From Nonomuraea jiangxiensis (GTDB lineage: Bacteria > Actinomycetota > Actinomycetes > Streptosporangiales > Streptosporangiaceae), in assembly GCF_900099965.1 (NCBI RefSeq), contig NZ_FNDJ01000003.1, positions 558,001-622,000 on the forward strand: 64,000 nt of DNA, written 5' to 3'. A program made the translations under genes and the position numbers. This document shows positions 1-64,000 of the stretch, in pieces. Within the stretch, counting starts at the first letter, position 1; every line of letters begins with the position of its first letter. Under the pieces are notes generated by a model. It was not told where the DNA came from, did no database searches, and was given only the letters and a program-made list of their open reading frames with translations.

Positions 1-212
1 GCGAGAAGCTGCACGAGGAGATGATCGCGCCGGACGACGCCCGCAGGACGCTGTGCCTGGCCGACCGCTACGTGGTCCAGCCCACCATCGCGACCTGGGG
101 CTACGTGCCGCCGTGCGGCGGCGAGCAGATGCCGGACGGCTTCGCCTACCGCTCCGACACCAACGACCGGTGGCTCTCGGTGGAGGAGCTGCGCGAGATG
201 GTGTCCGGCTGA
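1..212 (+). CDS. pseB: UDP-GlcNAc 4,6-dehydratase PseB, C-terminal end (partial)
   Basis: Only the last 70 or so residues are in the window; the gene begins upstream of base 1. The reading frame opens with the EKLHEEM motif, followed by DDARRT and a TNDRWLSVEEL tail, which is the usual ending of PseB/FlaA1-type inverting UDP-GlcNAc 4,6-dehydratases (SDR superfamily). PseB performs the first step of pseudaminic acid synthesis in the cytoplasm. The ATG at base 21 is internal, not the start. The stop codon shares a base with the next start (TGATG), and the next gene is pseC, the following step of the pathway, which supports the call. The catalytic SDR residues are outside the window. Confidence 0.85.
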   Translation, partial: EKLHEEMIAPDDARRTLCLADRYVVQPTIATWGYVPPCGGEQMPDGFAYRSDTNDRWLSVEELREMVSG

Positions 213-1336
213 TGCTCCCCTACGGCCGGCAGTCGATCGCGGACTCCGACGTCGAGGCGGTGGCCGAGGTGCTGCGCGGCGACTGGCTCACGACCGGCCC
301 CGCGGTCGGCGTGTTCGAGGCCGAGCTGTCCCGCTGGACGGGCGGCGTGCCGTGCGTGTCGGTCACCTCGGGCACCGCGGCGCTGCACGTGGCCTACGTG
401 GCGGCGGGGGTGCGGGCCGGTGACGAGGTGGTGACCTCGCCGCTGACGTTCGTGGCCACGGCCGCCACGGCGGCGCTGCTGGGCGCGCGGGTGCGCTTCG
501 CCGACGTGCAGCCCGACACCGGCAACCTCGATCCCGGCGCCGCCGCGGCGCTGGTCACGGCCAGGACGCGGGTGGTCACGGCGGTGGACTACGCCGGCCA
601 TCCGGCCGACTACGACGAGCTGCGCGCGGTCTGCGAGCGCGCCGGCGCGAGGCTCATGAGCGACGCCGCGCACTCGATCGGGGCGGCCTACAAGGACCGG
701 CCGGTGGGCGCGGTGGCGGACCTGACGACGTTCTCGTTCTTCCCGACCAAGACCGTGACGACGGCCGAGGGCGGGGCGGTGGCCGCGGCCGATCCCGGCC
801 TGCACGCGCGGGCCGCCCGCTTCCGCAACCACGGCCTGGTCAGGGAGCCCGCCGAGCAGCGCGACCCCGGCGAGGGCGGCTGGCACCAGGAGGTGCACGA
901 GTTCGGGCTGAACTACCGGCTGCCCGACGTGCTCTGCGCGCTCGGCCTCAGCCAGTTGCGCCGGCTGGAGCGGTTCAGGGCGCGCCGGGCCGAGCTGGTC
1001 GCACGCTACGACCTGCTGCTGCGCGACGTGCCCGGGCTCGGGCTGCCGGCCAGGCGGGCGTACGTGACGCCGAGCTGGCACCTCTATCCCGTCAGGATCC
1101 GCGACGGCCGCCGGCGCGAGGTCTACGAACGCATGCGGGCCGCCGGGATCGGGGTGCAGGTCAACTACCTGCCCGCGTACCGGCATCCGGTGTTCGAGGA
1201 CCTGGGCTACCGGCGCGGGCTCTGCCCGCTGGCGGAGGCGTACTATGCCGAGCAGTTGTCGCTGCCGCTCTTCCCCGCCCTGTCCGACGCCCAGCAGGAC
1301 CGGGTCGTGGAGACGCTGACCGGCATCCTGGCGTGA
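212..1336 (+). CDS. pseC: UDP-4-amino-4,6-dideoxy-N-acetyl-altrosamine transaminase PseC
   Basis: A 374-residue PLP-dependent aminotransferase of the DegT/DnrJ/EryC1 family. It opens with LPYGRQSI and has DWLTTGP, SVTSGTAALHVAY, the SDAAHSIGA motif and FSFFPTKTVTTAEGG, where the Lys is the expected Schiff-base residue. It should aminate the 4-keto sugar made by PseB, the second step to pseudaminic acid. I start it at 212 because that ATG overlaps the pseB stop; the frame is open back to base 53 but that upstream part is pseB read in another frame. The remaining pse genes are not seen downstream, so they probably lie to the left. A minus-strand gene ends 4 bases after the stop. Confidence 0.88.
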   Translation: MLPYGRQSIADSDVEAVAEVLRGDWLTTGPAVGVFEAELSRWTGGVPCVSVTSGTAALHVAYVAAGVRAGDEVVTSPLTFVATAATAALLGARVRFADVQPDTGNLDPGAAAALVTARTRVVTAVDYAGHPADYDELRAVCERAGARLMSDAAHSIGAAYKDRPVGAVADLTTFSFFPTKTVTTAEGGAVAAADPGLHARAARFRNHGLVREPAEQRDPGEGGWHQEVHEFGLNYRLPDVLCALGLSQLRRLERFRARRAELVARYDLLLRDVPGLGLPARRAYVTPSWHLYPVRIRDGRRREVYERMRAAGIGVQVNYLPAYRHPVFEDLGYRRGLCPLAEAYYAEQLSLPLFPALSDAQQDRVVETLTGILA

Positions 1337-1339
1337 CCC

Positions 1340-3274
1340 TCAGCGTCTCCTGCGGACGCCCGGCAGGCGTTTGGCGCCGTCGCCCGGCAGGCGTTCGGCC
1401 ACCAGCAGGCAGCCGTCCTCGGCCCGGTCGACGAGGAAGCGCCGGTCGGCGACGGTCGCTACCGGCCGCTGCCGGGTGCGCACCAGCGGCCTGATGGGCT
1501 TGCCCTGGTCGATGACCACCTCCCAGCACGACACGGTCCCGACGCTCTCGTCGATGTCGGCCAGCGGCACGCGGGCGTGGAAGTCCTGGCCCGCCAGCGC
1601 CACCGGGAAGTACATCTCCTCGCCGTCGCTCCTGCGCCGCAGCCTGAGCACCGGATCGCCGTCGCCCACGTCGGAGATCTCCCCCGAGAACACCAGGTCA
1701 CCGTCATCCACCCGGCACTCGCCGATGACCGCCTGGGCCGTGCGCAGCCGCAGTCCCCAGACGCCGCGGAAATTGCGCACCGGCACCAGCCACACGCCCG
1801 CCCGCCGCCGCGGCGCCGGGATCAGCGGCGGCGACCAGCGCGGCCCGGCCACCCTGCCGTCCAGCTTCAGCCCCCGCCCCCGGAGCTGGACGTACAGGTC
1901 CCAGTGGCCGCGCCGGGCGAGCTGCGCGGCCGAGAGCATCGCCGGGTCGAACGCGAACCTGAACGGGAACGCGTGCTCCGCCACCGGGGCTCCGCCCTCC
2001 CGCTCGACGCTCTCCCAGGTGGGCCTGGTCTCCGCCGCCGAGAGCCGGACGATCTCGCCTGTCTTGCGCTCGCGCATCCACACGCGCACACGCAGCCGGC
2101 GCAGCTCGCCCACGTCGAACCTGCCGACGGCCACCCGGCCCACGCCGGTGAGCACGCCGTCGCGCCAGTCGAGGCTCACCAGGCGGGCCGCCACGCCCAG
2201 CTCGTCGGACACCTCCGACAGGTCCGACGGCAGCCACGGGTGGCGGCCGTACCAGCGCCTGCGCAGGACCCCGGTCGCGCTGACCCGGGGCTGCAGCCGC
2301 CCGTCGCGGGCCTGGCGGAAGGCGTCGGCCAGCTCGTCCAGGCGGCGCCGGTGCAGCAGGTGGACCTGGAGGCGGTGCTCGAACGGGATGCTCTGCCACG
2401 CCTCGCGCGACACGCCGTCGAGATAGCGGACGATCAGGTCGATCAGCCCCGGGTCCGCCGCCGGCCCCATCGCGGCCACGGCCTCCACGGCGACGGCCAT
2501 GTCGATGTCCAGCGTGTCGCGGTCGAAGTCCGGCTTGAGCCTGGGCGCTCCCTTCTCCAGCAGCGCCGACGTCTCCAGCACCGACAGCAGGCGGTCGCGC
2601 AGGTTGCCCGGCTCCAGGCAGCGCTGGGTGATCGAGGTGCCCGGCTCGTCGCGTTGCCGCCAGTGGTAGACGACCCTGGCCAGCACGTCCACGGCACGCG
2701 CTCCGACGTGGGCGGCCATGGCCACCGGCTGGTCCTCGTACATGCGCTCGGGGAAGCTCAGGCCGAGGCCGTCCCAGAAGGAACGGCGGTAGACCTTGTT
2801 CCACAACATGCGGTCGCGGATCAGCAGGGGATGGCGGGTGATGTGGGTGGCCACGATCGGCCGGGCGAAGGCCTGCCGGTGCGCCCACGAGGGCACCAGC
2901 AGGTTGTTGTGCAGGCGCATGACGTTTCCGCAGGCCAGGTCGGAGCCGCTGGACTCCAGCGAGGACACCAGGCGCCGGAACGCGTCGCGCGGGACGGTGT
3001 CGTCACCGTCCACGAACGCCAGATAGCGGCCCCCCGCCCGGCTCACGCCGACGTTGCGGGCCCGGCCGACCCCATGGTTGGGCTGCCTGACGAGGCTGAT
3101 CCGGGGGTCGTCTGCCTGCCTGGCCAGGACCAGGTCGGGACCGCCGTCGGCGCTCCCGTCGTCCACGCAGATCACCTCCAGGTCCGCCAGCGTCTGGGCG
3201 GCGATGGAGTCCAGGCAGGGCCCGATGTACTTCTCGACGTTGTAGAACGGGACGATCACCGAAAGAACCGGCAC
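1340..3274 (-). CDS. Large GT2-family glycosyltransferase
   Basis: A 644-residue protein with a GT-A glycosyltransferase domain in about the first 230 residues: VLSVIVPFYNVEKYI, the nucleotide-binding VDDGSADGG, and FVDGDDTV (the DxD-type metal site). The following roughly 400 residues form an Arg/Trp-rich beta-type region that I do not recognise; such tails occur on polymer-forming wall transferases. It probably adds a sugar to the surface glycan on the cytoplasmic side. I prefer the GTG at 3274 (VPVLSV) because GAGGAG lies five bases upstream; the GTG at 3280 overlaps that ribosome site. It is convergent with pseC. A 15-base direct repeat (CATCGTTGGGKCAGC, 3285-3314) bridges its leader and the stop of the gene upstream. 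Confidence 0.8.
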   Translation of the reverse strand: MPVLSVIVPFYNVEKYIGPCLDSIAAQTLADLEVICVDDGSADGGPDLVLARQADDPRISLVRQPNHGVGRARNVGVSRAGGRYLAFVDGDDTVPRDAFRRLVSSLESSGSDLACGNVMRLHNNLLVPSWAHRQAFARPIVATHITRHPLLIRDRMLWNKVYRRSFWDGLGLSFPERMYEDQPVAMAAHVGARAVDVLARVVYHWRQRDEPGTSITQRCLEPGNLRDRLLSVLETSALLEKGAPRLKPDFDRDTLDIDMAVAVEAVAAMGPAADPGLIDLIVRYLDGVSREAWQSIPFEHRLQVHLLHRRRLDELADAFRQARDGRLQPRVSATGVLRRRWYGRHPWLPSDLSEVSDELGVAARLVSLDWRDGVLTGVGRVAVGRFDVGELRRLRVRVWMRERKTGEIVRLSAAETRPTWESVEREGGAPVAEHAFPFRFAFDPAMLSAAQLARRGHWDLYVQLRGRGLKLDGRVAGPRWSPPLIPAPRRRAGVWLVPVRNFRGVWGLRLRTAQAVIGECRVDDGDLVFSGEISDVGDGDPVLRLRRRSDGEEMYFPVALAGQDFHARVPLADIDESVGTVSCWEVVIDQGKPIRPLVRTRQRPVATVADRRFLVDRAEDGCLLVAERLPGDGAKRLPGVRRRR

Positions 3275-3309
3275 ATGCACTCCTCATCGTTGGGGCAGCC
3301 ATCGTTGGG

Positions 3310-4935
3310 TCAGCCGGACAGCAGGCGTATGACGCGGCGGGCGACCTTGCCGGGGCGGGCCAGGCGGCGGGAGAGGCGGTATCCGAGCGTTCTGCGGTAG
3401 GCGGCGGCCTTGCGCTGGATCCTGCGGAGTTTGGACTTCGCCCTGACCAGCTCGCGTTCCCGGTAGGAGAGCTTGGTCTCCAGGCGCGAGATCCTGGCCA
3501 GCGCGGCGGTGAGCTGGTCGGCCAGGCGGTCACGGGAGCTCAGCAGGTCGCGGTAGGTGGGCGGCTGCTCGGCCAGCTCGGCGGGCTGGCCCAGCTCGGC
3601 GTCGAGCTTGCGGGCCAGGTCGAGGTCGCCGGGGTCGCACGGGCGGCCCGCCATGCCGCACAGCGTCAGCGTGAGCTGGTCGGCCTCCAGTGGCCAGGGC
3701 CACGGGTGGTGGTGCCCGGCCATCTGCAGCCTGACCGCGAAGCGCCACAGGATCCGGCACAGCACGACGCGCGGGTCCGGCGTCGTGGCCGGGGGCGCCG
3801 CCGGGCCGATGGCCGCGAACCGCTCGCCGTCGTAGACCAGGCTGTCGGTCGCGGCCGACACGTCGCCGCCCGCCTCCAGCCAGGCGGCCAGCTCGCCGAG
3901 CAGCTCGCGTACGGTTCGTACGTCCTCGCGGGCGCATGCCTCGACCAGGATCTCCTCGACCACCCGGCCGGCCGGGACAGGGCGCTCGTCCCCGTCGGGC
4001 AGCCGTTTGACGCCTGCCGGGGTGAGCTCGTACAGGGAGGCGCCCTCCTCGATGAGCCCGAGCGGCAGGTCGTCGGGGGCGGTGTCGTACGCGGCCTCGT
4101 GGGGCGGGCGGGTGGCGATGGCCAGCCAGAGGGGGGCGAGCTGCTCGCCCAGGCGGTGCCTGAACACCAGGCGGGTCAGCCGCAGCGGGTCGGCCACCAG
4201 CATCCGGTCGCCGCCCCTGGCGCTCAGCGGGAACGTGATCGCGTCCGGCAGCTCGCGGGCCAGCGCCTCGCGGGACAGCAACGCCCGGGGCGCCTGCCGG
4301 CCGGGATAGGCCGCGTAGCAGCGCCGCACGCTCAGCCCGGCCGACTCCAGCCCGCGATCCAGCGCCTGCGGGCCGCTGGGGTAGCTGGGGTCGAAGCCGT
4401 GCGGCGCCCACTGGTCGTCGCCGCCCTCCCGGTCGGCCGGCCGCGCCTCCTGGAAGCGGTCGACGCCCAGGTCGTTACGCACTCCAAGGACCAGCCGCCC
4501 GCCGTAGGCGACCAGCGCGGCCAGCGCGTCGAGCGACTCGATCCAGGCCGCGGCCGGGGCCTCGGCGGAGTGTGTGCGCAGCAGGCCGTCGAGCGCCAGC
4601 ACCAGGTCGTACGGCTGCTCCGCCTCGAACACCTCCAGCCGACCGCAGAAGACCGCGAGCCCCGGATGCCGCTCGCCGAGCGCGCAGGCGTCGGGGTAGG
4701 AGCGGAGCAGCACGGCGGGGTCGCTGGCCCGCTCGACCACGTCGTCCACCAGCAACTGCGGATGCGGCCCGACCAGCAGCACCCTGCCGCTCTCCGGGAT
4801 CATCCGCCTGACCAGATCCAGTGCCGCGACCCGCCAGTCCGTGACACCCCCCATGGTCGACATGTCGGACCACAGCAGCATCTCCCCGCCGATCAACCGG
4901 ACGTTCTCGGGGGCCTCGCTCGTGCGCGTGTTCAT
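3310..4935 (-). CDS. Methyltransferase-like protein with C-terminal coiled coil
   Basis: A 541-residue protein. An N-terminal part resembles a class I SAM-binding fold (VLLVGPHPQLL as motif I, then PYDLVLALDGLL and GGRLVLGVRN), but the glycine-rich loop is degenerate, so activity is uncertain. The middle is an unrecognised domain. Residues about 465-541 are a charged coiled coil (SRDRLADQL, RISRLETKL, REREL) ending in an Arg-rich tail, a plan common in actinobacterial surface-glycan loci. The start at 4935 gives an ATGA overlap with the stop of the upstream gene, implying translational coupling; the frame is open further upstream but that is the other gene's coding region. A role in modifying or scaffolding glycan synthesis is inferred from context. 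Confidence 0.6.
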   Translation of the reverse strand: MNTRTSEAPENVRLIGGEMLLWSDMSTMGGVTDWRVAALDLVRRMIPESGRVLLVGPHPQLLVDDVVERASDPAVLLRSYPDACALGERHPGLAVFCGRLEVFEAEQPYDLVLALDGLLRTHSAEAPAAAWIESLDALAALVAYGGRLVLGVRNDLGVDRFQEARPADREGGDDQWAPHGFDPSYPSGPQALDRGLESAGLSVRRCYAAYPGRQAPRALLSREALARELPDAITFPLSARGGDRMLVADPLRLTRLVFRHRLGEQLAPLWLAIATRPPHEAAYDTAPDDLPLGLIEEGASLYELTPAGVKRLPDGDERPVPAGRVVEEILVEACAREDVRTVRELLGELAAWLEAGGDVSAATDSLVYDGERFAAIGPAAPPATTPDPRVVLCRILWRFAVRLQMAGHHHPWPWPLEADQLTLTLCGMAGRPCDPGDLDLARKLDAELGQPAELAEQPPTYRDLLSSRDRLADQLTAALARISRLETKLSYRERELVRAKSKLRRIQRKAAAYRRTLGYRLSRRLARPGKVARRVIRLLSG

Positions 4936-5867
4936 GGCCTCGCTCCCAGGGGCGGGCTCGGTCGCCCGGACGCCGTCGCCTTCCCCCGCCGCTCCGGCCG
5001 CTTGAGTCCCGCCGCTCCCCCGCCGGGCGGTGGCGCCCCCACGCGGGTCCGCTTCCATCCGAACATTCGCTGTAGCTCCTCCGGTGTCGCCTGATACTCG
5101 AATCCCAGCTCGCGCCGCGCCACCTCCGCCGCCAGCCCGGGATCGACGCTCGTGCCGTGCATCTCGGGCCAGAGCCGCAGGCGGCGGGCCGTGCCGCCGT
5201 ATTCGGGGCGCTCGTCCTCGTACTGCATCGGGTCTCCGTACACGGCCACCTCGCAGCCCACCGACGCGCCGTAGAACAGCGCGCTGCCGAGCCGGTTGGA
5301 GGCCACCCTGCGGTGGCGCCGCAACTGGACCAACTGCTTGTAGAGGAAATCGCGCCCCTTTCCCTCCCAGCGGGATCCGCGCTCGCCATGACAGATGACC
5401 CGGAATCCCCTCGATTCGTACGCTCGCCGAATGTCCGGATTCGCGAATTCCAGCCAGTAAAGGCAGACGGTGACGGGATCAGTCTCGACATTTCGGATTT
5501 CATCGGCGAGCTGGGCGTGGTCACCGCTGACGGAATACTTCTCCCAGCCGTGGAAGGGATACCAGATCGTACCCTTGCGCTCGCGTACCTTGCCCAGCTC
5601 TGGTTCGAGGTAAAGCAGGTAAATCCAGGGCGCCCCGACCAGGTACTGGCCCCGGCGACCCATCGACCAGCCCCGGCGACGTAGCACGTCGGACCAGAGG
5701 AAGCGGGGATAACCAGGGCTGCACCAATGGTCATTCGGGGGAAATCCATGCAGATAGTTCCATCCATGCTGAAGGAAGCCCTGGATTCGCCGTGGCGCCT
5801 CGTCCGGAAGGCCGCAGTATCTGCCGAGTATGCGAGAGTGCCCGTACCAGTGATTGGATTCGTCCAT
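4932..5867 (-). CDS. Uncharacterised protein of the glycan island, possible GT-B-like transferase
   Basis: A 311-residue protein rich in Trp, Tyr and His that I do not recognise with confidence. Its C-terminal third contains SNRLGSALFYGASVG then VAVYGDP, resembling the nucleotide-binding part of GT-B sugar transferases such as capsule or sialyl-type transferases. In a locus with pseB and pseC, a transferase for a nonulosonic acid is a reasonable guess and no more. The second of two adjacent ATGs (5867) is preferred because GGGGG sits five bases before it, against two bases for the ATG at 5870. It is the first gene of the minus-strand unit 5867-1340 and is divergent from the ACP gene. Confidence 0.5.
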   Translation of the reverse strand: MDESNHWYGHSRILGRYCGLPDEAPRRIQGFLQHGWNYLHGFPPNDHWCSPGYPRFLWSDVLRRRGWSMGRRGQYLVGAPWIYLLYLEPELGKVRERKGTIWYPFHGWEKYSVSGDHAQLADEIRNVETDPVTVCLYWLEFANPDIRRAYESRGFRVICHGERGSRWEGKGRDFLYKQLVQLRRHRRVASNRLGSALFYGASVGCEVAVYGDPMQYEDERPEYGGTARRLRLWPEMHGTSVDPGLAAEVARRELGFEYQATPEELQRMFGWKRTRVGAPPPGGGAAGLKRPERRGKATASGRPSPPLGARP

Positions 5868-5991
5868 CATTTCCCCCGTACGGTTGTCGTGTCCCTGGCG
5901 ACATTCCCAGCCCGCCACAGGCGCCACTCGTCGTTATACGGTTCCATTACCCGGCACGGGGCCTTGGTTTCTCATGCCACGCGATTCCCGC

Positions 5992-5997
5992 TACACT
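5992..5997 (+). promoter_or_regulatory. Candidate -10 box for the ACP/LuxEC operon
   Basis: TACACT lies 33 bases before the ACP ATG in the 163-base divergent gap 5868-6030. A weak TTTCTC sits about 18 bases upstream as a possible -35. It fits the actinobacterial TANNNT consensus, but this is by eye only. Confidence 0.3.
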
Positions 5998-6030
5998 GCG
6001 TCATGCCTTAAGGACAGAGAGTGAGTGATC

Positions 6031-6279
6031 ATGAGTCATCTCGATCGCCTGCGGGCCGTCTTCCGCATGGCGCTCAACCTTCCCGCCGACGCCGGCGTCG
6101 ACGGCCTCGAATACCGTGCCATCCCCCAGTGGGACTCCCTGGCGCACATGGCGTTGATCGCCGCGATGGAGGACGAGTTCTCCGTCCTGATCGACACCGA
6201 CGAGATGATCGACATGAGCTCGTTCGCGAAAGCGGCCGGGCTGCTGGAGAAGCATGGCATCGGCGCCGCCGCCGTCTGA
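6031..6279 (+). CDS. Acyl carrier protein
   Basis: An 82-residue acidic helical protein with the phosphopantetheine attachment motif QWDSLAHM, in which the Ser of DSL is the modified residue. It should carry an acyl group as a thioester for the enzymes encoded just downstream. The ATG at 6031 has GAGAG nine bases upstream; a GTG at 6025 is an alternative that adds two residues. Its 3' end overlaps the SDR gene by 26 bases, so the five genes from here to 10570 are almost certainly one transcript. It is not next to fatty acid synthase genes, so it looks like a dedicated carrier. Confidence 0.85.
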   Translation: MSHLDRLRAVFRMALNLPADAGVDGLEYRAIPQWDSLAHMALIAAMEDEFSVLIDTDEMIDMSSFAKAAGLLEKHGIGAAAV

Positions 6280-7012
6280 GGCCAGGGTCGCGCTGGTCAC
6301 GGGCTCGACCTCGGGCATCGGGCGGGCCGTCGCGACCAGGCTGGCCGCGACGGGCCACGCCGTGGTGCTGCACGGGCGCGGCGAGGAGCGCACCGCGAAG
6401 GCCGCCGCCGAGGTGGCGGCCGAGACCGGCGGGCAGACCGACTCCGTGCACGGCGACGTGGCCGACGCCGGGGTGGTCGCCGCCATGATGCGGCAGATCT
6501 ACCAGCGGCACGGCCGGCTCGACTCGCTCGTGATCAACGCCGGCGTCCACGCGGCCGGCCTGCTCGGCCTGGTCCACCAGGACACGATCAGCAGGCTCTT
6601 CGAGGTCAACGCCATGGGCGCCACCCACACCCTGCAGGCCGCGCTGCGGCTGCTGCGCCGGGGCACCGACCCCGCCGTGGTCGTCGTCTCCTCGATCATG
6701 GGCCGCGCGGGCGGGCCCGGGCAGACGGTCTACTCCGCCACCAAGGCCGCGGTCCTCGGCCTCACCCTGGCCGCCGCCAAGGAGCTGGGCCCGGCCGGGA
6801 TCAGGGTCAACGCCGTCGCCCCCGGCTACATCCAGACCGACATGCTCTCCACGCTCGACGACGAGGCCCGCGCTGCCACGATCGCGGCGACCCCGCTCGG
6901 CCGCCTGGGCAGGGCCGACGACGTCGCCCGCGCCGCCGCGTTCCTGCTCTCCGCCGAGGCGGGTTTCATCACCGGCCAGGTCATCGGGGTGGACGGCGGG
7001 CTGGTGCTGTGA
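6254..7012 (+). CDS. SDR-family 3-ketoacyl-ACP reductase-like oxidoreductase
   Basis: A 252-residue classical short-chain dehydrogenase. Visible are the cofactor motif TGSTSGIGRA, the NAG-type motif INAGVHAAG, the catalytic Ser in VVSSIMG, the YSATK pair, and the PGYIQTDM and GQVIGVDGG ends typical of FabG-like enzymes. The Arg in HGRGEER suggests NADPH. Sitting between an ACP and an acyl ligase, it may reduce a 3-keto group on the carrier-bound chain, or act on a keto sugar; the sequence does not settle this. It starts inside the ACP gene and its stop shares a base with the next start. Confidence 0.8.
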   Translation: MASAPPPSEARVALVTGSTSGIGRAVATRLAATGHAVVLHGRGEERTAKAAAEVAAETGGQTDSVHGDVADAGVVAAMMRQIYQRHGRLDSLVINAGVHAAGLLGLVHQDTISRLFEVNAMGATHTLQAALRLLRRGTDPAVVVVSSIMGRAGGPGQTVYSATKAAVLGLTLAAAKELGPAGIRVNAVAPGYIQTDMLSTLDDEARAATIAATPLGRLGRADDVARAAAFLLSAEAGFITGQVIGVDGGLVL

Positions 7013-8322
7013 TGTCGTTCCCGCACCCGCAGGCCAGGCTCGTCGTCGCCGGCGAGCCTGGCGGCCTCACCGGCGACGAGCTGTCCGACCACGTCACCCG
7101 CGCCGCGGAGGCCCTGAGCCGGCTGCGCCCCGGGCCGCTGTTCTGCGGGATGCGCAACAACCTCACGTCGGTGTTGCGCTATCTCGCCGCCTGGCGGTCG
7201 GAGCGGCCGATCGCGCTGCTCGATCCCGACCTGTCCGCCGGGGCGCTGGCCGAGCTGGTGGCGCGTTTCCGGCCGGCCGCGCTGCTGGGGTTCACGCACG
7301 CGAGCGACGGCTCCCCGCCGCCGCGCCGGGAGCTGCCGGCGCCCCATCCCGACCTGGCCGTGCTGCTGGCCACGTCGGGTTCGACGGGCAATCCCCGGCT
7401 CGTCCGGCTCTCCCGCCGCGCCGTGCTGGCCAACGCCACCGCCATCGTCACGGCGCTGTCGGTGCGGCCCGGCGACATCTCGCCGACGAGTCTGCCGCTG
7501 CACTACAGCTACGGCCTGTCGGTGCTCAACAGTCATTTGGCGGCGGGCGCGACCGTGGTGCTGACGGAGGCCGGGCTGCTGGAGCGCTCGTTCTGGACCC
7601 ACCTCGACGCTCACCGGTGCACGTCGCTGGCCGCCGTCCCCTACCAGTACGAGATGCTGCGCCGGCTGCGCTTCGACCGCTCCGAGCACCCGGCGCTGAC
7701 CACGCTCACGCAGGCCGGCGGCAGGCTGAGCCCCGAGCTGGTCACGCAGTTCGCCGGGCAGGCCGACCGGTTCTACGTCATGTACGGGCAGACGGAGGCC
7801 ACGGCCCGCATCGCCGTCCTGCCCCCCGGCCTGCTGGCCGCCAAACCCGGCTCCGTCGGGCCGGCGATCCCGGGCGGGCGGCTGTCCGTCGACGACGGGG
7901 AGATCGTCTACCACGGTCCCAACGTCATGATGGGCTACGCCGAGACGGCCGCCGACCTGGCACGGGGTGACGACCTGGGCGGGGTGCTGCGCACCGGCGA
8001 CCTCGGGCGGCTCGACTCCGACGGGTTCCTCTACATCACCGGGCGGCTCAAGCGCATCGCCAAGATCTTCGGTGTCCGGGTCAACCTCGACGACGTGGAG
8101 CTGCTGCTGCGCGACACCGGGCCGGTGGCGGCCACCAGCGGCGACGACCGGGTGACGGTGTGGGCCGAGGGGCTCAACGCTGCCGGGTGCGCGGGGCTGG
8201 CCCGGCGGCTGGGGGCCGAGTTGCGGGTGCACTGGAGCGGGTTCGACGTGCGGGGCATCGACCGCCTGCCGCTGCTGGCCACCGGCAAGGTCGACTACCG
8301 GGCGCTGGAGTCACGTACATGA
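7012..8322 (+). CDS. AMP-forming acyl/aryl ligase (ANL superfamily)
   Basis: A 436-residue adenylating enzyme. It has the phosphate loop ATSGSTGNPR (with Arg where Lys is usual), the MYGQTEATARI motif, TGDLGRLDSDG, the hinge GRLKRIAKIFG and the C-terminal catalytic Lys in LATGKVDYRAL. It is about 100 residues shorter than typical acyl-CoA synthetases, mainly at the N-terminus, a length seen in ligases that load carrier proteins. The expected reaction is ATP-dependent activation of a carboxylic acid and transfer to the neighbouring ACP or to CoA. The ATG at 7012 overlaps the SDR stop (TGATG); a GTG three bases earlier is also possible. Confidence 0.8.
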   Translation: MSFPHPQARLVVAGEPGGLTGDELSDHVTRAAEALSRLRPGPLFCGMRNNLTSVLRYLAAWRSERPIALLDPDLSAGALAELVARFRPAALLGFTHASDGSPPPRRELPAPHPDLAVLLATSGSTGNPRLVRLSRRAVLANATAIVTALSVRPGDISPTSLPLHYSYGLSVLNSHLAAGATVVLTEAGLLERSFWTHLDAHRCTSLAAVPYQYEMLRRLRFDRSEHPALTTLTQAGGRLSPELVTQFAGQADRFYVMYGQTEATARIAVLPPGLLAAKPGSVGPAIPGGRLSVDDGEIVYHGPNVMMGYAETAADLARGDDLGGVLRTGDLGRLDSDGFLYITGRLKRIAKIFGVRVNLDDVELLLRDTGPVAATSGDDRVTVWAEGLNAAGCAGLARRLGAELRVHWSGFDVRGIDRLPLLATGKVDYRALESRT

Positions 8323-9344
8323 CCGTTTTCGGTCTGAAGGCGGCTGAGCGAGAAGCGGTGCTGGTGGAGCGGCTGGCGGAGCTGACCGAGCACCATCGTG
8401 CGGCCTGCCCGCCCTACCGGGGGATTCTCGACGCCATCGGCGCGGCGCCCCCTTACGAGCACGTGGCCGACCTGCCGTGGTTGCCGGTGCGGCTGTTCAA
8501 GACACACGAGTTGCGCAGCGTGCCCGCCGAGCGGGTGTTCCGGGTGCTGACCTCCAGCGGGACCACCGGGCAGCGGCCGAGCCGGGTCCACCTCGACCGG
8601 GAGGCGGCGGCGGCGCAGACGCGGATGCTGGCGGCCACGCTGCGGGTGGTGCTGGGCGAGCGGCGGTTGCCGATGCTGGTCGTCGACAGCCGCTCCGTCG
8701 TGCGCGACCCCGCCCTGAGCGCTCGCGGGGCCGGCGTTCTCGGCATGATGAACCTCGGCCGCGACCACACCTTCGTCCTCGACGAGCAGGGGCGGGTCGA
8801 CGCGGAGGCGGTCAAGTGCTTCCTGGCGCGGCACGGCAGCGAGCGGTTCCTGATCTTCGGGTTCACCTTCATGGTCTGGCTCTACCTGCGCGACCTCGGG
8901 GCCGACCTGGCCCATGGCGTTCTGATCCACTCCGGCGGGTGGAAGCGGCTGGCCGAGCAGGCGGTGGACAACGCCGAGTTCCGGCGGCGGCTGGCCGCTG
9001 AGTGCGGGCTGAGCAGGGTGCACAACTTCTACGGGATGGTCGAGCAGATCGGGACCATCTTCCTGGAGGGGCCCGGCGGGGACGGGCTCTACTGCCCCGA
9101 TTTCGCTGATGTCGTGATTCGTGATCCGGAGACCTGGGCGGAGGCGCCGCCCGGGGAGCCGGGGCTGATCGAGGTGGTCAGCACCTTGCCCACGTCCTAC
9201 CCGGGCCACGTGCTGCTGACCGAGGACCTCGGGGTGGTGCGGGGCGTGGACGACGGCTGCTGGCCGGGCAAGCGGTTCGAGGTGCTCGGCAGGTTGCCGC
9301 GGGCCGAGGCACGGGGTTGCGGCGACACGTTCGGGCGGGGCTGA
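8319..9344 (+). CDS. LuxE-like acyl-protein synthetase
   Basis: A 341-residue protein of the LuxE/PaaK-like adenylating family. It shows PWLPVRLFKTHEL, the adenylate loop RVLTSSGTTGQRPS, FLIFGFTFMVW, HSGGWKRL and HNFYGMVEQIG, all characteristic of LuxE acyl-protein synthetases. In bioluminescent bacteria LuxE activates a fatty acid as acyl-AMP, takes it on a cysteine and passes it to the LuxC reductase, which here is the next gene. No luxAB luciferase genes are present, so the aldehyde has another use. The ATG overlaps the ligase stop (ATGA) and the stop overlaps the luxC-like ATG, showing tight coupling. Confidence 0.82.
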   Translation: MTVFGLKAAEREAVLVERLAELTEHHRAACPPYRGILDAIGAAPPYEHVADLPWLPVRLFKTHELRSVPAERVFRVLTSSGTTGQRPSRVHLDREAAAAQTRMLAATLRVVLGERRLPMLVVDSRSVVRDPALSARGAGVLGMMNLGRDHTFVLDEQGRVDAEAVKCFLARHGSERFLIFGFTFMVWLYLRDLGADLAHGVLIHSGGWKRLAEQAVDNAEFRRRLAAECGLSRVHNFYGMVEQIGTIFLEGPGGDGLYCPDFADVVIRDPETWAEAPPGEPGLIEVVSTLPTSYPGHVLLTEDLGVVRGVDDGCWPGKRFEVLGRLPRAEARGCGDTFGRG

Positions 9345-10570
9345 TGGAAGACGGTCCCGCGCTGGAGGTGAGGTTCCCGGCCGCCACGGCCGTGCTCGTG
9401 GCCGGGCTGCTGGCGCAGCTGGGTGACGGCGAGCCTCTGCTGGTGGGTGACGAGCGGGTGCGCGCGTTCCTGGCGGCGTTCGGCAGGCGGCTGCTGCGGC
9501 CGGCGTCGGCGCGGCGGCATCCCGAGCTGGGATCGCTCGGCTTCTTCCTGCGGCCCAGCGAGCTGACCCGCACGGTCGAAGCGCTCGGCGGCGCGCACAT
9601 CCGCGTCCCGCGCGGCCTGGTCTTCCACATCCCGCCCGCCAACGTGGACACGGTCTTCGTCTACTCCTGGGCCCTGTCGGCCCTGATGGGCAACCGCAAC
9701 GTCGTACGCCTCTCGCCCCGCGCGGGCGTGGTCACCGAGGTCATCCTCGACACGCTGCACGAGGCGCTGGCCGAGGCCGACCCGGTGATCGGCGCCACGC
9801 AGCGGATCGTCTCCTACGACCGCTCCGACGCCGTCACCGCCGCGCTCTCGGCGGCCTGCGACCTGCGGGTGGTGTGGGGCGGGGACGGCAGCGTGCGGGA
9901 GATCCGGCGGCATCCGCTCGCCCCGCACGCCAGGGACCTGACCTTCCCCGACCGTTCCTCGTTCGCCGTGGTGCGGGCGGCGGCCTGGCTGGGCGCGCCG
10001 CGGGCGGCGCGGGTCGGCGCGGCCGAGGGGTTCGTCAACGACGGCTACTGGTTCGACCAGGCCGCCTGCTCGTCGCCGCGGACCGTGTTCTGGGTGGGGA
10101 CCCACGGCGAGTGCGACAGCGCCAGGGGCGACTTCACCGATCACGTGGAGCGGGTGGTGGCCGGGCGGGGGTGGACGGTGGACGCGGCGATGGCCGTGGA
10201 GAAGCGGGTCGCCACCTACGGGCTGGCCGTCGACGGGGTGGCCGAGCGGATCGAGTTCCGGGGCAACGCGCTGGCCAGCGTGACGCTGACCGACCCGGCC
10301 GCCGCGCCCCGGCGGTGGCTGGGGGCCGGGACGTTCGCGCACGCCAGGCTCGGCGGGCTGGCCGAGCTGGTCCCGCTGGTCGAGCGGCGGGACCAGACGA
10401 TGACGCATTTCGGGTTCGGCAGGGACGAGCTGGAGGAGCTGGCCAGGGGGCTGGCCGGGCGCGGGGTCGACCGCATGGTGCCGATGGGCGGCGCGTTGAG
10501 CTTTCACCGGGTGTGGGACGGGGTGGATCTGCCGGTCGAGTTCACACGTCTGGTGACCGTGACCGGCTGA
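9344..10570 (+). CDS. LuxC-like acyl-CoA/acyl-protein reductase
   Basis: A 408-residue protein of the LuxC family related to aldehyde dehydrogenases. It has the signature FDQAACSSPR around the catalytic Cys (residue 242), VFHIPPANVDTVF, and VVWGGDGSV. LuxC enzymes reduce an acyl thioester to an aldehyde with NADPH. With the LuxE-like partner in a one-base overlap it forms a complete acyl reductase pair. Placement between glycan genes suggests the aldehyde is used for a lipid-modified or branched sugar, or a lipid carrier modification, but this is inference. The next gene starts 19 bases on and may belong to the same transcript. Confidence 0.83.
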   Translation: MEDGPALEVRFPAATAVLVAGLLAQLGDGEPLLVGDERVRAFLAAFGRRLLRPASARRHPELGSLGFFLRPSELTRTVEALGGAHIRVPRGLVFHIPPANVDTVFVYSWALSALMGNRNVVRLSPRAGVVTEVILDTLHEALAEADPVIGATQRIVSYDRSDAVTAALSAACDLRVVWGGDGSVREIRRHPLAPHARDLTFPDRSSFAVVRAAAWLGAPRAARVGAAEGFVNDGYWFDQAACSSPRTVFWVGTHGECDSARGDFTDHVERVVAGRGWTVDAAMAVEKRVATYGLAVDGVAERIEFRGNALASVTLTDPAAAPRRWLGAGTFAHARLGGLAELVPLVERRDQTMTHFGFGRDELEELARGLAGRGVDRMVPMGGALSFHRVWDGVDLPVEFTRLVTVTG

Positions 10571-10589
10571 CCGTGATCGGACGGCTCGG

Positions 10590-12719
10590 ATGACGTTCGT
10601 GACGCGCCTGCTCGCCCGTCCTGTGGCGAAGGGGTGGGGCCGCTCCGGGTGGGTGCCCGCCGCGCTGGTGTTCGCCGGGGCGGTGGCCGTGTTCCTGTGG
10701 TGCGGGGTATCCGTTCGCGACGTGGCCGCGTTCGTGGCGTACGTCGGGGGTGCGGTGGCGCTGCCCGGGACGCTGGTGTGGCGGGCGCTGGCCGGGGGCG
10801 GGCGGTCGCCGGCGGAGGACGTCGCGGCGGGGCTGGCCCTGGGATACGCGATCGAGGTGCTCGCCTACATTCCGGCGCGGGCGGTGGGGGCGCCGCTGCT
10901 GGTCCTGGTGCCGCCGGTGGTGGTGATCGGGATCTTCGTCGCGGTGCCCGGGTTGCGGCGGCACTGGCGGGGGGACCGCTCCGGGGAGCGGATGCCGGGG
11001 TGGTGTGCCTGGGCGCTCGCGGGCGTGGTCGGCTATCTGATCATCTGGAGCACGATCCACCTGTATCGGGTGCCGGTGACCGCCGCGTACGTGGACATGC
11101 CGTATCACCTGGCGCTGGTCGGCGAGGTCAAGAACCACATGCCGCCCACGATGCCGACCGTGCTGGGCGAGCGGCTGGCGTATCACTGGTTCGTCTACGC
11201 CGACCTGGCCGCCACCAGCTGGGTCACCGGGATCGAGCCCGTGACGTTGGTCTACCGGCTGTCCACGTTGCCGATGACGGCGGCCATGGTGGTGCTGGTG
11301 GCGGCGATCGGGAGGCGGGCCGGGGGGTGGTGGGGGGCCGGGGTCGCGGCGGTCGGGGTCGCGTACTTCCTGTTCGGGCCGGTGCTGCACGAGGACGTGG
11401 TCTTTCCGACGCGCTCGATGTTCACGGCCTGGGCCAGTCCGACGCAGACGTTCGGGGCCCTGCTGTTCGCTCCCGTGGTGCTGCTGCTCGTCGGCGGGCG
11501 GCGGCCCTGGGCGGTGCTGGGGGTGCTGCTGCTGGCGCTGACCGGGGCCAAGGCCACCTTCCTGCCGCTGCTGCTGGCGGGGCTGGTGGTGGTGATGGCG
11601 GTGCAGGCGGTGCGGCGGGGGCCGTGGCGGGAGTGGGTGGGGCCGGCGGCGATGACGTCGGGGTGCCTGCTGATCGCGCACGTGGTGGTGTTCGGGCGGG
11701 GGGCGCACGGGACGGTCGTCGCGCCGTTCGCGACCATGCGGGACTTGTGGGGGGTGGTGGCGGGGGTCGGGATGCCGGAGCTGGCCTCCGTGTCGGCTGT
11801 GCCGCTGCTGGTGCTGACCGTCGTGCACCTGTTCTGCCTGGCGTGCGTGTGGGGCGGCGTGGCCGGGCTGGGGAGGCGGGTGCTGGAGCCGCCCGTGCTG
11901 CTGTTGCTGGGGATGGGGCTGGCCGGGATCGGCGCGGTGGTGGTGCTGGGGCATCCGGCGGCCTCCCAGCTGTACTTCCTCGAAGGGGTGCGGCCCTACC
12001 TGTCGATCGCGGCCGTGTGCGGGGCGCTGGCGGCGTGGCGGCCGGCGGTGCCGGGGGGCATGGTGGCGCTGGGAGCGGGGGGCGCCCTGCTGGCCTGGGT
12101 GGTCGAGGTGCCCGGGGGGCCGCTGGTCAGGGTCGTGGTGCCGTACCTGGTGCTCGGGGTGGCTGCGGCGGTGGTGGCGTGGCGGCGCCGGCACGTGCTG
12201 GCCGTGGTGGCGTTGCTGGCGGGGTACGCCGTGCCCGCCTCCGCGTGGGAGGTGGTGGGGCATGTCCTGCCGGATGAGGACAGGCGGGAGCGGCTGATTC
12301 CCGCGGGGGCGCGGGCGGCGGGCCGGTGGTTGCGCGAGCACTCCGCGCCCGGCGACGTCGTGGCCACCGACCTGCACTGCCGGTATCCGCAGTGGCGGAC
12401 GTGCGACAGCAGGCATCACTGGGTGTCGGGGTTCAGTGAGCGGCGGGTGCTGGTGGAGGGGTGGGCGTACGCCGAGAGCACGCAGTCGCGGACCGAGCTG
12501 TTCGTGACCTCCTATCTCGGGGTGCCGTTCGCGGACCCGGCGCGGCTGGCGGCGAACGACGCGGTGTTCCGGGCGCCGTCGGCGGAGAACGTCCAACACC
12601 TCGCCCAGAAATATGGCGTTAAATGGCTTTTCACCGGCCTAAATCCGAAATTGGGGAGATTTGCTCAATTGCGGTTCCGGAACGGCACCTCCGCCGTTTA
12701 TCGGATCCCCGAACGGTAA
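10590..12719 (+). CDS. Large polytopic membrane protein, GT-C glycosyltransferase-like
   Basis: A 709-residue protein with roughly 14-16 hydrophobic segments across the first 550 residues and a soluble C-terminal part (APGDVVATDLHCRYPQW, WAYAESTQSRTELF). An early loop carries AAYVDMPYHLAL and AYHWFVYADLA, acidic and His residues of the kind found in the first external loop of GT-C enzymes that use polyprenyl-phosphate sugars. That points to a wall or membrane glycosyltransferase working outside the membrane. No family is recognised with certainty. It follows the LuxC-like gene by 19 bases. The last 120 bases are less GC-rich than the rest, as is the gap that follows. Confidence 0.6.
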   Translation: MTFVTRLLARPVAKGWGRSGWVPAALVFAGAVAVFLWCGVSVRDVAAFVAYVGGAVALPGTLVWRALAGGGRSPAEDVAAGLALGYAIEVLAYIPARAVGAPLLVLVPPVVVIGIFVAVPGLRRHWRGDRSGERMPGWCAWALAGVVGYLIIWSTIHLYRVPVTAAYVDMPYHLALVGEVKNHMPPTMPTVLGERLAYHWFVYADLAATSWVTGIEPVTLVYRLSTLPMTAAMVVLVAAIGRRAGGWWGAGVAAVGVAYFLFGPVLHEDVVFPTRSMFTAWASPTQTFGALLFAPVVLLLVGGRRPWAVLGVLLLALTGAKATFLPLLLAGLVVVMAVQAVRRGPWREWVGPAAMTSGCLLIAHVVVFGRGAHGTVVAPFATMRDLWGVVAGVGMPELASVSAVPLLVLTVVHLFCLACVWGGVAGLGRRVLEPPVLLLLGMGLAGIGAVVVLGHPAASQLYFLEGVRPYLSIAAVCGALAAWRPAVPGGMVALGAGGALLAWVVEVPGGPLVRVVVPYLVLGVAAAVVAWRRRHVLAVVALLAGYAVPASAWEVVGHVLPDEDRRERLIPAGARAAGRWLREHSAPGDVVATDLHCRYPQWRTCDSRHHWVSGFSERRVLVEGWAYAESTQSRTELFVTSYLGVPFADPARLAANDAVFRAPSAENVQHLAQKYGVKWLFTGLNPKLGRFAQLRFRNGTSAVYRIPER

Positions 12720-12827
12720 AGATCTTTCACTCCCATGTAATCTTGCGGAAAAGTGGCACGCGCCTCGCTGGACGTCCCCTGCACCATTTCCATGGACCCA
12801 CGGCCACGAACAAAATCAGGGGATTCT

Positions 12828-14039
12828 ATGGACACGCGTGCCGCCACGGCGCCGAGCCCCCGCATCCTCGACATCGGCGCCGGACCGGCGAGCGTCGACA
12901 TCGTCATCCCCGTGCTCAACGAGGAGCGTGCCCTGCCCGGCTGCGTACGCACGCTGACCGCCTTCCTCGACACCGCCTTCCCGCTCCCCTGGCGCATCAC
13001 GATCGTGGACAACGGCAGCACCGACGCCACCTGGCCGGTCGCCGCCGGGCTGGCCAGGCAGTTCGAACGGGTGCACGCCCGCAGGCTCGACATCCGCGGC
13101 CGGGGCGCGGCCCTGCGCGCGGCGTGGCAGGACAGCCCGGCCGGCATCGTCGCGTACATGGACGTCGATCTCTCCACCGACCTCGGCGCCCTGTTCCCGC
13201 TGGTGGCGTCGGTGGCCAGCGGGCATTCCGAGCTCGCCATCGGCACCCGGCTGGCGCACGGCGCGCGTACCCGCCGCTCGCTGCGCCGCGAGGTGGTCTC
13301 GCGCGGCTACAACGCCCTGCTCAGGTACGGCTTCGGAGCGCGCTTCACCGACGCCCAGTGCGGCTTCAAGGCGGCCAGGACCGACGTGGTCAGGCCGTTG
13401 ATGGCGAAGGTCGAGGACGACTCGTGGTTCTTCGACACCGAGTTGCTCCTGCTGGCCGAGCACAACGGCCTGCGTGTGCACGAGGTGCCCGTCGACTGGA
13501 TCGAGGACGTCGACTCCCGGGTGAGGATCGTCCGTACGGCGTTCGACGACCTGAAGGGGCTGGCCAGGGTCGCCTGGGCATTGGCGATGGGCCGAGGCCG
13601 GGTCGAGGTGGCCAGGCCGGAGCCCACGCCCACGCATCCGGACGCCGTGGTCACCCGGCCCCGGGCGGTGCCGGTGACGAGATTCGTATCGTTCGCCGTG
13701 ATCGGCGCCATTTCCGCAATCCTGTACGCGCTCATCTACCTTCCGCTACGGGGCAGCTGGTCGCCGGAAATGACCAATCTCGGGGCGCTCGTCCTGGCCG
13801 GGATCATCAACATCGAGGCGAACCGCCGGTGGACCTTCAAAAGGCGCACCACCCCGCATTTCCGTGCGGCGATGCTCTTCATGGTCAATTTCCCGCTCAC
13901 CACCCTGGCCGTGCATGCCGTGCCCCCGGGCGCCGGGCGGGCGGCGGAGGTGGGCGCGGTCGTGGCCACGTACTGCCTGCTCACCCTGATCCACTTCGCC
14001 GCCCTGGACCGCTGGGTCCTCTCCCGTACGAGGTACTGA
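12828..14039 (+). CDS. GT2 glycosyltransferase fused to a GtrA-like membrane domain
   Basis: A 403-residue, two-part protein. Residues about 20-250 are a DPM1-like GT2 domain with VDIVIPVLNEERAL, TIVDNGSTDAT and the YMDVDLSTDL metal site; this type makes polyprenyl-phosphate sugars. Residues about 285-403 contain four hydrophobic segments and NIEANRRWTFKRR, the hallmark of GtrA flippase-like proteins. The fusion suggests one protein that makes and helps move a lipid-linked sugar, which the neighbouring GT-C-like proteins could use. The ATG at 12828 is chosen over an in-frame ATG at 12753 because AGGGG lies five bases before it and the frame upstream lacks family similarity. Confidence 0.8.
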   Translation: MDTRAATAPSPRILDIGAGPASVDIVIPVLNEERALPGCVRTLTAFLDTAFPLPWRITIVDNGSTDATWPVAAGLARQFERVHARRLDIRGRGAALRAAWQDSPAGIVAYMDVDLSTDLGALFPLVASVASGHSELAIGTRLAHGARTRRSLRREVVSRGYNALLRYGFGARFTDAQCGFKAARTDVVRPLMAKVEDDSWFFDTELLLLAEHNGLRVHEVPVDWIEDVDSRVRIVRTAFDDLKGLARVAWALAMGRGRVEVARPEPTPTHPDAVVTRPRAVPVTRFVSFAVIGAISAILYALIYLPLRGSWSPEMTNLGALVLAGIINIEANRRWTFKRRTTPHFRAAMLFMVNFPLTTLAVHAVPPGAGRAAEVGAVVATYCLLTLIHFAALDRWVLSRTRY

Positions 14040-14044
14040 CATCG

Positions 14045-14743
14045 ATGGACAGCTCTGACATCCGCCACCTGGTCGCGCTGGAGGACAGCCACTGGTGGTA
14101 CCGCGAGCGCCGGGCCATCCTGCGCAGGGAGCTGCGCGAGCTGGGCCGGCCCGGGCGGGCGCTGGACGTCGGCGCGGCGGGCGGCGGGAACACGCGGGTG
14201 CTGGTCGAGGCGGGCTGGGACGCGACGGCGACCGACCACTCCCAGGCGGCGGTGGACCTGGCCAGGGAGCGCGGGCTCAAGGCCGTGCGGGCGGACGCCC
14301 GGGCGCTGCCGTTCGAGCCGGGCAGCATGGACCTGGTGACCGCGTTCGACGTGCTGGAGCACATTCGCGAGGACCACCTGGTCGCCGAGGAGATCGCCAG
14401 GGTGCTGGCGCCGGGCGGCCATGCCCTGATCGCGGTGCCGTGCGACATGGCGCTGTGGTCCGCCCACGACGACGCCGTCGGCCATGTACGCCGCTACGGC
14501 CGCGAGTCGCTGACCATCGTCGTGGAGAAGGCCGGGCTGAAGGTCGATCGCGTCTGGAGCTGGAACGTGCTGCTCCGCCCGCTCGTGGAGCTGCACCGGC
14601 GCCGCTCCCAGGGCAGTGACCTGCGCAGAACGCCATTCCTGGTGAACGCGGGCCTGTCGGCCGTCGTACGGGCCGAGCGATATCTGCCGGTTAAATCGCT
14701 CAAAGGCGTGACATTGTTCCTACGTGCTCGTCTCGGTAGATAA
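14045..14743 (+). CDS. Class I SAM-dependent methyltransferase
   Basis: A 232-residue methyltransferase with motif I LDVGAAGGGNTRVL, the acidic ATDHS segment, DARALPFEPGSMDLV and the FDVLEHI and LAPGGHALIAVP motifs of ubiquinone/menaquinone-like methyltransferases. The N-terminal segment LVALEDSHWWYRERR is common in enzymes of surface-sugar loci. The ATG at 14045 lies five bases after the stop of the GT2-GtrA gene, so the two are co-transcribed. The substrate is not evident; a sugar of the same glycan is likely. Confidence 0.75.
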   Translation: MDSSDIRHLVALEDSHWWYRERRAILRRELRELGRPGRALDVGAAGGGNTRVLVEAGWDATATDHSQAAVDLARERGLKAVRADARALPFEPGSMDLVTAFDVLEHIREDHLVAEEIARVLAPGGHALIAVPCDMALWSAHDDAVGHVRRYGRESLTIVVEKAGLKVDRVWSWNVLLRPLVELHRRRSQGSDLRRTPFLVNAGLSAVVRAERYLPVKSLKGVTLFLRARLGR

Positions 14744-14808
14744 CAGTGTTCAGAACGAGATGTAAAGCGCGCACCTAACGGGATGGTCGTGGCTTTAAGC
14801 TATAGCCC

Positions 14809-15492
14809 GTGGTGATTAATGCCCTGATCGCGGCCTCGCTGGCCCTTACCTCGACAATGGCCCCGACCACCGCCGCCCCGGCGAGCGTGGACTGCGCCCG
14901 GGTCAAATGTCTGGCCCTGACCTTCGACGACGGACCGGGCGAGCACACGCCCACCCTGCTCAAGCTGCTCAAGAAGGAAAAGGTCAAGGCCACCTTCTTC
15001 CTGGTGGGCAAGCGGGTGGTGCAGCGCCCTGCGCTCGCCAGGCAGGCGCTCGCGGAGGGGCACGCGATCGGCAACCACACCTACTCCCACGCCTCGCTCC
15101 CCACCCGCCTGGACAACGAGATCCTCGACGAGCTCAAGGTGAACCAGGAGGTCATCGAGAAGGCCACGGGCTATCGGCCGACGATGTACCGCCCGCCGTA
15201 CGGGCACACCGACCAGCGGGTGCTCACCCTGGCCAACCAGGTGAACCTCGCCGAGATCCTGTGGACCGGCACGACGCTCGACTGGAGCCTGAAGGACGCC
15301 GCGAAGATCAAGGCGGCGGCGCTCAAGCTGGCCAAGCGCGACGGTGTGATCCTCATGCACGACACCGAGCCGGCCACCGTCAAGGCCATGCCCGGCATCA
15401 TCAAGGAGCTGAAGAAGCAGGGCTACCACCTCGTCACGGTGCCGACGCTGCTGCGGGGCAAGGGCCCGATGGCAGGAACGAGCTACTTCTAG
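14809..15492 (+). CDS. Secreted polysaccharide deacetylase (NodB homology)
   Basis: A 227-residue protein with a short hydrophobic N-terminus (ALIAASLALTSTM, then an Ala-rich stretch) that looks like a signal peptide, and a full NodB domain: TFDDGP (catalytic Asp and metal Asp), HTYSH (metal His pair), RPPYG, TLDWS and ILMHD. It should remove N-acetyl groups from an amino-sugar polymer outside the cell, in peptidoglycan or the glycan made by this island. The start is one of two adjacent GTGs (14809, 14812) without a clear ribosome site; TAAGCT eight bases before the first would fit a leaderless transcript. It is an independent unit after a 65-base gap. Confidence 0.85.
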   Translation: MVINALIAASLALTSTMAPTTAAPASVDCARVKCLALTFDDGPGEHTPTLLKLLKKEKVKATFFLVGKRVVQRPALARQALAEGHAIGNHTYSHASLPTRLDNEILDELKVNQEVIEKATGYRPTMYRPPYGHTDQRVLTLANQVNLAEILWTGTTLDWSLKDAAKIKAAALKLAKRDGVILMHDTEPATVKAMPGIIKELKKQGYHLVTVPTLLRGKGPMAGTSYF

Positions 15493-15524
15493 CGGATCCC
15501 TCGGTAAATCCGGGATCGTGAACC

Positions 15525-16982
15525 ATGCGCGAGTCCATTACCGCTGTCCGGCCGAGACCATGGGCCGCGCTCGCGACCTTCCTGACCCTGCAGGCGGTGC
15601 TCGCATGCTGGTGGGCGGCGTTCTACCCCGGCCTGTTCAGCCGTGACTCGGTCCTGTACCTGAGTCACACGCTGGCCGGGCCGTGGGTGAGCGACCATTC
15701 CGTGCTCTACGACGCCCTGTTGTGGCTGAGCTTCACCAGGACGGGGGACCTGGGCGCGGTCACGTTCGCCCAGACGACGGCCATGGCGCTGGCGCTGACG
15801 TACCTGGCGCGGTCGCTCATCGCGCTCGGCGCGCCACGCCTGCTCACGACCGTCGTCGCCGTGCTCATGCCGGTGGCGCCGCCGGTGGGCGCGTTCGCGG
15901 TGACCTTGTGGAAGGACGTGCCGTTCACGATCTGCGCGGTGGCGCTGGCCGGGGTGTGCGCGCGGATCGCGGTCCGGCGGGCCGTGACCGGGCCGGCGCT
16001 GGCCGGGCTCGGGGTGCTCATGACGGCGCTGGGGTTGTTCCGTGCGAACGGCTTCCTCGTCGTCGGCGTCGCGGTGGTGGCGCTTGTGGTGATCGTCACG
16101 GCCCTGCGAGTCCGCGTGCTGCTCGTCGGCACCGTCGCCGCCGCCGTGCCGCTGCTGCTCACCGAGCTGGTGTTCCCCCGGTTCGGGATCCGGCCGCCGT
16201 CCAGGACGTACGTCTATCACACCGCCTTCGGGGACATCGCGGTCGCCTACCGGGATCGTCCTGAGCTGTTCAGCGAGCAGGACAAGGCACTCCTGGCCTC
16301 CGTCGCGCCGTTGACGCGCTGGTGGGAAGGGGGGACCTGCCACACGATCAATCCGCTGATCTGGCGGGGGGACTTCAGCTGGCAGGCGGCGGACGCGCAC
16401 GCCGGGGAGCTGCTGGCCCTGTGGCGGCGGCTGCTGGTGTCCGCACCCGGGACGATCGTGGACACCCGGCTGTGCCGGGGCGCCATCGCGTGGCGGCCGG
16501 TGCAGGACGAGCAGGCCGTCGGCGGGATGACATACCGGTTCTCCCTGCGGCCGAACGCCGACACCTACGTGGGTCCCACCAAGGTGCCCGACTTCCCGGG
16601 GCGGTGGGTCTTCTCGCTGCGGCCGCTGTCGCAGGAGCTGTACTTGGTGGCCACCGCGTGGCTGACGGGCTCGCTGGCTCCCCGCTACGACTGGGCGCTG
16701 TGGCGGGGGGCCGGGTGGGCGTACCTGTCGTACCTGGCGGTGGGGGCGGCCGCGTGGGCACTGCGCAACCGGTACGTGCTGGCGGTGGCCGCCGTGGTGG
16801 CTGGGCAACAACTGGCGATCCTGGCCAACATCTCGGCCCAGGACTTCCGATACATGGCCTCACCAATCCTCATCGGGGCACTGCTGGTGCCGTTGCTGGC
16901 GGGGGCTGTGGGGCGATCGGGTGCCCGGCTCGTACGGCTCGCCCGGCGAACGCCCGTGGACCCTCGGCCCGAGCAAGCGTGA
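15525..16982 (+). CDS. Polytopic membrane protein, DUF6020/GT-C-like
   Basis: A 485-residue protein with about ten hydrophobic segments. The first external loop has FYPGLFSRDSVLYL and WVSDHSVLYDALL, with acidic and His residues arranged as in GT-C glycosyltransferases and DUF6020 proteins. Next come VTLWKDVPF and a soluble loop (residues about 235-365) with paired cysteines (GGTCHTINP, DTRLCRG). A role in adding a lipid-linked sugar to a glycan outside the membrane is plausible; I do not claim more. It follows the deacetylase by 32 bases and is the last gene of the glycan island. Confidence 0.6.
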   Translation: MRESITAVRPRPWAALATFLTLQAVLACWWAAFYPGLFSRDSVLYLSHTLAGPWVSDHSVLYDALLWLSFTRTGDLGAVTFAQTTAMALALTYLARSLIALGAPRLLTTVVAVLMPVAPPVGAFAVTLWKDVPFTICAVALAGVCARIAVRRAVTGPALAGLGVLMTALGLFRANGFLVVGVAVVALVVIVTALRVRVLLVGTVAAAVPLLLTELVFPRFGIRPPSRTYVYHTAFGDIAVAYRDRPELFSEQDKALLASVAPLTRWWEGGTCHTINPLIWRGDFSWQAADAHAGELLALWRRLLVSAPGTIVDTRLCRGAIAWRPVQDEQAVGGMTYRFSLRPNADTYVGPTKVPDFPGRWVFSLRPLSQELYLVATAWLTGSLAPRYDWALWRGAGWAYLSYLAVGAAAWALRNRYVLAVAAVVAGQQLAILANISAQDFRYMASPILIGALLVPLLAGAVGRSGARLVRLARRTPVDPRPEQA

Positions 16983-17242
16983 GACCGCAACAGTCCGTCC
17001 GGTGCTCACTCTGGACATTCCCTACGGGGACAAGGCCGCACTTTCCTTCGACGAACACCGCTCATCGTCGAGATCGCCAGCCCGGGTACGTAGTCAGGAC
17101 GGCCCCGCGCCGGCGTTCATACCACCCAGCCGGTAAAGAAGGCGCCGTTGCGGCGGCCCGCCACGTGCGGGTCAGCCGGCGTCACCCTGGAGGCGCTGTG
17201 CCCCGTACGGCGGGTGGCGTGCCGTTGGCTCCGCCGTACGAG
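16983..17242. other. Non-coding spacer between the glycan island and guaA
   Basis: No convincing gene is visible here. Short overlapping open frames show no coding character. The only structure seen is a weak inverted element around 17156-17171 (CCCGCCACGTGCGGG). The 3' part of the spacer is covered by the tandem terminator-like repeat described next. Confidence 0.5.
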
Positions 17243-17366
17243 ATGGGGGTTTTCACCACGAAAGAGCCCGCACGGGCGCCATGAGAGCAACCCATGCGGG
17301 ACCAATGGGGGTTTTCACCACGAAAGAACCCGCACGGGCGCCATGAGGGCAACCCATGCGGGACCA
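17243..17366 (-). terminator. Two tandem 62-bp terminator-like repeats downstream of guaA
   Basis: Two head-to-tail copies of a 62-bp unit (17243-17304 and 17305-17366) differ at only two positions. Read on the minus strand, each holds CCCGCATGGG and CCCGTGCGGG, a 10-bp stem with one G-U pair and a 14-base loop, followed by a short T-rich stretch (CTTTCG). They begin 4 bases after the guaA stop and so would act as a double terminator for guaA. A second weaker hairpin (GGGTT with AACCC) lies in the remainder of each unit. Confidence 0.6.
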
Positions 17367-17370
17367 AAAA

Positions 17371-18918
17371 TCACTCCCACTCGATGGTGCCCGGGGGCTT
17401 GCTGGTCACGTCCAGGACTACGCGGTTGACCTCGGGGACCTCGTTGGTGATGCGGGTCGAGATGCGTGACAGCACGTCGTAGGGCACCCGCGCCCAGTCC
17501 GCCGTCATCGCGTCCTCGGAGGTCACGGGACGCAGCACGACCGGGTGACCGTAGGTGCGGCCGTCGCCCTGCACCCCGACCGAACGCACGTCGGCCAGCA
17601 GCACCACCGGGCACTGCCAAATCTGCCGGTCCAGGCCCGCCCGCGACAGCTCCTCCCTGGCGATGGCGTCGGCCTCGCGCAGCAGTGACAGCCGCTCGCG
17701 GGTCACCTCGCCGACGATGCGGATCGCCAGGCCGGGGCCGGGGAACGGCTGGCGCCAGACCATCGCGGCCGGCAGCCCCAGCTCCTCGCCCGCCCGCCGG
17801 ACCTCGTCCTTGAACAGCGCCCGCAGCGGCTCGACCAGCTTGAACCGCAGGTCGTCCGGCAGGCCGCCGACGTTGTGGTGGGACTTGATGTTGGCCGTGC
17901 CGGTGCCGCCGCCGGACTCCACCACGTCGGGGTAGAGAGTGCCCTGGACCAGGAACTCCACGGGCCGGTCGGCCATGATGGCGCGCTGCTCGTCCTCGAA
18001 GACGCGGATGAACTCGCGGCCGATGATCTTCCGCTTCTCCTCAGGGTCGGAGACGCCTTCGAGGGCCTTCAGGAAGCGGTCGGCGGCGTCAACGACGCGC
18101 AGCTTGACGCCCGTGGCGGCCACGAAGTCGCGCTCGACCTGCTCGGCCTCGCCCTTGCGCAGCAGCCCGTGGTCGACGAAGACGCAGGTCAGCCGGTCGC
18201 CGATGGCCCGCTGCACGATCGCGGCGGCCACCGCCGAGTCGACCCCGCCCGACAGCGCGCAGATGGCGTGGCCGTCGCCGACCTGGCGGCGCACGGCCGT
18301 GACGGAGTCTTCGACGATGTTGAGCATCGTCCACGACGGGCGGCAGCCGGCCGCATCGAGGAAGTGCTTGAGCACCGCGTGGCCGTGCTCGGAGTGCAGC
18401 ACCTCGGGATGGAACTGCACGCCGTAGAGGCCGCGCCCGGTGTCCTCGAAGGCGGCGACCGGCGTCTGGTGGGTCGAGGCGGTCACCGTGAAGCCGTCGG
18501 GAGCGACGGCGACGCTGTCGCCGTGGGACATCCAGACGGTCTGGCTGGCCGGCAGCCCCGCGAAGATGACGCCCTCCGCGAGCACGTCCAGCGCCGTGCC
18601 GCCGTATTCGGCCACGCCGGTGCGGGCGACCTCGCCGCCCAGCGCCTGCGCCATGGCCTGGAAGCCGTAGCAGATGCCGAACGTCGGCACGCCCGTGGCG
18701 AACAGCCCCTGCGGCACCGGCGGTGCGCCCTCGGCGTAGACGGACGAGGGGCCGCCGGACAGGATGATCGCCTTCGGGTTTTTGGCCACCATCTCCTCGA
18801 CCGGCATCGACGAGGGCACGATTTCGGAGTAGACATGGCACTCGCGCACCCGCCGGGCGATGAGCTGCGCGTATTGCGCGCCGAAGTCGACCACCAGCAC
18901 CGTGTCGAATTCAGACAC
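17371..18918 (-). CDS. guaA: GMP synthase (glutamine-hydrolysing)
   Basis: A 515-residue, three-domain enzyme of normal length that converts XMP to GMP with ATP and glutamine. The class I amidotransferase domain shows [12 protein letters not shown], the nucleophile loop [11 protein letters not shown] and HPEV; the ATP pyrophosphatase P-loop is [12 protein letters not shown]; the dimerisation domain ends with KPPGTIEWE, the canonical GuaA terminus. The GTG start at 18918 has GGGGGG about eight bases upstream. A TAGACT box at 18960-18955 (minus strand) is a plausible -10. It stands alone, over 20 kb from guaB, and ends in the tandem terminator-like repeats. Confidence 0.97.
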
Positions 18919-18954
18919 CGAGAGAACCCCCCAAAAGGCATATGCGGTAGGGAC

Positions 18955-18960
18955 AGTCTA
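18955..18960 (-). promoter_or_regulatory. Candidate guaA -10 box (TAGACT)
   Basis: On the minus strand TAGACT lies 36 bases before the guaA GTG and matches TANNNT. The same hexamer lies upstream of guaB (45079-45074). No clear -35 is seen. Confidence 0.3.
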
Positions 18961-19015
18961 TCGGCCCTGCGCATTACACCTGGCCTGGCGGCTGGAGTCG
19001 TGCTAACACAGAAAG

Positions 19016-19999
19016 ATGGATCTTGTCTGGCCGGCGACGGCGTGGGCGCTCTGGGTCGCCACGCTGGCCGCCGCCTTCAAGTTGTCCAGCAGGGGCAGGG
19101 CCGTGCGGGCCCCCGAGCTCCCGGCGCCCCCGCCGGTCGCCGAGCTTTTACGCGGTATGCGGGCTCAGGAGGTGTTCCACGCGGCGCTGTTCGACCTGGC
19201 CGAGCGCGGGTGGGTGACGATCGAGGGCGACCGCCTGTCCCTGGTCGACCTGCCGGAGGAGCCCCGAAGCCAGGGGACGGAGGAGCTGCCGGCGTACGAG
19301 CGGTGGGTGCTGGCGCGGGTCACCGCGCTGCTGTCCGGTGCCCCGCACGCGCCGGTGACCGCCCTCATGCCCGAGGGCGCCGACCTGGAGCGTGGTTTCC
19401 TCCCCCTGGTACGCGAGAGCGCCATCGACCTCGGCCTGGCCCGGCGGCGCTGGCCGACGCTGATCGTGCCGGTGCTGCTGGCCGCCGCGCTCGCCGTCCC
19501 CTGGTACGCCACCGTGTCGGCGGCCGGCCTGTCATGGCCCGGGATGATCGCCACGATGGTGTCCCTGGTGGCCGGGCCGGGGCTGCTGCTGGCCGGGCGG
19601 GGGTTCGTACCGACCGCCCGTGGCAGGCAGGTCGCCGGGTCGGGACCCGCGCCGGCGGACCCGCGGCACGAGTGGATCTACACGGGCAGCGGCTGGCCGG
19701 GGGTGGAGATCGAGCCCGCCGCCACGCCGGGGCCGGGGCGGCGGGAGGTCGCCGGGCACGTGGTCAAGCGCTGGGTCGAGGGGACGCCCGCCGAGCCGTA
19801 TCAGGGCGTCAAGGAGGACGCGGGGGCCTCGCCCGGCTACTACATCGCGCTGCACGACGGCCGCTCACCGGCGGCCACGGCGTTCTCGGTCGAGCCCGGC
19901 CTCTACCGGGACGTGCTGCCGGGCGACTCCGTACGGCTGCTGGTCAGGCCGCGAAGCGGCGCGGTGGTGCGGGTGCTGGCCCACGAACGTCACTGGTAG
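19016..19999 (+). CDS. DUF2207-like membrane protein
   Basis: A 327-residue protein. It begins with a membrane segment (LVWPATAWALWVATLAAAF), then has a soluble part with VAELLRGMRAQEVFHAALFD and LAERGWVTIEG, the winged-helix-like segment found in DUF2207 C-terminal regions. Two more hydrophobic segments lie at about residues 145-200. Function is unknown. It is divergent from guaA. Its stop overlaps the 3' end of the convergent SDR gene by 10 bases, so the two transcripts share a tail. Confidence 0.5.
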   Translation: MDLVWPATAWALWVATLAAAFKLSSRGRAVRAPELPAPPPVAELLRGMRAQEVFHAALFDLAERGWVTIEGDRLSLVDLPEEPRSQGTEELPAYERWVLARVTALLSGAPHAPVTALMPEGADLERGFLPLVRESAIDLGLARRRWPTLIVPVLLAAALAVPWYATVSAAGLSWPGMIATMVSLVAGPGLLLAGRGFVPTARGRQVAGSGPAPADPRHEWIYTGSGWPGVEIEPAATPGPGRREVAGHVVKRWVEGTPAEPYQGVKEDAGASPGYYIALHDGRSPAATAFSVEPGLYRDVLPGDSVRLLVRPRSGAVVRVLAHERHW

Positions 20000-20811
20000 T
20001 CCGGCAGGTCCCCGGTCAGCAGGGACTCGGTCCGCAGGCGCAGCCGGTCGGCGTACGTGGGGTCGGTCAGGAGCAGGAACCGCTCCTCGCGGATCGCCTC
20101 CACGACCATGCCCGCGACCTCGGAGGGCTCGATGCCGCGCGCGGCCGCCCGGCCGACCGAGGCGTGGATTTCCCGTTCGTCCGGGGTCGGGGTGCTCGCC
20201 AGACCGGGCGGGCGGGTCCTGGCGGAGTCGGCGATGCGGGTCCTGACCGCTCCGGGGCAGAGGGCGGTCACCCGCAGCTTGGCCCCGATGGCGGCCAGGT
20301 CCTGGGCGAGCGCCTGGGAGGCGGCCAGCGCGGCGTGCTTGGCGACCGCGTACGCGCCCGCCCCCGGCCTGGCGAACAGCCCGGCCACCGACACCGTGTT
20401 GACGATGTGCCCCTCGGTGTCCTGCTCGATCATGCGTGGCACGAACTCGTGGATGCCGTGCAGCACGCCCCACAGGTTCACGCCGAGCAGCCAGGCGAAG
20501 TCCTCCTCGCTCCGGGTCCACATGTGGCCGCCCTGGAAGACGCCGGCGTTGTTGCACAACACGTGTACGGCGCCTAACTCCCCGAAACACCGGTTGGCCA
20601 GGTGCCGCACCGAGGCCGCGTCGGAGACGTCGGTGATCTGCGTGAGCACCCTGGCGTCCCCGGCCAGCCCGGCCGTCTCCGCGAGGCCCCCGTGATCGAC
20701 GTCGGCGAGCATCAACGTCATGCCCTCCGCCGCGAACCTGAGGGCCAGCGCCCGCCCGATGCCACTGGCCGCGCCCGTCACCACGGCGACCTTCCCGGAG
20801 AGCTCGCGCAC
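19990..20811 (-). CDS. SDR-family oxidoreductase
   Basis: A 273-residue classical short-chain dehydrogenase with TGAASGIGRALAL, LADVDHGG (acidic after beta-2, suggesting NAD), CNNAGVF, the SVAG serine segment and YAVAKHA as the catalytic Tyr-Lys pair. The C-terminal region (REERFLLLTDPTYADRLRLR) is usual in actinobacterial SDRs of unknown substrate. No operon partner points to a pathway: the next gene upstream on this strand encodes a DUF885 protein 46 bases away. Confidence 0.8.
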   Translation of the reverse strand: MRELSGKVAVVTGAASGIGRALALRFAAEGMTLMLADVDHGGLAETAGLAGDARVLTQITDVSDAASVRHLANRCFGELGAVHVLCNNAGVFQGGHMWTRSEEDFAWLLGVNLWGVLHGIHEFVPRMIEQDTEGHIVNTVSVAGLFARPGAGAYAVAKHAALAASQALAQDLAAIGAKLRVTALCPGAVRTRIADSARTRPPGLASTPTPDEREIHASVGRAAARGIEPSEVAGMVVEAIREERFLLLTDPTYADRLRLRTESLLTGDLPDYQ

Positions 20812-20856
20812 TGGATTGACCTCCTCGCTCCCCGAACGTCACACCTGTTACAACCT

Positions 20857-22350
20857 CTACAGGATCGCGCCGATCATGCCCAGAGGCGGCGAGCCGAGAT
20901 CGAGCAGCGCCTTGTGGAACCGCTTGAGGCTGAAGCCGGCGCCCCACTCCGCGCGTGCCTGCTCCCGCAGGTCCTGGATGAGCAGTTTGCCCCAGGTGTA
21001 ACGCCCATAGGTGGGGTCGAACGAGGCCCGCCTGGCCTCCGACAGCGCGGCCGGGCCCGCCAGGTGGGTGTCGGCGGCGAAGCGCCTGGCCCCCTCCTCG
21101 ACCGCCATCTGGCCGGTGTGCACGCCGATCGCGCAGGCCAGCCGGGTGACCCGGATCAGCGCCTCCACCCAGACGCCGATCTCGAAGCGCGGGTCGCCGG
21201 CCTCGAAGCCCTCCTCGACGCACAGTTCCTCGGCGTAGTGCGCCCAGCCCTCGACGAACGCCATCGACTGCAGCAGCCGCCGCACGTCCGACGGGGCCCG
21301 CCGCAGCGCCCTGGCGTGCGAGAAGTGCCCGGGGGCGACCTCGTGCACGTTGATCGCCGGCAGCGTCGTGTTGCTGAAGACCTCCAGCCACTCCTCCTGC
21401 GCCTGCTCGGGCCAGGACGGCTCGGGAGGCGTGATGTAGTACCAGGAGGGCCCCTCGGCCTCGCCTGGCGCGTTCCACGCCATCATGGCCATCGCCCAGC
21501 GGCGCGACTCCGGCGCCAGCCCGACCAGGCACTCGCCGTCGTGGTAGGGCACGAGATCCTTCTCGCGGGTGAACGCGATGGCCTTCTCCGTGCCGATCCT
21601 GGCGGCCTCGATCACCCCGTCGGCGTCCGGGTGGTCCTTGACCAGCTCCCGTACCACGTCCAGCGGCGCCCGGTCGCGCTCGCCCAGCTTGGCGCAGGAC
21701 TCGGCGAGCAGCGCCAGCAGCCGGTCGCGCTCGGCGTCGGCCCGCTCGGCCAGCTTGCCCAGGTCCACCGGCAGCCCCTCGGCCGTGCCCATGAGCCGGG
21801 CCAGCGCCTGGCCGCCGAGCGCCGCGTCGGGGTCCCCGTCGGCGGCGGCCTGTTCGAGGTGGGCGACGAGCCTGCCGTGGGCCGCCAGCGCGGCCTCGTC
21901 GGTGATCCCGGCGGCCAGCCCCCTGACGGCGCCGAGCAGGGAGTCGGCGACGGGCGCCGCGACCTGGTCGAGCGAGTCGATCGCCTGGCCCACGGCGTCC
22001 GGCCAGTGCGCGAGGTGGGCCTTCCTGGCGGTGGCGCGTTCCTCGGCGGGGGCGTAGTCGCGGTCGTAGCAGGCGAGGTCGAGGTTGTCCAGGTGGATCA
22101 GCGGGTTCCTGCGATGCAGCTCCAACTCGCCGAACCGGTAGCGCAGGCTCTCCTCGAACACCTCCAGGTGCCTGGCGTCATGCGGGTCCGCGGGCGCCGG
22201 CCCGGCGCCGAGCCGCGCCAGCCCCGCTTGTACGCCGCCGGGTGACAGGTCCTGGATCCGGCCGTCGTACTCGTGTCTGCCGCCGCCCTCGCGCGCCTCG
22301 GCCACGGTCAAGTCGGTGATCGCGCGCAGCCTGGCGTCAAGTTGTGTCAT
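20857..22350 (-). CDS. DUF885 family protein (putative metallopeptidase-like)
   Basis: A 497-residue helical protein of the DUF885 family, recognised by its length, the HEVAPGHFSHA motif (an HExxxGH zinc-type site), the FVEGWAHYAEELC segment, and YTWGKLLIQDLR near the C-terminus. These features resemble gluzincin peptidases, so peptide hydrolysis is probable but unproven. The ATG at 22350 (TQLDARLRAIT) is used; the frame is open far upstream, but that region is the oppositely oriented GNAT gene. It is divergent from that gene across a 66-base gap. Confidence 0.8.
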   Translation of the reverse strand: MTQLDARLRAITDLTVAEAREGGGRHEYDGRIQDLSPGGVQAGLARLGAGPAPADPHDARHLEVFEESLRYRFGELELHRRNPLIHLDNLDLACYDRDYAPAEERATARKAHLAHWPDAVGQAIDSLDQVAAPVADSLLGAVRGLAAGITDEAALAAHGRLVAHLEQAAADGDPDAALGGQALARLMGTAEGLPVDLGKLAERADAERDRLLALLAESCAKLGERDRAPLDVVRELVKDHPDADGVIEAARIGTEKAIAFTREKDLVPYHDGECLVGLAPESRRWAMAMMAWNAPGEAEGPSWYYITPPEPSWPEQAQEEWLEVFSNTTLPAINVHEVAPGHFSHARALRRAPSDVRRLLQSMAFVEGWAHYAEELCVEEGFEAGDPRFEIGVWVEALIRVTRLACAIGVHTGQMAVEEGARRFAADTHLAGPAALSEARRASFDPTYGRYTWGKLLIQDLREQARAEWGAGFSLKRFHKALLDLGSPPLGMIGAIL

Positions 22351-22416
22351 GGCCTGACCGTAGCGCAAGCATTTGTGGATTAAACGATACACATACCAGT
22401 CGGTCGGAATGTGAGA

Positions 22417-23169
22417 ATGACCCGCATGGCCCTGCAGATCACGACGCTCGCGGAGCGTCCAGAGTTCGCGCCGTCGTTGTGGGACATGGACCATACGTGG
22501 CAGGAGTTCATGCTGAACGATCCGATCGCGGACCTGTTCTATGCGATCGCCACCACGGACTACACCGAGTACGTCCTGGTCGCCGACGACGACGCGGACC
22601 CCGGCGTGCTGGTGGCGCGGGCGTGCATGATCCCGTTCGTCTCGGAGGGGGCCGAGCTGCCCGACGACGGCTGGGACGGGGTGATCCGCTCCGGCTGGCT
22701 GGCCCGCCACCGGGGCACGCCGCCCGACGGCATCTCGGCCCTGGAGATCAGCGTGCGCCGCGACCTCCAGGGCACGGGGTTGTCCGCCCGGATGGTGGCG
22801 GCCATGCGCGACCACGCCGCTCACCTCGGCTACGCCGAACTGGTAGCGCCGGTCCGGCCCAGCCGCAAACACCTCGAACCGCACACCCCCATGACCGAGT
22901 ACGCCTTCAGGACCCGCCCCGACGGCCTGCCCCACGACCCCTGGCTGCGGGTGCACGTACGGGCCGGCGGGAAGATCGTCAAGGTGGCGCCGCGCTCGAT
23001 GGTGGTGGCGGGCACGCTGGAGGAGTGGCGGAGCTGGACGGATCTGCCGTTCGACCGCTCCGGGGCGATCGAGGTGCCCGGCGCCCTCAGCCCGGTCCAC
23101 TGCGACGTGGAGCACGACCACGCCGTCTACGTCGAGCCGAACGTCTGGGTCGTCCACTCCCTGACCTGA
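22417..23169 (+). CDS. GNAT-like N-acetyltransferase
   Basis: A protein of about 250 residues. ALEISVRRDLQGTGLSARMV is the beta-4/acetyl-CoA loop, with a degenerate QGTGLS in place of the Q/RxxGxG/A motif; the conserved LWDMDHTWQEFMLNDP start and the C-terminal HDHAVYVEPNVWV are typical of an actinobacterial GNAT-like group. The substrate is unknown. In-frame starts exist at 22411 (GTG), 22417 and 22426; GGA eight bases before 22417 favours it slightly. It ends 13 bases before the convergent aldehyde dehydrogenase gene. Confidence 0.65.
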   Translation: MTRMALQITTLAERPEFAPSLWDMDHTWQEFMLNDPIADLFYAIATTDYTEYVLVADDDADPGVLVARACMIPFVSEGAELPDDGWDGVIRSGWLARHRGTPPDGISALEISVRRDLQGTGLSARMVAAMRDHAAHLGYAELVAPVRPSRKHLEPHTPMTEYAFRTRPDGLPHDPWLRVHVRAGGKIVKVAPRSMVVAGTLEEWRSWTDLPFDRSGAIEVPGALSPVHCDVEHDHAVYVEPNVWVVHSLT

Positions 23170-23182
23170 GGGCAGGGCCCTC

Positions 23183-24688
23183 TCACTTGAGCCTGAGCCT
23201 GCGCATGGTCTTGAGGGTGGTGACCAGGGTGCCGGCCCACTTCTCGTACGGCAGCCCGAACGGCGGCTCGAACCCCAGCCAGCCCGCCTGCGCGGCCACG
23301 GTCTTGGACTCCGTGTAACGCAGCAGGCCCTCCGCGCCGTGCCGGCGGCCCAGCCCGGAGGCCTTCATGCCGCCCATGGGGGCGTCGTAGGAGGCGTAGG
23401 CGGAGGCGTACCCCTCGTTGATGTTGACCGTGCCGGCCTTGACACGGGCGGCGAGCGCGCGGCCGCGCGCCCGGCTGGAGGTCCAGATGGAGGCGTTGAG
23501 GCCGTAGATGGTGTCGTTGGCCAGCTCCACCACCTCGTCGTCGGAGGTGAACGGATAGAGCGCCACCACCGGCCCGAACGTCTCGTTGCGGCACAGTTGC
23601 ATGTCCTCGCCGACGCCGGTGAGCACGGTCGGCTCGTAGAACAGCGGCCCCAGGTCCGGTCTGGCCCGGCCGCCGGTCAGCACCGTCGCGCCCTTGGCCA
23701 CGGCGTCCTCCACGTGCGCGCTGACCGTGTCGAGCTGGCGCTGTGAGGTCAGCGAGCCCATCTGCACCGACCAGTCGTGGCCCGCGCCGAGCTTGAGCGC
23801 GGCGACCTGCCCGGTGAAGCGCTCGGCGAACGTGTCGAACACCGAGGCGTGCACGTAGAGGCGCTCGATGGATAGGCAGAGCTGCCCGGCGTTGGCGAAG
23901 CAGGCGCGGATGGCACCCTGTACGGCCACGTCCAGGTCGGCGTCGTCGAGCACCACCATCGGGTTCTTGCCGCCGAGCTCCAGCGAGCAGCCGATGAGCC
24001 GCTTGGCCGCCTCCTCGGCGATCTTCCGGCCGCCGCGCGTGGAGCCGGTGAAGGCCACGTAGTCGGCGTGGTCCAGCAGCGCGTCGCCGATCTCGGCCGG
24101 CTCGCCGAGCACGACCTGCCAGATCTCGCGCGGCATGCCCAGCTCGGCCAGCAGGTCGATGGTCCACAGCGTGGACAGGCAGGTCTGGGTGTCGGGCTTG
24201 TGCACGATGGCGTTGCCGGCCAGCAGCGCGGGCACCGCGTCGGTGACGCCGAGCGCCAGCGGGTAGTTCCAGGGGGAGATCAGCGCGACCACGCCCTTGG
24301 GCTGGCGCAGCTCCACCACCCGGGTGGCGCCGGGGAAGATGCCCTTGCGCGCGCGGGGGGCGAGCAGGCCGGGCGCGCGGCGGGCGTAGTAGAGGCCGCA
24401 GCCGGCGACGTCGAGCACCTCTTCGAAGGCGTGCTTGCGGGCCTTGCCGGTCTCGTTCTGGACGATGTCCAGGATCTCGCTCCTGCGGTCCAGGATCGCG
24501 TCGTGCAGCAGCAGGAAGGGTTTCGCCCGCGCGGCGGCCGATCGCGCCGACCACTCGAGCTGGGCGGCCCTGGCTTTCTCATATGCCCGGCGAACGTCAT
24601 CAGCGTCCGATATGGGGAGCTCGGCAAGATTTTCGCCGGTAAATGGGGCGGTGATGTGCCGTGTCCTACCGCTGGTCGTCACGTGCAT
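23183..24688 (-). CDS. NAD(P)-dependent aldehyde dehydrogenase, succinate-semialdehyde type
   Basis: A 501-residue aldehyde dehydrogenase. It has ISPWNYPLALGVTDAVPAL (cofactor site), FTGSTRGGRKIAEEA, the general base Glu in LELGGKNPMVV and the catalytic Cys in NAGQLCLS. The overall pattern (VQNETGKARKHAFEE, PMGGMKASGLGRRHG) matches the actinobacterial GabD2-like succinate-semialdehyde dehydrogenases. It oxidises an aldehyde to an acid; the exact substrate cannot be fixed from sequence. It is a single gene, divergent from the kinase gene. Confidence 0.82.
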   Translation of the reverse strand: MHVTTSGRTRHITAPFTGENLAELPISDADDVRRAYEKARAAQLEWSARSAAARAKPFLLLHDAILDRRSEILDIVQNETGKARKHAFEEVLDVAGCGLYYARRAPGLLAPRARKGIFPGATRVVELRQPKGVVALISPWNYPLALGVTDAVPALLAGNAIVHKPDTQTCLSTLWTIDLLAELGMPREIWQVVLGEPAEIGDALLDHADYVAFTGSTRGGRKIAEEAAKRLIGCSLELGGKNPMVVLDDADLDVAVQGAIRACFANAGQLCLSIERLYVHASVFDTFAERFTGQVAALKLGAGHDWSVQMGSLTSQRQLDTVSAHVEDAVAKGATVLTGGRARPDLGPLFYEPTVLTGVGEDMQLCRNETFGPVVALYPFTSDDEVVELANDTIYGLNASIWTSSRARGRALAARVKAGTVNINEGYASAYASYDAPMGGMKASGLGRRHGAEGLLRYTESKTVAAQAGWLGFEPPFGLPYEKWAGTLVTTLKTMRRLRLK

Positions 24689-24761
24689 GGCAGAAGGATA
24701 TTCCGCGAAGATACTCGTAGGTAGTTTTTACGGATGCTCGGCGTAGGGCCAGAATCCCTAC

Positions 24762-26960
24762 ATGGCATCCTTCGCTCCGCTACGACCCGGAGATCCACAG
24801 CGGCTCGGGGGCCTGGAACTCCAAGGCAGGCTCGGAGAGGGCGGCCAGGGCGTCGTCTACCTCGGCAAGGACCCCGCCGGCACGCACCTGGCCGTCAAGT
24901 GGCTGCGCCCCGATCTGTCGGGTGACCAGGTGAGCGTCGAGCGGTTCCTGCGCGAGGTCCAGGTGGCCCAGCAGGTGGCGCCCTTCTGCACCGCGGCAGT
25001 TGTGGGGACCGGGGTCGAGCAGGACCGACCGTACATCGTCAGCGAGTTCATCGAAGGACCCTCGTTACACAAGATCGTGCAGGAGGAGGGGCCGCGCACC
25101 GGGTCCGTCCTGCACCGGCTGGCCATCGGCACCGCCACCGCGCTGGCCGCCATCCACCAGGCCGGGATCGTGCACCGCGACTTCAAACCGGCCAACGTGA
25201 TCATCGGCGCCGACGGGCCCAGGGTGATCGACTTCGGCATCGCGCGGGCGCTCAACGCCACCGCGACGATCAGCAGCATGGTCGTGGGGACGCCCGCGTA
25301 CATGGCGCCCGAGCAGATCATGGGCGAGACCGTCGGGCCGGCCGCCGACATGTTCTCGTGGGGCAGCGCGATGGTCTTCGCGGCCTGCGGCCGGGCGCCG
25401 TTCGGCAGCGACACGATGCCCGCGGTGATCAACCGGGTGCTCAACCAGCAGCCCGACCTCGACGTGCTGGACGGGCAGCTACGTGACGTCGTGGCCGCCT
25501 GCCTGGCCAAGGATCCGGCGCAGCGGCCCACCGCCGAGCAGGTGATCATGCGCCTGCTGCAGCGCCCCGAGCCGAACTCCGGCATGCTGGCCCAGGCCGC
25601 CGCCGAGGCCGCTCCCAGCCCGCCCTTCGGCCCACCGCCCGGGCCCGCGCCGCACTCGGGGCCGGCGGCCTACCACGGGCACGCACCGCACTCCGGGCCC
25701 GTGCCGCACCACTCGGGGGGTGTCCCGTACCCGGGTCCGGCCCAGCATCCCGGGCATCCCGGCCCCGTCCCGCGCACCGGCGCCGTCGCGCCGCACCCCC
25801 ACGGCCAGTGGACACCGCCCGGGCCGCCCCCGCAGCCGACCTATCCGACCCACCACCCGCCGTCGCGGAGGAGCCGGGGCCCGCTGATCGCGGGTGCCGC
25901 GATCGCGGTCGCGCTGCTGGTGCTCGCGGGCGTGGTCGTGATCATCCAGATCGACAAGTCGACGCTGGCGGACCCGCCCGCGAAGTCCAGCAGGACACCG
26001 AGCAGCATTCGATCCCCCAGACCGTCCGCGACGGCGGCGGCCGTGCCGAGAACGGGCACGAAGAAGGCGCTGCCCGGCGCCGACATCTCCCTCTACGAGA
26101 ACCCGGCCGACGCCATCGTGCTGACCTCGTACGAGGTCTTCGACAAGAAGGGCGACGACTGGGTCGACTACGCCAGGGGCGCACTTCACGGCACTTTCAC
26201 GAAATATGCCGGCAACTGGGAGTCGATGGTCTCCCCCGACGGCCGCTACCTCGCGACCCGGGGCCGCAGCTACAGCTCCGACAACTTCGACTTCATCGTG
26301 ATCACCGATCGTGACACGGGCGAGAGGACCACGATCAAGACCGTGAAGAAACCGCTGATCAGCAGCATCAGGGCCTGGTCGAATGACGGTGGCAAGATCC
26401 TGCTGAACATCGAGCGGAAGGACGGCGACGACTGGGTCTACCCCGGCTTCGTCCTCGTGGACGTGCTCGGGAAGGACTCCACCACGGTCAACGTGTCCGA
26501 CGATTCCATCCGGCAGACGGCCTTCGGCTTCGACGGCTCCTACGAGGGCACGGTCAACGTCTACGGCGACGAGAAGAACCGGGGCCTGCGCTTCTTCGAC
26601 GCCGAGGGCAAGGCCACCCACTCCGTGCCGGGCATCGGCACGCTGTCGGCCGGCACGCAGGACATCTTCTCCCCCTCCGGCAAGGCGTTCGTCACCAACT
26701 GCCCCAACGGCGGCGACGGCGACCACTGCGTCTGGGACTCGGCCACGGGCGAGCGCCTGCGCAAGTTCTCCTCCGACTGCGACAAGGTCCTCGGCTGGTA
26801 CGACGAGAGCCACCTCTACTGCTGGGAACAGGACAACAACGCCAACGACGAGGTCCAGGTCGTCGACTTCAACGGAAAGCTGGTACGCAAGCTGCTGGAG
26901 GTCCCCGACGAGATCGACTTCAGCCCGGCCTTCACCGTCAACCCCAACAGGGGCTCCTGA
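24762..26960 (+). CDS. Receptor-like Ser/Thr protein kinase with extracellular propeller-like domain
   Basis: A 732-residue PknB-type kinase. The kinase domain (about 15-265) has GRLGEGGQGVVYLG, the ATP Lys at residue 46 (AVKW), HRDFKPANV (Phe in place of the usual Leu), DFGIARA and GTPAYMAPEQI. A Pro/His/Gly-rich linker follows (about 275-365), then one membrane helix at about 371-395. The extracellular part (about 430-732) has repeats such as SPDGRYLATRG, WSNDGGKILLNI and DSATGERLRKF, which look like TolB/WD-type propeller blades. It should sense an external cue and phosphorylate cytoplasmic targets. It is followed 31 bases later by a secreted propeller gene. Confidence 0.9.
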   Translation: MASFAPLRPGDPQRLGGLELQGRLGEGGQGVVYLGKDPAGTHLAVKWLRPDLSGDQVSVERFLREVQVAQQVAPFCTAAVVGTGVEQDRPYIVSEFIEGPSLHKIVQEEGPRTGSVLHRLAIGTATALAAIHQAGIVHRDFKPANVIIGADGPRVIDFGIARALNATATISSMVVGTPAYMAPEQIMGETVGPAADMFSWGSAMVFAACGRAPFGSDTMPAVINRVLNQQPDLDVLDGQLRDVVAACLAKDPAQRPTAEQVIMRLLQRPEPNSGMLAQAAAEAAPSPPFGPPPGPAPHSGPAAYHGHAPHSGPVPHHSGGVPYPGPAQHPGHPGPVPRTGAVAPHPHGQWTPPGPPPQPTYPTHHPPSRRSRGPLIAGAAIAVALLVLAGVVVIIQIDKSTLADPPAKSSRTPSSIRSPRPSATAAAVPRTGTKKALPGADISLYENPADAIVLTSYEVFDKKGDDWVDYARGALHGTFTKYAGNWESMVSPDGRYLATRGRSYSSDNFDFIVITDRDTGERTTIKTVKKPLISSIRAWSNDGGKILLNIERKDGDDWVYPGFVLVDVLGKDSTTVNVSDDSIRQTAFGFDGSYEGTVNVYGDEKNRGLRFFDAEGKATHSVPGIGTLSAGTQDIFSPSGKAFVTNCPNGGDGDHCVWDSATGERLRKFSSDCDKVLGWYDESHLYCWEQDNNANDEVQVVDFNGKLVRKLLEVPDEIDFSPAFTVNPNRGS

Positions 26961-26991
26961 ACCGTACGGACCGGGCAGCCGTCAAGAGGTC

Positions 26992-28980
26992 ATGAGGACG
27001 CTGATCCGAACGGCCGTGACCGCCACCGCACTCGTGGCGGTCACGGCCGCCTGCACCGCTTCGCCGGGAGGCACGGCGCCACCCCCGAAGGCCGGCCTCG
27101 GCGCCGTCCGCCTGGTGGCCTACGACAGCTGCGAGGAGTTGCTGTCCGGCCTGCGCGAGCACACCGCCCGCAACGTCACCCCGTACGGCCTCGGCTCCAG
27201 CAACCCCATGATGGCCATGGAGGACAGCAGGGCGGCGGTACTCCCGAACCAGCGCACGGCGACCACCCCCGAGCACTCCACCACGAACGTCCACGAAGCC
27301 GGCGTGGACGAGCCGGACCTGGTGAAGACGGACGGCGACCGCGTCATCACGGTCACCGACGGCACCCTGCGGATCATCGACACCGCCACCAGGAAGATCA
27401 CCGCCACGCTGGAGCTGGCGAAAGCGAACACCGGCGTGGTGGCCCCCTCCGACCTGCTGGTCGCGGGCGACCGGGCGCTGGTCCTGCTGCACGACGGCGG
27501 CATGATGGCGGCCCGTACGTTCGCGCCGAGCGGCGACACCCGATACGTGCTGGTCGACCTGGCCGCCGAGCCCAGAATCCTCAGCTCGGTCCGGGCGGAG
27601 GGCACCTACCTGGACGCCAGGATGGTCGGCTCCACGGTCAGGCTCGTGATCCGCAACCAGCCGGAGATCATGTTCCCGCAGTGGCAGGAAGGCTTCGTGG
27701 ACACCGAGCAGCTCAAGGTGAACCGGGCCGCGGTCCTGCGGGCCCCGATCGAGTCCTGGCTGCCCGAGTTCGAGATCACGGACGCGTCCGGCGCCGTCAC
27801 GAAGCACACCGTCGACTGCGAGCGGGTCAGCCACCCCGCCGACTACACCGGCACCTCGCTGCTGACCGTGCACACCATCGACCTGGCGCGGGGCCTCACC
27901 GCCGCGGGCACCGACCCGATCAGCCTGGCGGCCGACGGCGACATCGTGTACGGCACCGGCACCAGCCTCTACGTGGCCAGCAACCCGCGCTGGTGGCTGC
28001 CGATCATCCTCCGGCAGCCGATCGAGGACACGCCCGCCACGAGCGACGCGCCCCCGGCCGCCGATCCCACGCCGACAGACCCCTCCGTCACCGCCACCGC
28101 AACGCCCTTGGACACCGCCACGCCCAGCCCGGAGCCGTCGATCCCGCCGGAGGAGACCGAGGTGCACCGGTTCGACATCGCCGCGCCGGGCCCGCCCGCC
28201 TACGTGGCCTCGGGCAAGGTGCCGGGACGGCTGCTGAACCAGTACTCCCTGTCGGAGTACGAGGGCCACCTCCGCGTCGCCACCACCCTCAACTCCCCTG
28301 ACGGCCGCTCCAGCTCCAGCACCGTCCACGTGCTCAGGGCCGACACCCTGGCCAAGACGGGCGAGGTCAGTGGCCTGGGTGAGGGCGAGCGCATCTACTC
28401 GGTCAGGTTCATCGGCGCGGTCGGCTACTGCGTGACGTTCCGGCAGGTGGACCCGCTCTACACGCTCGACCTGCGCGACCCGGCGGCGCCCAGGGTGACG
28501 GGCGAGCTGAAGATCACCGGCTACTCCGCCTACCTGCACCCCGGCGCCTCCGGCCGGCTGATCGGCATCGGCCAGGAGGCCAGCGAGCAGGGCAGGACGC
28601 TGGGCACGCAGGTCTCGCTGTTCGACGTGAGCGACCCGGCCGCCCCGCGCAGGTTGTCGCAGTTCTTCCAGAAGGAGTCGGGCTCGGAGGCCGAGTGGGA
28701 CCCGCACGCGTTCCTGTACTGGCCCAAGACCGGCCTGGCGGTGATCCCGCTGACGCAGGCGTCCGAGTCGGGCGCGCTCGTGCTGCGGATCGACGACTCG
28801 GGCGTGTCGCGGCTCGGCATGATCCGGCATCCGGCGCAGCGGCAGGAGGGCGACCCCTACCAGCCGGGCATCCAGCGCTCGCTGGTCATCGGTGACGAGC
28901 TGTGGACGGTCTCGCACGGGGGCATCCAGGTCAACGACGCCACCACGCTCGCCGAACGGGCCTGGATTCCGAACCGCTAA
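26992..28980 (+). CDS. Secreted beta-propeller domain lipoprotein
   Basis: A 662-residue protein with an N-terminal signal ending in AVTAACTASP, a plausible if imperfect lipobox. The body matches the secreted beta-propeller family (PF09826-like): EAGVDEPDLVKTDGDRVI and GTLRIIDT, then SVRFIGAVGYCVTFRQVDPL with DLRDPAAPRVTGELKI, and GIGQEAS. A Pro/Thr/Ser-rich spacer (residues about 345-385) interrupts the propeller. It is likely anchored to the outer face of the membrane, function unknown. AGAGG sits just before the ATG. Its position after a kinase with an external propeller suggests a shared sensory role, by inference. Confidence 0.78.
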   Translation: MRTLIRTAVTATALVAVTAACTASPGGTAPPPKAGLGAVRLVAYDSCEELLSGLREHTARNVTPYGLGSSNPMMAMEDSRAAVLPNQRTATTPEHSTTNVHEAGVDEPDLVKTDGDRVITVTDGTLRIIDTATRKITATLELAKANTGVVAPSDLLVAGDRALVLLHDGGMMAARTFAPSGDTRYVLVDLAAEPRILSSVRAEGTYLDARMVGSTVRLVIRNQPEIMFPQWQEGFVDTEQLKVNRAAVLRAPIESWLPEFEITDASGAVTKHTVDCERVSHPADYTGTSLLTVHTIDLARGLTAAGTDPISLAADGDIVYGTGTSLYVASNPRWWLPIILRQPIEDTPATSDAPPAADPTPTDPSVTATATPLDTATPSPEPSIPPEETEVHRFDIAAPGPPAYVASGKVPGRLLNQYSLSEYEGHLRVATTLNSPDGRSSSSTVHVLRADTLAKTGEVSGLGEGERIYSVRFIGAVGYCVTFRQVDPLYTLDLRDPAAPRVTGELKITGYSAYLHPGASGRLIGIGQEASEQGRTLGTQVSLFDVSDPAAPRRLSQFFQKESGSEAEWDPHAFLYWPKTGLAVIPLTQASESGALVLRIDDSGVSRLGMIRHPAQRQEGDPYQPGIQRSLVIGDELWTVSHGGIQVNDATTLAERAWIPNR

Positions 28981-29052
28981 TTACTCCGCGATTGCTCATT
29001 TGCCGCGAACCAGCACCCTTCTATGGACACACTCCCACAAATAATGAAAAAT

Positions 29053-29081
29053 CACCTGACAATGTGTTGTCGGATCAGGTG
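29053..29081 (+). promoter_or_regulatory. Inverted repeat covering the ribosome site of the LuxR-type gene
   Basis: CACCTGA (29053-29059) and TCAGGTG (29075-29081) are perfect 7-bp arms, with inner CAA/TTG complementarity. The right arm overlaps AGGTGGG (29077-29083), the Shine-Dalgarno sequence of the ATG at 29090. It could be an operator for an autoregulator or an RNA hairpin that hides the ribosome site. Confidence 0.5.
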
Positions 29082-29089
29082 GGTGCGTC

Positions 29090-30274
29090 ATGCCTTTTGT
29101 GGGGCGAGAGCGCGAACTCCGTCAGCTCAACGACACTCTCGCGCGCCCACCGGTCATCGTCCTCATCGAGGGCGAGGCGGGCGTCGGCAAGACGCGGCTG
29201 CTGCGTGAGCTGGACGGGCACCCCATGCTGTCCGGGAGCTGCCATCCCATGCGCTTCCCGTACGGGCCGATCGTGGAGGCACTGCGCGCGGCCCGCCCGC
29301 CCCGGGGCCTCAACCCGGTCACCGGCGCGCTGCGCCCGTTGCTGCCGGAGTGCGCCCACCTCCTCCCGCCCGCGCCGCCCCCGCTGCACAACGCCCAGGT
29401 CGAGCGGCACCGGCTGTTCAGGGGCGTGCTCTCGCTGCTCGACGCGCTGCGCCCGATCACCCTGGTGGTGGAGGACGTGCACTGGGTGGACCAGGACACC
29501 AGGGAGCTGCTGGGGTTCCTGGCCCGCTGCCTGCCCGAGGCGGTCAACCTCGTGCTCACCTACCGTGCCGAGGACCTGTGCCACCCGGTGACCGAGCTGA
29601 TCGCGCACCTGCCGCCGCACATCGACCACGTGGAGCTGGCCCTGGCGCCGCTCACCGCCGAGGAGACCGAGCTGCTGGCCAAGCACCTGCTGCCGGGCTC
29701 GGCCGACCTGTGGCCGCTCACCGGCGGCCTGCCGCTGGCGATCGAGGAGCTGGCCCGCATGCTGGCCCAGGGCATGGAGCCGGGCACGCCGCCCGCGCTC
29801 CGCGACGCCTTACGGCTCAGGCTGGACGCGCTGCCGCCCGTGGCGCGCAGGATCGTGCAGGCCGCGGCCATGCTGGAGGAGCCGGCCTGCCTGCACACGC
29901 TGACGACCGTCGCGGGCATGCTGCCCGAGCAGGGCGAGCGCGGGCTCGCCGAGGCCGTCAGACGCGGCCTGCTACGCGAGTGGACCCCCGGCACGTACGG
30001 CCTGCGCCAGCCCCTGGCCAGGCAGGCCGTGCGCGAGTCGATCACCCCCACCATCAGGCGCCGGCTGAGCCGCCGCATCGAGGCCCCCACGCAGCCGGTC
30101 GGCGTCCTGTCGCCCCGGGAGGAGCAGGTGATCGGGCTGGCCGCGGACGGGCTCACGAACAGGGAGATCGCCGAGAGCCTCTTCCTGTCGCGGCGGACGG
30201 TCGAAGTGCACGTGGCCAACGCCCTGCGCAAGCTCGGACTCACTTCACGGCGGCAGCTCAGCAAGGCTAAGTAG
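29090..30274 (+). CDS. Compact ATPase-LuxR transcriptional regulator (LAL-like)
   Basis: A 394-residue regulator. An N-terminal AAA-type ATPase domain starts FVGRERELRQLN, with Walker A GEAGVGKT at residues 28-35 and Walker B ITLVVEDVHWVD. The last 55 residues are a LuxR/GerE DNA-binding domain (LSPREEQVIGLAADG, TNREIAESLFLS, TVEVHVANALRKLGL). Normal LAL regulators are about 900 residues with a long TPR-like sensor; here the ATPase leads almost straight into the HTH, so the sensor is missing or very reduced. Inverted repeats lie over its ribosome site and 5 bases after its stop, suggesting autoregulation and control of the protease downstream (inference). Confidence 0.82.
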   Translation: MPFVGRERELRQLNDTLARPPVIVLIEGEAGVGKTRLLRELDGHPMLSGSCHPMRFPYGPIVEALRAARPPRGLNPVTGALRPLLPECAHLLPPAPPPLHNAQVERHRLFRGVLSLLDALRPITLVVEDVHWVDQDTRELLGFLARCLPEAVNLVLTYRAEDLCHPVTELIAHLPPHIDHVELALAPLTAEETELLAKHLLPGSADLWPLTGGLPLAIEELARMLAQGMEPGTPPALRDALRLRLDALPPVARRIVQAAAMLEEPACLHTLTTVAGMLPEQGERGLAEAVRRGLLREWTPGTYGLRQPLARQAVRESITPTIRRRLSRRIEAPTQPVGVLSPREEQVIGLAADGLTNREIAESLFLSRRTVEVHVANALRKLGLTSRRQLSKAK

Positions 30275-30279
30275 TCGCT

Positions 30280-30296
30280 TACGTATCAGATACGTA
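30280..30296 (+). promoter_or_regulatory. Perfect 17-bp palindrome, probable operator
   Basis: TACGTATC-A-GATACGTA has fully complementary 8-bp arms around one central base. It lies 5 bases after the regulator stop and 71 bases before the protease ATG. Low GC in a GC-rich genome makes chance unlikely. It suits a dimeric HTH protein, possibly the adjacent LuxR-type regulator. Confidence 0.55.
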
Positions 30297-30367
30297 TGGC
30301 GGTGGGCCTGATCGTGCCTCATGTTTCAAGAGTCCGCACCATGCAGGCACCAGAAAGGCGCAGCTGT

Positions 30368-31612
<1,245 letters not shown>

Positions 31613-31633
31613 CCCGACCCCGTGACGCCCCTG

Positions 31634-31671
31634 ACGTCCGGGCACGGCCCCTCGGGGCGGTGCCCGGACGT
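31634..31671 (+). terminator. Strong terminator after the protease gene
   Basis: Perfect 12-bp arms ACGTCCGGGCAC (31634-31645) and GTGCCCGGACGT (31660-31671), with a smaller CCCC/GGGG stem inside, 21 bases after the stop. The T-run after it is short, as is usual for actinobacterial hairpin terminators. Confidence 0.75.
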
Positions 31672-31721
31672 TTGCTCACGGCTCGATGGGTAGATCTGTC
31701 CCCACATGACCCTCCAGGAAA

Positions 31722-31758
31722 GGGCGGTCCGTGGATCCCGCAGCGCCGCGGGCCGCCC
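31722..31758 (-). terminator. Candidate glpD terminator
   Basis: On the minus strand GGGCGG and CCGCCC enclose a GC-rich loop with further pairing, followed by TTTCC. It lies 25 bases after the glpD stop, back to back with the protease terminator. Confidence 0.4.
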
Positions 31759-31783
31759 ATTCACACCGGCGGGACCCCTGCCG

Positions 31784-33520
31784 TCATGAGTGCTCCGGCG
31801 CCACCACGGGGACGATCTCCGGCGCGCCGAGCCTGATCGCGTCGGCCTCCTGGTCGGAGTCCTGCTCCTGGGAGCGGCGCTCGGCCTCCACCCGCTTGGT
31901 GAAGTATTCGACCTCCCGCTTGACCTGCTCGCCGTCCCAGCCGAGCGGCTCGGCCAGCAGCTCGGCGGCCTCCTGCGCGACCGCCTGCCCGCGGTGGAAG
32001 GTCTCGATGGAGATGTGCGTACGCCTGGTCAGCACGTCGTTGAGATGCCGGGCTCCCTCGTGGGTGGCGGCGTAGACGATCTCGGCCCGCAGATAGTCGT
32101 CGGCCCCCGACAGCGGCCTGGCCAGCGCCGGGTCCTGCTCGACCAGCTCCAGCACCTCGTCGATCAGCGAGCCGTAGCGCTGGAGCAGGTGCTCGATCCT
32201 GGCCACGTGCAGCCCGGAGCGCTGGGCGATCCGGTGCCGGGAGTTCCACAGCGCCTGGTAGCCCTCGGCGCCGGCGAGCGGGATCCGGTCGGTGCATGAG
32301 CGCGGCACCCGCTGGTCGAGCCCGTGCGCCACGGCGTTGACGGCGTCCTCGGCCATGACGCGATAAGTCGTGTATTTTCCTCCGGCGATCATCACCAGGC
32401 CCGGCACCGGGTGGGCCACCACGTGCTCCCTGGACAGCTTGGACGTCTCGTCGGACTCACCCGACAGCAGCGGGCGCAGCCCCGCGTAGACGCCCTCGAC
32501 GTCGTCGCGGGTCAGCGGCACCGACAGGACGGCGTTGACGTGGTCGAGCAGATAGTCGATGTCGGCCCGGGAGGCGGCGGGGTGGACCTTGTCGAGCGTC
32601 CACTCGGTGTCGGTGGTGCCGATGATCCAGTGCCGGCCCCACGGGATCACGAACAGCACCGACTTCTCCGTACGCAGGATGATGCCGGTCAGCGAGTGGA
32701 TCCGGTCCCTGGGCACCACCAGGTGGATGCCCTTGGAGGCGCGTACGTGGATCTGCCCGCGTCCGCCGACGAGCTCCTGGATGTCGTCGGTCCAGACGCC
32801 GGTGGCGTTGACGACCTGCTGGGCGCGTACTTCGAAGCGGTGGCCGTTCTCCTGGTCGCGCACGCGCACGCCGGTGACCCGCTCCCCCTCCCGCAGGAAC
32901 CCCACCACCTGCGCCCGCGGCGCCACCAGGGCACCGTAGGTGGCCGCGGTGCGCAGCATCGTCATCACGTAGCGGGCGTCGTCGACCTGCGCGTCCCAGT
33001 ACTGGATGGCGCCCGTGAACGCGGTCCGCTTCAGCGCCGGGGACAGCCGCAACGCCCGCGAGCGCGACAGGTGCCGGTGAGCCGGCACCCCCCGGGTGAG
33101 CCCGGCGGCGAAGCCGAGCGAGTCGTAGAGCGCCACGCCCGCGCCGACGTAGGGCCGCTCCCAGACGTAGTGGGTCATCGGGAACAGGAACGGCACCGGC
33201 CGGACGAGGTGCGGCGCGATCCGCTGCAGCAGCAGCGCCCGCTCCCGCAGGGCCTCGCGCACCAGCTCGAAGTTGAGCTGCTCCAGGTAACGCAGGCCGC
33301 CGTGGATGAGCTTGGACGAGCGTGAGGAGGTGCCGGAGGCGAAGTCCCTGGCCTCGACCAGGGCCACGGCGAGCCCGCGGGTCGCGGCGTCCAGGGCGAC
33401 CCCCGCCCCCACGACGCCGCCGCCGACCACGACCACGTCGAGCTCCTGCCCGGACATGCCCTCCAGCGCCTCGGCCCGCTCCGCGGGACCGAGTCGGGCC
33501 ACACTCCTTCCCGACGTCAT
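31784..33520 (-). CDS. glpD: Glycerol-3-phosphate dehydrogenase (FAD)
   Basis: A 578-residue flavoprotein that oxidises glycerol-3-phosphate to DHAP at the membrane and passes electrons to quinones. It has the FAD motif VVVGGGVVGAGVALDAA, ARDFASGTSSRSSKLIHGG and YLEQLNFELV, the IGTTDTEW segment, and MIAGGKYTTYR, all diagnostic of GlpD. AGGGGGAG precedes the ATG. The only gene upstream on the strand is the DeoR-type repressor 69 bases away, so the two may be co-transcribed and the repressor may respond to a sugar or glycerol phosphate. No glycerol kinase or facilitator gene is in the window. Confidence 0.93.
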   Translation of the reverse strand: MTSGRSVARLGPAERAEALEGMSGQELDVVVVGGGVVGAGVALDAATRGLAVALVEARDFASGTSSRSSKLIHGGLRYLEQLNFELVREALRERALLLQRIAPHLVRPVPFLFPMTHYVWERPYVGAGVALYDSLGFAAGLTRGVPAHRHLSRSRALRLSPALKRTAFTGAIQYWDAQVDDARYVMTMLRTAATYGALVAPRAQVVGFLREGERVTGVRVRDQENGHRFEVRAQQVVNATGVWTDDIQELVGGRGQIHVRASKGIHLVVPRDRIHSLTGIILRTEKSVLFVIPWGRHWIIGTTDTEWTLDKVHPAASRADIDYLLDHVNAVLSVPLTRDDVEGVYAGLRPLLSGESDETSKLSREHVVAHPVPGLVMIAGGKYTTYRVMAEDAVNAVAHGLDQRVPRSCTDRIPLAGAEGYQALWNSRHRIAQRSGLHVARIEHLLQRYGSLIDEVLELVEQDPALARPLSGADDYLRAEIVYAATHEGARHLNDVLTRRTHISIETFHRGQAVAQEAAELLAEPLGWDGEQVKREVEYFTKRVEAERRSQEQDSDQEADAIRLGAPEIVPVVAPEHS

Positions 33521-33589
33521 GACTCCCCCTGGGATCGGCTGCCCTCCATACCTACCCGCCGCGGGCTGGACCTGTAACGCCTGGGGCCC

Positions 33590-34360
33590 TCAAGCGCGTA
33601 CGACCTTGACCCCCGCGTCGGCGAGCCGGTCGGCCTCGGAATCGGGCAGCTCGGTGTCGGTGACCAGCGTGTCGATCCGCTGGATCGGGCAGATCCGGGA
33701 GAAGGCCCGCTTGCCCACCTTGGAGGAGTCGGCCACCACCACGACCTGGTCGGCCCGGCTGATGAGCAGGTTGTTGACGCTCGCCTCGCCCTCGTGGTGA
33801 GCCGAGGCGCCGAGATCGACGTCCAGCGCGTCGACCCCGAGGAAGGCCACGTCCAGCGTCACCTGCTCCAGCACCCCGGTCGCCAGCGGCCCGATGAGCT
33901 CGTAAGACTGCTGCCTGGCCACCCCGCCGGTCACCACGATCTTGACGTGCCGGCGCACGGTGAGCTCGGCGGCGATGTTGAGCGCGTTGGTGACGACCGT
34001 GAAGCCGCTCTCCAGGGAGGACTGCGTGGCCAGGGTGCGCGCGAGCTCGGAGGTGGTGGTGCCGCCGTTGAGCCCGACCACGGCGCCGGGCGTGACCAGC
34101 TCGGCCGCGGCGGCCGCGATGCGGTGCTTCTCGCCGGCGTGCCTGGCCGTCTTGTAACGCAGCGGCAGGTCGTAGCTGACGCTCTGCGCGACCGCGCCGC
34201 CCCGCGTGCGCATGAGCATCTGCTGCTGGGCGAGCTGATCGAAGTCACGCCGGATCGTCGCGGTGGACACGTCGAGCGCCTGAGAGGCCTCCTCCACCGA
34301 CAGCCTGCCCTCCTGGGCCAGCAGCTCCAGGATGCCGTTCCAACGGTCGTAGCGGGACAC
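33590..34360 (-). CDS. DeoR/GlpR-family transcriptional repressor
   Basis: A 256-residue regulator with an N-terminal DeoR HTH (RWNGILELLAQEGRLSVEEA, VSTATIRRDFDQLA) and a C-terminal sugar-phosphate sensor domain (GLNGGTTTSELAR, VVTNALNIA, DVAFLGVDALD, VVVADSSKVGKRAF). Such proteins repress sugar-phosphate catabolic genes and release DNA on binding the phosphate. I use the GTG at 34360 because GGGAGG lies five bases before it; an in-frame TTG at 34420 has no ribosome site. It faces the amino-sugar operon, of which it is the obvious controller, and sits just upstream of glpD. Confidence 0.88.
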   Translation of the reverse strand: MSRYDRWNGILELLAQEGRLSVEEASQALDVSTATIRRDFDQLAQQQMLMRTRGGAVAQSVSYDLPLRYKTARHAGEKHRIAAAAAELVTPGAVVGLNGGTTTSELARTLATQSSLESGFTVVTNALNIAAELTVRRHVKIVVTGGVARQQSYELIGPLATGVLEQVTLDVAFLGVDALDVDLGASAHHEGEASVNNLLISRADQVVVVADSSKVGKRAFSRICPIQRIDTLVTDTELPDSEADRLADAGVKVVRA

Positions 34361-34446
34361 GAGGGCCTCCCTGGGGACGGTCGAGAGGTAAGCGTGGCAC
34401 AACCGGGAGTGCCAGGCCAACGGTGTTCATAAGTGCGCTTTCTTGG

Positions 34447-34452
34447 TATAAA
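34447..34452 (+). promoter_or_regulatory. Candidate -10 box (TATAAA) for the amino-sugar operon
   Basis: TATAAA is 34 bases before the SIS-protein GTG, in an AT-rich patch (34425-34475) containing CAAACAATCAATCA, the kind of sequence DeoR-family repressors bind. GTGTTC 18 bases upstream is a weak -35. Confidence 0.45.
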
Positions 34453-34486
34453 AACAGCACAAACAATCAATCACGGGAGGCACGTG

Positions 34487-35362
34487 GTGACCACCACTCA
34501 CACCGAGGCCGAGATCGCGTCCCAGCCGGAGTGCTGGCGCCGCGCCGTCGCGAACGTCCCCGCCGACGTGCTGCCGCGCCGGGGCGAGCGGGTCGCCGTC
34601 GTCGGCTGCGGGACGTCGTGGTTCATCGCGATGGCGTACGCGGCGCTGCGGGAGCGGGCCGGGCACGGCGAGACCGACGCGTTCGCCGCCTCCGAGGCCC
34701 CGATCGACCGCCGCTACGACCGGGTGCTCGCGCTCAGCCGTTCCGGCACCACGACCGAGGTGCTGGAGCTGCTGGCCGGGACCACCACGAGGACCACGGC
34801 CATCACCGCCGACCCTGACACGCCGATCATGACGGCCGCCGACGAGGTCGTCGTGCTCGACTACGCCGACGAGCGCTCGGTCGTGCAGACCAGGTTCGCC
34901 ACCACGCAGCTGGCCCTGCTGCGCGCGTCGCTCGGCGAGGACCTGACCCAGGCGATCGACGACGCCGAGCAGGCCGTGGCCGTGCCGCTGCCCGAGGCGC
35001 TGGTCAACGCCGAGCAGTTCAGCTTCCTCGGCACCGGCTGGTCGGTGGGCCTGGCCCAGGAGGCCGCGCTGAAGATGCGCGAGGCGTCCCGCTCGTGGAC
35101 GGAGGCGTACCCGGCGATGGAATACCGGCACGGGCCGATCAGCATCGCCGCCCCCGGGCGGGTGACCTGGATGCTCGGCACCGCGCCGGAGGGCCTGCGC
35201 GCTCAGGTCGAGGAGACCGGCGCCACGTTCTTCGAGAGCGGGCTCGACCCGATGGCCGAGCTGATCCGCGCCCAGCGGGTCGCCGTGGCCCGGGCCTTCG
35301 CCCGCGGCCTGAACCCCGACGAGCCCATGCACCTCACCCGATCTGTGATCCTTTCCTCATGA
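34487..35362 (+). CDS. SIS-domain sugar-phosphate deaminase/isomerase (AgaS-like)
   Basis: A 291-residue protein with two SIS domains: VVGCGTSWFIAMAY, LALSRSGTTTEVLE and FLGTGWSVGLAQEAALKMRE, ending with EYRHGPIS, the active-site type segment of GlmS/AgaS/NagB-II proteins. It should isomerise and deaminate a hexosamine-6-phosphate; the presence of a PfkB kinase and class II aldolase downstream favours galactosamine-6-phosphate to tagatose-6-phosphate. It is shorter than E. coli AgaS. The GTG at 34487 is chosen because GGGAGG is six bases upstream. The stop overlaps the nagA start (ATGA). Confidence 0.78.
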   Translation: MTTTHTEAEIASQPECWRRAVANVPADVLPRRGERVAVVGCGTSWFIAMAYAALRERAGHGETDAFAASEAPIDRRYDRVLALSRSGTTTEVLELLAGTTTRTTAITADPDTPIMTAADEVVVLDYADERSVVQTRFATTQLALLRASLGEDLTQAIDDAEQAVAVPLPEALVNAEQFSFLGTGWSVGLAQEAALKMREASRSWTEAYPAMEYRHGPISIAAPGRVTWMLGTAPEGLRAQVEETGATFFESGLDPMAELIRAQRVAVARAFARGLNPDEPMHLTRSVILSS

Positions 35363-36495
35363 GCCTTACTCTTGCCGACGCCAGGATCGTGACCCCCGAG
35401 GGAGTTCACGAGGGGTGGCTGACCATCGAAGACGGCCGCATCACGCATGTCGGCCACGGATCGGCCCCGGGTCCCGGCCTGAGCGTGGGCGGCCGGCACG
35501 TGGTGCCGGGGTTCGTGGACATCCACAACCACGGGGGCGCGGGCGGCTCCTTCCCGACCGGCGAGCAGGACAAGGCACGCGAGGCGGTGGCGCTGCACCG
35601 CCGCCACGGCACCACGACCATGATGGCCAGCCTGGTCACCGACTCGATCGACGGGCTCGCCAGGGCCGCCGCCTCGCTGTCCGAGCTGTGCGAGGAGGGG
35701 CTGCTGGCCGGGATCCACTTCGAGGGGCCGTACATCGCCAAGGCCCGCTGCGGCGCGCACGACCCGACGCTGCTGCGCGAGCCGTCGCCGCGGGAGCTGG
35801 CGGAGCTGATCAAGGCCGGGCGCGGGCAGGTGCGCATGGTGACCGTCGCCGCCGAGCTGCCGGGGGCGCTCGACACGATCCGCCTGGCCGCCGCCGAGGG
35901 CGTCATCGCAGCGGTGGGGCACAGCGACGCCGACTACGAGCAGACGCTGGCGGGCGTCGAGGCCGGCGCGAGCGTGGCCACGCATCTCTACAACGCGATG
36001 CCGCCGCTGGGGCACCGCGCCCCTGGGCCGGTGGCGGCGCTGCTGGAGGACGAGCGGGTGACGGTCGAGCTGATCAACGACGGGGTGCACGTGCATCCGG
36101 CGATGCTGCGGCTGGCGTACGAGGTGGCCGGGCCCGGCAGGACCGCGCTGATCACGGACGCGATGTCGGCCACCGGCCTGGGCGACGGCGACTACGTGCT
36201 CGGCCCCATGCGGGTACGGGTGGCCGACGGCGTGGCCCGGCTGGTCGAGGGCGGGTCCATCGCGGGATCCACGCTGACCATGGACGTCGCGTTCCGGCGC
36301 AGCGTCCGGGAAGTGGGCCTGTCCATGCCCGAGGCGGTCCAGGTGGCCTCGCTGACGCCCGCCCGGGTGCTCGGCCTGGCCGACCGGATCGGCTCGATCG
36401 CCGTCGGCAAGGCGGCGGACCTGGTGGTGCTGTCCGACACGCTGGAGGTGACCGGAGTGATGAAGGACGGCGGCTGGGTCACGGAGCCGCGATGA
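35359..36495 (+). CDS. nagA: N-acetylhexosamine-6-phosphate deacetylase
   Basis: A 378-residue amidohydrolase that removes acetate from GlcNAc-6-P or GalNAc-6-P. It has the metal motif DIHNHGGAGG, the metal Glu in HFEGPYIAKARCGAHD, GHSDADYEQ, HLYNAMPPLGHRAPG and the catalytic Asp in ITDAMSATG, with DLVVLSD at the end. It overlaps the SIS gene by four bases and the kinase gene by four bases. Context favours the GalNAc (AgaA) role, but sequence alone cannot separate NagA from AgaA. Confidence 0.88.
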   Translation: MSLTLADARIVTPEGVHEGWLTIEDGRITHVGHGSAPGPGLSVGGRHVVPGFVDIHNHGGAGGSFPTGEQDKAREAVALHRRHGTTTMMASLVTDSIDGLARAAASLSELCEEGLLAGIHFEGPYIAKARCGAHDPTLLREPSPRELAELIKAGRGQVRMVTVAAELPGALDTIRLAAAEGVIAAVGHSDADYEQTLAGVEAGASVATHLYNAMPPLGHRAPGPVAALLEDERVTVELINDGVHVHPAMLRLAYEVAGPGRTALITDAMSATGLGDGDYVLGPMRVRVADGVARLVEGGSIAGSTLTMDVAFRRSVREVGLSMPEAVQVASLTPARVLGLADRIGSIAVGKAADLVVLSDTLEVTGVMKDGGWVTEPR

Positions 36496-37463
36496 TCCTC
36501 ACCGTGACGCTCAACGCCGCGCTCGACGTCACCTACCAGGTGCCCGCCGTGGACTGGAACGGGGTCAACCGGGTCGGCGCGGTGCACCGGCGGGCCGGTG
36601 GCAAGGGTGTCAACGTGGCCAGGGTGCTCGCAGCGCTCGGGCAGGACGTGCTGGTCAGCGGGCTGGTGGGCGGGCCCACCGGCCAGGCGATCGAGGCGGA
36701 CCTGCGAGCGGCGGGCCTGCCCAGCGCGCTGACCGGCATCGCCGCCGACTCCCGCACGACGCTGGCGGTCTCCGAGACGCCCGGCTCCCATGCGGACGGC
36801 ACGATTAGCTCCCGTGCGGACGGCGGCGGGCGGGCGGGCGGTGCGTCCGGGCGTACGGCGCTGTTCAACGAGCCGGGTCCCGAGGTCACGCCGGTCGAGC
36901 TGGCGGACTTCACCCGGCACTACACCTCGTTGGTGGCCGCCGCCGACGTGGTGGTCATCTCGGGCAGCCTGCCGCGCGGCGTCCCGGTGGACACCTACGC
37001 CGCCCTGGCCGCCATCGCCGCCGACCGGGGCGTGCCCGCCATAGTGGACGCCGACGGCGAGCCGCTGCGCCACGCGCCAGAGGGCCGGCCCGCCGTGGTC
37101 AAGCCCAACGCGGAGGAGCTGGCCAGGGCCGTGCCCGGCGGCACCCCGGCCGAGGGCGCCCAGGCGCTGCGCGACCGGGGCGCGGACTCGGTGGTGGTCT
37201 CCATGGGCGCCGCCGGGCTGCTGGCCGTGACCGGGGAGGGAACCTTCCGGGCGCGGATGCCGTACGAGGTGGCGGGAAACCCGACCGGCGCCGGCGACTC
37301 GCTGGTCGCGGGGCTGGCGCTGGGCCTGGTCGAGTCGGCGCCGTGGCCGGAGCGGCTGCGGCGGGCGGCGGCGCTGGGCGCGGCCGCCGTGGCCGCGCCG
37401 GTGGCCGGCGACTTCGACCGGGACGTGTACGCCGACATCCACCCCCAGATCATCATCACGTAA
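36492..37463 (+). CDS. PfkB-family phosphofructokinase/tagatose-6-phosphate kinase
   Basis: A 323-residue sugar-phosphate kinase of the 1-phosphofructokinase/LacC group. It opens with TVTLNAALDVTY, has RRAGGKGVNVARVLAALG, ISGSLPRG, VKPNAEEL and the catalytic NPTGAGDSLVAGLALG. In this operon the likely reaction is tagatose-6-phosphate to tagatose-1,6-bisphosphate. A Gly/Arg/Ser-rich insert (residues about 98-121) built on two copies of CTCCCRTGCGGACGGC (36785 and 36809, 24 bases apart, in frame) interrupts the sugar-binding lid and is not usual for the family. It overlaps nagA by four bases. Confidence 0.82.
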   Translation: MILTVTLNAALDVTYQVPAVDWNGVNRVGAVHRRAGGKGVNVARVLAALGQDVLVSGLVGGPTGQAIEADLRAAGLPSALTGIAADSRTTLAVSETPGSHADGTISSRADGGGRAGGASGRTALFNEPGPEVTPVELADFTRHYTSLVAAADVVVISGSLPRGVPVDTYAALAAIAADRGVPAIVDADGEPLRHAPEGRPAVVKPNAEELARAVPGGTPAEGAQALRDRGADSVVVSMGAAGLLAVTGEGTFRARMPYEVAGNPTGAGDSLVAGLALGLVESAPWPERLRRAAALGAAAVAAPVAGDFDRDVYADIHPQIIIT

Positions 37464-37475
37464 GGAGCACACGCC

Positions 37476-38300
37476 ATGCCCCTCGCCGCCCTCGGCGACA
37501 TCATCGGCACGTCACCCACCGGGGTGGGGGCGTTCAACGTGATCCACCTCGAACACGCCACCGCCATCGTCTCCGGCGCCGAGGCCCTGGGCCTGCCGGT
37601 CGTGCTGCAGATCAGCGAAAACTGCGTGCGCTACCACGGCGCGCTGGAGCCCCTCGCGCTGGCCGCGCTCGCCGTCGCCAGGCGCGCCGAGGTGCCGGTC
37701 GCCGTGCACCTCGACCATGCCACCGGCCGCCCGCTCGTGGAGGAGGCGGTGGAGCTGGGGCTGGGCTCGGTGATGTACGACGCCTCGGCGCTGCCGGACG
37801 AGGAGAACGTCCTCACCACCGCGGAGGTGGCCGCCTGGTGCCACGAGCGCGGCGTGTGGGTGGAGGCCGAACTGGGCGAGGTCGGGGGCAAGGACGGGGT
37901 GCACGCGCCCGGAGCGCGTACCAAGCCGCACGAGGCGGTCGACTACGTGGCCAGGACCGGCGTGGACGCGCTGGCCGTGGCCGTGGGCACCTCCCACGCC
38001 ATGACCACCAAGGACGCGGTGCTGGACCTGGAGCTCGTCGCCGAGCTGCATGCCGCCGTGCCGGTGCCGCTGGTGCTGCACGGCTCGTCGGGGGTGCCGG
38101 ACGACGTGCTGCGGGAGGCCGTACGGCACGGCATGAAGAAGATCAACATCGCGACCCACCTGAACAAGGCGTTCACCGGCGCGATCCGCGACTACCTGGT
38201 CCACGACGAGCGGGTGGTCGATCCGCGCAAATATGTCAAGGCGGGCCGGGACGCCGTGGCCAGGGAGGTCACCCACCTGCTCGGCGTGCTCACGGGCTGA
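37476..38300 (+). CDS. Class II fructose/tagatose-bisphosphate aldolase (KbaY/GatY-like)
   Basis: A 274-residue zinc aldolase. Visible are GAFNVIHLEHATAI, the metal and catalytic segment VAVHLDHAT, SVMYDASAL, WVEAELGEVGGKDG, AVAVGTSHA, LHGSSGVPDD and KKINIATHLNKAFT. It should split tagatose- or fructose-1,6-bisphosphate to DHAP and glyceraldehyde-3-phosphate, completing the route begun by the SIS protein. The ATG follows AAGGAGCAC. The stop overlaps the convergent GNAT gene by 11 bases. No PTS or ABC sugar transporter gene is found in the operon. Confidence 0.85.
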   Translation: MPLAALGDIIGTSPTGVGAFNVIHLEHATAIVSGAEALGLPVVLQISENCVRYHGALEPLALAALAVARRAEVPVAVHLDHATGRPLVEEAVELGLGSVMYDASALPDEENVLTTAEVAAWCHERGVWVEAELGEVGGKDGVHAPGARTKPHEAVDYVARTGVDALAVAVGTSHAMTTKDAVLDLELVAELHAAVPVPLVLHGSSGVPDDVLREAVRHGMKKINIATHLNKAFTGAIRDYLVHDERVVDPRKYVKAGRDAVAREVTHLLGVLTG

Positions 38301-38724
38301 GCCGCTTGCGCATCAGCACGGCCGAGCGGCCCTCGATCCCCGTTCGGCCGGTCTCCACGTAGCCGAGCGACTCGTACAGGGCGATGTTGGAGGTCATCTT
38401 CACGTTCGTGTAGAGGCGCAGGTCGGGCAGGCCCAGCCGGCGCGCCTCCCGCTCGGCGTGGGCCATCAGCCCGCGCCCGATGCCCCGGCCGTGCCGGTCG
38501 GGGCGTACGGCGACGTTCTCGACCAGCAGCACGCCGTCCTCGGGCACGAGCACGATGAGCCCGTCGAGCTCGTCGGTCACGTGCACGTGGCCGGCGGCGA
38601 TGAGCGCGGCGTAGTCGGCCTCCATCGGCAGCGGCCGCATGCCGATGACCTCCACCCACGGGGTGTAGGCGGCGTGCACCAGCCGCTCGACGTCGGGTCT
38701 GTCTTCAGGGCGCGCGAGTCTCAC
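38290..38724 (-). CDS. GNAT-family N-acetyltransferase
   Basis: A 144-residue GNAT enzyme: VRLARPEDRPDVERLV at the start, VENVAVRPDRHGRGIGRGL (acetyl-CoA loop RxxGxG) and YTNVKMTSNIALYESLGY at the end. The target is unknown. The GTG start at 38724 overlaps the stop of the phosphotransferase-like gene (GTGA), so the two are co-translated. An acetyltransferase paired with an aminoglycoside-kinase-like gene recalls drug-modification sets, but both families are too broad for that claim. Confidence 0.8.
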   Translation of the reverse strand: MRLARPEDRPDVERLVHAAYTPWVEVIGMRPLPMEADYAALIAAGHVHVTDELDGLIVLVPEDGVLLVENVAVRPDRHGRGIGRGLMAHAEREARRLGLPDLRLYTNVKMTSNIALYESLGYVETGRTGIEGRSAVLMRKRLSP

Positions 38725-39497
38725 GCGCCCAATGTTGCCAGGACCCGTTCGACCTGCCGGTGGAAGGTCCCCGGCGGATTGCGCGGGTGCTCGTGCGAGA
38801 GCAGGAACATCCAGACGAGCGCCTGCACCTTCCGGCACTCGCGCATCCGCCGCTCCTCGTGCGGGCTCAGCTCGAACCGGCGGGCGATCTCCACCTCGCC
38901 GTCCACCCACATCGACACGTGCTCGGCCAGCTCGGCCAGCTCGAACGCCAGGTCGCTGCGGCCGGAGTCCTCGAAGTCGACGATCCGGACGCGGTGGCCG
39001 TCCCACAGGAAGTTGGCCAGGTTGCCGTCCCCGGCTCCGAACACGGGGGTGATCCCCGACTCGCCCGGCGACCACCGCTCCAGCCAGCGCAGGCCCTCCT
39101 TCACGGCCCGGTCCGACAGCGGGTCCCGTGGCTGCCAGCCGGCGCCCCGGCGGCGCACCCAGTCCACGACCGCCTGGCGCTGCCAGGGGCGCACCGGGAC
39201 GGTCCGCAGGACCTCGGGCGGCACGGCGGCGTGCAGCTCGGCCAGCGCGTCGGCCATGGCCGCGACGTGCACGCCGCCCACGAACAGCCCGCGCAGCGGC
39301 ACCCCGGCGATCCGCGACATCCGCACGGCGCCGCCCTCGAACGCGATCGGCTCCGGCGCCAGCCCGGGGGCGTGCTCCGCCAGCAGGGTGAGCGCCCGCC
39401 ATTCACGCTCGGCGGCGCCCGGTTTGCTGTCCACGAACCGCTTGGTCACGACGTCGTCGTCGTAAGCCAGGTCGTGGGTGTGCTGGAGATCGGCCAT
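38721..39497 (-). CDS. APH-like phosphotransferase-family protein
   Basis: A 258-residue protein with the aminoglycoside phosphotransferase/choline kinase fold: VTKRFVDSKPGAAEREWRAL, LAELHAAVPPEV, the catalytic region VFGAGDGNLANFLW and the metal motif RIVDFEDSG. The usual HGD is changed to AGD, losing the His while keeping the catalytic Asp and Asn. It may phosphorylate a small molecule. It is the first gene of a two-gene unit with the acetyltransferase. Confidence 0.75.
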   Translation of the reverse strand: MADLQHTHDLAYDDDVVTKRFVDSKPGAAEREWRALTLLAEHAPGLAPEPIAFEGGAVRMSRIAGVPLRGLFVGGVHVAAMADALAELHAAVPPEVLRTVPVRPWQRQAVVDWVRRRGAGWQPRDPLSDRAVKEGLRWLERWSPGESGITPVFGAGDGNLANFLWDGHRVRIVDFEDSGRSDLAFELAELAEHVSMWVDGEVEIARRFELSPHEERRMRECRKVQALVWMFLLSHEHPRNPPGTFHRQVERVLATLGA

Positions 39498-39590
39498 GTC
39501 CGCATGCTAGGTCACGAGCCGGCCCGCCATTCGCTCGACGACGCTGGTCAGAGGCATGTGGATCTCCCCGCCCGGCCGGGAGCGGGCGAT

Positions 39591-40010
39591 CTAAACCTGC
39601 TCGGACCGCAGCGCCCGCACGAGCTCCTCCCGGAACTCGGCCGTGGCCAGCGGGTTGCCGTAGTCCCGCGAGTGCACGATCAGCCCGTCCCGCACGCGCA
39701 TCACCATGATGTACGAGAGCACGACCGGCCGGCCCGAACCCAGGAGCGTGCCGTGCAGGTCGTATTCGAGGACGACCACCTCGGGATCGGCGGTCTCGTG
39801 GATCACCACGTTGTCGGTCCTGTCGCGACGGATGACCTTCGCCGAAAGCTCGAACCTCTCCCGGTGCCCCTGCCTCCCCTCGAACCTGGTCGGCACTCCC
39901 TCCGGCGCGAAGGGGATCTCGATCACCGAGTCCTCCGCGTACAGGTCGGCGAGCCCGCCGCCGATCACCGCGTCCAGGAAACGCTCGGCCACCTCACGCG
40001 CAGACGACAT
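39591..40010 (-). CDS. SnoaL/NTF2-like protein
   Basis: A 139-residue protein with the NTF2-like pattern: REVAERFLDAVIGGGLADLY, EDSVIEIPFAPEGVPTRFEG, then VLEYDLHGT and IMVMRVRDGLIVHSRDYGNP. Such folds serve as small enzymes or binding proteins; the ligand is unknown. It is divergent from the TetR gene and shares with it the 92-base promoter region with two inverted repeats, so the TetR protein most likely represses it. Confidence 0.78.
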   Translation of the reverse strand: MSSAREVAERFLDAVIGGGLADLYAEDSVIEIPFAPEGVPTRFEGRQGHRERFELSAKVIRRDRTDNVVIHETADPEVVVLEYDLHGTLLGSGRPVVLSYIMVMRVRDGLIVHSRDYGNPLATAEFREELVRALRSEQV

Positions 40011-40023
40011 CTCATACCTCCGG

Positions 40024-40079
40024 TTGACCTAGAATACGGAACGAACTATCCGTTTAGACGTTACGGAACACCGGTTCCG
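40024..40079 (+). promoter_or_regulatory. tetR promoter with two TetR-type operators
   Basis: TTGACC (40024-40029) and TATCCG (40047-40052) are 17 bases apart, a good promoter towards the tetR gene. An inverted repeat ACGGA-N8-TCCGT (40036-40053) covers the -10, and a second, CGGAAC-N4-GTTCCG (40064-40079), lies over the expected start of transcription. Both resemble TetR operators and would also reach the divergent SnoaL gene. Confidence 0.65.
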
Positions 40080-40102
40080 CTTGTCAATCCGGGAGCCACC
40101 AC

Positions 40103-40798
40103 ATGACCGTCACGGGCCGCGCGGACGCCCGCCGCAACCGCGCACAACTCCTGGCGGCGGCGCAGGCCGCGTTCGCCGAGGAGGGGCTGTCGGTGCCGCT
40201 CGACGCCATTGCCCGCCGGGCCGGCGTGGGGGCGGGCACCGTCTACCGGCACTTCCCGAACAAGGAGGCGCTGTTCGCGGCGGTGGTGAGCGAGCGGGTC
40301 GGGCTGCTGGTCGAGGAGATCGCCGCCCTCGCGGGCACCATAGGCCGCGCCGACCCGGGCGCCGCCTTCTTCGCGGCCTTCGAGCGGTCGGTCGAGCAGG
40401 TGGCCTACAACAAGGCGCTGTGCGAGTCGCTGGCCTCGGACGCGCGGGCCAGGGTCGCGCCGGACGCCCGCGATCGCTACCGGGCGGCGCTGGCCGCGCT
40501 GCTGTCGCGCGCCCAGGAGGCCGGGGCTGTCCGCCCTGACGTGACGGCGGCCGAGGTGACGAGCCTGGTCGCGGGCTGCGCCGCCATGGCCGGCTTCACC
40601 ACCGCCGGGTCAGGGCGCACCACGTCCATCGTCATGGACGGACTCAGACCCGCCTCGGCCACCGTAACGAAACCTAACGAAATCTGTTGCGCGGAATGCG
40701 GTGCTCCGGTCCCTGCCGCCGGCACCGGCCGCCCGGCCCGCTACTGCGGCAATGCCTGCCGCCAGCGAGCCCACCGCCGCCGCCACACCCCCGCCTGA
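40103..40798 (+). CDS. TetR/AcrR-family repressor with C-terminal zinc-knuckle-like tail
   Basis: A 231-residue regulator. Residues about 8-55 are a TetR HTH (RNRAQLLAAAQAAFAEEG, LDAIARRAGVGAGTVYRHFP). Residues about 60-180 are the helical ligand domain, with FFAAFERSVEQVAYNKALCE as in small-molecule-sensing actinobacterial TetRs. The final 35 residues add CAECG, then RPARYCGNACRQRAHRRR, four Cys spaced as in a small zinc site followed by a basic tail, which is unusual for TetR proteins. It probably represses itself and the SnoaL gene through the paired operators upstream. Confidence 0.85.
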   Translation: MTVTGRADARRNRAQLLAAAQAAFAEEGLSVPLDAIARRAGVGAGTVYRHFPNKEALFAAVVSERVGLLVEEIAALAGTIGRADPGAAFFAAFERSVEQVAYNKALCESLASDARARVAPDARDRYRAALAALLSRAQEAGAVRPDVTAAEVTSLVAGCAAMAGFTTAGSGRTTSIVMDGLRPASATVTKPNEICCAECGAPVPAAGTGRPARYCGNACRQRAHRRRHTPA

Positions 40799-40839
40799 CC
40801 ATCACGGCATCCCGGTCCTGGGCGACGGGCCGCGAGTCC

Positions 40840-42117
40840 TCACAATCTCCCTCTCAGGAACTCCCGCTCCACCTCGTTGCCAGTCCGGCTGATCGCCGCC
40901 TCGTACGCCTCCGCCGCCTCGGCGTCCTTTCCCAGCCGCCGCAGCAGATCCGCCCGTACAGCGTGGAACAGGTAGTAATCCCCCAGCTCCAGCCCCTCGA
41001 CCAGCCGCAACCCCGCCACCGGCCCCTCTTCCTCCGCCACCGCCACCGCCCGGTGCAGCGCCACCACCGGGCTCGGGTCGAACGTCAGCAGCAGGTCGTA
41101 GAGCCGTACGATCTGCCGCCAGTCCGTGTCCCGTGCGCTCTCCGCGTCGCTGTGCACGGCGTTGACGGCGGCCTGGACCTGGTAGGGGCCGGGCTGGTCA
41201 CGCCGCAGGCACCACCTGACGATGGCCTGCCCCTCCTCGATCAACCCGCTGTCCCACGACCGCCGGTCCTGCTCGGCCAGCGGCACCAGCTCGCCCGCCC
41301 GGGACGTACGCGCCGGGCGCCGCGCCTCGATCAGCAGCATGAGCGCCAGCAACCCCATGACCTCGGGCTCGTCGGGCATCAGCGCGGCGAGCACCCGCCC
41401 GAGCCTGATCGCCTCGGCGCAGAGGTCCTCGCGCACCAGCCGATCCCCGGAACTGGCCGTGTACCCCTCGTTGAAGATCAGATAGACCACGGCCAGCACC
41501 GCACGCAGCCGCCCGGGCAGGTCATCCCGCTCAGGAACCCGGTACGGGATCCCCGCGTCCCGGATCTTGGCCTTGGCTCGCACCAGCCGCTGCGCCATCG
41601 TCGACTCGGAGACCAGGAACGCCCGGGCGATCTCGGCGGTCGTGAGCCCGCCGAGCAACCGCAGGGTGAGGGCCACCCGCGCGGGAACGGCCAGCGCGGG
41701 ATGGCAGCAGGTGAAGATCAACCGGAGCCGGTCGTCCGGCACGGCCCCCTGCTCGACAGGATCCCCGGGCGCGTGCAACAGCGCGGCCTGCGCGTGCTTG
41801 TCGCTCCGCGCCGCCTCCCTGCGCAGCCGATCGATGGCCCGGTTGCGCGCGGTCGTGATGATCCACCCGGCCGGGCTGGGCGGCGTCCCGTCACGGGGCC
41901 ACTGCCGCACCGCCACGGTGAAGGCCTCCTGCACGGCCTCCTCGGCGAGGTCGATGTCCCCGAAGACGCGCACCAGCACGGCGACCGCCCGCCCGTACTC
42001 CGCGCGGAAGACCCGCTCGACCTCCCCCGCCGAAGCACCACCCGGCACCCCGGAACCCACGGACCCCGGCGCCACCGCCCCCGCCTCCGGCGCCGTCGGC
42101 CGCGCGCTCCGGGGCAT
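40840..42117 (-). CDS. ECF RNA polymerase sigma factor, ECF42-like with C-terminal extension
   Basis: A 425-residue sigma factor. Region 2 is seen in [20 protein letters not shown] and [11 protein letters not shown], region 4 in [20 protein letters not shown] and [12 protein letters not shown]. About 220 further residues ([49 protein letters not shown]) form the TPR-like extension typical of ECF42 sigma factors, which act without a membrane anti-sigma factor. The usual YCII/DGPF partner gene is absent. The ATG shares a base with the stop of an L7/L12-like gene (TGATG). Its target promoters are not evident here. Confidence 0.87.
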
Positions 42118-42365
42118 CAGCCGCGTGCCTCGCGCGCCATCGTGTCGACCGCCTGCTTGGCCGCGAGCAGCGACGCCCCGGTCGCCTCCCGATAGATCTT
42201 GATCGCGGTGACCTTCTTCCCGGCGCGCAACGCGGTGAAGAACTCCGGCGGCAGGCGAGGCCTCTCCGGCCGGACCGCGACGAGCGCGGAATCGACACCG
42301 AGGTGCCGTTGCAGGGATGCGACCTGTTCCTCGAGCCGGGCGACTCTCTCCTCAAGGGATTCCAT
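42117..42365 (-). CDS. Small protein with coiled coil and ribosomal L7/L12 C-terminal-like domain
   Basis: An 82-residue protein. It begins with a short coiled coil ([20 protein letters not shown]) and ends with [19 protein letters not shown] and AKQAVDTMA, which matches the L7/L12 C-terminal domain (the part that contacts translation factors). It is not the ribosomal stalk protein, which is longer and encoded with rplJ. Its stop overlaps the ECF sigma start, so it is translated with the sigma factor. The ATG at 42365 is preferred over a GTG at 42407. Its role is unknown. Confidence 0.7.
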
Positions 42366-42428
42366 GTCCGGATAGCTTACCTTCGCCCCCGGGCGGCCCT
42401 CCGGCACGGACGGGCCGCCCCCGGGTGG

Positions 42429-43550
42429 TCAGCGCTGGATCGGCGCGACCACGACCTCCACCCGCTGGAACTCCTTGATGTCGGAGTAGCCGGTCGAGGC
42501 CATCGTCCGCCGGAGCGCCCCCATGAGGTTCATCGAGCCGTCCGCCACGCTCGACGGTCCGTGCAGGATCTGCTCCAGCGTGCCCACCGTGCCGAACTCG
42601 ACCCGCCGTCCCCGCGGCAGGTCCGGGTGGTGCGCCTCGGAGCCCCAATGGAACCCGTGCCCCGGCGCCTCGGCCGCCCGCGCCAGCGGCGAGCCCACCA
42701 TCACGGCGTCGGCGCCGCACGCGATGGCCTTGGCGATGTCGCCCGACGTGCCCATGCCGCCGTCGGCGATCACGTGCACGTAGCGCCCGCCCGACTCGTC
42801 CATGTAGTCGCGTCGCGCCGCCGCCACGTCCGAGATGGCCGTGGCCATCGGCACGGCCACGCCCAGCACGGTACGGGTCGTGTGCGAGGCTCCGCCGCCG
42901 AAGCCGACCAGCACCCCCGCCGCGCCCGTGCGCATGAGGTGCAGGGCGGCGGTGTAGGTGGCGCAGCCGCCCACGATGACCGGCACGTCGAGCTCGTAGA
43001 TGAACTGCTTGAGGTTGAGCGGCTCGGCCCGCCCCGACACGTGCTCGGCGGAGACCGTGGTGCCGCGGATGACGAAGATGTCCACACCCGCGTCGATCAC
43101 GGCCTTGTGGTACTGGACGGTGCGCTGCGGCGACAGCCGCACGGCCGTGGTGACCCCGGAGGCGCGGATCTCCTCGATCCGCTGCCCGATCAGGTCCTCC
43201 TTGATCGGGGCGGCGTAGATCTCCTGGAGCCGCTTGGTGGCCGCCGCCGCGTCGAGGGTGGCGCACTCCTCCAGCAGCGGCGACGGGTTCTCGTAACGGG
43301 TCCAGAGCCCTTCGAGGTCGAGCGGCGCGAGCCCGCCGAGGCGGCCGATCTCGATCGCGGTGGCGGGTGAGACCACGCTGTCCATGGGCGCGACGACCAG
43401 GGGCAGCTCGAACCGGTAGGCGTCGATCTGCCAGGCGATCGAGACCTCTTCCGGGTCGCGGGTGCGCCTGGACGGAACCAGGCCGATCTCGTCAAGCGCG
43501 TACGCCCGCCGCCCGGTCTTCCCCCGGCCGATCTCCACCTGCTGAGTCAT
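42429..43550 (-). CDS. guaB3: GuaB3-type IMP dehydrogenase family protein
   Basis: A 373-residue IMPDH-fold protein without CBS domains. It has the start VEIGRGKTGRRAYALDEIGL, PMDSVVSPATAIEIGRLGG, IVGGCATYTAAL, VLVGFGGGASHTT and MVGSPLARAAEAPG, as in actinobacterial GuaB3. In the catalytic loop the Cys of true IMPDH (GSICTT in the neighbouring guaB) is replaced by GASHTT, so IMP oxidation by the standard mechanism is not expected. Its start is 4 bases after the guaB stop, with AAGG inside guaB as ribosome site, so the two are co-transcribed. Its role is unresolved. Confidence 0.88.
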   Translation of the reverse strand: MTQQVEIGRGKTGRRAYALDEIGLVPSRRTRDPEEVSIAWQIDAYRFELPLVVAPMDSVVSPATAIEIGRLGGLAPLDLEGLWTRYENPSPLLEECATLDAAAATKRLQEIYAAPIKEDLIGQRIEEIRASGVTTAVRLSPQRTVQYHKAVIDAGVDIFVIRGTTVSAEHVSGRAEPLNLKQFIYELDVPVIVGGCATYTAALHLMRTGAAGVLVGFGGGASHTTRTVLGVAVPMATAISDVAAARRDYMDESGGRYVHVIADGGMGTSGDIAKAIACGADAVMVGSPLARAAEAPGHGFHWGSEAHHPDLPRGRRVEFGTVGTLEQILHGPSSVADGSMNLMGALRRTMASTGYSDIKEFQRVEVVVAPIQR

Positions 43551-43554
43551 GAAG

Positions 43555-45342
<1,788 letters not shown>

Positions 45343-45381
45343 CTAGGTAAAGCCTGCGTTACTCAACGGAACAACGCAATG

Positions 45382-45409
45382 TGCAAACGTGCAACTGCAC
45401 GAAGTTGCA
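45382..45409. promoter_or_regulatory. Nested dyad between the guaB leader and the divergent regulator
   Basis: TGCAA (45382-45386) and TTGCA (45405-45409) flank CGTGCA-AC-TGCACG (45388-45401), a perfect inner palindrome. It lies between the candidate start of the guaB-side RNA and the regulator gene at 45505, and is a good candidate operator for that regulator. The rest of the 468-base gap 45037-45504 shows no gene. Confidence 0.5.
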
Positions 45410-45504
45410 TTACGAGCCGACGAGTCATAGCAACCTGAGGACACGGGAGTAATGCGGGGTTATCCTCGCGGCACGCCCGTGTCCCCCCAACGGAGCCGCC
45501 CATA

Positions 45505-46515
45505 ATGCGCAACGAGCCCCGAACCGTGTCCGATCCCTTCGAGACGCTGGGTCTCGACCCTGCCCAGACCGCGCTGTACACGGCGGTTCTCCGGCTGCAC
45601 CGGGCCACGCGCACCGACCTCGCGCTGGCCATGGACAACCCGGTGGAGCAGGTCGGCGCCCAGCTCGACGACCTCGTCAAGCTGGGCGTGATCGACGAGC
45701 GGTCCGGCCATTACCTGGCCAGACATCCCGCGGCGGCGCTCGGGCGGGTGATCGCCGAGCGGCTCGACCGGCTGGCCGAGGAAAGCCGAATGATCGACTC
45801 GGCGTTCGGCTCGATCCGGGGCCTGATTCGCGACTACGACGCCGGGCGCGACTATCAGAGTGGCTCTTTCATGGTGGAGATGGCCAGCGGGGCCGATGTG
45901 CTGTATGAGAGCGTCGTCGGCATAGCCGTTCAATCACCGCCGATGACATTAGTGACCGGCATTCCCGACGAACGCACCATGACCGATTTTGCCCGCAAAT
46001 TTGCGGATCCCTGGGTTGATGCTCAGGAACGAAATCTTCTTACCGTTCATGCCATCGTCCCGGTCTCGACTCTCATGCTGCCCGGCGTCCGCGACCAGCT
46101 CACCCGCCTGCTGGAGACCGGCGGCAAAGTACGCACGCTGGACCGGGTGCCGAGCTGGTTCATGACCGTGGGCCCCGAGGTCGCCGGCCTGCCCTCCGTG
46201 TGGGGCGGCAACCTGCCCGACAACGCCTACAACTTCTACCTCGTACGCACCCCCGTCGTCGTGGGCGTGCTGCGGGCGCTGTTCGAGGAGTTGTGGGCCA
46301 GGGCCGTACCCCTGCCCTGGGGCCGCAGGGGCGACGGGATGATCCAGGTGCTGCGCCTGGCCGCGCAGGGCATGTGCGACGAGTCCATAGCCCGCCAGCT
46401 GGGGGTCTCGGTGCGGACGATCCGCGCCAGATTCGCCGACGCCATGGCCGAACTGGGCGCCCAGTCCCGCTTCCACGCGGGTGTGGAGGCGGCCAGGCGC
46501 GGCTGGCTCCGCTGA
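45505..46515 (+). CDS. TrmB-like N-terminus/LuxR-type HTH regulator
   Basis: A 336-residue regulator. The N-terminal 70 residues (FETLGLDPAQTALYTAVLRL, LDDLVKLGVIDERSGHYLAR) are a TrmB-like winged helix. The middle (LDRLAEESRMIDSAFGSIRG, TLVTGIPDERTM, VHAIVPVSTLMLPGVRD) resembles the HKD/PLD-like sensor of TrmB proteins. The C-terminus (IQVLRLAAQGMCDESIARQL, VSVRTIRARFADAMAELGA) is a LuxR-type HTH. Two DNA-binding ends on one chain are characteristic of an actinobacterial group of unknown ligand. A GC-poorer stretch lies at about 45890-46060. It faces guaB and the dyad, so it may control both directions. Confidence 0.78.
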   Translation: MRNEPRTVSDPFETLGLDPAQTALYTAVLRLHRATRTDLALAMDNPVEQVGAQLDDLVKLGVIDERSGHYLARHPAAALGRVIAERLDRLAEESRMIDSAFGSIRGLIRDYDAGRDYQSGSFMVEMASGADVLYESVVGIAVQSPPMTLVTGIPDERTMTDFARKFADPWVDAQERNLLTVHAIVPVSTLMLPGVRDQLTRLLETGGKVRTLDRVPSWFMTVGPEVAGLPSVWGGNLPDNAYNFYLVRTPVVVGVLRALFEELWARAVPLPWGRRGDGMIQVLRLAAQGMCDESIARQLGVSVRTIRARFADAMAELGAQSRFHAGVEAARRGWLR

Positions 46516-46657
46516 CCCCGTACCCCGCGGAAACAGCGCGCGGAGCAGGGCGGGAAGCCCGAAAACGCGCGAGTGGGACGGCCGGAAAGCGGGCAGCCGG
46601 CCGCAGGGCCTGAGCTATAACCCACCGCTCGGGCCGCTTCGGTCATATGGTGGGAAG

Positions 46658-47035
46658 GTGCTGGAAGACGTCCCCCGCGACCCGTTCGCGGACGACCCGA
46701 ACGATCCTTCCTCGGCGATGGGGGCACTCGACGACGCCGAGCCACTCACCGCGGCCGAACGTGACGAGGCCATCACCGACCTCGCCGACGTCGAGGTCTT
46801 TCGCTCCCTGCTCGAACCACAGGGGGTGCTGGGCCTCGTGCTCGACTGCCCCGAATGCGGCGAGCAGCACTTCTTCGACTGGGAGCTGCTGCGCGGCAAC
46901 CTGAGGCAAATGATCGAGAAGGGCCAGCCTCAGGTCCACGAGCCGGCCTTTCACCCTGACCCGGCCGACTATGTCAGCTGGGAGTACGCCAGAGGCTATG
47001 TCGATGGCGTCATCGACACGGAGGAACGCCGCTGA
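46658..47035 (+). CDS. DUF5319 protein
   Basis: A 125-residue acidic protein, the actinobacterial DUF5319 family: LEDVPRDPFADDPNDPS, LVLDCPECGEQHFFDWELL, VHEPAFHPDPADYVSWEYAR and GYVDGVID. The single CPEC pair suggests metal binding, but function is unknown. It is conserved next to the SigD/ShbA and guaB genes in actinobacteria. The GTG at 46658 is preferred over the long upstream frame because similarity begins there. TATGGT ends six bases before it, so the transcript may be leaderless. Its 3' end overlaps the minute RsdA-like frame on the other strand. Confidence 0.82.
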   Translation: MLEDVPRDPFADDPNDPSSAMGALDDAEPLTAAERDEAITDLADVEVFRSLLEPQGVLGLVLDCPECGEQHFFDWELLRGNLRQMIEKGQPQVHEPAFHPDPADYVSWEYARGYVDGVIDTEERR

Positions 47036-47148
47036 CCGACATCATCGAGCAGCACGGCCAGCAACCGCACCGCTGGATCGGCTGAATCAGGCATCTCCCC
47101 GCGACCGAGCGCGTCGAGCAGCGCGTCGGTCTCTTCCTCTGGCGTCAA
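46996..47148 (-). CDS. Minute RsdA-like (anti-sigma-D) ORF coupled to shbA
   Basis: A 50-codon frame starting at a TTG that overlaps the shbA stop (TTGA), with GGAG five bases upstream, so translation could continue from shbA. Its translation contains LLDALGRGE and [14 protein letters not shown], resembling the sigma-binding N-terminal domain of the anti-sigma-D factor RsdA, which normally continues into a membrane helix and an external domain. Here the frame stops after 50 codons, and the similarity ends (about 47037) just where the convergent DUF5319 gene ends (47035). It may be a miniature cytosolic anti-sigma factor or the stump of a lost rsdA. It is too short for routine gene callers. 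Confidence 0.45.
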
Positions 47149-47810
47149 GCTGACTCCAGCTCCGCCATCTGCCGCAATCTGGCCAGCGCCCGATGCTGGG
47201 CGACGCGGACCGCACCTGGTGACATACCGAGTACATTACCGGTCTCCTCGGCCGACAGCCCCGACACCACCCGCAACAGCAGCAACTCCCGCTGGTTGTC
47301 GGGCAGCCGGGCCAGCAGCCTGCGCGCGTGCTCGACCTCGATGTAGCGGACCACCGTCTCCTCCGGCCCCGGCCCATCGTCCGGCCCGTCGGGCAGATCC
47401 TGGGTCGGTACGGCCGAGCGCACCGAACTCCGCAACGCATCGGCCACTTTGTGCGAGGCGATCCCGAACACGAAGGAGGCGAACGGCCGTCCCATGTCCC
47501 GGTATCGCGGCAGCGCGGACAGGACCGCGATGCACACCTCCTGGGCTACGTCATCGGCAATGTGATATTGCCCTGAAACCCTGCCCAGCCTGGCGCGACA
47601 ATAGCGCACCACCATCGGACGCAACTCACCGAGCAGGGATTCGATCGCACTGCGATCTCCCTGCACGGCGAGGCTCGTCAGTTCCCTAAGGTCGGAGTCA
47701 TCCGTCCGTGCCGGAAGTCTCGACGCGAGCCTTACCCCAATTTTGGCGTCGGCGACGCTTCCCTCGCTCACGATAGGCATGATGCCCGCACTGATCCGGC
47801 CTGTCGTCAT
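47145..47810 (-). CDS. shbA: RNA polymerase sigma factor ShbA/SigD type
   Basis: A 221-residue sigma-70 family factor. Region 2 is [51 protein letters not shown] and [15 protein letters not shown]; region 4 is [20 protein letters not shown] and [20 protein letters not shown]. The family (ShbA in Streptomyces, SigD in mycobacteria) drives growth genes including the principal sigma factor in Streptomyces. Its neighbours (DUF5319, guaB, groEL) match the usual context. The ATG at 47810 or at 47780 could be the start; I keep the longer. No full-length anti-sigma gene is present. Confidence 0.85.
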
Positions 47811-48188
47811 AGCGAACGGCTACGGATTGGTCACATTGAAGCGACGATAACCATCAGTAATCAAATGACCACACTAAGCCTTAACTGCTGACATAATGTT
47901 TCACCCCATAACCCGGAATGCACGACAATTGCCAGCCCACAGACGCTTATCTGCCACTTCCGGTTTACTCCAGCAATCCACCTTTCCCCCCATTTCCCCC
48001 CAGAAGCCGCCACCCCTCGAAACACGCCCCCTGCCCTGACCCCGTCCGCCGGCCGCCATCGAGGAACCCCAACCGGCGAACGAGCAGGCCGACCCGCGGG
48101 CGATCGGCCGGCCCGAGCACCTCGCGCTCGCTCACCACCTCGATCTACGCCGCTCGCGGACCGCCACCACCGGCCCGCGCCAGTGCCC
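47811..48188. other. AT-richer intergenic region upstream of shbA
   Basis: About 380 bases without a supported gene. The half next to shbA (47820-47900) is distinctly less GC-rich and should hold its promoter, but no convincing -35/-10 pair could be picked by eye. A short direct repeat TTTCCCCCCATTTCCCCCCAG lies near 47982-48002. Confidence 0.5.
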
Positions 48189-48776
48189 CTAGTCATCCTG
48201 TACGTCGAGCAACTCCAGATACCCCTGGACGGCCTCCCACAGGTGGTGCTCGGGATACCGGCCCACCCCGCGATGCTCCCTGCGCCACCGCCGGTCCCAG
48301 TACGAGTCGTGCACCGCCCGCAGATGCTCCAGCGCCGTCCTGAGCTCCCCGGCGGCCCGGGCCGGCTCATCCTCGGGCTCCGCCCCGCGCACAAGGTCGA
48401 ACCGGCGCGCCTCCAGGGCATCGAGCACGGCCTTCTCGGGCCCGTCCAGCGACCAGAACCGGATCGGCCCGCGGATGAACGGGTTTGCCACCGGATCCCG
48501 CCGGGAGCGCCACCAGTAGGCCACCCCGCCCTGGTCCAGCCGCAGGAAGTCCACCAGCCAGGCGGTGCCGGGCGGATGAGACCCCCAGGCCACCTCCTCC
48601 GGCGGCAGGTTCAGTACGAAGACGACCTCGATCTCCTCGATCGGATCGGCCCCGTCCAGCAACTTCCCGAAGACGTACGCCTCCCGCAGGAACGGCTCGT
48701 CCACCGGCACCCGCCTGGTCTGCTCGCACGCCTCGGCGAGCATCCGCAACCGATCCACCGCCCGCCCATACCGCAC
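48189..48776 (-). CDS. Uncharacterised actinobacterial protein
   Basis: A 195-residue protein I cannot assign. It is acidic and aromatic, with no signal peptide or membrane segment: RAVDRLRMLAEACEQ, FLREAYVFGKLLDGADPIEE, VVFVLNLPPEEVAWGSHPPG, WLVDFLRLDQGGVAYWWRS and RGPIRFWSLDGPEKAVLDAL. The pattern of Trp and acidic residues and consistent third-position GC mark it as coding. The GTG at 48776 is chosen because AGGAGGGA lies about seven bases upstream; the frame is open further, but only through the 14-bp repeat tract. The repeat tract lies in its promoter region, about 110 bases before the start. Confidence 0.6.
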   Translation of the reverse strand: MRYGRAVDRLRMLAEACEQTRRVPVDEPFLREAYVFGKLLDGADPIEEIEVVFVLNLPPEEVAWGSHPPGTAWLVDFLRLDQGGVAYWWRSRRDPVANPFIRGPIRFWSLDGPEKAVLDALEARRFDLVRGAEPEDEPARAAGELRTALEHLRAVHDSYWDRRWRREHRGVGRYPEHHLWEAVQGYLELLDVQDD

Positions 48777-49440
48777 GCCCACTCCCTCCTCCCGTCCCAC
48801 CACTCCACAAGCCGCCCGCCCCAGCGGCTTGCCCAGTGCCACCGGATTCCCCGACCACCCGAAGCACCTCCCAACGCCCAGCGGCCCCCCTCGACCCGGC
48901 CTCCTCGACCTGACCCGCTGGACCCGGCCCGCTGGACCCAGCCTGCTCGACCCGGCCTGCTCGACCCGGCCTGCTCGACCCGGCCTGCTCGACCCAGCCT
49001 GCTCGACCCAGCCTGCTCGACCCAGCCTGCTCGACCCAGCCTGCTCGACCCAGCCTGCTCGACCCAGCCTGCTCGACCCAGCCTGTTCCACCAAGCGCCC
49101 GGCGAAATGGCCGACTTGACCCGGCGGGCTCGGGCAGTGGCAGGCGTCGTCGGCCTCCCCTGTTCGAGCCCCCAGGCAGGCGGTGCCGGCCCGCCCACCG
49201 CAGGGCGCTGGTGCGGCTGAGGTGGGCGAATCGTATCGGCCAACGGGTAGTGATGCGCAGCCCGCCGACGCTCGCCATGGCCCGGGGACGGCGCTCCGGG
49301 TCCCCGCGCCCGCAGGAGGAGGTCGGTGGCTCGCCACCGCCCGCGGCTTCGAGTGTGGTCCAGCTCCCGCTCCAGGTTCGCCACATCGTCCCGGAGAGCC
49401 CAGTTGGCGTACTCAGCCGGGACGAACCCCACAAAAGCCA
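48777..49440. other. Intergenic region with a minisatellite, no clear gene
   Basis: Apart from the tandem repeat (listed separately), two minus-strand frames starting near 49441 and 49452 show short protein-like stretches (VPAEYANWALRDDVANLERE in one, AMASVGGLRITTRW in another) that then run into the repeat. This could be a frame-shifted gene remnant just beyond the groEL terminator; evidence is too thin to call a gene. Confidence 0.35.
48942..49081. repeat. 14-bp tandem repeat, ten near-perfect copies
   Basis: The unit CCTGCTCGACCCRG is repeated ten times without gaps, the first three copies ending GG and the later ones AG. Degenerate copies extend it to about 48890 on one side and 49095 on the other. 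The unit is not a multiple of three, so it is not a coding repeat; all frames are open because the unit lacks stops. Confidence 0.9.
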
Positions 49441-49474
49441 CACGGCCCGCATCCTTTCAAGGATGCAGGCCGTG
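49441..49474 (-). terminator. groESL terminator
   Basis: CACGGCC and GGCCGTG with inner GCATCC and GGATGC form a stem of 13 pairs with one mismatch and a 6-base loop, 13 bases after the groEL stop; on the minus strand it is followed by TGGCTTTTG. Confidence 0.75.
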
Positions 49475-49487
49475 ACGGGCAGGAAGG

Positions 49488-51185
<1,698 letters not shown>

Positions 51186-51497
51186 TTACTTCTCGATGAT
51201 CGCGAGAACGTCGCGGGCGGAGAGCACGAGGTACTCCTCGCCGCCGTACTTGACCTCGGTGCCGCCGTACTTGCTGTAGAGGACGATGTCGCCCTCCGAG
51301 ACGTCGAGCGGAATCCGCTTGTCGCCGTCCTCGTCCCAGTTGCCCGGGCCCACCGCGAGGACCTTGCCCTCTTGCGGCTTCTCCTTGGCAGTGTCCGGGA
51401 TGACCAGGCCGGAAGCGGTGGTCTGCTCGGCCTCAAGCGGCTGAACCACAATGCGGTCGCCGAGCGGCTTAACGGGAACCTTGGTGGCGGTCGTCAC
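51186..51497 (-). CDS. groES: 10-kDa co-chaperonin
   Basis: A 103-residue Gro[62 protein letters not shown] and [13 protein letters not shown], including the mobile loop that docks to GroEL. It caps the chaperonin ring. It is first in the operon, with groEL 72 bases downstream. Transcription starts within the CIRCE element about 115 bases upstream, so HrcA repression and heat induction are expected. Confidence 0.97.
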
Positions 51498-51586
51498 GAT
51501 CGGACCTCCCCTTCAGATTTGAATGATCTAGAAGAGGCGACCAGCTGGGCCTGCCGTCGCGGGTGTCAGACCTGCCTCGTCGCACG

Positions 51587-51613
51587 TTGGCACTCTCAAG
51601 GGGAGAGTGCCAA
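51587..51613 (-). promoter_or_regulatory. CIRCE operator (HrcA site)
   Basis: TTGGCACTC-N9-GAGTGCCAA, a perfect 9-9-9 inverted repeat matching the CIRCE consensus (TTAGCACTC-N9-GAGTGCTAA) with one symmetric change. It overlaps the predicted groES transcription start. Confidence 0.95.
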
Positions 51614-51618
51614 CAGGA

Positions 51619-51647
51619 AACATATGCAAGAGGGGCTTGACAGTCAA
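51619..51647 (-). promoter_or_regulatory. groESL promoter
   Basis: On the minus strand TTGACT (51647-51642), 17 bases, then TATGTT (51624-51619): a near-consensus housekeeping promoter immediately upstream of CIRCE. Confidence 0.85.
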
Positions 51648-51759
51648 CACGAACGCGTCTGCTGTGAGCGATCAGGCCGGGAAACCCCGGCCCCGGCGGC
51701 CTCCCGATCCGTTACGACGCGCCGGTTCGAGCGCTCGACCAGGGCGATAACGTCGTTCC

Positions 51760-53082
51760 GTGGACCTCGAAGCCTTCGCCGACCTGCTGACGCCGCGTGG
51801 GCAGCGGGCGCTCGCCGAGGCCGGGGAGCTCATCGGCGCCGACCCGGTCGCCGCCGCCACGAGGCTCCGCAGGACGTACGACGCCGCGCTCACCTCCGCA
51901 GCGCTCACCCAGGCGGGGCTCAGGGAGCGCGCCAGGGCCAAGTTCGGCGCGGACGCCGAGCGGATGTACTTCACGCCGCACGGCCTGGAGCAGGCCACCC
52001 GGGCGGAGGTCGCCGCCCACCGCGCCCACCGCATCGCCACCTGGCCCGACCCGGGCACCCCCGTGACCCAGCAGGACCCGCACACCCCCGCGGCATCGCC
52101 AGACCTGGCCACCCCCGCGACCCAGCAGGCCCCGGGCACCCCGGCGGCACGGCACGGCCCGGACGCCGCCGCCACCCGGCGGGAGGCGGGCGTTCCCGCC
52201 GCCGGTGGGCTCCGGGTCGTGGATGCCTGCTGCGGCATCGGCGGCGACCTGCTGGCGCTGGCCCGCGCCGGCTGCATCGTGACCGCCGTGGACACCGACC
52301 CGCTCACCGTGGCCGTGGCCAGGGCCAACGCCGAGGCGTTCGGACTGGCGGCCGAGGTGTGCGTGGCGGATGCGGCGAGCGTCCGCCCGGAGGACCACGA
52401 CGTCCTGTTCGCCGACCCGGCACGGCGGACGAGCAGGGGCCGGACGTTCGACCCCATGGCCTACTCCCCGCCCTGGCCCGTGGTGCTCGACCTGCTCGCC
52501 CGAGCCCGCAGGGCGTGCCTCAAGGTCGCCCCCGGCATCCCGTACGAGTTCATCCCCGCCGACGCCGAGGCCGAGTGGGTCTCCTACAAGGGCGAGGTCA
52601 AGGAGGCCACTCTGTGGACGGGCGGGGCGGGCGGCGGGCGGCGGGCCACCCTGCTGCCCGGCGGGCACACCCTCACGGCCACCGGCACCCGGGCCCCCGT
52701 CGGCCCGGTCGGGCGCTACCTCTACGAGCCCGACGGCGCCGCCATCCGGGCACATCTCGTCGGCGAGGTGGCCGCTCTGGTCAACGGCCGCCTGCCGGAC
52801 CCGATGATCGCGTATATCACCGGTGACACCGCCAAGGACACTCCATGGGCGGCGAGATACGAAATAAACGACGTCCTGCCGTTTTCCCTGAAAAAGCTGC
52901 GCGCGGAGCTCCGCAGGCGACATGTCGGCAATGTCACCATCAAGAAGCGCGGTTCGGCCATCGATATCGAACGCCTCCGAACGGACCTCCGACTGAACGG
53001 CGACAATTCCGCGGTAATCATCCTGACCCGGATTCTCGATAAACCATCGGTCCTCATCTGTAACCCCTCATCAGCTGCCTGA
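51760..53082 (+). CDS. Class I methyltransferase with THUMP-like domain
   Basis: A 440-residue protein. The N-terminal 90 residues are helical (DLEAFADLLTPRGQRALAEA, RMYFTPHGLEQATR). A Pro/Thr/Gln-rich insert (about 97-145) made of loose GTP/TP-type repeats follows. The SAM domain shows VVDACCGIGGDLLALARAG, AVDTDPLTV and FADPARRTSRGR, and the C-terminal part (EINDVLPFSLKKLRAELRRR, VGNVTIKKRG) is the THUMP-like domain seen in this actinobacterial family. It is thought to act on RNA, by family inference. The GTG at 51760 is the start. It is divergent from groES. Confidence 0.82.
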   Translation: MDLEAFADLLTPRGQRALAEAGELIGADPVAAATRLRRTYDAALTSAALTQAGLRERARAKFGADAERMYFTPHGLEQATRAEVAAHRAHRIATWPDPGTPVTQQDPHTPAASPDLATPATQQAPGTPAARHGPDAAATRREAGVPAAGGLRVVDACCGIGGDLLALARAGCIVTAVDTDPLTVAVARANAEAFGLAAEVCVADAASVRPEDHDVLFADPARRTSRGRTFDPMAYSPPWPVVLDLLARARRACLKVAPGIPYEFIPADAEAEWVSYKGEVKEATLWTGGAGGGRRATLLPGGHTLTATGTRAPVGPVGRYLYEPDGAAIRAHLVGEVAALVNGRLPDPMIAYITGDTAKDTPWAARYEINDVLPFSLKKLRAELRRRHVGNVTIKKRGSAIDIERLRTDLRLNGDNSAVIILTRILDKPSVLICNPSSAA

Positions 53083-53277
53083 ACACCGCCAAATCGGCCA
53101 TTACCCCGTTAACCACGATCTTTCACTTCACCCCTGCCGGACCTTGATCGAGAGGCTAAGGTGGGCGGGCGGGAGTTCTCCCCCTAATGCGGTTATCCGT
53201 GTTCTCGCTCTTTCATCTGCAAACCGGACCTATCCCAATGCTGCGCGGCAGACCGTCGGCGAGCGAAGGAGCTTTCG

Positions 53278-55065
53278 GTGGACAATTCCAACCACACCAC
53301 CCTTCTTCAGGCAGGCGGCCACCAGGCCATCTCCGAGAGAATGCGAGACCTGCTCAACCGCGCCGCCCAGGACCACGTCTACGAGCAGCGCACGCAGGGA
53401 GCCGTGCTCGACGAGATCCGCCAGCGGCTCGAAGGCATGGAGTGGCTGCTGCGCGAGGTGCGCGAGCGCGAGCTCGGCGGGCTCAGCGGCACCTTGGAGG
53501 CGGTCAGCGGCAGGCTGGACGACATCACCGCCAAGCCGCCGATGTGGGCCGAGGGGCTGGCCCAGCACGTGGAGGCCGTACGCGACCATGTGGACGCCGT
53601 CGGCGACCGGGTGAGCCTCGTGGACGCGCACGTGGCCCCGGTCGGCGAGTTGCCGAACCTCTGGGCCGACCTCGGCACCGTGGGCGAGAGCGTGGACGAA
53701 GCCCTCAAACGGCTGCAGTCCGTGCTGGACACCACCGATGGCATCACTAAGGGAATGTCCGACTTCGCCGCCCAGCTGGCCGGCCTCAACTCCAGCATGG
53801 AGGCCGCCGCCAGCCGGTTCACCAGGCTCGACAAGTCCATGACCGAGCTGGCCGGCCGTACCGACCGGGTCGAGCTCGTGGTCAACGACCTGTCGGAGGG
53901 CATCGGCGCCCGCCTGGCCGAGACCGACCAGCGGCTGTCCGCGCGCCTGGACGGCACCGACCAGCGCCTGTCCACCCGGCTCGACGAGACCGACCAGCGC
54001 CTCACACGCCGGCTCGACGAGACGGACCAGCGGCTGGCCACGAGTCTCGTCGAGGCGGACGAGCGGCTCGTCACCCGGCTCAGGGAGGCCGACGAGCAGC
54101 TCGCCACCCGCCTGACCGATACCGAGCAGCGCCTGGCCGCCCGCCTGGACGAGACCGACCGCCACCTCGCCGTCCAGGTCGGCGAGAGCGAGCAGCGTCT
54201 GACGGCCCGGCTCAGCGGCGTGGACGCCCGGCTCGACAGGGCCGAGGGCAAGCTCGCCGGCCTCGACACCAGGCTCACCGGCTTCGACAGCCGCCTGGAG
54301 TCCGCCGACGAGTGCCTGGCCGACATCGACACCAGGCTGGACGGCATCGACAGCCGGGTGGGCAGCGTGGACAAGCGGCTCACGTCGATGGACGGCCAGC
54401 TCAGCGGGTTCACCAAGCGGCTGAGCACCGTGGACGGCCACCTCGGCAGGCACGACGACCGTTTCGACGCCCTCGACGTACGCATCGACGCCCGCTTCAC
54501 CGCGCTCGACGAGCGCATGGCCGGCACGGAGCAGCGCCTCACCGAGGGCACCACCCGCAACGAGGGCCGCTTCAACAAGCTCGACACCCAGCTGGACTCC
54601 ATCGACGAGCGGCTGGTCGAGACCGAGGAGCACCTGATCGGCCGCCTCGACGCGGTGGACGGCCAGTTCGGCACGCTCGACAGCCGATTCAACGGCCTCG
54701 ACACCCACCTGAACGGCCTGGCCACCCGCGCCCAGCAGGCCGGCGAGCACCTGGAGGCGGTGGACGACCGCATCGAGGCCGTCAATCAGCGGATGGGCCA
54801 GCTGCCCGCCGCCCTGGCCCTTCCCGAACGGATCGGCGAGCTGGTCCGCTCGCAGGCCGACGACCAGGCCGAGCGCCTGACCGCCGCCGCAGAGACCCTC
54901 ACCGAGCTCGTACGTTCCCGCCCCGACCGCGACCAGATCACCGAGGCGGTCAGCGGCATCGTCCAGCCCGCCACCGACGACCTGAACAGGCGCCTCAGCG
55001 CCCTGGAGGAGACCATGCTGGCCCTGGCCGAGGCCCTGCTGCGCCCGATCAGGGCCAAGGACTGA
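53278..55065 (+). CDS. Long coiled-coil protein with 11-residue repeats
   Basis: A 595-residue cytoplasmic-type protein without signal peptide or membrane segment. From about residue 200 to 320 it has near-exact 11-residue repeats of the type ETDQRLSTRLD, each with two hydrophobic positions, predicting a hendecad coiled coil. From about 320 to 510 the repeats loosen (RLTSMDGQLSGFTKRLSTV, FDALDVRIDARFTALDERM). N- and C-terminal parts are ordinary amphipathic helices. Function is unknown; structural or chromosome/polar scaffolding roles are possible. The GTG at 53278 has AAGGAG eight bases upstream. It is convergent with tsaD. Confidence 0.75.
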   Translation: MDNSNHTTLLQAGGHQAISERMRDLLNRAAQDHVYEQRTQGAVLDEIRQRLEGMEWLLREVRERELGGLSGTLEAVSGRLDDITAKPPMWAEGLAQHVEAVRDHVDAVGDRVSLVDAHVAPVGELPNLWADLGTVGESVDEALKRLQSVLDTTDGITKGMSDFAAQLAGLNSSMEAAASRFTRLDKSMTELAGRTDRVELVVNDLSEGIGARLAETDQRLSARLDGTDQRLSTRLDETDQRLTRRLDETDQRLATSLVEADERLVTRLREADEQLATRLTDTEQRLAARLDETDRHLAVQVGESEQRLTARLSGVDARLDRAEGKLAGLDTRLTGFDSRLESADECLADIDTRLDGIDSRVGSVDKRLTSMDGQLSGFTKRLSTVDGHLGRHDDRFDALDVRIDARFTALDERMAGTEQRLTEGTTRNEGRFNKLDTQLDSIDERLVETEEHLIGRLDAVDGQFGTLDSRFNGLDTHLNGLATRAQQAGEHLEAVDDRIEAVNQRMGQLPAALALPERIGELVRSQADDQAERLTAAAETLTELVRSRPDRDQITEAVSGIVQPATDDLNRRLSALEETMLALAEALLRPIRAKD

Positions 55066-55106
55066 ACGGGCGGCTGAGAGGCCCTGAGGGGCGTCTCACG
55101 CCACCC

Positions 55107-55129
55107 GCAGGACCGGCTCCTGGTCCTGC
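55107..55129. terminator. Hairpin between the coiled-coil gene and tsaD
   Basis: GCAGGACC (55107-55114) and GGTCCTGC (55122-55129), perfect 8-bp arms with a 7-base loop, centrally placed in the 118-base convergent gap. No T-run on either side, so it may act weakly in both directions. Confidence 0.45.
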
Positions 55130-55183
55130 GCCTGCGCGGGCGGGCAGGCGAGCGCCAGAAGTCCCCGCCCGAGCGGGCCGGGG

Positions 55184-56215
55184 TCACACGTGGATGGTGG
55201 TGATCGGCAGGGAGGAGTCTGCCGGGATCTCCAGGCTGGACGGGGTGACCCCGGCCGACACCAGGTCGGAGCCGAGGGCGGCGACCATCGCGCCGTTGTC
55301 GGTGCACAACCCGGGCCTGGGCACCCGCAGCCGTACGCCGGCCGCGTCGCACCGCTCCTGGGCCAGCGCCCGCAGCCGGGAGTTGGCCGCCACGCCGCCA
55401 CCGATCAGCAGGTCGTGCACGTCGTAGCGCTTGCACGCCTGCAACGCCTTACGGGTCAGCACGTCGACCACGGCCTCCTGGAAGGAGGCGGCCACGTCGG
55501 GCACGTGGATGGTCTCGCCCCCGGCCTCGCGGGCCTCGACCCAGCGGGCCACGGCCGTCTTGAGCCCGGAGAAGGAGAAGTCGAGCGTGCCGTCGTCGAT
55601 CTTGCCCCGGGGGAAGGCGACGGCCGTGCCGGAGCCGTCGCGGGCGGCCCGGTCGATGTGCGGCCCGCCCGGGAACGGCAGCCCGAGCACCCGCGCCACC
55701 TTGTCGAACGCCTCACCCGCCGCGTCGTCCACGGTGGAGCCGAGCGAGATCACGTCCGCGGCCACGTCGGGCACCAGCAGCAGCGAGGAGTGGCCGCCCG
55801 ACACCAGCAGGGCGATGCACGGCTTGGGCAGCGGCCCGTGCTCCAGCTGGTCGACGGCGACGTGGGCGGCCAGGTGGTTGACGCCGTAGAGAGGCAGCCC
55901 GAGGCCGAGCGCGTAGGACTTGGCGGCGGCCACGCCCACCAGCAGCGCCCCGGCCAGCCCAGGACCGGCGGTGACCGCGATGGCGTCGAGGTCGGTGAGC
56001 TTGAGCCCGGCGGCGGCCAGCGCGGCCTCCACGGTCGGCGTCATGGCCTCCAGGTGGGCGCGGGAGGCCACCTCGGGCACCACACCGCCGAACCGGGCGT
56101 GCTCCTCCATGCTGGAGGCGATCGTGTTGGCCAGCAGGGTGTGGCCCCTGACGATGCCGATGCCGGTCTCGTCGCAGGACGTCTCGATCCCCAGGACCAG
56201 GGGTTCGTCAGTCAT
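55184..56215 (-). CDS. tsaD: tRNA t6A37 threonylcarbamoyltransferase TsaD
   Basis: A 343-residue ASKHA enzyme that transfers threonylcarbamoyl to A37 of ANN-decoding tRNAs. It opens with [17 protein letters not shown], has the metal His pair in [57 protein letters not shown] and CTDNGAMVA. It is last in a rimI/tsaB cluster; its start overlaps the rimI stop by 8 bases. Essential in most bacteria. Confidence 0.97.
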
Positions 56216-56654
56216 CGAGCTTCCTTCTCATCATGATCGCGTCGGTGCCGTCGTCGTAGTAGCGGCGGCGGGTGCCGATGTCCTCGAACCCGAAATGCCG
56301 GTAGACGGCCTGCGCCCGCGGATTGTCGGAGCGTACTTCCAGGAAGATCTCCCGCGCTCCCCTGCGGCGCGCCTCGCTCAGCAGCTCGGTCAGCATCGCG
56401 CTGCCGATGCCGGTGCCCTGGTGCTTGTCCAGCACCGCGATGGTCTGCACGTCGGCCTGGTCGGCGGCGGCGGCGAGCCCGGCGTATGCCACGATCTCCT
56501 CCTCCACCAGGGCCACCACGTAATGCCGGGTGCGCGGCATGTCGGCCAGCTCGCCGCGCATCATGCCCTCGCTCCAGGCGTCCAGCGGGAACGTGGCCCG
56601 CTCGATCGCCATGACCGCCGGCAGATCGGCCATGGTCATCGGCCGGAGTTTCAC
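56208..56654 (-). CDS. rimI: Ribosomal-protein-alanine N-acetyltransferase
   Basis: A 148-residue GNAT enzyme with [19 protein letters not shown], the acetyl-CoA loop [15 protein letters not shown] and [20 protein letters not shown], the standard RimI pattern. It acetylates a protein N-terminal alanine. The start overlaps the tsaB stop and the stop overlaps the tsaD start, so the three genes are translationally coupled, as in many bacteria. Confidence 0.93.
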
Positions 56655-57298
56655 GCCGTCACCCGCTTGGGCGCGCCCGGCACCACGGCGTCGGGCCTGC
56701 GCAGGTAGATCGGGCGGGGCGGGTCGAGCGGCGTGCCCTCGGCGAGCCGCTCGGCCGCCAGCGCGGCCAGGGCGCCCGCGAACGGGTAGGGCGGGACGTC
56801 ACCTCGGTGCCCGAGGATCTCCGGATAGAGGGCGGCCCCGGCCCCCACGACCGGCACCCCCTGGACCGGCACCTCGGCCGGCCGGTCCACGAACGGCCCG
56901 GCGACCCGGGTGCGCATGTCCGCGTATCGCGCCCAGAACACCTCTTTGCGCCGCGCGTCGGTGGCCACCAGGAACGGCTCGCCGAGCCCGCTGCCGTAGG
57001 CGATCGCGTCGAGCGTGCACACGCCGTACGCCGGCGCTCCCAGCGTGGTGGCCAGGCCCTGCGCGGTCATCAGCCCGACGCGCAGCCCGGTGTAGGGACC
57101 GGGGCCGCTGCCCGCCACGATGGCGGTCACGTCGCGCAGCGCGGCGCCCGACTCGCTCAGCACGAGCTCGATGGTGGGGACGAGCAGCTCACCATGTCGC
57201 CGGGCGTCGATCGTCGTGGATTCGGCGAGCACGCGCTCACCGTCGTGGAGTGCCGCGGTGACGGCGGGCGTCGCGGTGTCAAAGGCCAGGACCAGCAC
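56651..57298 (-). CDS. tsaB: tRNA t6A biosynthesis protein TsaB
   Basis: A 215-residue TsaD paralogue that lacks the catalytic metal site and serves as the scaffold of the TsaBDE complex. LVLAFDTATPAVTAAL and GSGPGPYTGLRVGLMTAQGL are diagnostic. It ends by overlapping rimI by four bases. The phosphotransferase gene upstream ends 28 bases before its start. Confidence 0.94.
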   Translation of the reverse strand: MLVLAFDTATPAVTAALHDGERVLAESTTIDARRHGELLVPTIELVLSESGAALRDVTAIVAGSGPGPYTGLRVGLMTAQGLATTLGAPAYGVCTLDAIAYGSGLGEPFLVATDARRKEVFWARYADMRTRVAGPFVDRPAEVPVQGVPVVGAGAALYPEILGHRGDVPPYPFAGALAALAAERLAEGTPLDPPRPIYLRRPDAVVPGAPKRVTA

Positions 57299-57325
57299 GA
57301 CTGTTTAGCCTACCCGCCGGAAGGG

Positions 57326-58255
57326 TCACACCCAGCCGGTACGGTGTTTCAGCCACTCGAGCGCGACCGCGCCCTGGGCCCGCTGGAAGGCCCGCACCGT
57401 GGGCAGGCCCGGCGGATCCGGCTGCCGGCCGTTCCAGAGGAAATAACCGGTGAGCCCGGCGAGGAAGGCGGTCACCGCCGGATCGGGGTCGGCGAACACC
57501 TCCTGCGGGCGCGGCCCGCCCTGCATCCCGACCGACGGCAGCATGCTCACCAGATCGACCCAGGGCGCGCCCACGCAGGCCCACGGCCAGTCCACGACAT
57601 AGACCCGGTCGCCGGCCAGCAGGATGTTGTCGGCCCGCAGGTCACCGTGGACGAGGGTGTCGCCCGCGGCCCCCTCGGCCCAGCCGGACTCCAGCTCGGC
57701 CAGCTCGCCGAGGTGCCGCGCCGCCCACGGGTCGAGCCCGTCTGCGCGCTCCTTCAGCAGCTCGCGCCAGCCGCGGAAGGACGGCTCCAGGATGTCGCCG
57801 ATCGCCGGCGCGTCGATCGGCGAGGGGGTGAGCGTCGCCGCCATCCGGTCGATGGCGGCCAGCACCAGGTCGAGCTGGTCGCGCCGCCACGGCATCGCCG
57901 GGTGACCGCCCTCGACGTCCTCGAAGACGAGCGCCACCCAGCCCGCCACCTCCACCCCGGTCAGCAGCCGGGGCGCGGGCACCGACTCCGGCAGGGCCGC
58001 GGCGATCCTGAGCTCGTCGCGGTAGATGCGCACGCTGTCGGGATTGGGCTCGGGGCCGACGGCCTTGACGAAGGCACGCCGGCCGCCCTCCGTGCGCACC
58101 CGGACGGCCGCCGCCGGGGAGAATCCGCCCGGCTGGGTGCGGGCCTCGACGACGGGGCCGCCGAGGAACTCCGCCACCGCCGCGCGCACCAGGGGATGCA
58201 CGTCCTGCCAGGGGACACGGACCCCGGACGCGGGCGGGTTGGTGTCAACGCTCAT
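57326..58255 (-). CDS. Aminoglycoside phosphotransferase-family protein
   Basis: A 309-residue kinase-fold protein with an intact active site: RRAFVKAV (ATP Lys), LVFEDVEGGHPAMPW (hinge), TLVHGDLRADNILL (HGD and Asn) and YVVDWPWAC (metal Asp). Resistance is possible, but most chromosomal members act on unknown small molecules. It lies between tsaB and the sortase gene in the same direction, inserted into what is otherwise the tsa/alr/nnrD cluster. GGAG is two to three bases before the ATG. Confidence 0.82.
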   Translation of the reverse strand: MSVDTNPPASGVRVPWQDVHPLVRAAVAEFLGGPVVEARTQPGGFSPAAAVRVRTEGGRRAFVKAVGPEPNPDSVRIYRDELRIAAALPESVPAPRLLTGVEVAGWVALVFEDVEGGHPAMPWRRDQLDLVLAAIDRMAATLTPSPIDAPAIGDILEPSFRGWRELLKERADGLDPWAARHLGELAELESGWAEGAAGDTLVHGDLRADNILLAGDRVYVVDWPWACVGAPWVDLVSMLPSVGMQGGPRPQEVFADPDPAVTAFLAGLTGYFLWNGRQPDPPGLPTVRAFQRAQGAVALEWLKHRTGWV

Positions 58256-58288
58256 GTCTCCATCGTCCCGCCTGGCTCAAGCGGTTTT

Positions 58289-58828
58289 TCACACCTCGGA
58301 GGCGTACACGATGATGTTGTCCAGGTATTCGCCGTTGGCATAGTCGAACTTGCCGCCGCAGGTGACCAGTTTGAGGCCGTCCTCCAGGTAGACGCGCTCG
58401 CTCGGGAAGCGGTCCTTGTGCACCTGCTCGACCTCGTCCACCTTGAACCGCACGACCTTGCCGTCGCTGCGCCCGACCTCGAAGGTCTCGCCCTTGCGTA
58501 ACTGCCTGAGCTTGTAGAACACGGCGGGGGCGGTCTTGGTGTCGACGTGGCCGATGATCACCGAGGCGCCCTTCTCGCCGGGCACGGAGCTGCCGGTGTA
58601 CCAGCCGGCGACCTTCGGCTTCTCGTAGGGGGGCAGCTCGACCTCGCCGTTCTTGGTCAGGCCGAGCTTCATCAGCGGGGCGTCCACCTCGATCGAGGGG
58701 ATGTCGATGCTCTCGGGCACGACGTTCGCGACCGGGGTGGTGGTGCTGGTCTGCATTCCCCGGCCGAACACCACCAGCAGCAGGCCCGTCACGGCGCCGG
58801 CGAGCACCACCCGTCCTGGGCGGGCCAT
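58289..58828 (-). CDS. Class F sortase
   Basis: A 179-residue membrane-anchored transpeptidase. A signal-anchor helix (VVLAGAVTGLLLVVFG) is followed by the sortase barrel: SIDIPSIEVDAPLMKLGL, GWYTGSSVPGEKGASVIIGH (the catalytic His), DEVEQVHKDRFP and the active-site Cys in LKLVTCGG. The conserved Arg is less clear. It should attach a surface protein to the wall. The gene 3 bases upstream encodes a Thr/Pro-rich exported protein, its likely partner. Confidence 0.88.
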   Translation of the reverse strand: MARPGRVVLAGAVTGLLLVVFGRGMQTSTTTPVANVVPESIDIPSIEVDAPLMKLGLTKNGEVELPPYEKPKVAGWYTGSSVPGEKGASVIIGHVDTKTAPAVFYKLRQLRKGETFEVGRSDGKVVRFKVDEVEQVHKDRFPSERVYLEDGLKLVTCGGKFDYANGEYLDNIIVYASEV

Positions 58829-58831
58829 ACG

Positions 58832-59503
58832 CTACGACCGGCGACGCTTGAGCACCACGCCGACGCCGACGGCCAGCCCCAGCCCGACCAGGGCGGCCGC
58901 GGGGCCGATCGGGACCGAGGAGTCCTCCTCGACGTCCTGCGCGTATGTGCCGCCGCCACCGGCCCTGGGCGCCCTGGTGGGCACCCGCGTGGGCTCCGTG
59001 TCGACCGCGACGACCCTGAGCGTGGCCCGGCCCATGTCGTTGGTGCCGTCGCACTTGACGTCGACCCGGTAGGAGCCGCGCCGGACCGTTCCCGAGACCC
59101 GGGCCTCGCCGCGCACCCAGGGGGAGCCGCCGCTCACGCCGGTCGGGGTCGGGCTGGCCTCCCGCTGCGCGGGAACCGGGTTGAGCGTGACGCCGCTGAC
59201 GAACGCCCTGGAGGTGGCGGTGCCGGTGTGCGTGGGGCCGCCGGTCGGGACCGGGCAGTTGGCCAGGATCCACACGGTGGACGTCTCACCCGCGTTGACG
59301 CGGTCGGGGTTGAGCTGGACCTGGATGGTAGGCCTGGTGGCGGCCCGGGGGCTGACGGTGGCGGTGGGTGCGCCCGTGGCGGTGGCGGTCGGGGACGAGG
59401 TGGGTGTCGCCTCGCTATCCGCCGAGGCCGTGCAGCCGGTCAAGCCGACCATGACGATGGCTCCCGCGTACGCGACTCGCCTGACCTTGAGCACCGGCCG
59501 CAC
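58832..59503 (-). CDS. Exported lipoprotein-like wall protein paired with the sortase
   Basis: A protein of about 223 residues. The N-terminus (VRRVAYAGAIVMVGLTGC) carries a clear lipobox LTGC. A Thr/Pro/Ala-rich stretch follows, then an Ig-like domain (TIQVQLNPDRVNAGETSTVW, YRVDVKCDGTNDMGRATLRV). It ends with a hydrophobic helix and KRRR, a C-terminal sorting-like end, but no LPxTG-type motif is visible before it. Having both a lipobox and a C-terminal anchor is odd. In-frame starts exist from 59593 to 59485; I use the GTG at 59503. The stop is 3 bases before the sortase start. Confidence 0.65.
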   Translation of the reverse strand: MRPVLKVRRVAYAGAIVMVGLTGCTASADSEATPTSSPTATATGAPTATVSPRAATRPTIQVQLNPDRVNAGETSTVWILANCPVPTGGPTHTGTATSRAFVSGVTLNPVPAQREASPTPTGVSGGSPWVRGEARVSGTVRRGSYRVDVKCDGTNDMGRATLRVVAVDTEPTRVPTRAPRAGGGGTYAQDVEEDSSVPIGPAAALVGLGLAVGVGVVLKRRRS

Positions 59504-59661
59504 CCCACTTTGCCGTCCTGCACCAAGCATCCACCAAAAATGTGGACGTCGCCCCTCCTGATACCCAGAAATTCTGGGCGAATCCCATGCCAACGATCAT
59601 GATTCATATCCTTGGCCTGGTGCGTCAAGGGTGCCAGCTCTATCGGGAAATGGCGGAGGTT

Positions 59662-60120
59662 TTAATCTTCTGGCGGATCAGACGGCGTGTCGGCCCACCG
59701 CGCGCCCACGGCGCGCAGGGTCACGAGGCGGGCCTCGTCGCCTGCCTCGCGATCGATGTGGATCTCCAGCCGGTCTTCGGACAGCCCTTCGACCAGCCCC
59801 TCGCCCCACTCCACGACGGTCACGGACTCCTCCAGCGAGGCGTCCAGGTCGAGGTCGTCCACCTCCAGGTCGCCGCCCAGCCGGTAGGCGTCCGCGTGCA
59901 CGAGCGGCGGGCCCTGGTGCAGCGAGGGGTGCACGCGGGCGATCACGAAGGTGGGCGAGGTGATCGGGCCGCGCACTTTGAGCCCTTCGGCGATGCCCTG
60001 CACGAGCGTGGTCTTGCCGGCGCCGAGCGGGCCGGACAGCACGAGCAGGTCCCCCGGGCGCAGCAGGGCGGCCAGGCGGGCGCCGTACGCGCGGGTGTCC
60101 TCGGCGGTCGCGAGCCTCAC
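59662..60120 (-). CDS. tsaE: tRNA t6A biosynthesis ATPase TsaE
   Basis: A 152-residue P-loop protein: Walker A SGPLGAGKTTLVQGIAEGL, ITSPTFVIA, HADAYRL and VVEWGEGL, all typical. It binds the TsaB-TsaD complex and drives its turnover with ATP. The GTG at 60120 overlaps the hydrolase stop (GTGA). It is separated from tsaB by the sortase pair and a phosphotransferase gene, whereas tsaE and tsaB are often adjacent in actinobacteria. Confidence 0.94.
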   Translation of the reverse strand: MRLATAEDTRAYGARLAALLRPGDLLVLSGPLGAGKTTLVQGIAEGLKVRGPITSPTFVIARVHPSLHQGPPLVHADAYRLGGDLEVDDLDLDASLEESVTVVEWGEGLVEGLSEDRLEIHIDREAGDEARLVTLRAVGARWADTPSDPPED

Positions 60121-61235
60121 TCCTGCTCCACCCGCTTGATCAGGTCGCGCAGCGCGTCGTTGACCACGCCGGGACGCTCCAGCTGGATCAGGTGCGAGGT
60201 GTCGGGCACCTCGGTGAGCTGGGCCTTGGGCAGCGCCGAGGAGATGGCCCTGCTGTGCTCGGGCGGGGTCAGCCAGTCGCGCTCGCCCACCATGATCGCG
60301 GTGGGCACGTCGTCGAGCACGTGCAGCGCGGAGAGCTTGTCGTGGTTCATCAGCGCGGGGTAGAAGTCGGCGACCACCTCGGTCGGCGTCGCCCTGATCA
60401 TCGACTCGGCGAAGTCGACCACGGTCGGGCTGACGTTCTTGGAGTCGCCGAAGCCCATGTAACGGGTGATCAGGAAGGCGATGTCGCTGCCCGCGTTGCG
60501 GGTCCTGTCGACCAGCGCGCCGCCCTTGCCGAGCATCGAGACCGTGGCGGGGGCGACCTTGTGCACGACCTTCGACACCATCGCGGGCAGGCCCAGCGTG
60601 AGCTCGGCCAGCTTGCCCGCCGAGGTCGCGATCAGCGCCACCGCGCGGATCCGGTCGCCGAACAGCTCGGGGTGGCGGTCGGCCAGCGCCATGATCGTCA
60701 TGCCGCCCATGGAGTGGCCGACCAGCACGCACGGGCCTGGCACGAACCTCTCGATCACCTCGGCCAGGTCGTCGCCCAGCCGGTCGATCGTGCTCTCCTC
60801 GGCGCTCACGCGCTGCGAGCGGCCGTGCGAGCGCTGGTCCCACAGCACCATGCGGTAGTTTTCGCGCAGGTCCTTGCGCTGGTAGTGCCAGGACTCCAGG
60901 CTGAGACAGTAGCCGTGGCAGAACACGACGGTCAGCGGCTCCTCGTCCCCCTGGTCGGGATCGCCGGCGGCGTCGCTCCCGCGCTCTCCCGCCGGTCTCC
61001 TTCGCTCCTCGGGGCCGTCGATCTCCACATGGAGCGCCTTGCCGTCGGAGGTGACGAGAGTGCGCTCCCTGCCTCGCAACTCGCCGAACGGCTCGCTCGC
61101 CTCGGCGTCGTGACGCAGCCTGATCCTGCCCACCGCGTAGCGCTTGGCCAGCGCCGCCGCCGCGACACCGGCGGAAGCCGCACCGACGAGCGCGCCGGCG
61201 ATCCCTACCCTGCGCCGTGTTGTCGTCGTCGTCAT
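60117..61235 (-). CDS. Membrane-anchored alpha/beta hydrolase
   Basis: A 372-residue protein. An N-terminal Ala/Gly-rich hydrophobic segment (VGIAGALVGAASAGVAAAAL) may anchor it in the membrane. The hydrolase domain has FCHGYCLSLESWHYQ, the nucleophile elbow VGHSMGGM and the catalytic His in DTSHLIQLE. The substrate is unknown; this gene is regularly found between alr and tsaE in actinobacteria. The ATG at 61235 has AAGGA nine bases upstream; another ATG at 61259 is possible. Confidence 0.82.
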   Translation of the reverse strand: MTTTTTRRRVGIAGALVGAASAGVAAAALAKRYAVGRIRLRHDAEASEPFGELRGRERTLVTSDGKALHVEIDGPEERRRPAGERGSDAAGDPDQGDEEPLTVVFCHGYCLSLESWHYQRKDLRENYRMVLWDQRSHGRSQRVSAEESTIDRLGDDLAEVIERFVPGPCVLVGHSMGGMTIMALADRHPELFGDRIRAVALIATSAGKLAELTLGLPAMVSKVVHKVAPATVSMLGKGGALVDRTRNAGSDIAFLITRYMGFGDSKNVSPTVVDFAESMIRATPTEVVADFYPALMNHDKLSALHVLDDVPTAIMVGERDWLTPPEHSRAISSALPKAQLTEVPDTSHLIQLERPGVVNDALRDLIKRVEQE

Positions 61236-61281
61236 CTCCCCGATCCTTGGTCCGCTCATGGCCGCCGCGACGTGCCCTTCG

Positions 61282-62415
61282 TCACCCGGAGCTCCTTCGC
61301 TCGTAGACTCGCGGCACGCGCGAGCCGATCCTCGTCACGATCTCATGCGTGATCGTGCCGAGAGTATCCGCCCACTCCTGAGCGGTCGGCTCGCCCCCGT
61401 CACCCGGCCCGAACAGCACCACCTCGTCACCCGCCGACAGTGGGTCGTCGCCCATGTCGATCATGAACTGGTCCATGCACACCCGGCCGGCGATCGTCCT
61501 GCGGCGGCCGCCCGCCAGCACCTCGGCCCGGCCGGTCGCGTGCCGCAGGATGCCGTCGGCGTAGCCGAGCGGGACGAGCCCGAGCGTGGTCTCCCGCTCG
61601 GTGGTGTAGAGGTGGGCGTAGGAGACTCCCGAGCCCTCGGGCACCCGCTTGACCAGGCCGGCCCGGGCGACCAGCGTCATCGCCTGCCTGAGGCCGAAGT
61701 CGCCCAGCTCGGGGATGGGGCTCAGGCCGTACATCGCGATGCCCGGCCTGACCAGGTCGTAGCGGGCGGCGGGCAGGGTCATGATGGCGGCGGAGTTGGC
61801 GATGTGCCTGATCACGTGGGATCCGGCGGCGCCCACCTGCTCGGCCAGCTTGAGCGCCGTCTCGAACTCCTCCAGCTGCCGCCCGATCGACGGATGGCCG
61901 GGGATGTCGGCGCAGGCGAAGTGGGACCAGAGACCGACGATCTCGACGACGCCCTCGGCCCGCAGCTCCAGCGCCGCGTCCAGGAGCTCCGGCCACCCGG
62001 CGAGCGGGCAGCCGCCCCTGCTCATGCCGGTGTCGGCCTCCAGATGCAGTTTCGCGGTGATCCCCGTGCGCCGGGCCGCGGCGGCGATCTCGCCGAGCAG
62101 CCCCGGGTCGGAGGCGGACAGCTCGACGTCGGCCCTGAGCGCCTCGTCGAGCGGCTCGTCCGGGGTGAGCAGCCAGGACAGGATCGGCGCGGTCACGCCG
62201 CCGGCCCGCAGCGCCAGGGCCTCCCTGACGAACGCGGTGCCCAGCCGGCTCGCGCCCCCTTCCAGCACCGCCCCGGCCGCCGGGACCAGCCCGTGTCCGT
62301 AGGCGTCGGCCTTGACGGCCCCCATCAGCTCCGCACCGCGGGCCCGCTCCTTGAGCATGGCCACGTTGAACCTGATCGCGTCCAGGTCGATGCGGGCCTG
62401 TGCCGGGGTCGCCAT
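61282..62415 (-). CDS. alr: Alanine racemase
   Basis: A 377-residue PLP enzyme making D-alanine for peptidoglycan. It has ARIDLDAIRFNVAMLKERA, the PLP Lys in AVKADAYGHG, LWSHFACADIPGHP, RPGIAMYGLSP, the catalytic Tyr region SGVSYAHLYTT, LGYADGILRHA and CMDQFMIDMG. The ATG at 62415 puts the conserved ARIDL motif at the usual distance; GTG/ATG starts at 62448 and 62427 are alternatives and no ribosome site is decisive. It is between nnrD and the hydrolase gene, the usual actinobacterial order. Confidence 0.96.
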   Translation of the reverse strand: MATPAQARIDLDAIRFNVAMLKERARGAELMGAVKADAYGHGLVPAAGAVLEGGASRLGTAFVREALALRAGGVTAPILSWLLTPDEPLDEALRADVELSASDPGLLGEIAAAARRTGITAKLHLEADTGMSRGGCPLAGWPELLDAALELRAEGVVEIVGLWSHFACADIPGHPSIGRQLEEFETALKLAEQVGAAGSHVIRHIANSAAIMTLPAARYDLVRPGIAMYGLSPIPELGDFGLRQAMTLVARAGLVKRVPEGSGVSYAHLYTTERETTLGLVPLGYADGILRHATGRAEVLAGGRRRTIAGRVCMDQFMIDMGDDPLSAGDEVVLFGPGDGGEPTAQEWADTLGTITHEIVTRIGSRVPRVYERRSSG

Positions 62416-62547
62416 CGGGGAGTACATCCTTCCAGTGTGGCAGCTCACAGCTGTGGTCGAGCATGATTCTCACCGTCCGCCCCCAGGTCGGCGATGACTT
62501 TCCGGCCTTCTGGAGGCGCGACCGCCGACCGTGTCAGGGGCCGTGGC

Positions 62548-63999
62548 CTATGCGCTGTCGGCGCGCAGCGCGCGGATGGCGGCCGGTACGGCCTCGGCCA
62601 CGTCGGCGGCCGCCAGCGGGGCGCCACCGGCGGCCAGCCGCCCGGCGAGCCCGTGCACGTAGGCTCCGCACGAGGCGGCGTCGTAGCAGCTCAGCCCCTG
62701 GGCGAGCAGCGCCCCCGCGACGCCCGACAAGACGTCCCCGGTGCCCCCGGTGGCCAGCCAGGACGTGCCGGTGGTGTTGACCCGCACCGGCCTGGAGTCC
62801 TCGGCCACCACCGTGGTCGAGCCCTTGAGCAGCACGGTCACGCCCAGCTCGGCCGCCGCGCGGCGGCTGTGCTCCAGCCGGGCCGCCTCGATGTCGTCCC
62901 GGTCGGCCCTGATCAGCCGGGCCAGCTCCCCGGCGTGCGGCGTGATCAGCACCGGCGCGCTCCGCCGCAGCAGCGACCGGTCCCTGGCCACCAGCGTCAG
63001 CCCGTCGGCGTCGATCAGCACGGGAACGTCCGAGGCGAGCACCCTGGCCGCCAGCTCGTGCGACCAGTCGCCGGTGCCGAGCCCCGGCCCGAGCACCCAG
63101 GCCTGAACCCGCCCGACCCCGTCGAGCGAGGGCCGGTCCAGCTCGGTGATCACCGCCTCCGGCCAGCGCGCCCGCACCTGCGCCACCGGCGCGGCCGGCC
63201 CGGCGTAGCGCACCAGGCCCGCCCCGGCCCGCAGGGCGCCGCCCACGGCCAGCACGGCGGCGCCGGTGAACTCGTCGCTCCCGGCCGCCACCCCCAGCAC
63301 TCCCCTGCGGTATTTGTCCGACTCGTCGCCCGGGCGCGGCAGCAGGTCGTCCACGTCGCCGCCGGTCAGCGCCGCGACGTCGGGATCGGGCAGATGGGCT
63401 CCCAGCCCGATGTCCACCAGCGTCAGCGTCCCGGTGTGGCCCGCGCCGGGATCCACCAGCAGCCCCGTCTTGCAGGCTCCCATGGTCACGGTGACCCGGG
63501 CGCGCACGGCCACCCCCGGCACCCGCCCGGTGCTCGCTTCCACCCCGCTCGGCACGTCGACCGCGACGATGGGGGCGCGGGCCGAGTTCGCCGCCCGGAC
63601 GACCGACACGTAGGGCTCCCGCAACGCCCCCGTCGCCCCGATGCCCACGAGCCCGTCCACGATCAGGTCGGCCCGCTCGATCTCCTCCTGGCCGACCACC
63701 CGCCCGCCGGCCTCGCGCAGCGCCCGCAGCCCGGCCTCGTGCGTTCTGGACCCGGCCAGTACGGCTCCCACCCAGGCTCCCCGCCTGGCCAGGCGCTCGC
63801 CCGCGTACAGGGCGTCCCCGCCGTTGTCGCCGCTGCCCACGAGCAGCACGACGCGCCTGCCGTACACCCTGCCGAGCAGGTCGGCGCAGACGGCGGCGAG
63901 GCCGACGGCGGCCCGTTGCATGAGCGTGCCCTCGGGCAGCCGTGCCATGAGCTCGTGCTCGGCGGCCCGGATCTGGTCGGCGGTGTAGGCGGTACGCAT
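62548..63999 (-). CDS. nnrD: Bifunctional NAD(P)H-hydrate epimerase/dehydratase
   Basis: A 483-residue fusion that repairs hydrated NAD(P)H. The N-terminal YjeF-type epimerase half (about 1-215) has LLVGSGDNGGDALYAGERLA and VDGLVGIGATGALREP; the C-terminal ribokinase-like dehydratase half (about 225-483) has KYRRGVLGVAAGSDEFTGAA, ITPHAGELARL and the catalytic ATGGTGDVLSGVAGALLAQ. The ATG is at 63999, one base before the end of the window, so the gene is complete but its promoter is outside. The symbol nnrD is used for the fused form. Confidence 0.94.
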   Translation of the reverse strand: MRTAYTADQIRAAEHELMARLPEGTLMQRAAVGLAAVCADLLGRVYGRRVVLLVGSGDNGGDALYAGERLARRGAWVGAVLAGSRTHEAGLRALREAGGRVVGQEEIERADLIVDGLVGIGATGALREPYVSVVRAANSARAPIVAVDVPSGVEASTGRVPGVAVRARVTVTMGACKTGLLVDPGAGHTGTLTLVDIGLGAHLPDPDVAALTGGDVDDLLPRPGDESDKYRRGVLGVAAGSDEFTGAAVLAVGGALRAGAGLVRYAGPAAPVAQVRARWPEAVITELDRPSLDGVGRVQAWVLGPGLGTGDWSHELAARVLASDVPVLIDADGLTLVARDRSLLRRSAPVLITPHAGELARLIRADRDDIEAARLEHSRRAAAELGVTVLLKGSTTVVAEDSRPVRVNTTGTSWLATGGTGDVLSGVAGALLAQGLSCYDAASCGAYVHGLAGRLAAGGAPLAAADVAEAVPAAIRALRADSA

Positions 64000-64000
64000 G

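Follow-up and report, generated by a model that had tools for sequence, protein, structure and literature searches.

What do relatives of the LuxE and LuxC proteins of luminous bacteria make when they are encoded beside pseudaminic acid (Pse) genes in a soil actinobacterium? The question is raised by a stretch of 64,000 nucleotides from Nonomuraea jiangxiensis (the window), in which genes for an acyl carrier protein (ACP), a short-chain dehydrogenase (SDR), an ANL-family ligase, a LuxE-like synthetase and a LuxC-like reductase form a single run (Table 1).

Organisation of the locus

The five reading frames are all open and intact on one strand, with overlaps of 26, 1, 4 and 1 bases along the run and with their motifs present, confirming an earlier note that had described an intact overlapping five-gene module. 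All five gene models were matched in 48 of the 53 module-type loci fetched from the same order, indicating that this arrangement is no chance outcome. Relatives of the module were identified in the Actinomycetota, Acidobacteriota, Chloroflexota, Deinococcota and Pseudomonadota. Within the genus, relatives of LuxE, the ACP and LuxC stand less than 5 kb apart in the record of Nonomuraea gerenzanensis. Viral contigs were also scanned with the LuxE protein, and a relative was confirmed in none.

Table 1. Positions, strands and identification of the features of the locus within the window
Feature	Position	Strand	Evidence and occurrence
pseB, 3' end	1..212	+	TIGR03589, 493 bits (cut-off 407.75)
pseC, aminotransferase	212..1336	+	TIGR03588, 411.8 bits (cut-off 423.5); start inferred from profile match
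Family 2 glycosyltransferase, long C-terminal part	1340..3280	-	PF00535, 115 bits; 38/53 order loci
X582, conserved in Pse loci whether or not they have the module	3310..5058	-	no family match
X331, predicted GT-B-fold protein	4932..5867	-	model pLDDT 73.8; no family match
ACP, 82 aa	6031..6279	+	ORF; DSL at residue 35
FabG-like SDR, 252 aa	6254..7012	+	PF13561, 200 bits
ANL-family ligase, 436 aa	7012..8322	+	PF00501, 132 bits; TSGSTG intact
LuxE-like acyl-protein synthetase, 341 aa	8319..9344	+	PF04443, 146.4 bits (cut-off 24.9); TSSGTTG
LuxC-like acyl reductase, 408 aa	9344..10570	+	PF05893, 87.9 bits (cut-off 21)
709-aa protein 3' of luxC, GT-C-like per earlier reading	10590..12719	+	33/53 order loci

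The locus is cut by the window edge, and the 5' part of pseB together with pseF, pseG, pseH and pseI lies just upstream (locus L008). PseB and PseI score above the cut-offs of their Pse pathway equivalogs, PseC (Table 1), PseG (120.3 against 153.55 bits) and PseH (75.8 against 93.1 bits) score under theirs, and PseF was matched solely as a cytidylyltransferase (PF02348).

Among the flanking proteins, the predicted structure of X331 resembles UDP-GlcNAc 2-epimerases and TagF (Z of about 10), and its gene adjoins the module in at least 31 of the 53 order loci, the count being limited by the ORF caller. X331 is thereby a candidate glycosyltransferase of the Pse glycan. Neither Pfam nor NCBIfam gave a match for the 709-aa protein. 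The GT-B fold is common to X331, UDP-GlcNAc 2-epimerases, TagF and other proteins, and function is not readable from the fold alone.

The five module proteins

The ACP has no match in Pfam or NCBIfam, and its similarity to solved ACPs is weak (best E 0.0057). It is 27-49% identical to regions of plasmid records that carry an ACP annotation, of which the nearer ones (Ponticoccus, Deinococcus and Rhizobium) reach 39-49%. The SDR retains the motifs GSTSGIG and YSATK, scores under the cut-off of every one of the 25 best NCBIfam models listed, and misses the 3-oxoacyl-ACP reductase FabG equivalog (TIGR01830, 214.7 against 297.75 bits); we propose it as a candidate for the step that would turn an aldehyde into an alcohol. 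The best solved relative of the ANL ligase is an oxalate-CoA ligase (E 2.8e-23), and we propose this protein as a candidate acyl-ACP synthetase.

For LuxE and LuxC, the comparison is with the luxCDE fatty acid reductase (7xc6), with which the window shares both families and the catalytic cysteines. The LuxE profile matches LuxE of 7xc6 (E 2.6e-25) and LuxC matches chain A (E 0.0047); the cysteine of the C-terminal RGC motif of LuxE aligns with the C-terminal cysteine of lux-operon LuxE (C360, alignment A2), and that of the ACSSP motif of LuxC with the active-site cysteine of lux LuxC (alignment A3). Identity to the proteins of a lux reporter is 25% for LuxE and 21% for LuxC, and both score under the cut-offs of the NCBIfam lux-operon equivalogs (LuxC, NF052251, 27.4 against 750 bits; LuxE, NF052244, 61.7 against 550 bits). 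Compared with luxCDE of bacterial luciferase, the window module adds the ACP, SDR and ANL genes, and stands in a glycan setting.

The LuxE and LuxC of luminous bacteria are known, as families, for using long chains, and this relationship would suit a long fatty acyl chain or aldehyde that is put on the glycan or on a lipid carrier. We consider that reading unlikely; a search of the five module proteins with Pfam found no ketosynthase, and further points on both sides come from the partners and the published sugars below.

Linkage to pseudaminic acid genes

Within the order, the module is closely tied to Pse genes, being found in 54 of 66 PseI-positive genomes as opposed to 1 of 279 PseI-negative genomes. 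These counts and the flanking pse genes support the placement of the module inside a Pse glycan island that the earlier note had made. Far from occurring mainly outside glycan loci, most of the relatives examined likewise lie among sugar-biosynthesis genes, with a few having no sugar genes among their identified neighbours (e.g. the Mycobacterium locus L145).

The lineage of PseH tracks the presence of the module, whereas that of PseI does not. In the PseH tree, module-free loci lie across one branch from module loci, although the support for the whole split is weak (55/68) and the G198 comparison was picked out after the trees were seen. In the PseI tree, a single clade of module-free loci is rejected (p-AU 0.0001). 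The residues that separate the two PseH groups are few and not telling. PseH is missing from the 9-kb stretches of 7 of the 11 module-free loci, which at first gave the appearance of co-loss. A presence of PseH solely with the module was rejected by a genome-wide search, which found PseH elsewhere in all 7 genomes, indicating that it is the lineage and not the presence of PseH that tracks the module.

Aminotransferase and N-acyltransferase partners

Of 80 relatives, 60 have a sugar N-acyltransferase no more than 1.3 kb from the module (LpxA-like in 40, PseH-like in 14 and NeuD-like in 6), and 66 have a DegT aminotransferase within 7 kb. Acyltransferase matches number 65 in 197 kb of near sequence and 3 in the 710 kb that lie more than 3 kb away, so that their density near the module is about 80 times higher. 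The remaining 20 loci have no acyltransferase of these families near the module, and 4 of them (L106, L109, L111 and L157) are ended by a contig edge. AcpS was found near the module in 6 of the 80 loci by clustering and in 7 by profile. The module is thus usually partnered by an aminotransferase and an N-acyltransferase for sugars, pointing to an acyl-ACP product.

The acyltransferase slot has been filled by three families of two folds (LpxA-like, NeuD-like and the PseH GNAT), and the well supported branches of the LuxE tree require the LpxA label to have changed at least 6 times, NeuD at least 6 times and PseH at least twice. Among 55 order loci, just 2 have PseH itself as near as 1.3 kb to the module, which counts against PseH as its partner. 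In one gammaproteobacterial locus, PseH, ACP, SDR, ANL, LuxE and LuxC are contiguous, as described for Aeromonas. In 19 of 27 Amycolatopsis loci, the LpxA-like gene is accompanied by DegT and a Gfo/Idh/MocA gene, a representative of which (from Catellatospora) has UDP-GlcNAc 3-dehydrogenase as its best match, under the cut-off; to judge by these assignments, such loci could both form a 3-amino sugar and acylate it.

The partners bear on chain length in both directions. Among solved structures, the LpxA-like protein is closest to LpxA enzymes that depend on acyl-ACP and whose normal substrates are long 3-hydroxyacyl chains carried on ACP; this habit, in the family that is the partner in half of the 80 loci, would suit a lipid and counts against a short acyl group. 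Relatives of PseH and NeuD, on the other hand, are known as acetyltransferases, which speaks against a long chain.

Published glycan islands and sugar masses

The earlier note had put the module forward as the best candidate in the window for an undescribed system, and in this it does not hold. The Group II flagella glycosylation island of Aeromonas (98 strains) carries orf1-orf3, luxE and luxC beside pseBCFGHI, and the passages on this island give five gene types identical to those of the window, list them in identical order and place pse genes next to them (PMC7874193). According to the same passages, the ORFs directly follow pseH, luxC is followed by the fgi-1 glycosyltransferase, and the glycan is that of flagellin (PMC7874193). 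In Nonomuraea, in contrast, pseH (C38:553867-554385) is about 10 kb away from the ACP gene (from C38:564031) and not directly 5' of it, and luxC is followed by the gene of the 709-aa protein. Enterobacterial flagellin glycosylation islands, as described in the relevant part of PMC4875605, contain Acp, FabG, CaiC, LuxE and LuxC, which are protein types as in the window and in a glycan setting; this is a likeness by protein type. We found no account of the five-gene set in actinobacteria in the open-access literature, and no single-gene deletions in the passages on the Aeromonas set. Shewanella sfmABCDE, considered as an identical set, was rejected, as it has a NeuB domain, a TPP enzyme, an oxoacyl-ACP reductase, a methyltransferase and an ATP-grasp protein instead.

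The relevant parts of the Aeromonas and enterobacterial papers assign these genes of flagellar glycan islands to fatty acid or liposugar synthesis, and suggest a long chain (PMC7874193, PMC4875605). The sugar masses argue otherwise. In A. piscicola AH-3, whose island has the five-gene set, the portions of the literature on its flagellin give a Pse residue of 376.14 and a 102 Da moiety, with a glycan remainder of Hex, HexNAc, phosphate, methyl and 102 Da. An octanoyl group would mean 400.22, whereas we computed 376.148 for Pse5Ac plus C4H6O3, a value shared by dihydroxybutanoyl and the isobaric O-methylglyceroyl. The earlier suggestion of an aldehyde or long chain on the sugar or its lipid carrier is therefore doubtful, given the aminotransferase and N-acyltransferase partners and the AH-3 masses, which exclude a long chain on the Pse of that strain.

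The same value distinguishes a second alternative, that the ACP thioester destined for a sugar amine is 3- or 4-hydroxybutanoyl, the latter from succinate by the two-ended logic set out below. Pse with 4-hydroxybutyric acid in amide linkage and amino sugars with 3-hydroxybutyric acid are described in the portions of the literature consulted, 4-hydroxybutanoyl Qui3N occurs in Idiomarina abyssalis, and the window SDR is FabG-like. The AH-3 residue, however, agrees with 376.148 and not with the 360.153 of a hydroxybutanoyl derivative, and we regard this alternative as quite unlikely.

Proposed function

The module probably makes an acyl-ACP donor for the N-acylation of an amino sugar. That the product is a short hydroxyacyl thioester, held on the module's own ACP and moved to the amino sugar by a sugar N-acyltransferase, has in our view about an even chance, and we suggest only tentatively that the acyl group would be a C4 dihydroxybutanoyl. 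The proposal draws on gene content, motifs, the Pse linkage, the frequent aminotransferase and N-acyltransferase pairing and the PseH lineage that tracks the module, and from these we infer the substrate, step order, acyl group and sugar site as follows.

The pathway would start from a C4 dicarboxylic acid, malate for instance, and make use of both of its ends. LuxE would activate one carboxylate and hand it over to LuxC, which would convert it to an aldehyde, and the SDR would reduce the aldehyde to the alcohol. Before or after this reduction, the ANL ligase would activate the other carboxylate and load the ACP, to give, for example, 2,4- or 3,4-dihydroxybutanoyl-ACP. In Nonomuraea, PseH would be the acyltransferase, acting on the 4-amino group, which becomes N7 of Pse. 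The distance of about 10 kb between pseH and the module, and the occurrence of PseH in module-free genomes, count against this role.

A comparable pathway is that of Vibrio cholerae O1, in which genes VC0248-VC0252 (rfb/wbe KLMNO), including those for the ligase RfbL and the carrier RfbK, place tetronate, from 2,4-dihydroxybutanoic acid, on the amino group of perosamine (PMC3441752, PMC12208996). This pathway and the window each have a dedicated carrier protein and a ligase, and the V. cholerae product N-acylates a 4-amino sugar, as proposed in Nonomuraea; the likeness is one of gene descriptions. We take the V. cholerae set to comprise a LuxC-like reductase, an iron-type alcohol dehydrogenase, a hexapeptide acyltransferase and one ligase, so that the two-ended logic proposed here would follow it with a different dehydrogenase, Nonomuraea having the SDR, an extra LuxE and PseH. 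Morona 1995 is reportedly the reference cited for these tetronate genes.

What is new here is a functional reading that fits the comparison of relatives, and not the gene set itself. If the ACP does carry a short hydroxyacyl group destined for sugar amines, the Aeromonas Pse derivative and its 102 Da moiety can be tested directly, and a chemistry is predicted for hundreds of loci, of which many are actinobacterial. A speculative and somewhat doubtful extension would see the module as a portable acyl workshop, reducing a C4 diacid at one end and joining it to ACP at the other, that has repeatedly been combined with three acyltransferase families; Nonomuraea would then have a Gram-positive wall glycan with tetronyl-Pse, and the 376 Da sugar of Aeromonas would be explained.

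Variant loci

In some loci the LuxC aldehyde might itself be a reactant, in carbon-carbon bond formation or amination by a transketolase, a ThDP enzyme or DegT, and the product would be an amino-polyol or a branched unit. LuxE/LuxC occur with a transketolase pair and DegT/VioA in the one Rhizobium plasmid locus examined and in a published Dickeya locus, and with a ThDP enzyme and a NeuB-like enzyme in three Vibrionaceae loci. No such enzyme was found among the ten window proteins tested with Pfam, and we regard this as a very unlikely account of the Nonomuraea module, for which we retain the acyl-ACP reading.

We also used LuxC to look through 247 genomes, from the family to which an Aliivibrio record belongs, for a tetronate locus of the V. 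cholerae kind; the three places fetched proved to be a different variant, and none of the sequences was identified as V. cholerae. The Vibrionaceae variant (three loci) combines LuxE, LuxC, ACP and ANL genes with a ThDP enzyme (Pfam-tested in one of the three), a FabA-like protein and a NeuB-family synthase, and no SDR of the module type was found in it, suggesting that the module core can serve other chemistry.

The five-gene module and its locus

All five ORFs reported in the earlier note, with their overlaps of 26, 1, 4 and 1 bases, were confirmed. Four of the products scored well above their Pfam cut-offs; the ACP matched no model in Pfam or NCBIfam searches, and shared 39–49% identity with nearer counterparts annotated as ACP and 27–33% with others. 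Both LuxE and LuxC fell below the NCBIfam lux-operon equivalog cut-offs, and are thus LuxE- and LuxC-family proteins rather than members of a lux operon. The cysteine in the C-terminal region of LuxE and that of LuxC each align with their counterparts in a lux reporter, and the chains of 7xc6, a solved LuxC-LuxE entry, were the best solved matches of the two proteins.

Genes of the module, with window positions
Gene	Position	Strand	Support
ACP	6031-6279	+	ORF, DSL serine
SDR	6254-7012	+	ORF, Pfam above cut-off
ANL	7012-8322	+	ORF, Pfam above cut-off
LuxE	8319-9344	+	ORF, Pfam above cut-off
LuxC	9344-10570	+	ORF, Pfam above cut-off

The window (C38:558001-622000) belongs to a genome of 11.81 Mb, in which pseB, pseF, pseG, pseI and pseH lie upstream of the window. 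PseB and PseI exceed their own NCBIfam cut-offs; PseC, PseG and PseH match their own models best with scores under the cut-off, and PseF is a cytidylyltransferase according to Pfam. Allowing for these weaker assignments, the pseudaminic acid (Pse) pathway looks complete. A GT2 gene and those for the proteins X582 and X331 lie on the minus strand between pseC and the module. The predicted structure of X331 (pLDDT 73.8) has a GT-B fold (best Z 10.4, rmsd 3.9 over 219 residues), making it a candidate Pse-glycan glycosyltransferase. The glycan island seems to extend beyond the module (10590-16982), with a 709-aa protein, a GT2 with a GtrA domain, a methyltransferase, a polysaccharide deacetylase and a 485-aa protein that has no Pfam match, in an order kept in many loci of the genus.

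Among the named relatives encountered, Nonomuraea gerenzanensis was the closest (LuxE 86.7%, ACP 92.2%, LuxC 84.5%). Its record NZ_LT559118.1 (11.85 Mb), which contains module-type LuxE, ACP and LuxC, is entered as a plasmid in PLSDB; by its size it is probably the chromosome. One module-bearing genome (G302, locus L040) has a second, distinct LuxC/LuxE pair, with 24–29% identity to the module.

Linkage of the module to Pse genes

Among 345 genomes of the order, LuxE (E < 1e-30) was found in 44 of the 54 genus members and in 11 genomes outside the genus. PseI exceeded its cut-off in 66 genomes: every one of the 44 genus members with LuxE, 10 of the 11 LuxE-positive genomes from outside the genus, and a further 12 that lack the module (completeness of one, G168, is 63%). 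The module was present in 54/66 PseI-positive vs 1/279 PseI-negative genomes (Fisher 4e-50, an overstatement because the genomes are related); the single exception, G270, has a partial LuxE match of unsure type. Module-type LuxE was present in 53 of 57 fetched stretches, with PseB, PseC or PseF within ~10 kb in 46; of the other seven, four are contigs < 5 kb and three have PseI 13–20 kb away.

PseH and PseI trees were built from the same 29 loci, 11 module-free and 18 with the module, and they disagree. In the PseI tree, module-free rows are scattered (4 changes) and a single clade is rejected (p-AU 0.0001). In the PseH tree, one branch separates the module-free rows, with support of 55/68, or 97/94 for the ten without G019. 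The PseI of G198, which is module-free, groups with module carriers (87/91) and its PseH with module-free genomes of group g58 (100/99; p-AU 4e-5 for the alternative placement); this comparison was selected once the trees had been seen. PseH occurs in both sets; that its lineage follows the module suggests a different specificity in module-bearing genomes.

Acyltransferase partners beyond the order

Scanning a six-row LuxE alignment against contigs of 84,980 species recovered at least 560 relatives, of which the best 80 were analysed. The complete five-gene set was detected in 73 of these best 80, a DegT aminotransferase within 7 kb in 66, and a sugar N-acyltransferase (at least 60 bits, within 1.3 kb) in 60: LpxA-like in 40, PseH-like in 14 and NeuD-like in 6, under distance and score limits chosen after the match list was inspected. 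N-acyltransferase matches numbered 65 in 197 kb near the module vs 3 in the 710 kb lying more than 3 kb away. Four of the remaining 20 loci run to a contig edge, and L112 and L167 have a different hexapeptide protein directly upstream; the tested neighbours in L104 (a sugar transferase), L108, L114, L145 (Thy1), L163 and L165 included no acyltransferase. Five further loci had an acyltransferase nearby in four cases (NeuD 2, PseH 2). Gammaproteobacteria seldom carry module-type LuxE: of 321 genomes drawn, counting the centre, 3 had it.

Locus counts overstate diversity because Amycolatopsis accounts for 27/80; by label, the best 80 had DegT in 21/36 groups and an LpxA-like gene in 13/36. Amycolatopsis and relatives carry an LpxA-like gene, DegT and a Gfo/Idh/MocA gene near the module, which suggests that a 3-amino sugar receives its acyl group from ACP. 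Pfam families were tallied for 144 of the 149 ORFs neighbouring the module in 22 loci (five long ORFs were omitted; 14 of the loci lack DegT). Hexapeptide, epimerase, DegT, sugar transferase and AcpS families were the most frequent, so that many of these loci, too, concern glycans; Mycobacterium L145 gave no sign of this. On a Ponticoccus alexandrii plasmid (L098:12674-19572), the module has a PseH-like gene directly 3' of luxE, with luxC inverted ~2 kb off.

LpxA-like and NeuD-like enzymes share a hexapeptide fold, while PseH is a GNAT. On a 74-row LuxE tree (Amycolatopsis cut from 27 rows to 6; order rows reduced to 8 plus the window, these nine labelled PseH from context, not distance), the well supported branches require no fewer than 6 label changes for LpxA, 6 for NeuD and 2 for PseH; loci without a detected partner had a separate label, and the counts do not distinguish gains from losses. 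Even so, different acyltransferases substitute for one another next to the five genes, which would be expected of a module that supplies a common donor.

Proposed chemistry and precedents

If the substrate were dicarboxylic, every member of the module would have a role: the two acid-activating enzymes, the acyl reductase, the SDR and the carrier would together load one carboxylate onto ACP and reduce the other to a hydroxymethyl group. Malate would give dihydroxybutanoyl. In the tetronate pathway of Vibrio cholerae O1, malate is the starting compound, RfbN is LuxC-like and RfbM is an iron-type dehydrogenase. Computed masses are 316.127 for Pse5Ac7Ac and 376.148 for Pse5Ac plus C4H6O3. Five such ORFs follow pseH in Aeromonas piscicola AH-3, whose Pse derivative is 376.14 Da and still 376 after fgi-1 deletion, and whose glycan also contains an unknown 102 Da unit (PMC7874193). 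O-methylglyceroyl, of the same mass as dihydroxybutanoyl, is a possible alternative acyl group. The Aeromonas paper suggests a liposugar; a long acyl chain on Pse would give at least 400 Da, against the 376.14 observed.

The set, which the earlier note saw as the window's best candidate for an undescribed system, has been published for Aeromonas (PMC7874193); its protein types are on record for Enterobacteriaceae (PMC4875605), and a related set that includes transketolases for Dickeya (PMC7575072). The open-access literature searched yielded no prior account of the acyl-donor reading, the wide spread or the partner exchange.

Loci L193, L194 and L195, from the family of an Aliivibrio record, hold a variant cluster with LuxE, LuxC, ACP and ANL, in which module-type SDR was not found. 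It adds a ThDP enzyme, a FabA-like protein and a NeuB-family synthase (Pfam-tested in L195 only), and possibly builds a new acidic sugar from an aldehyde. On a Rhizobium anhuiense T24 plasmid (L099:8218-20401), LuxE, LuxC, ACP, an AMP ligase and DegT cluster with a split transketolase, a hexapeptide acyltransferase, a GMC oxidoreductase and FabZ; LuxE and ACP matches occur in nine other Rhizobium records.
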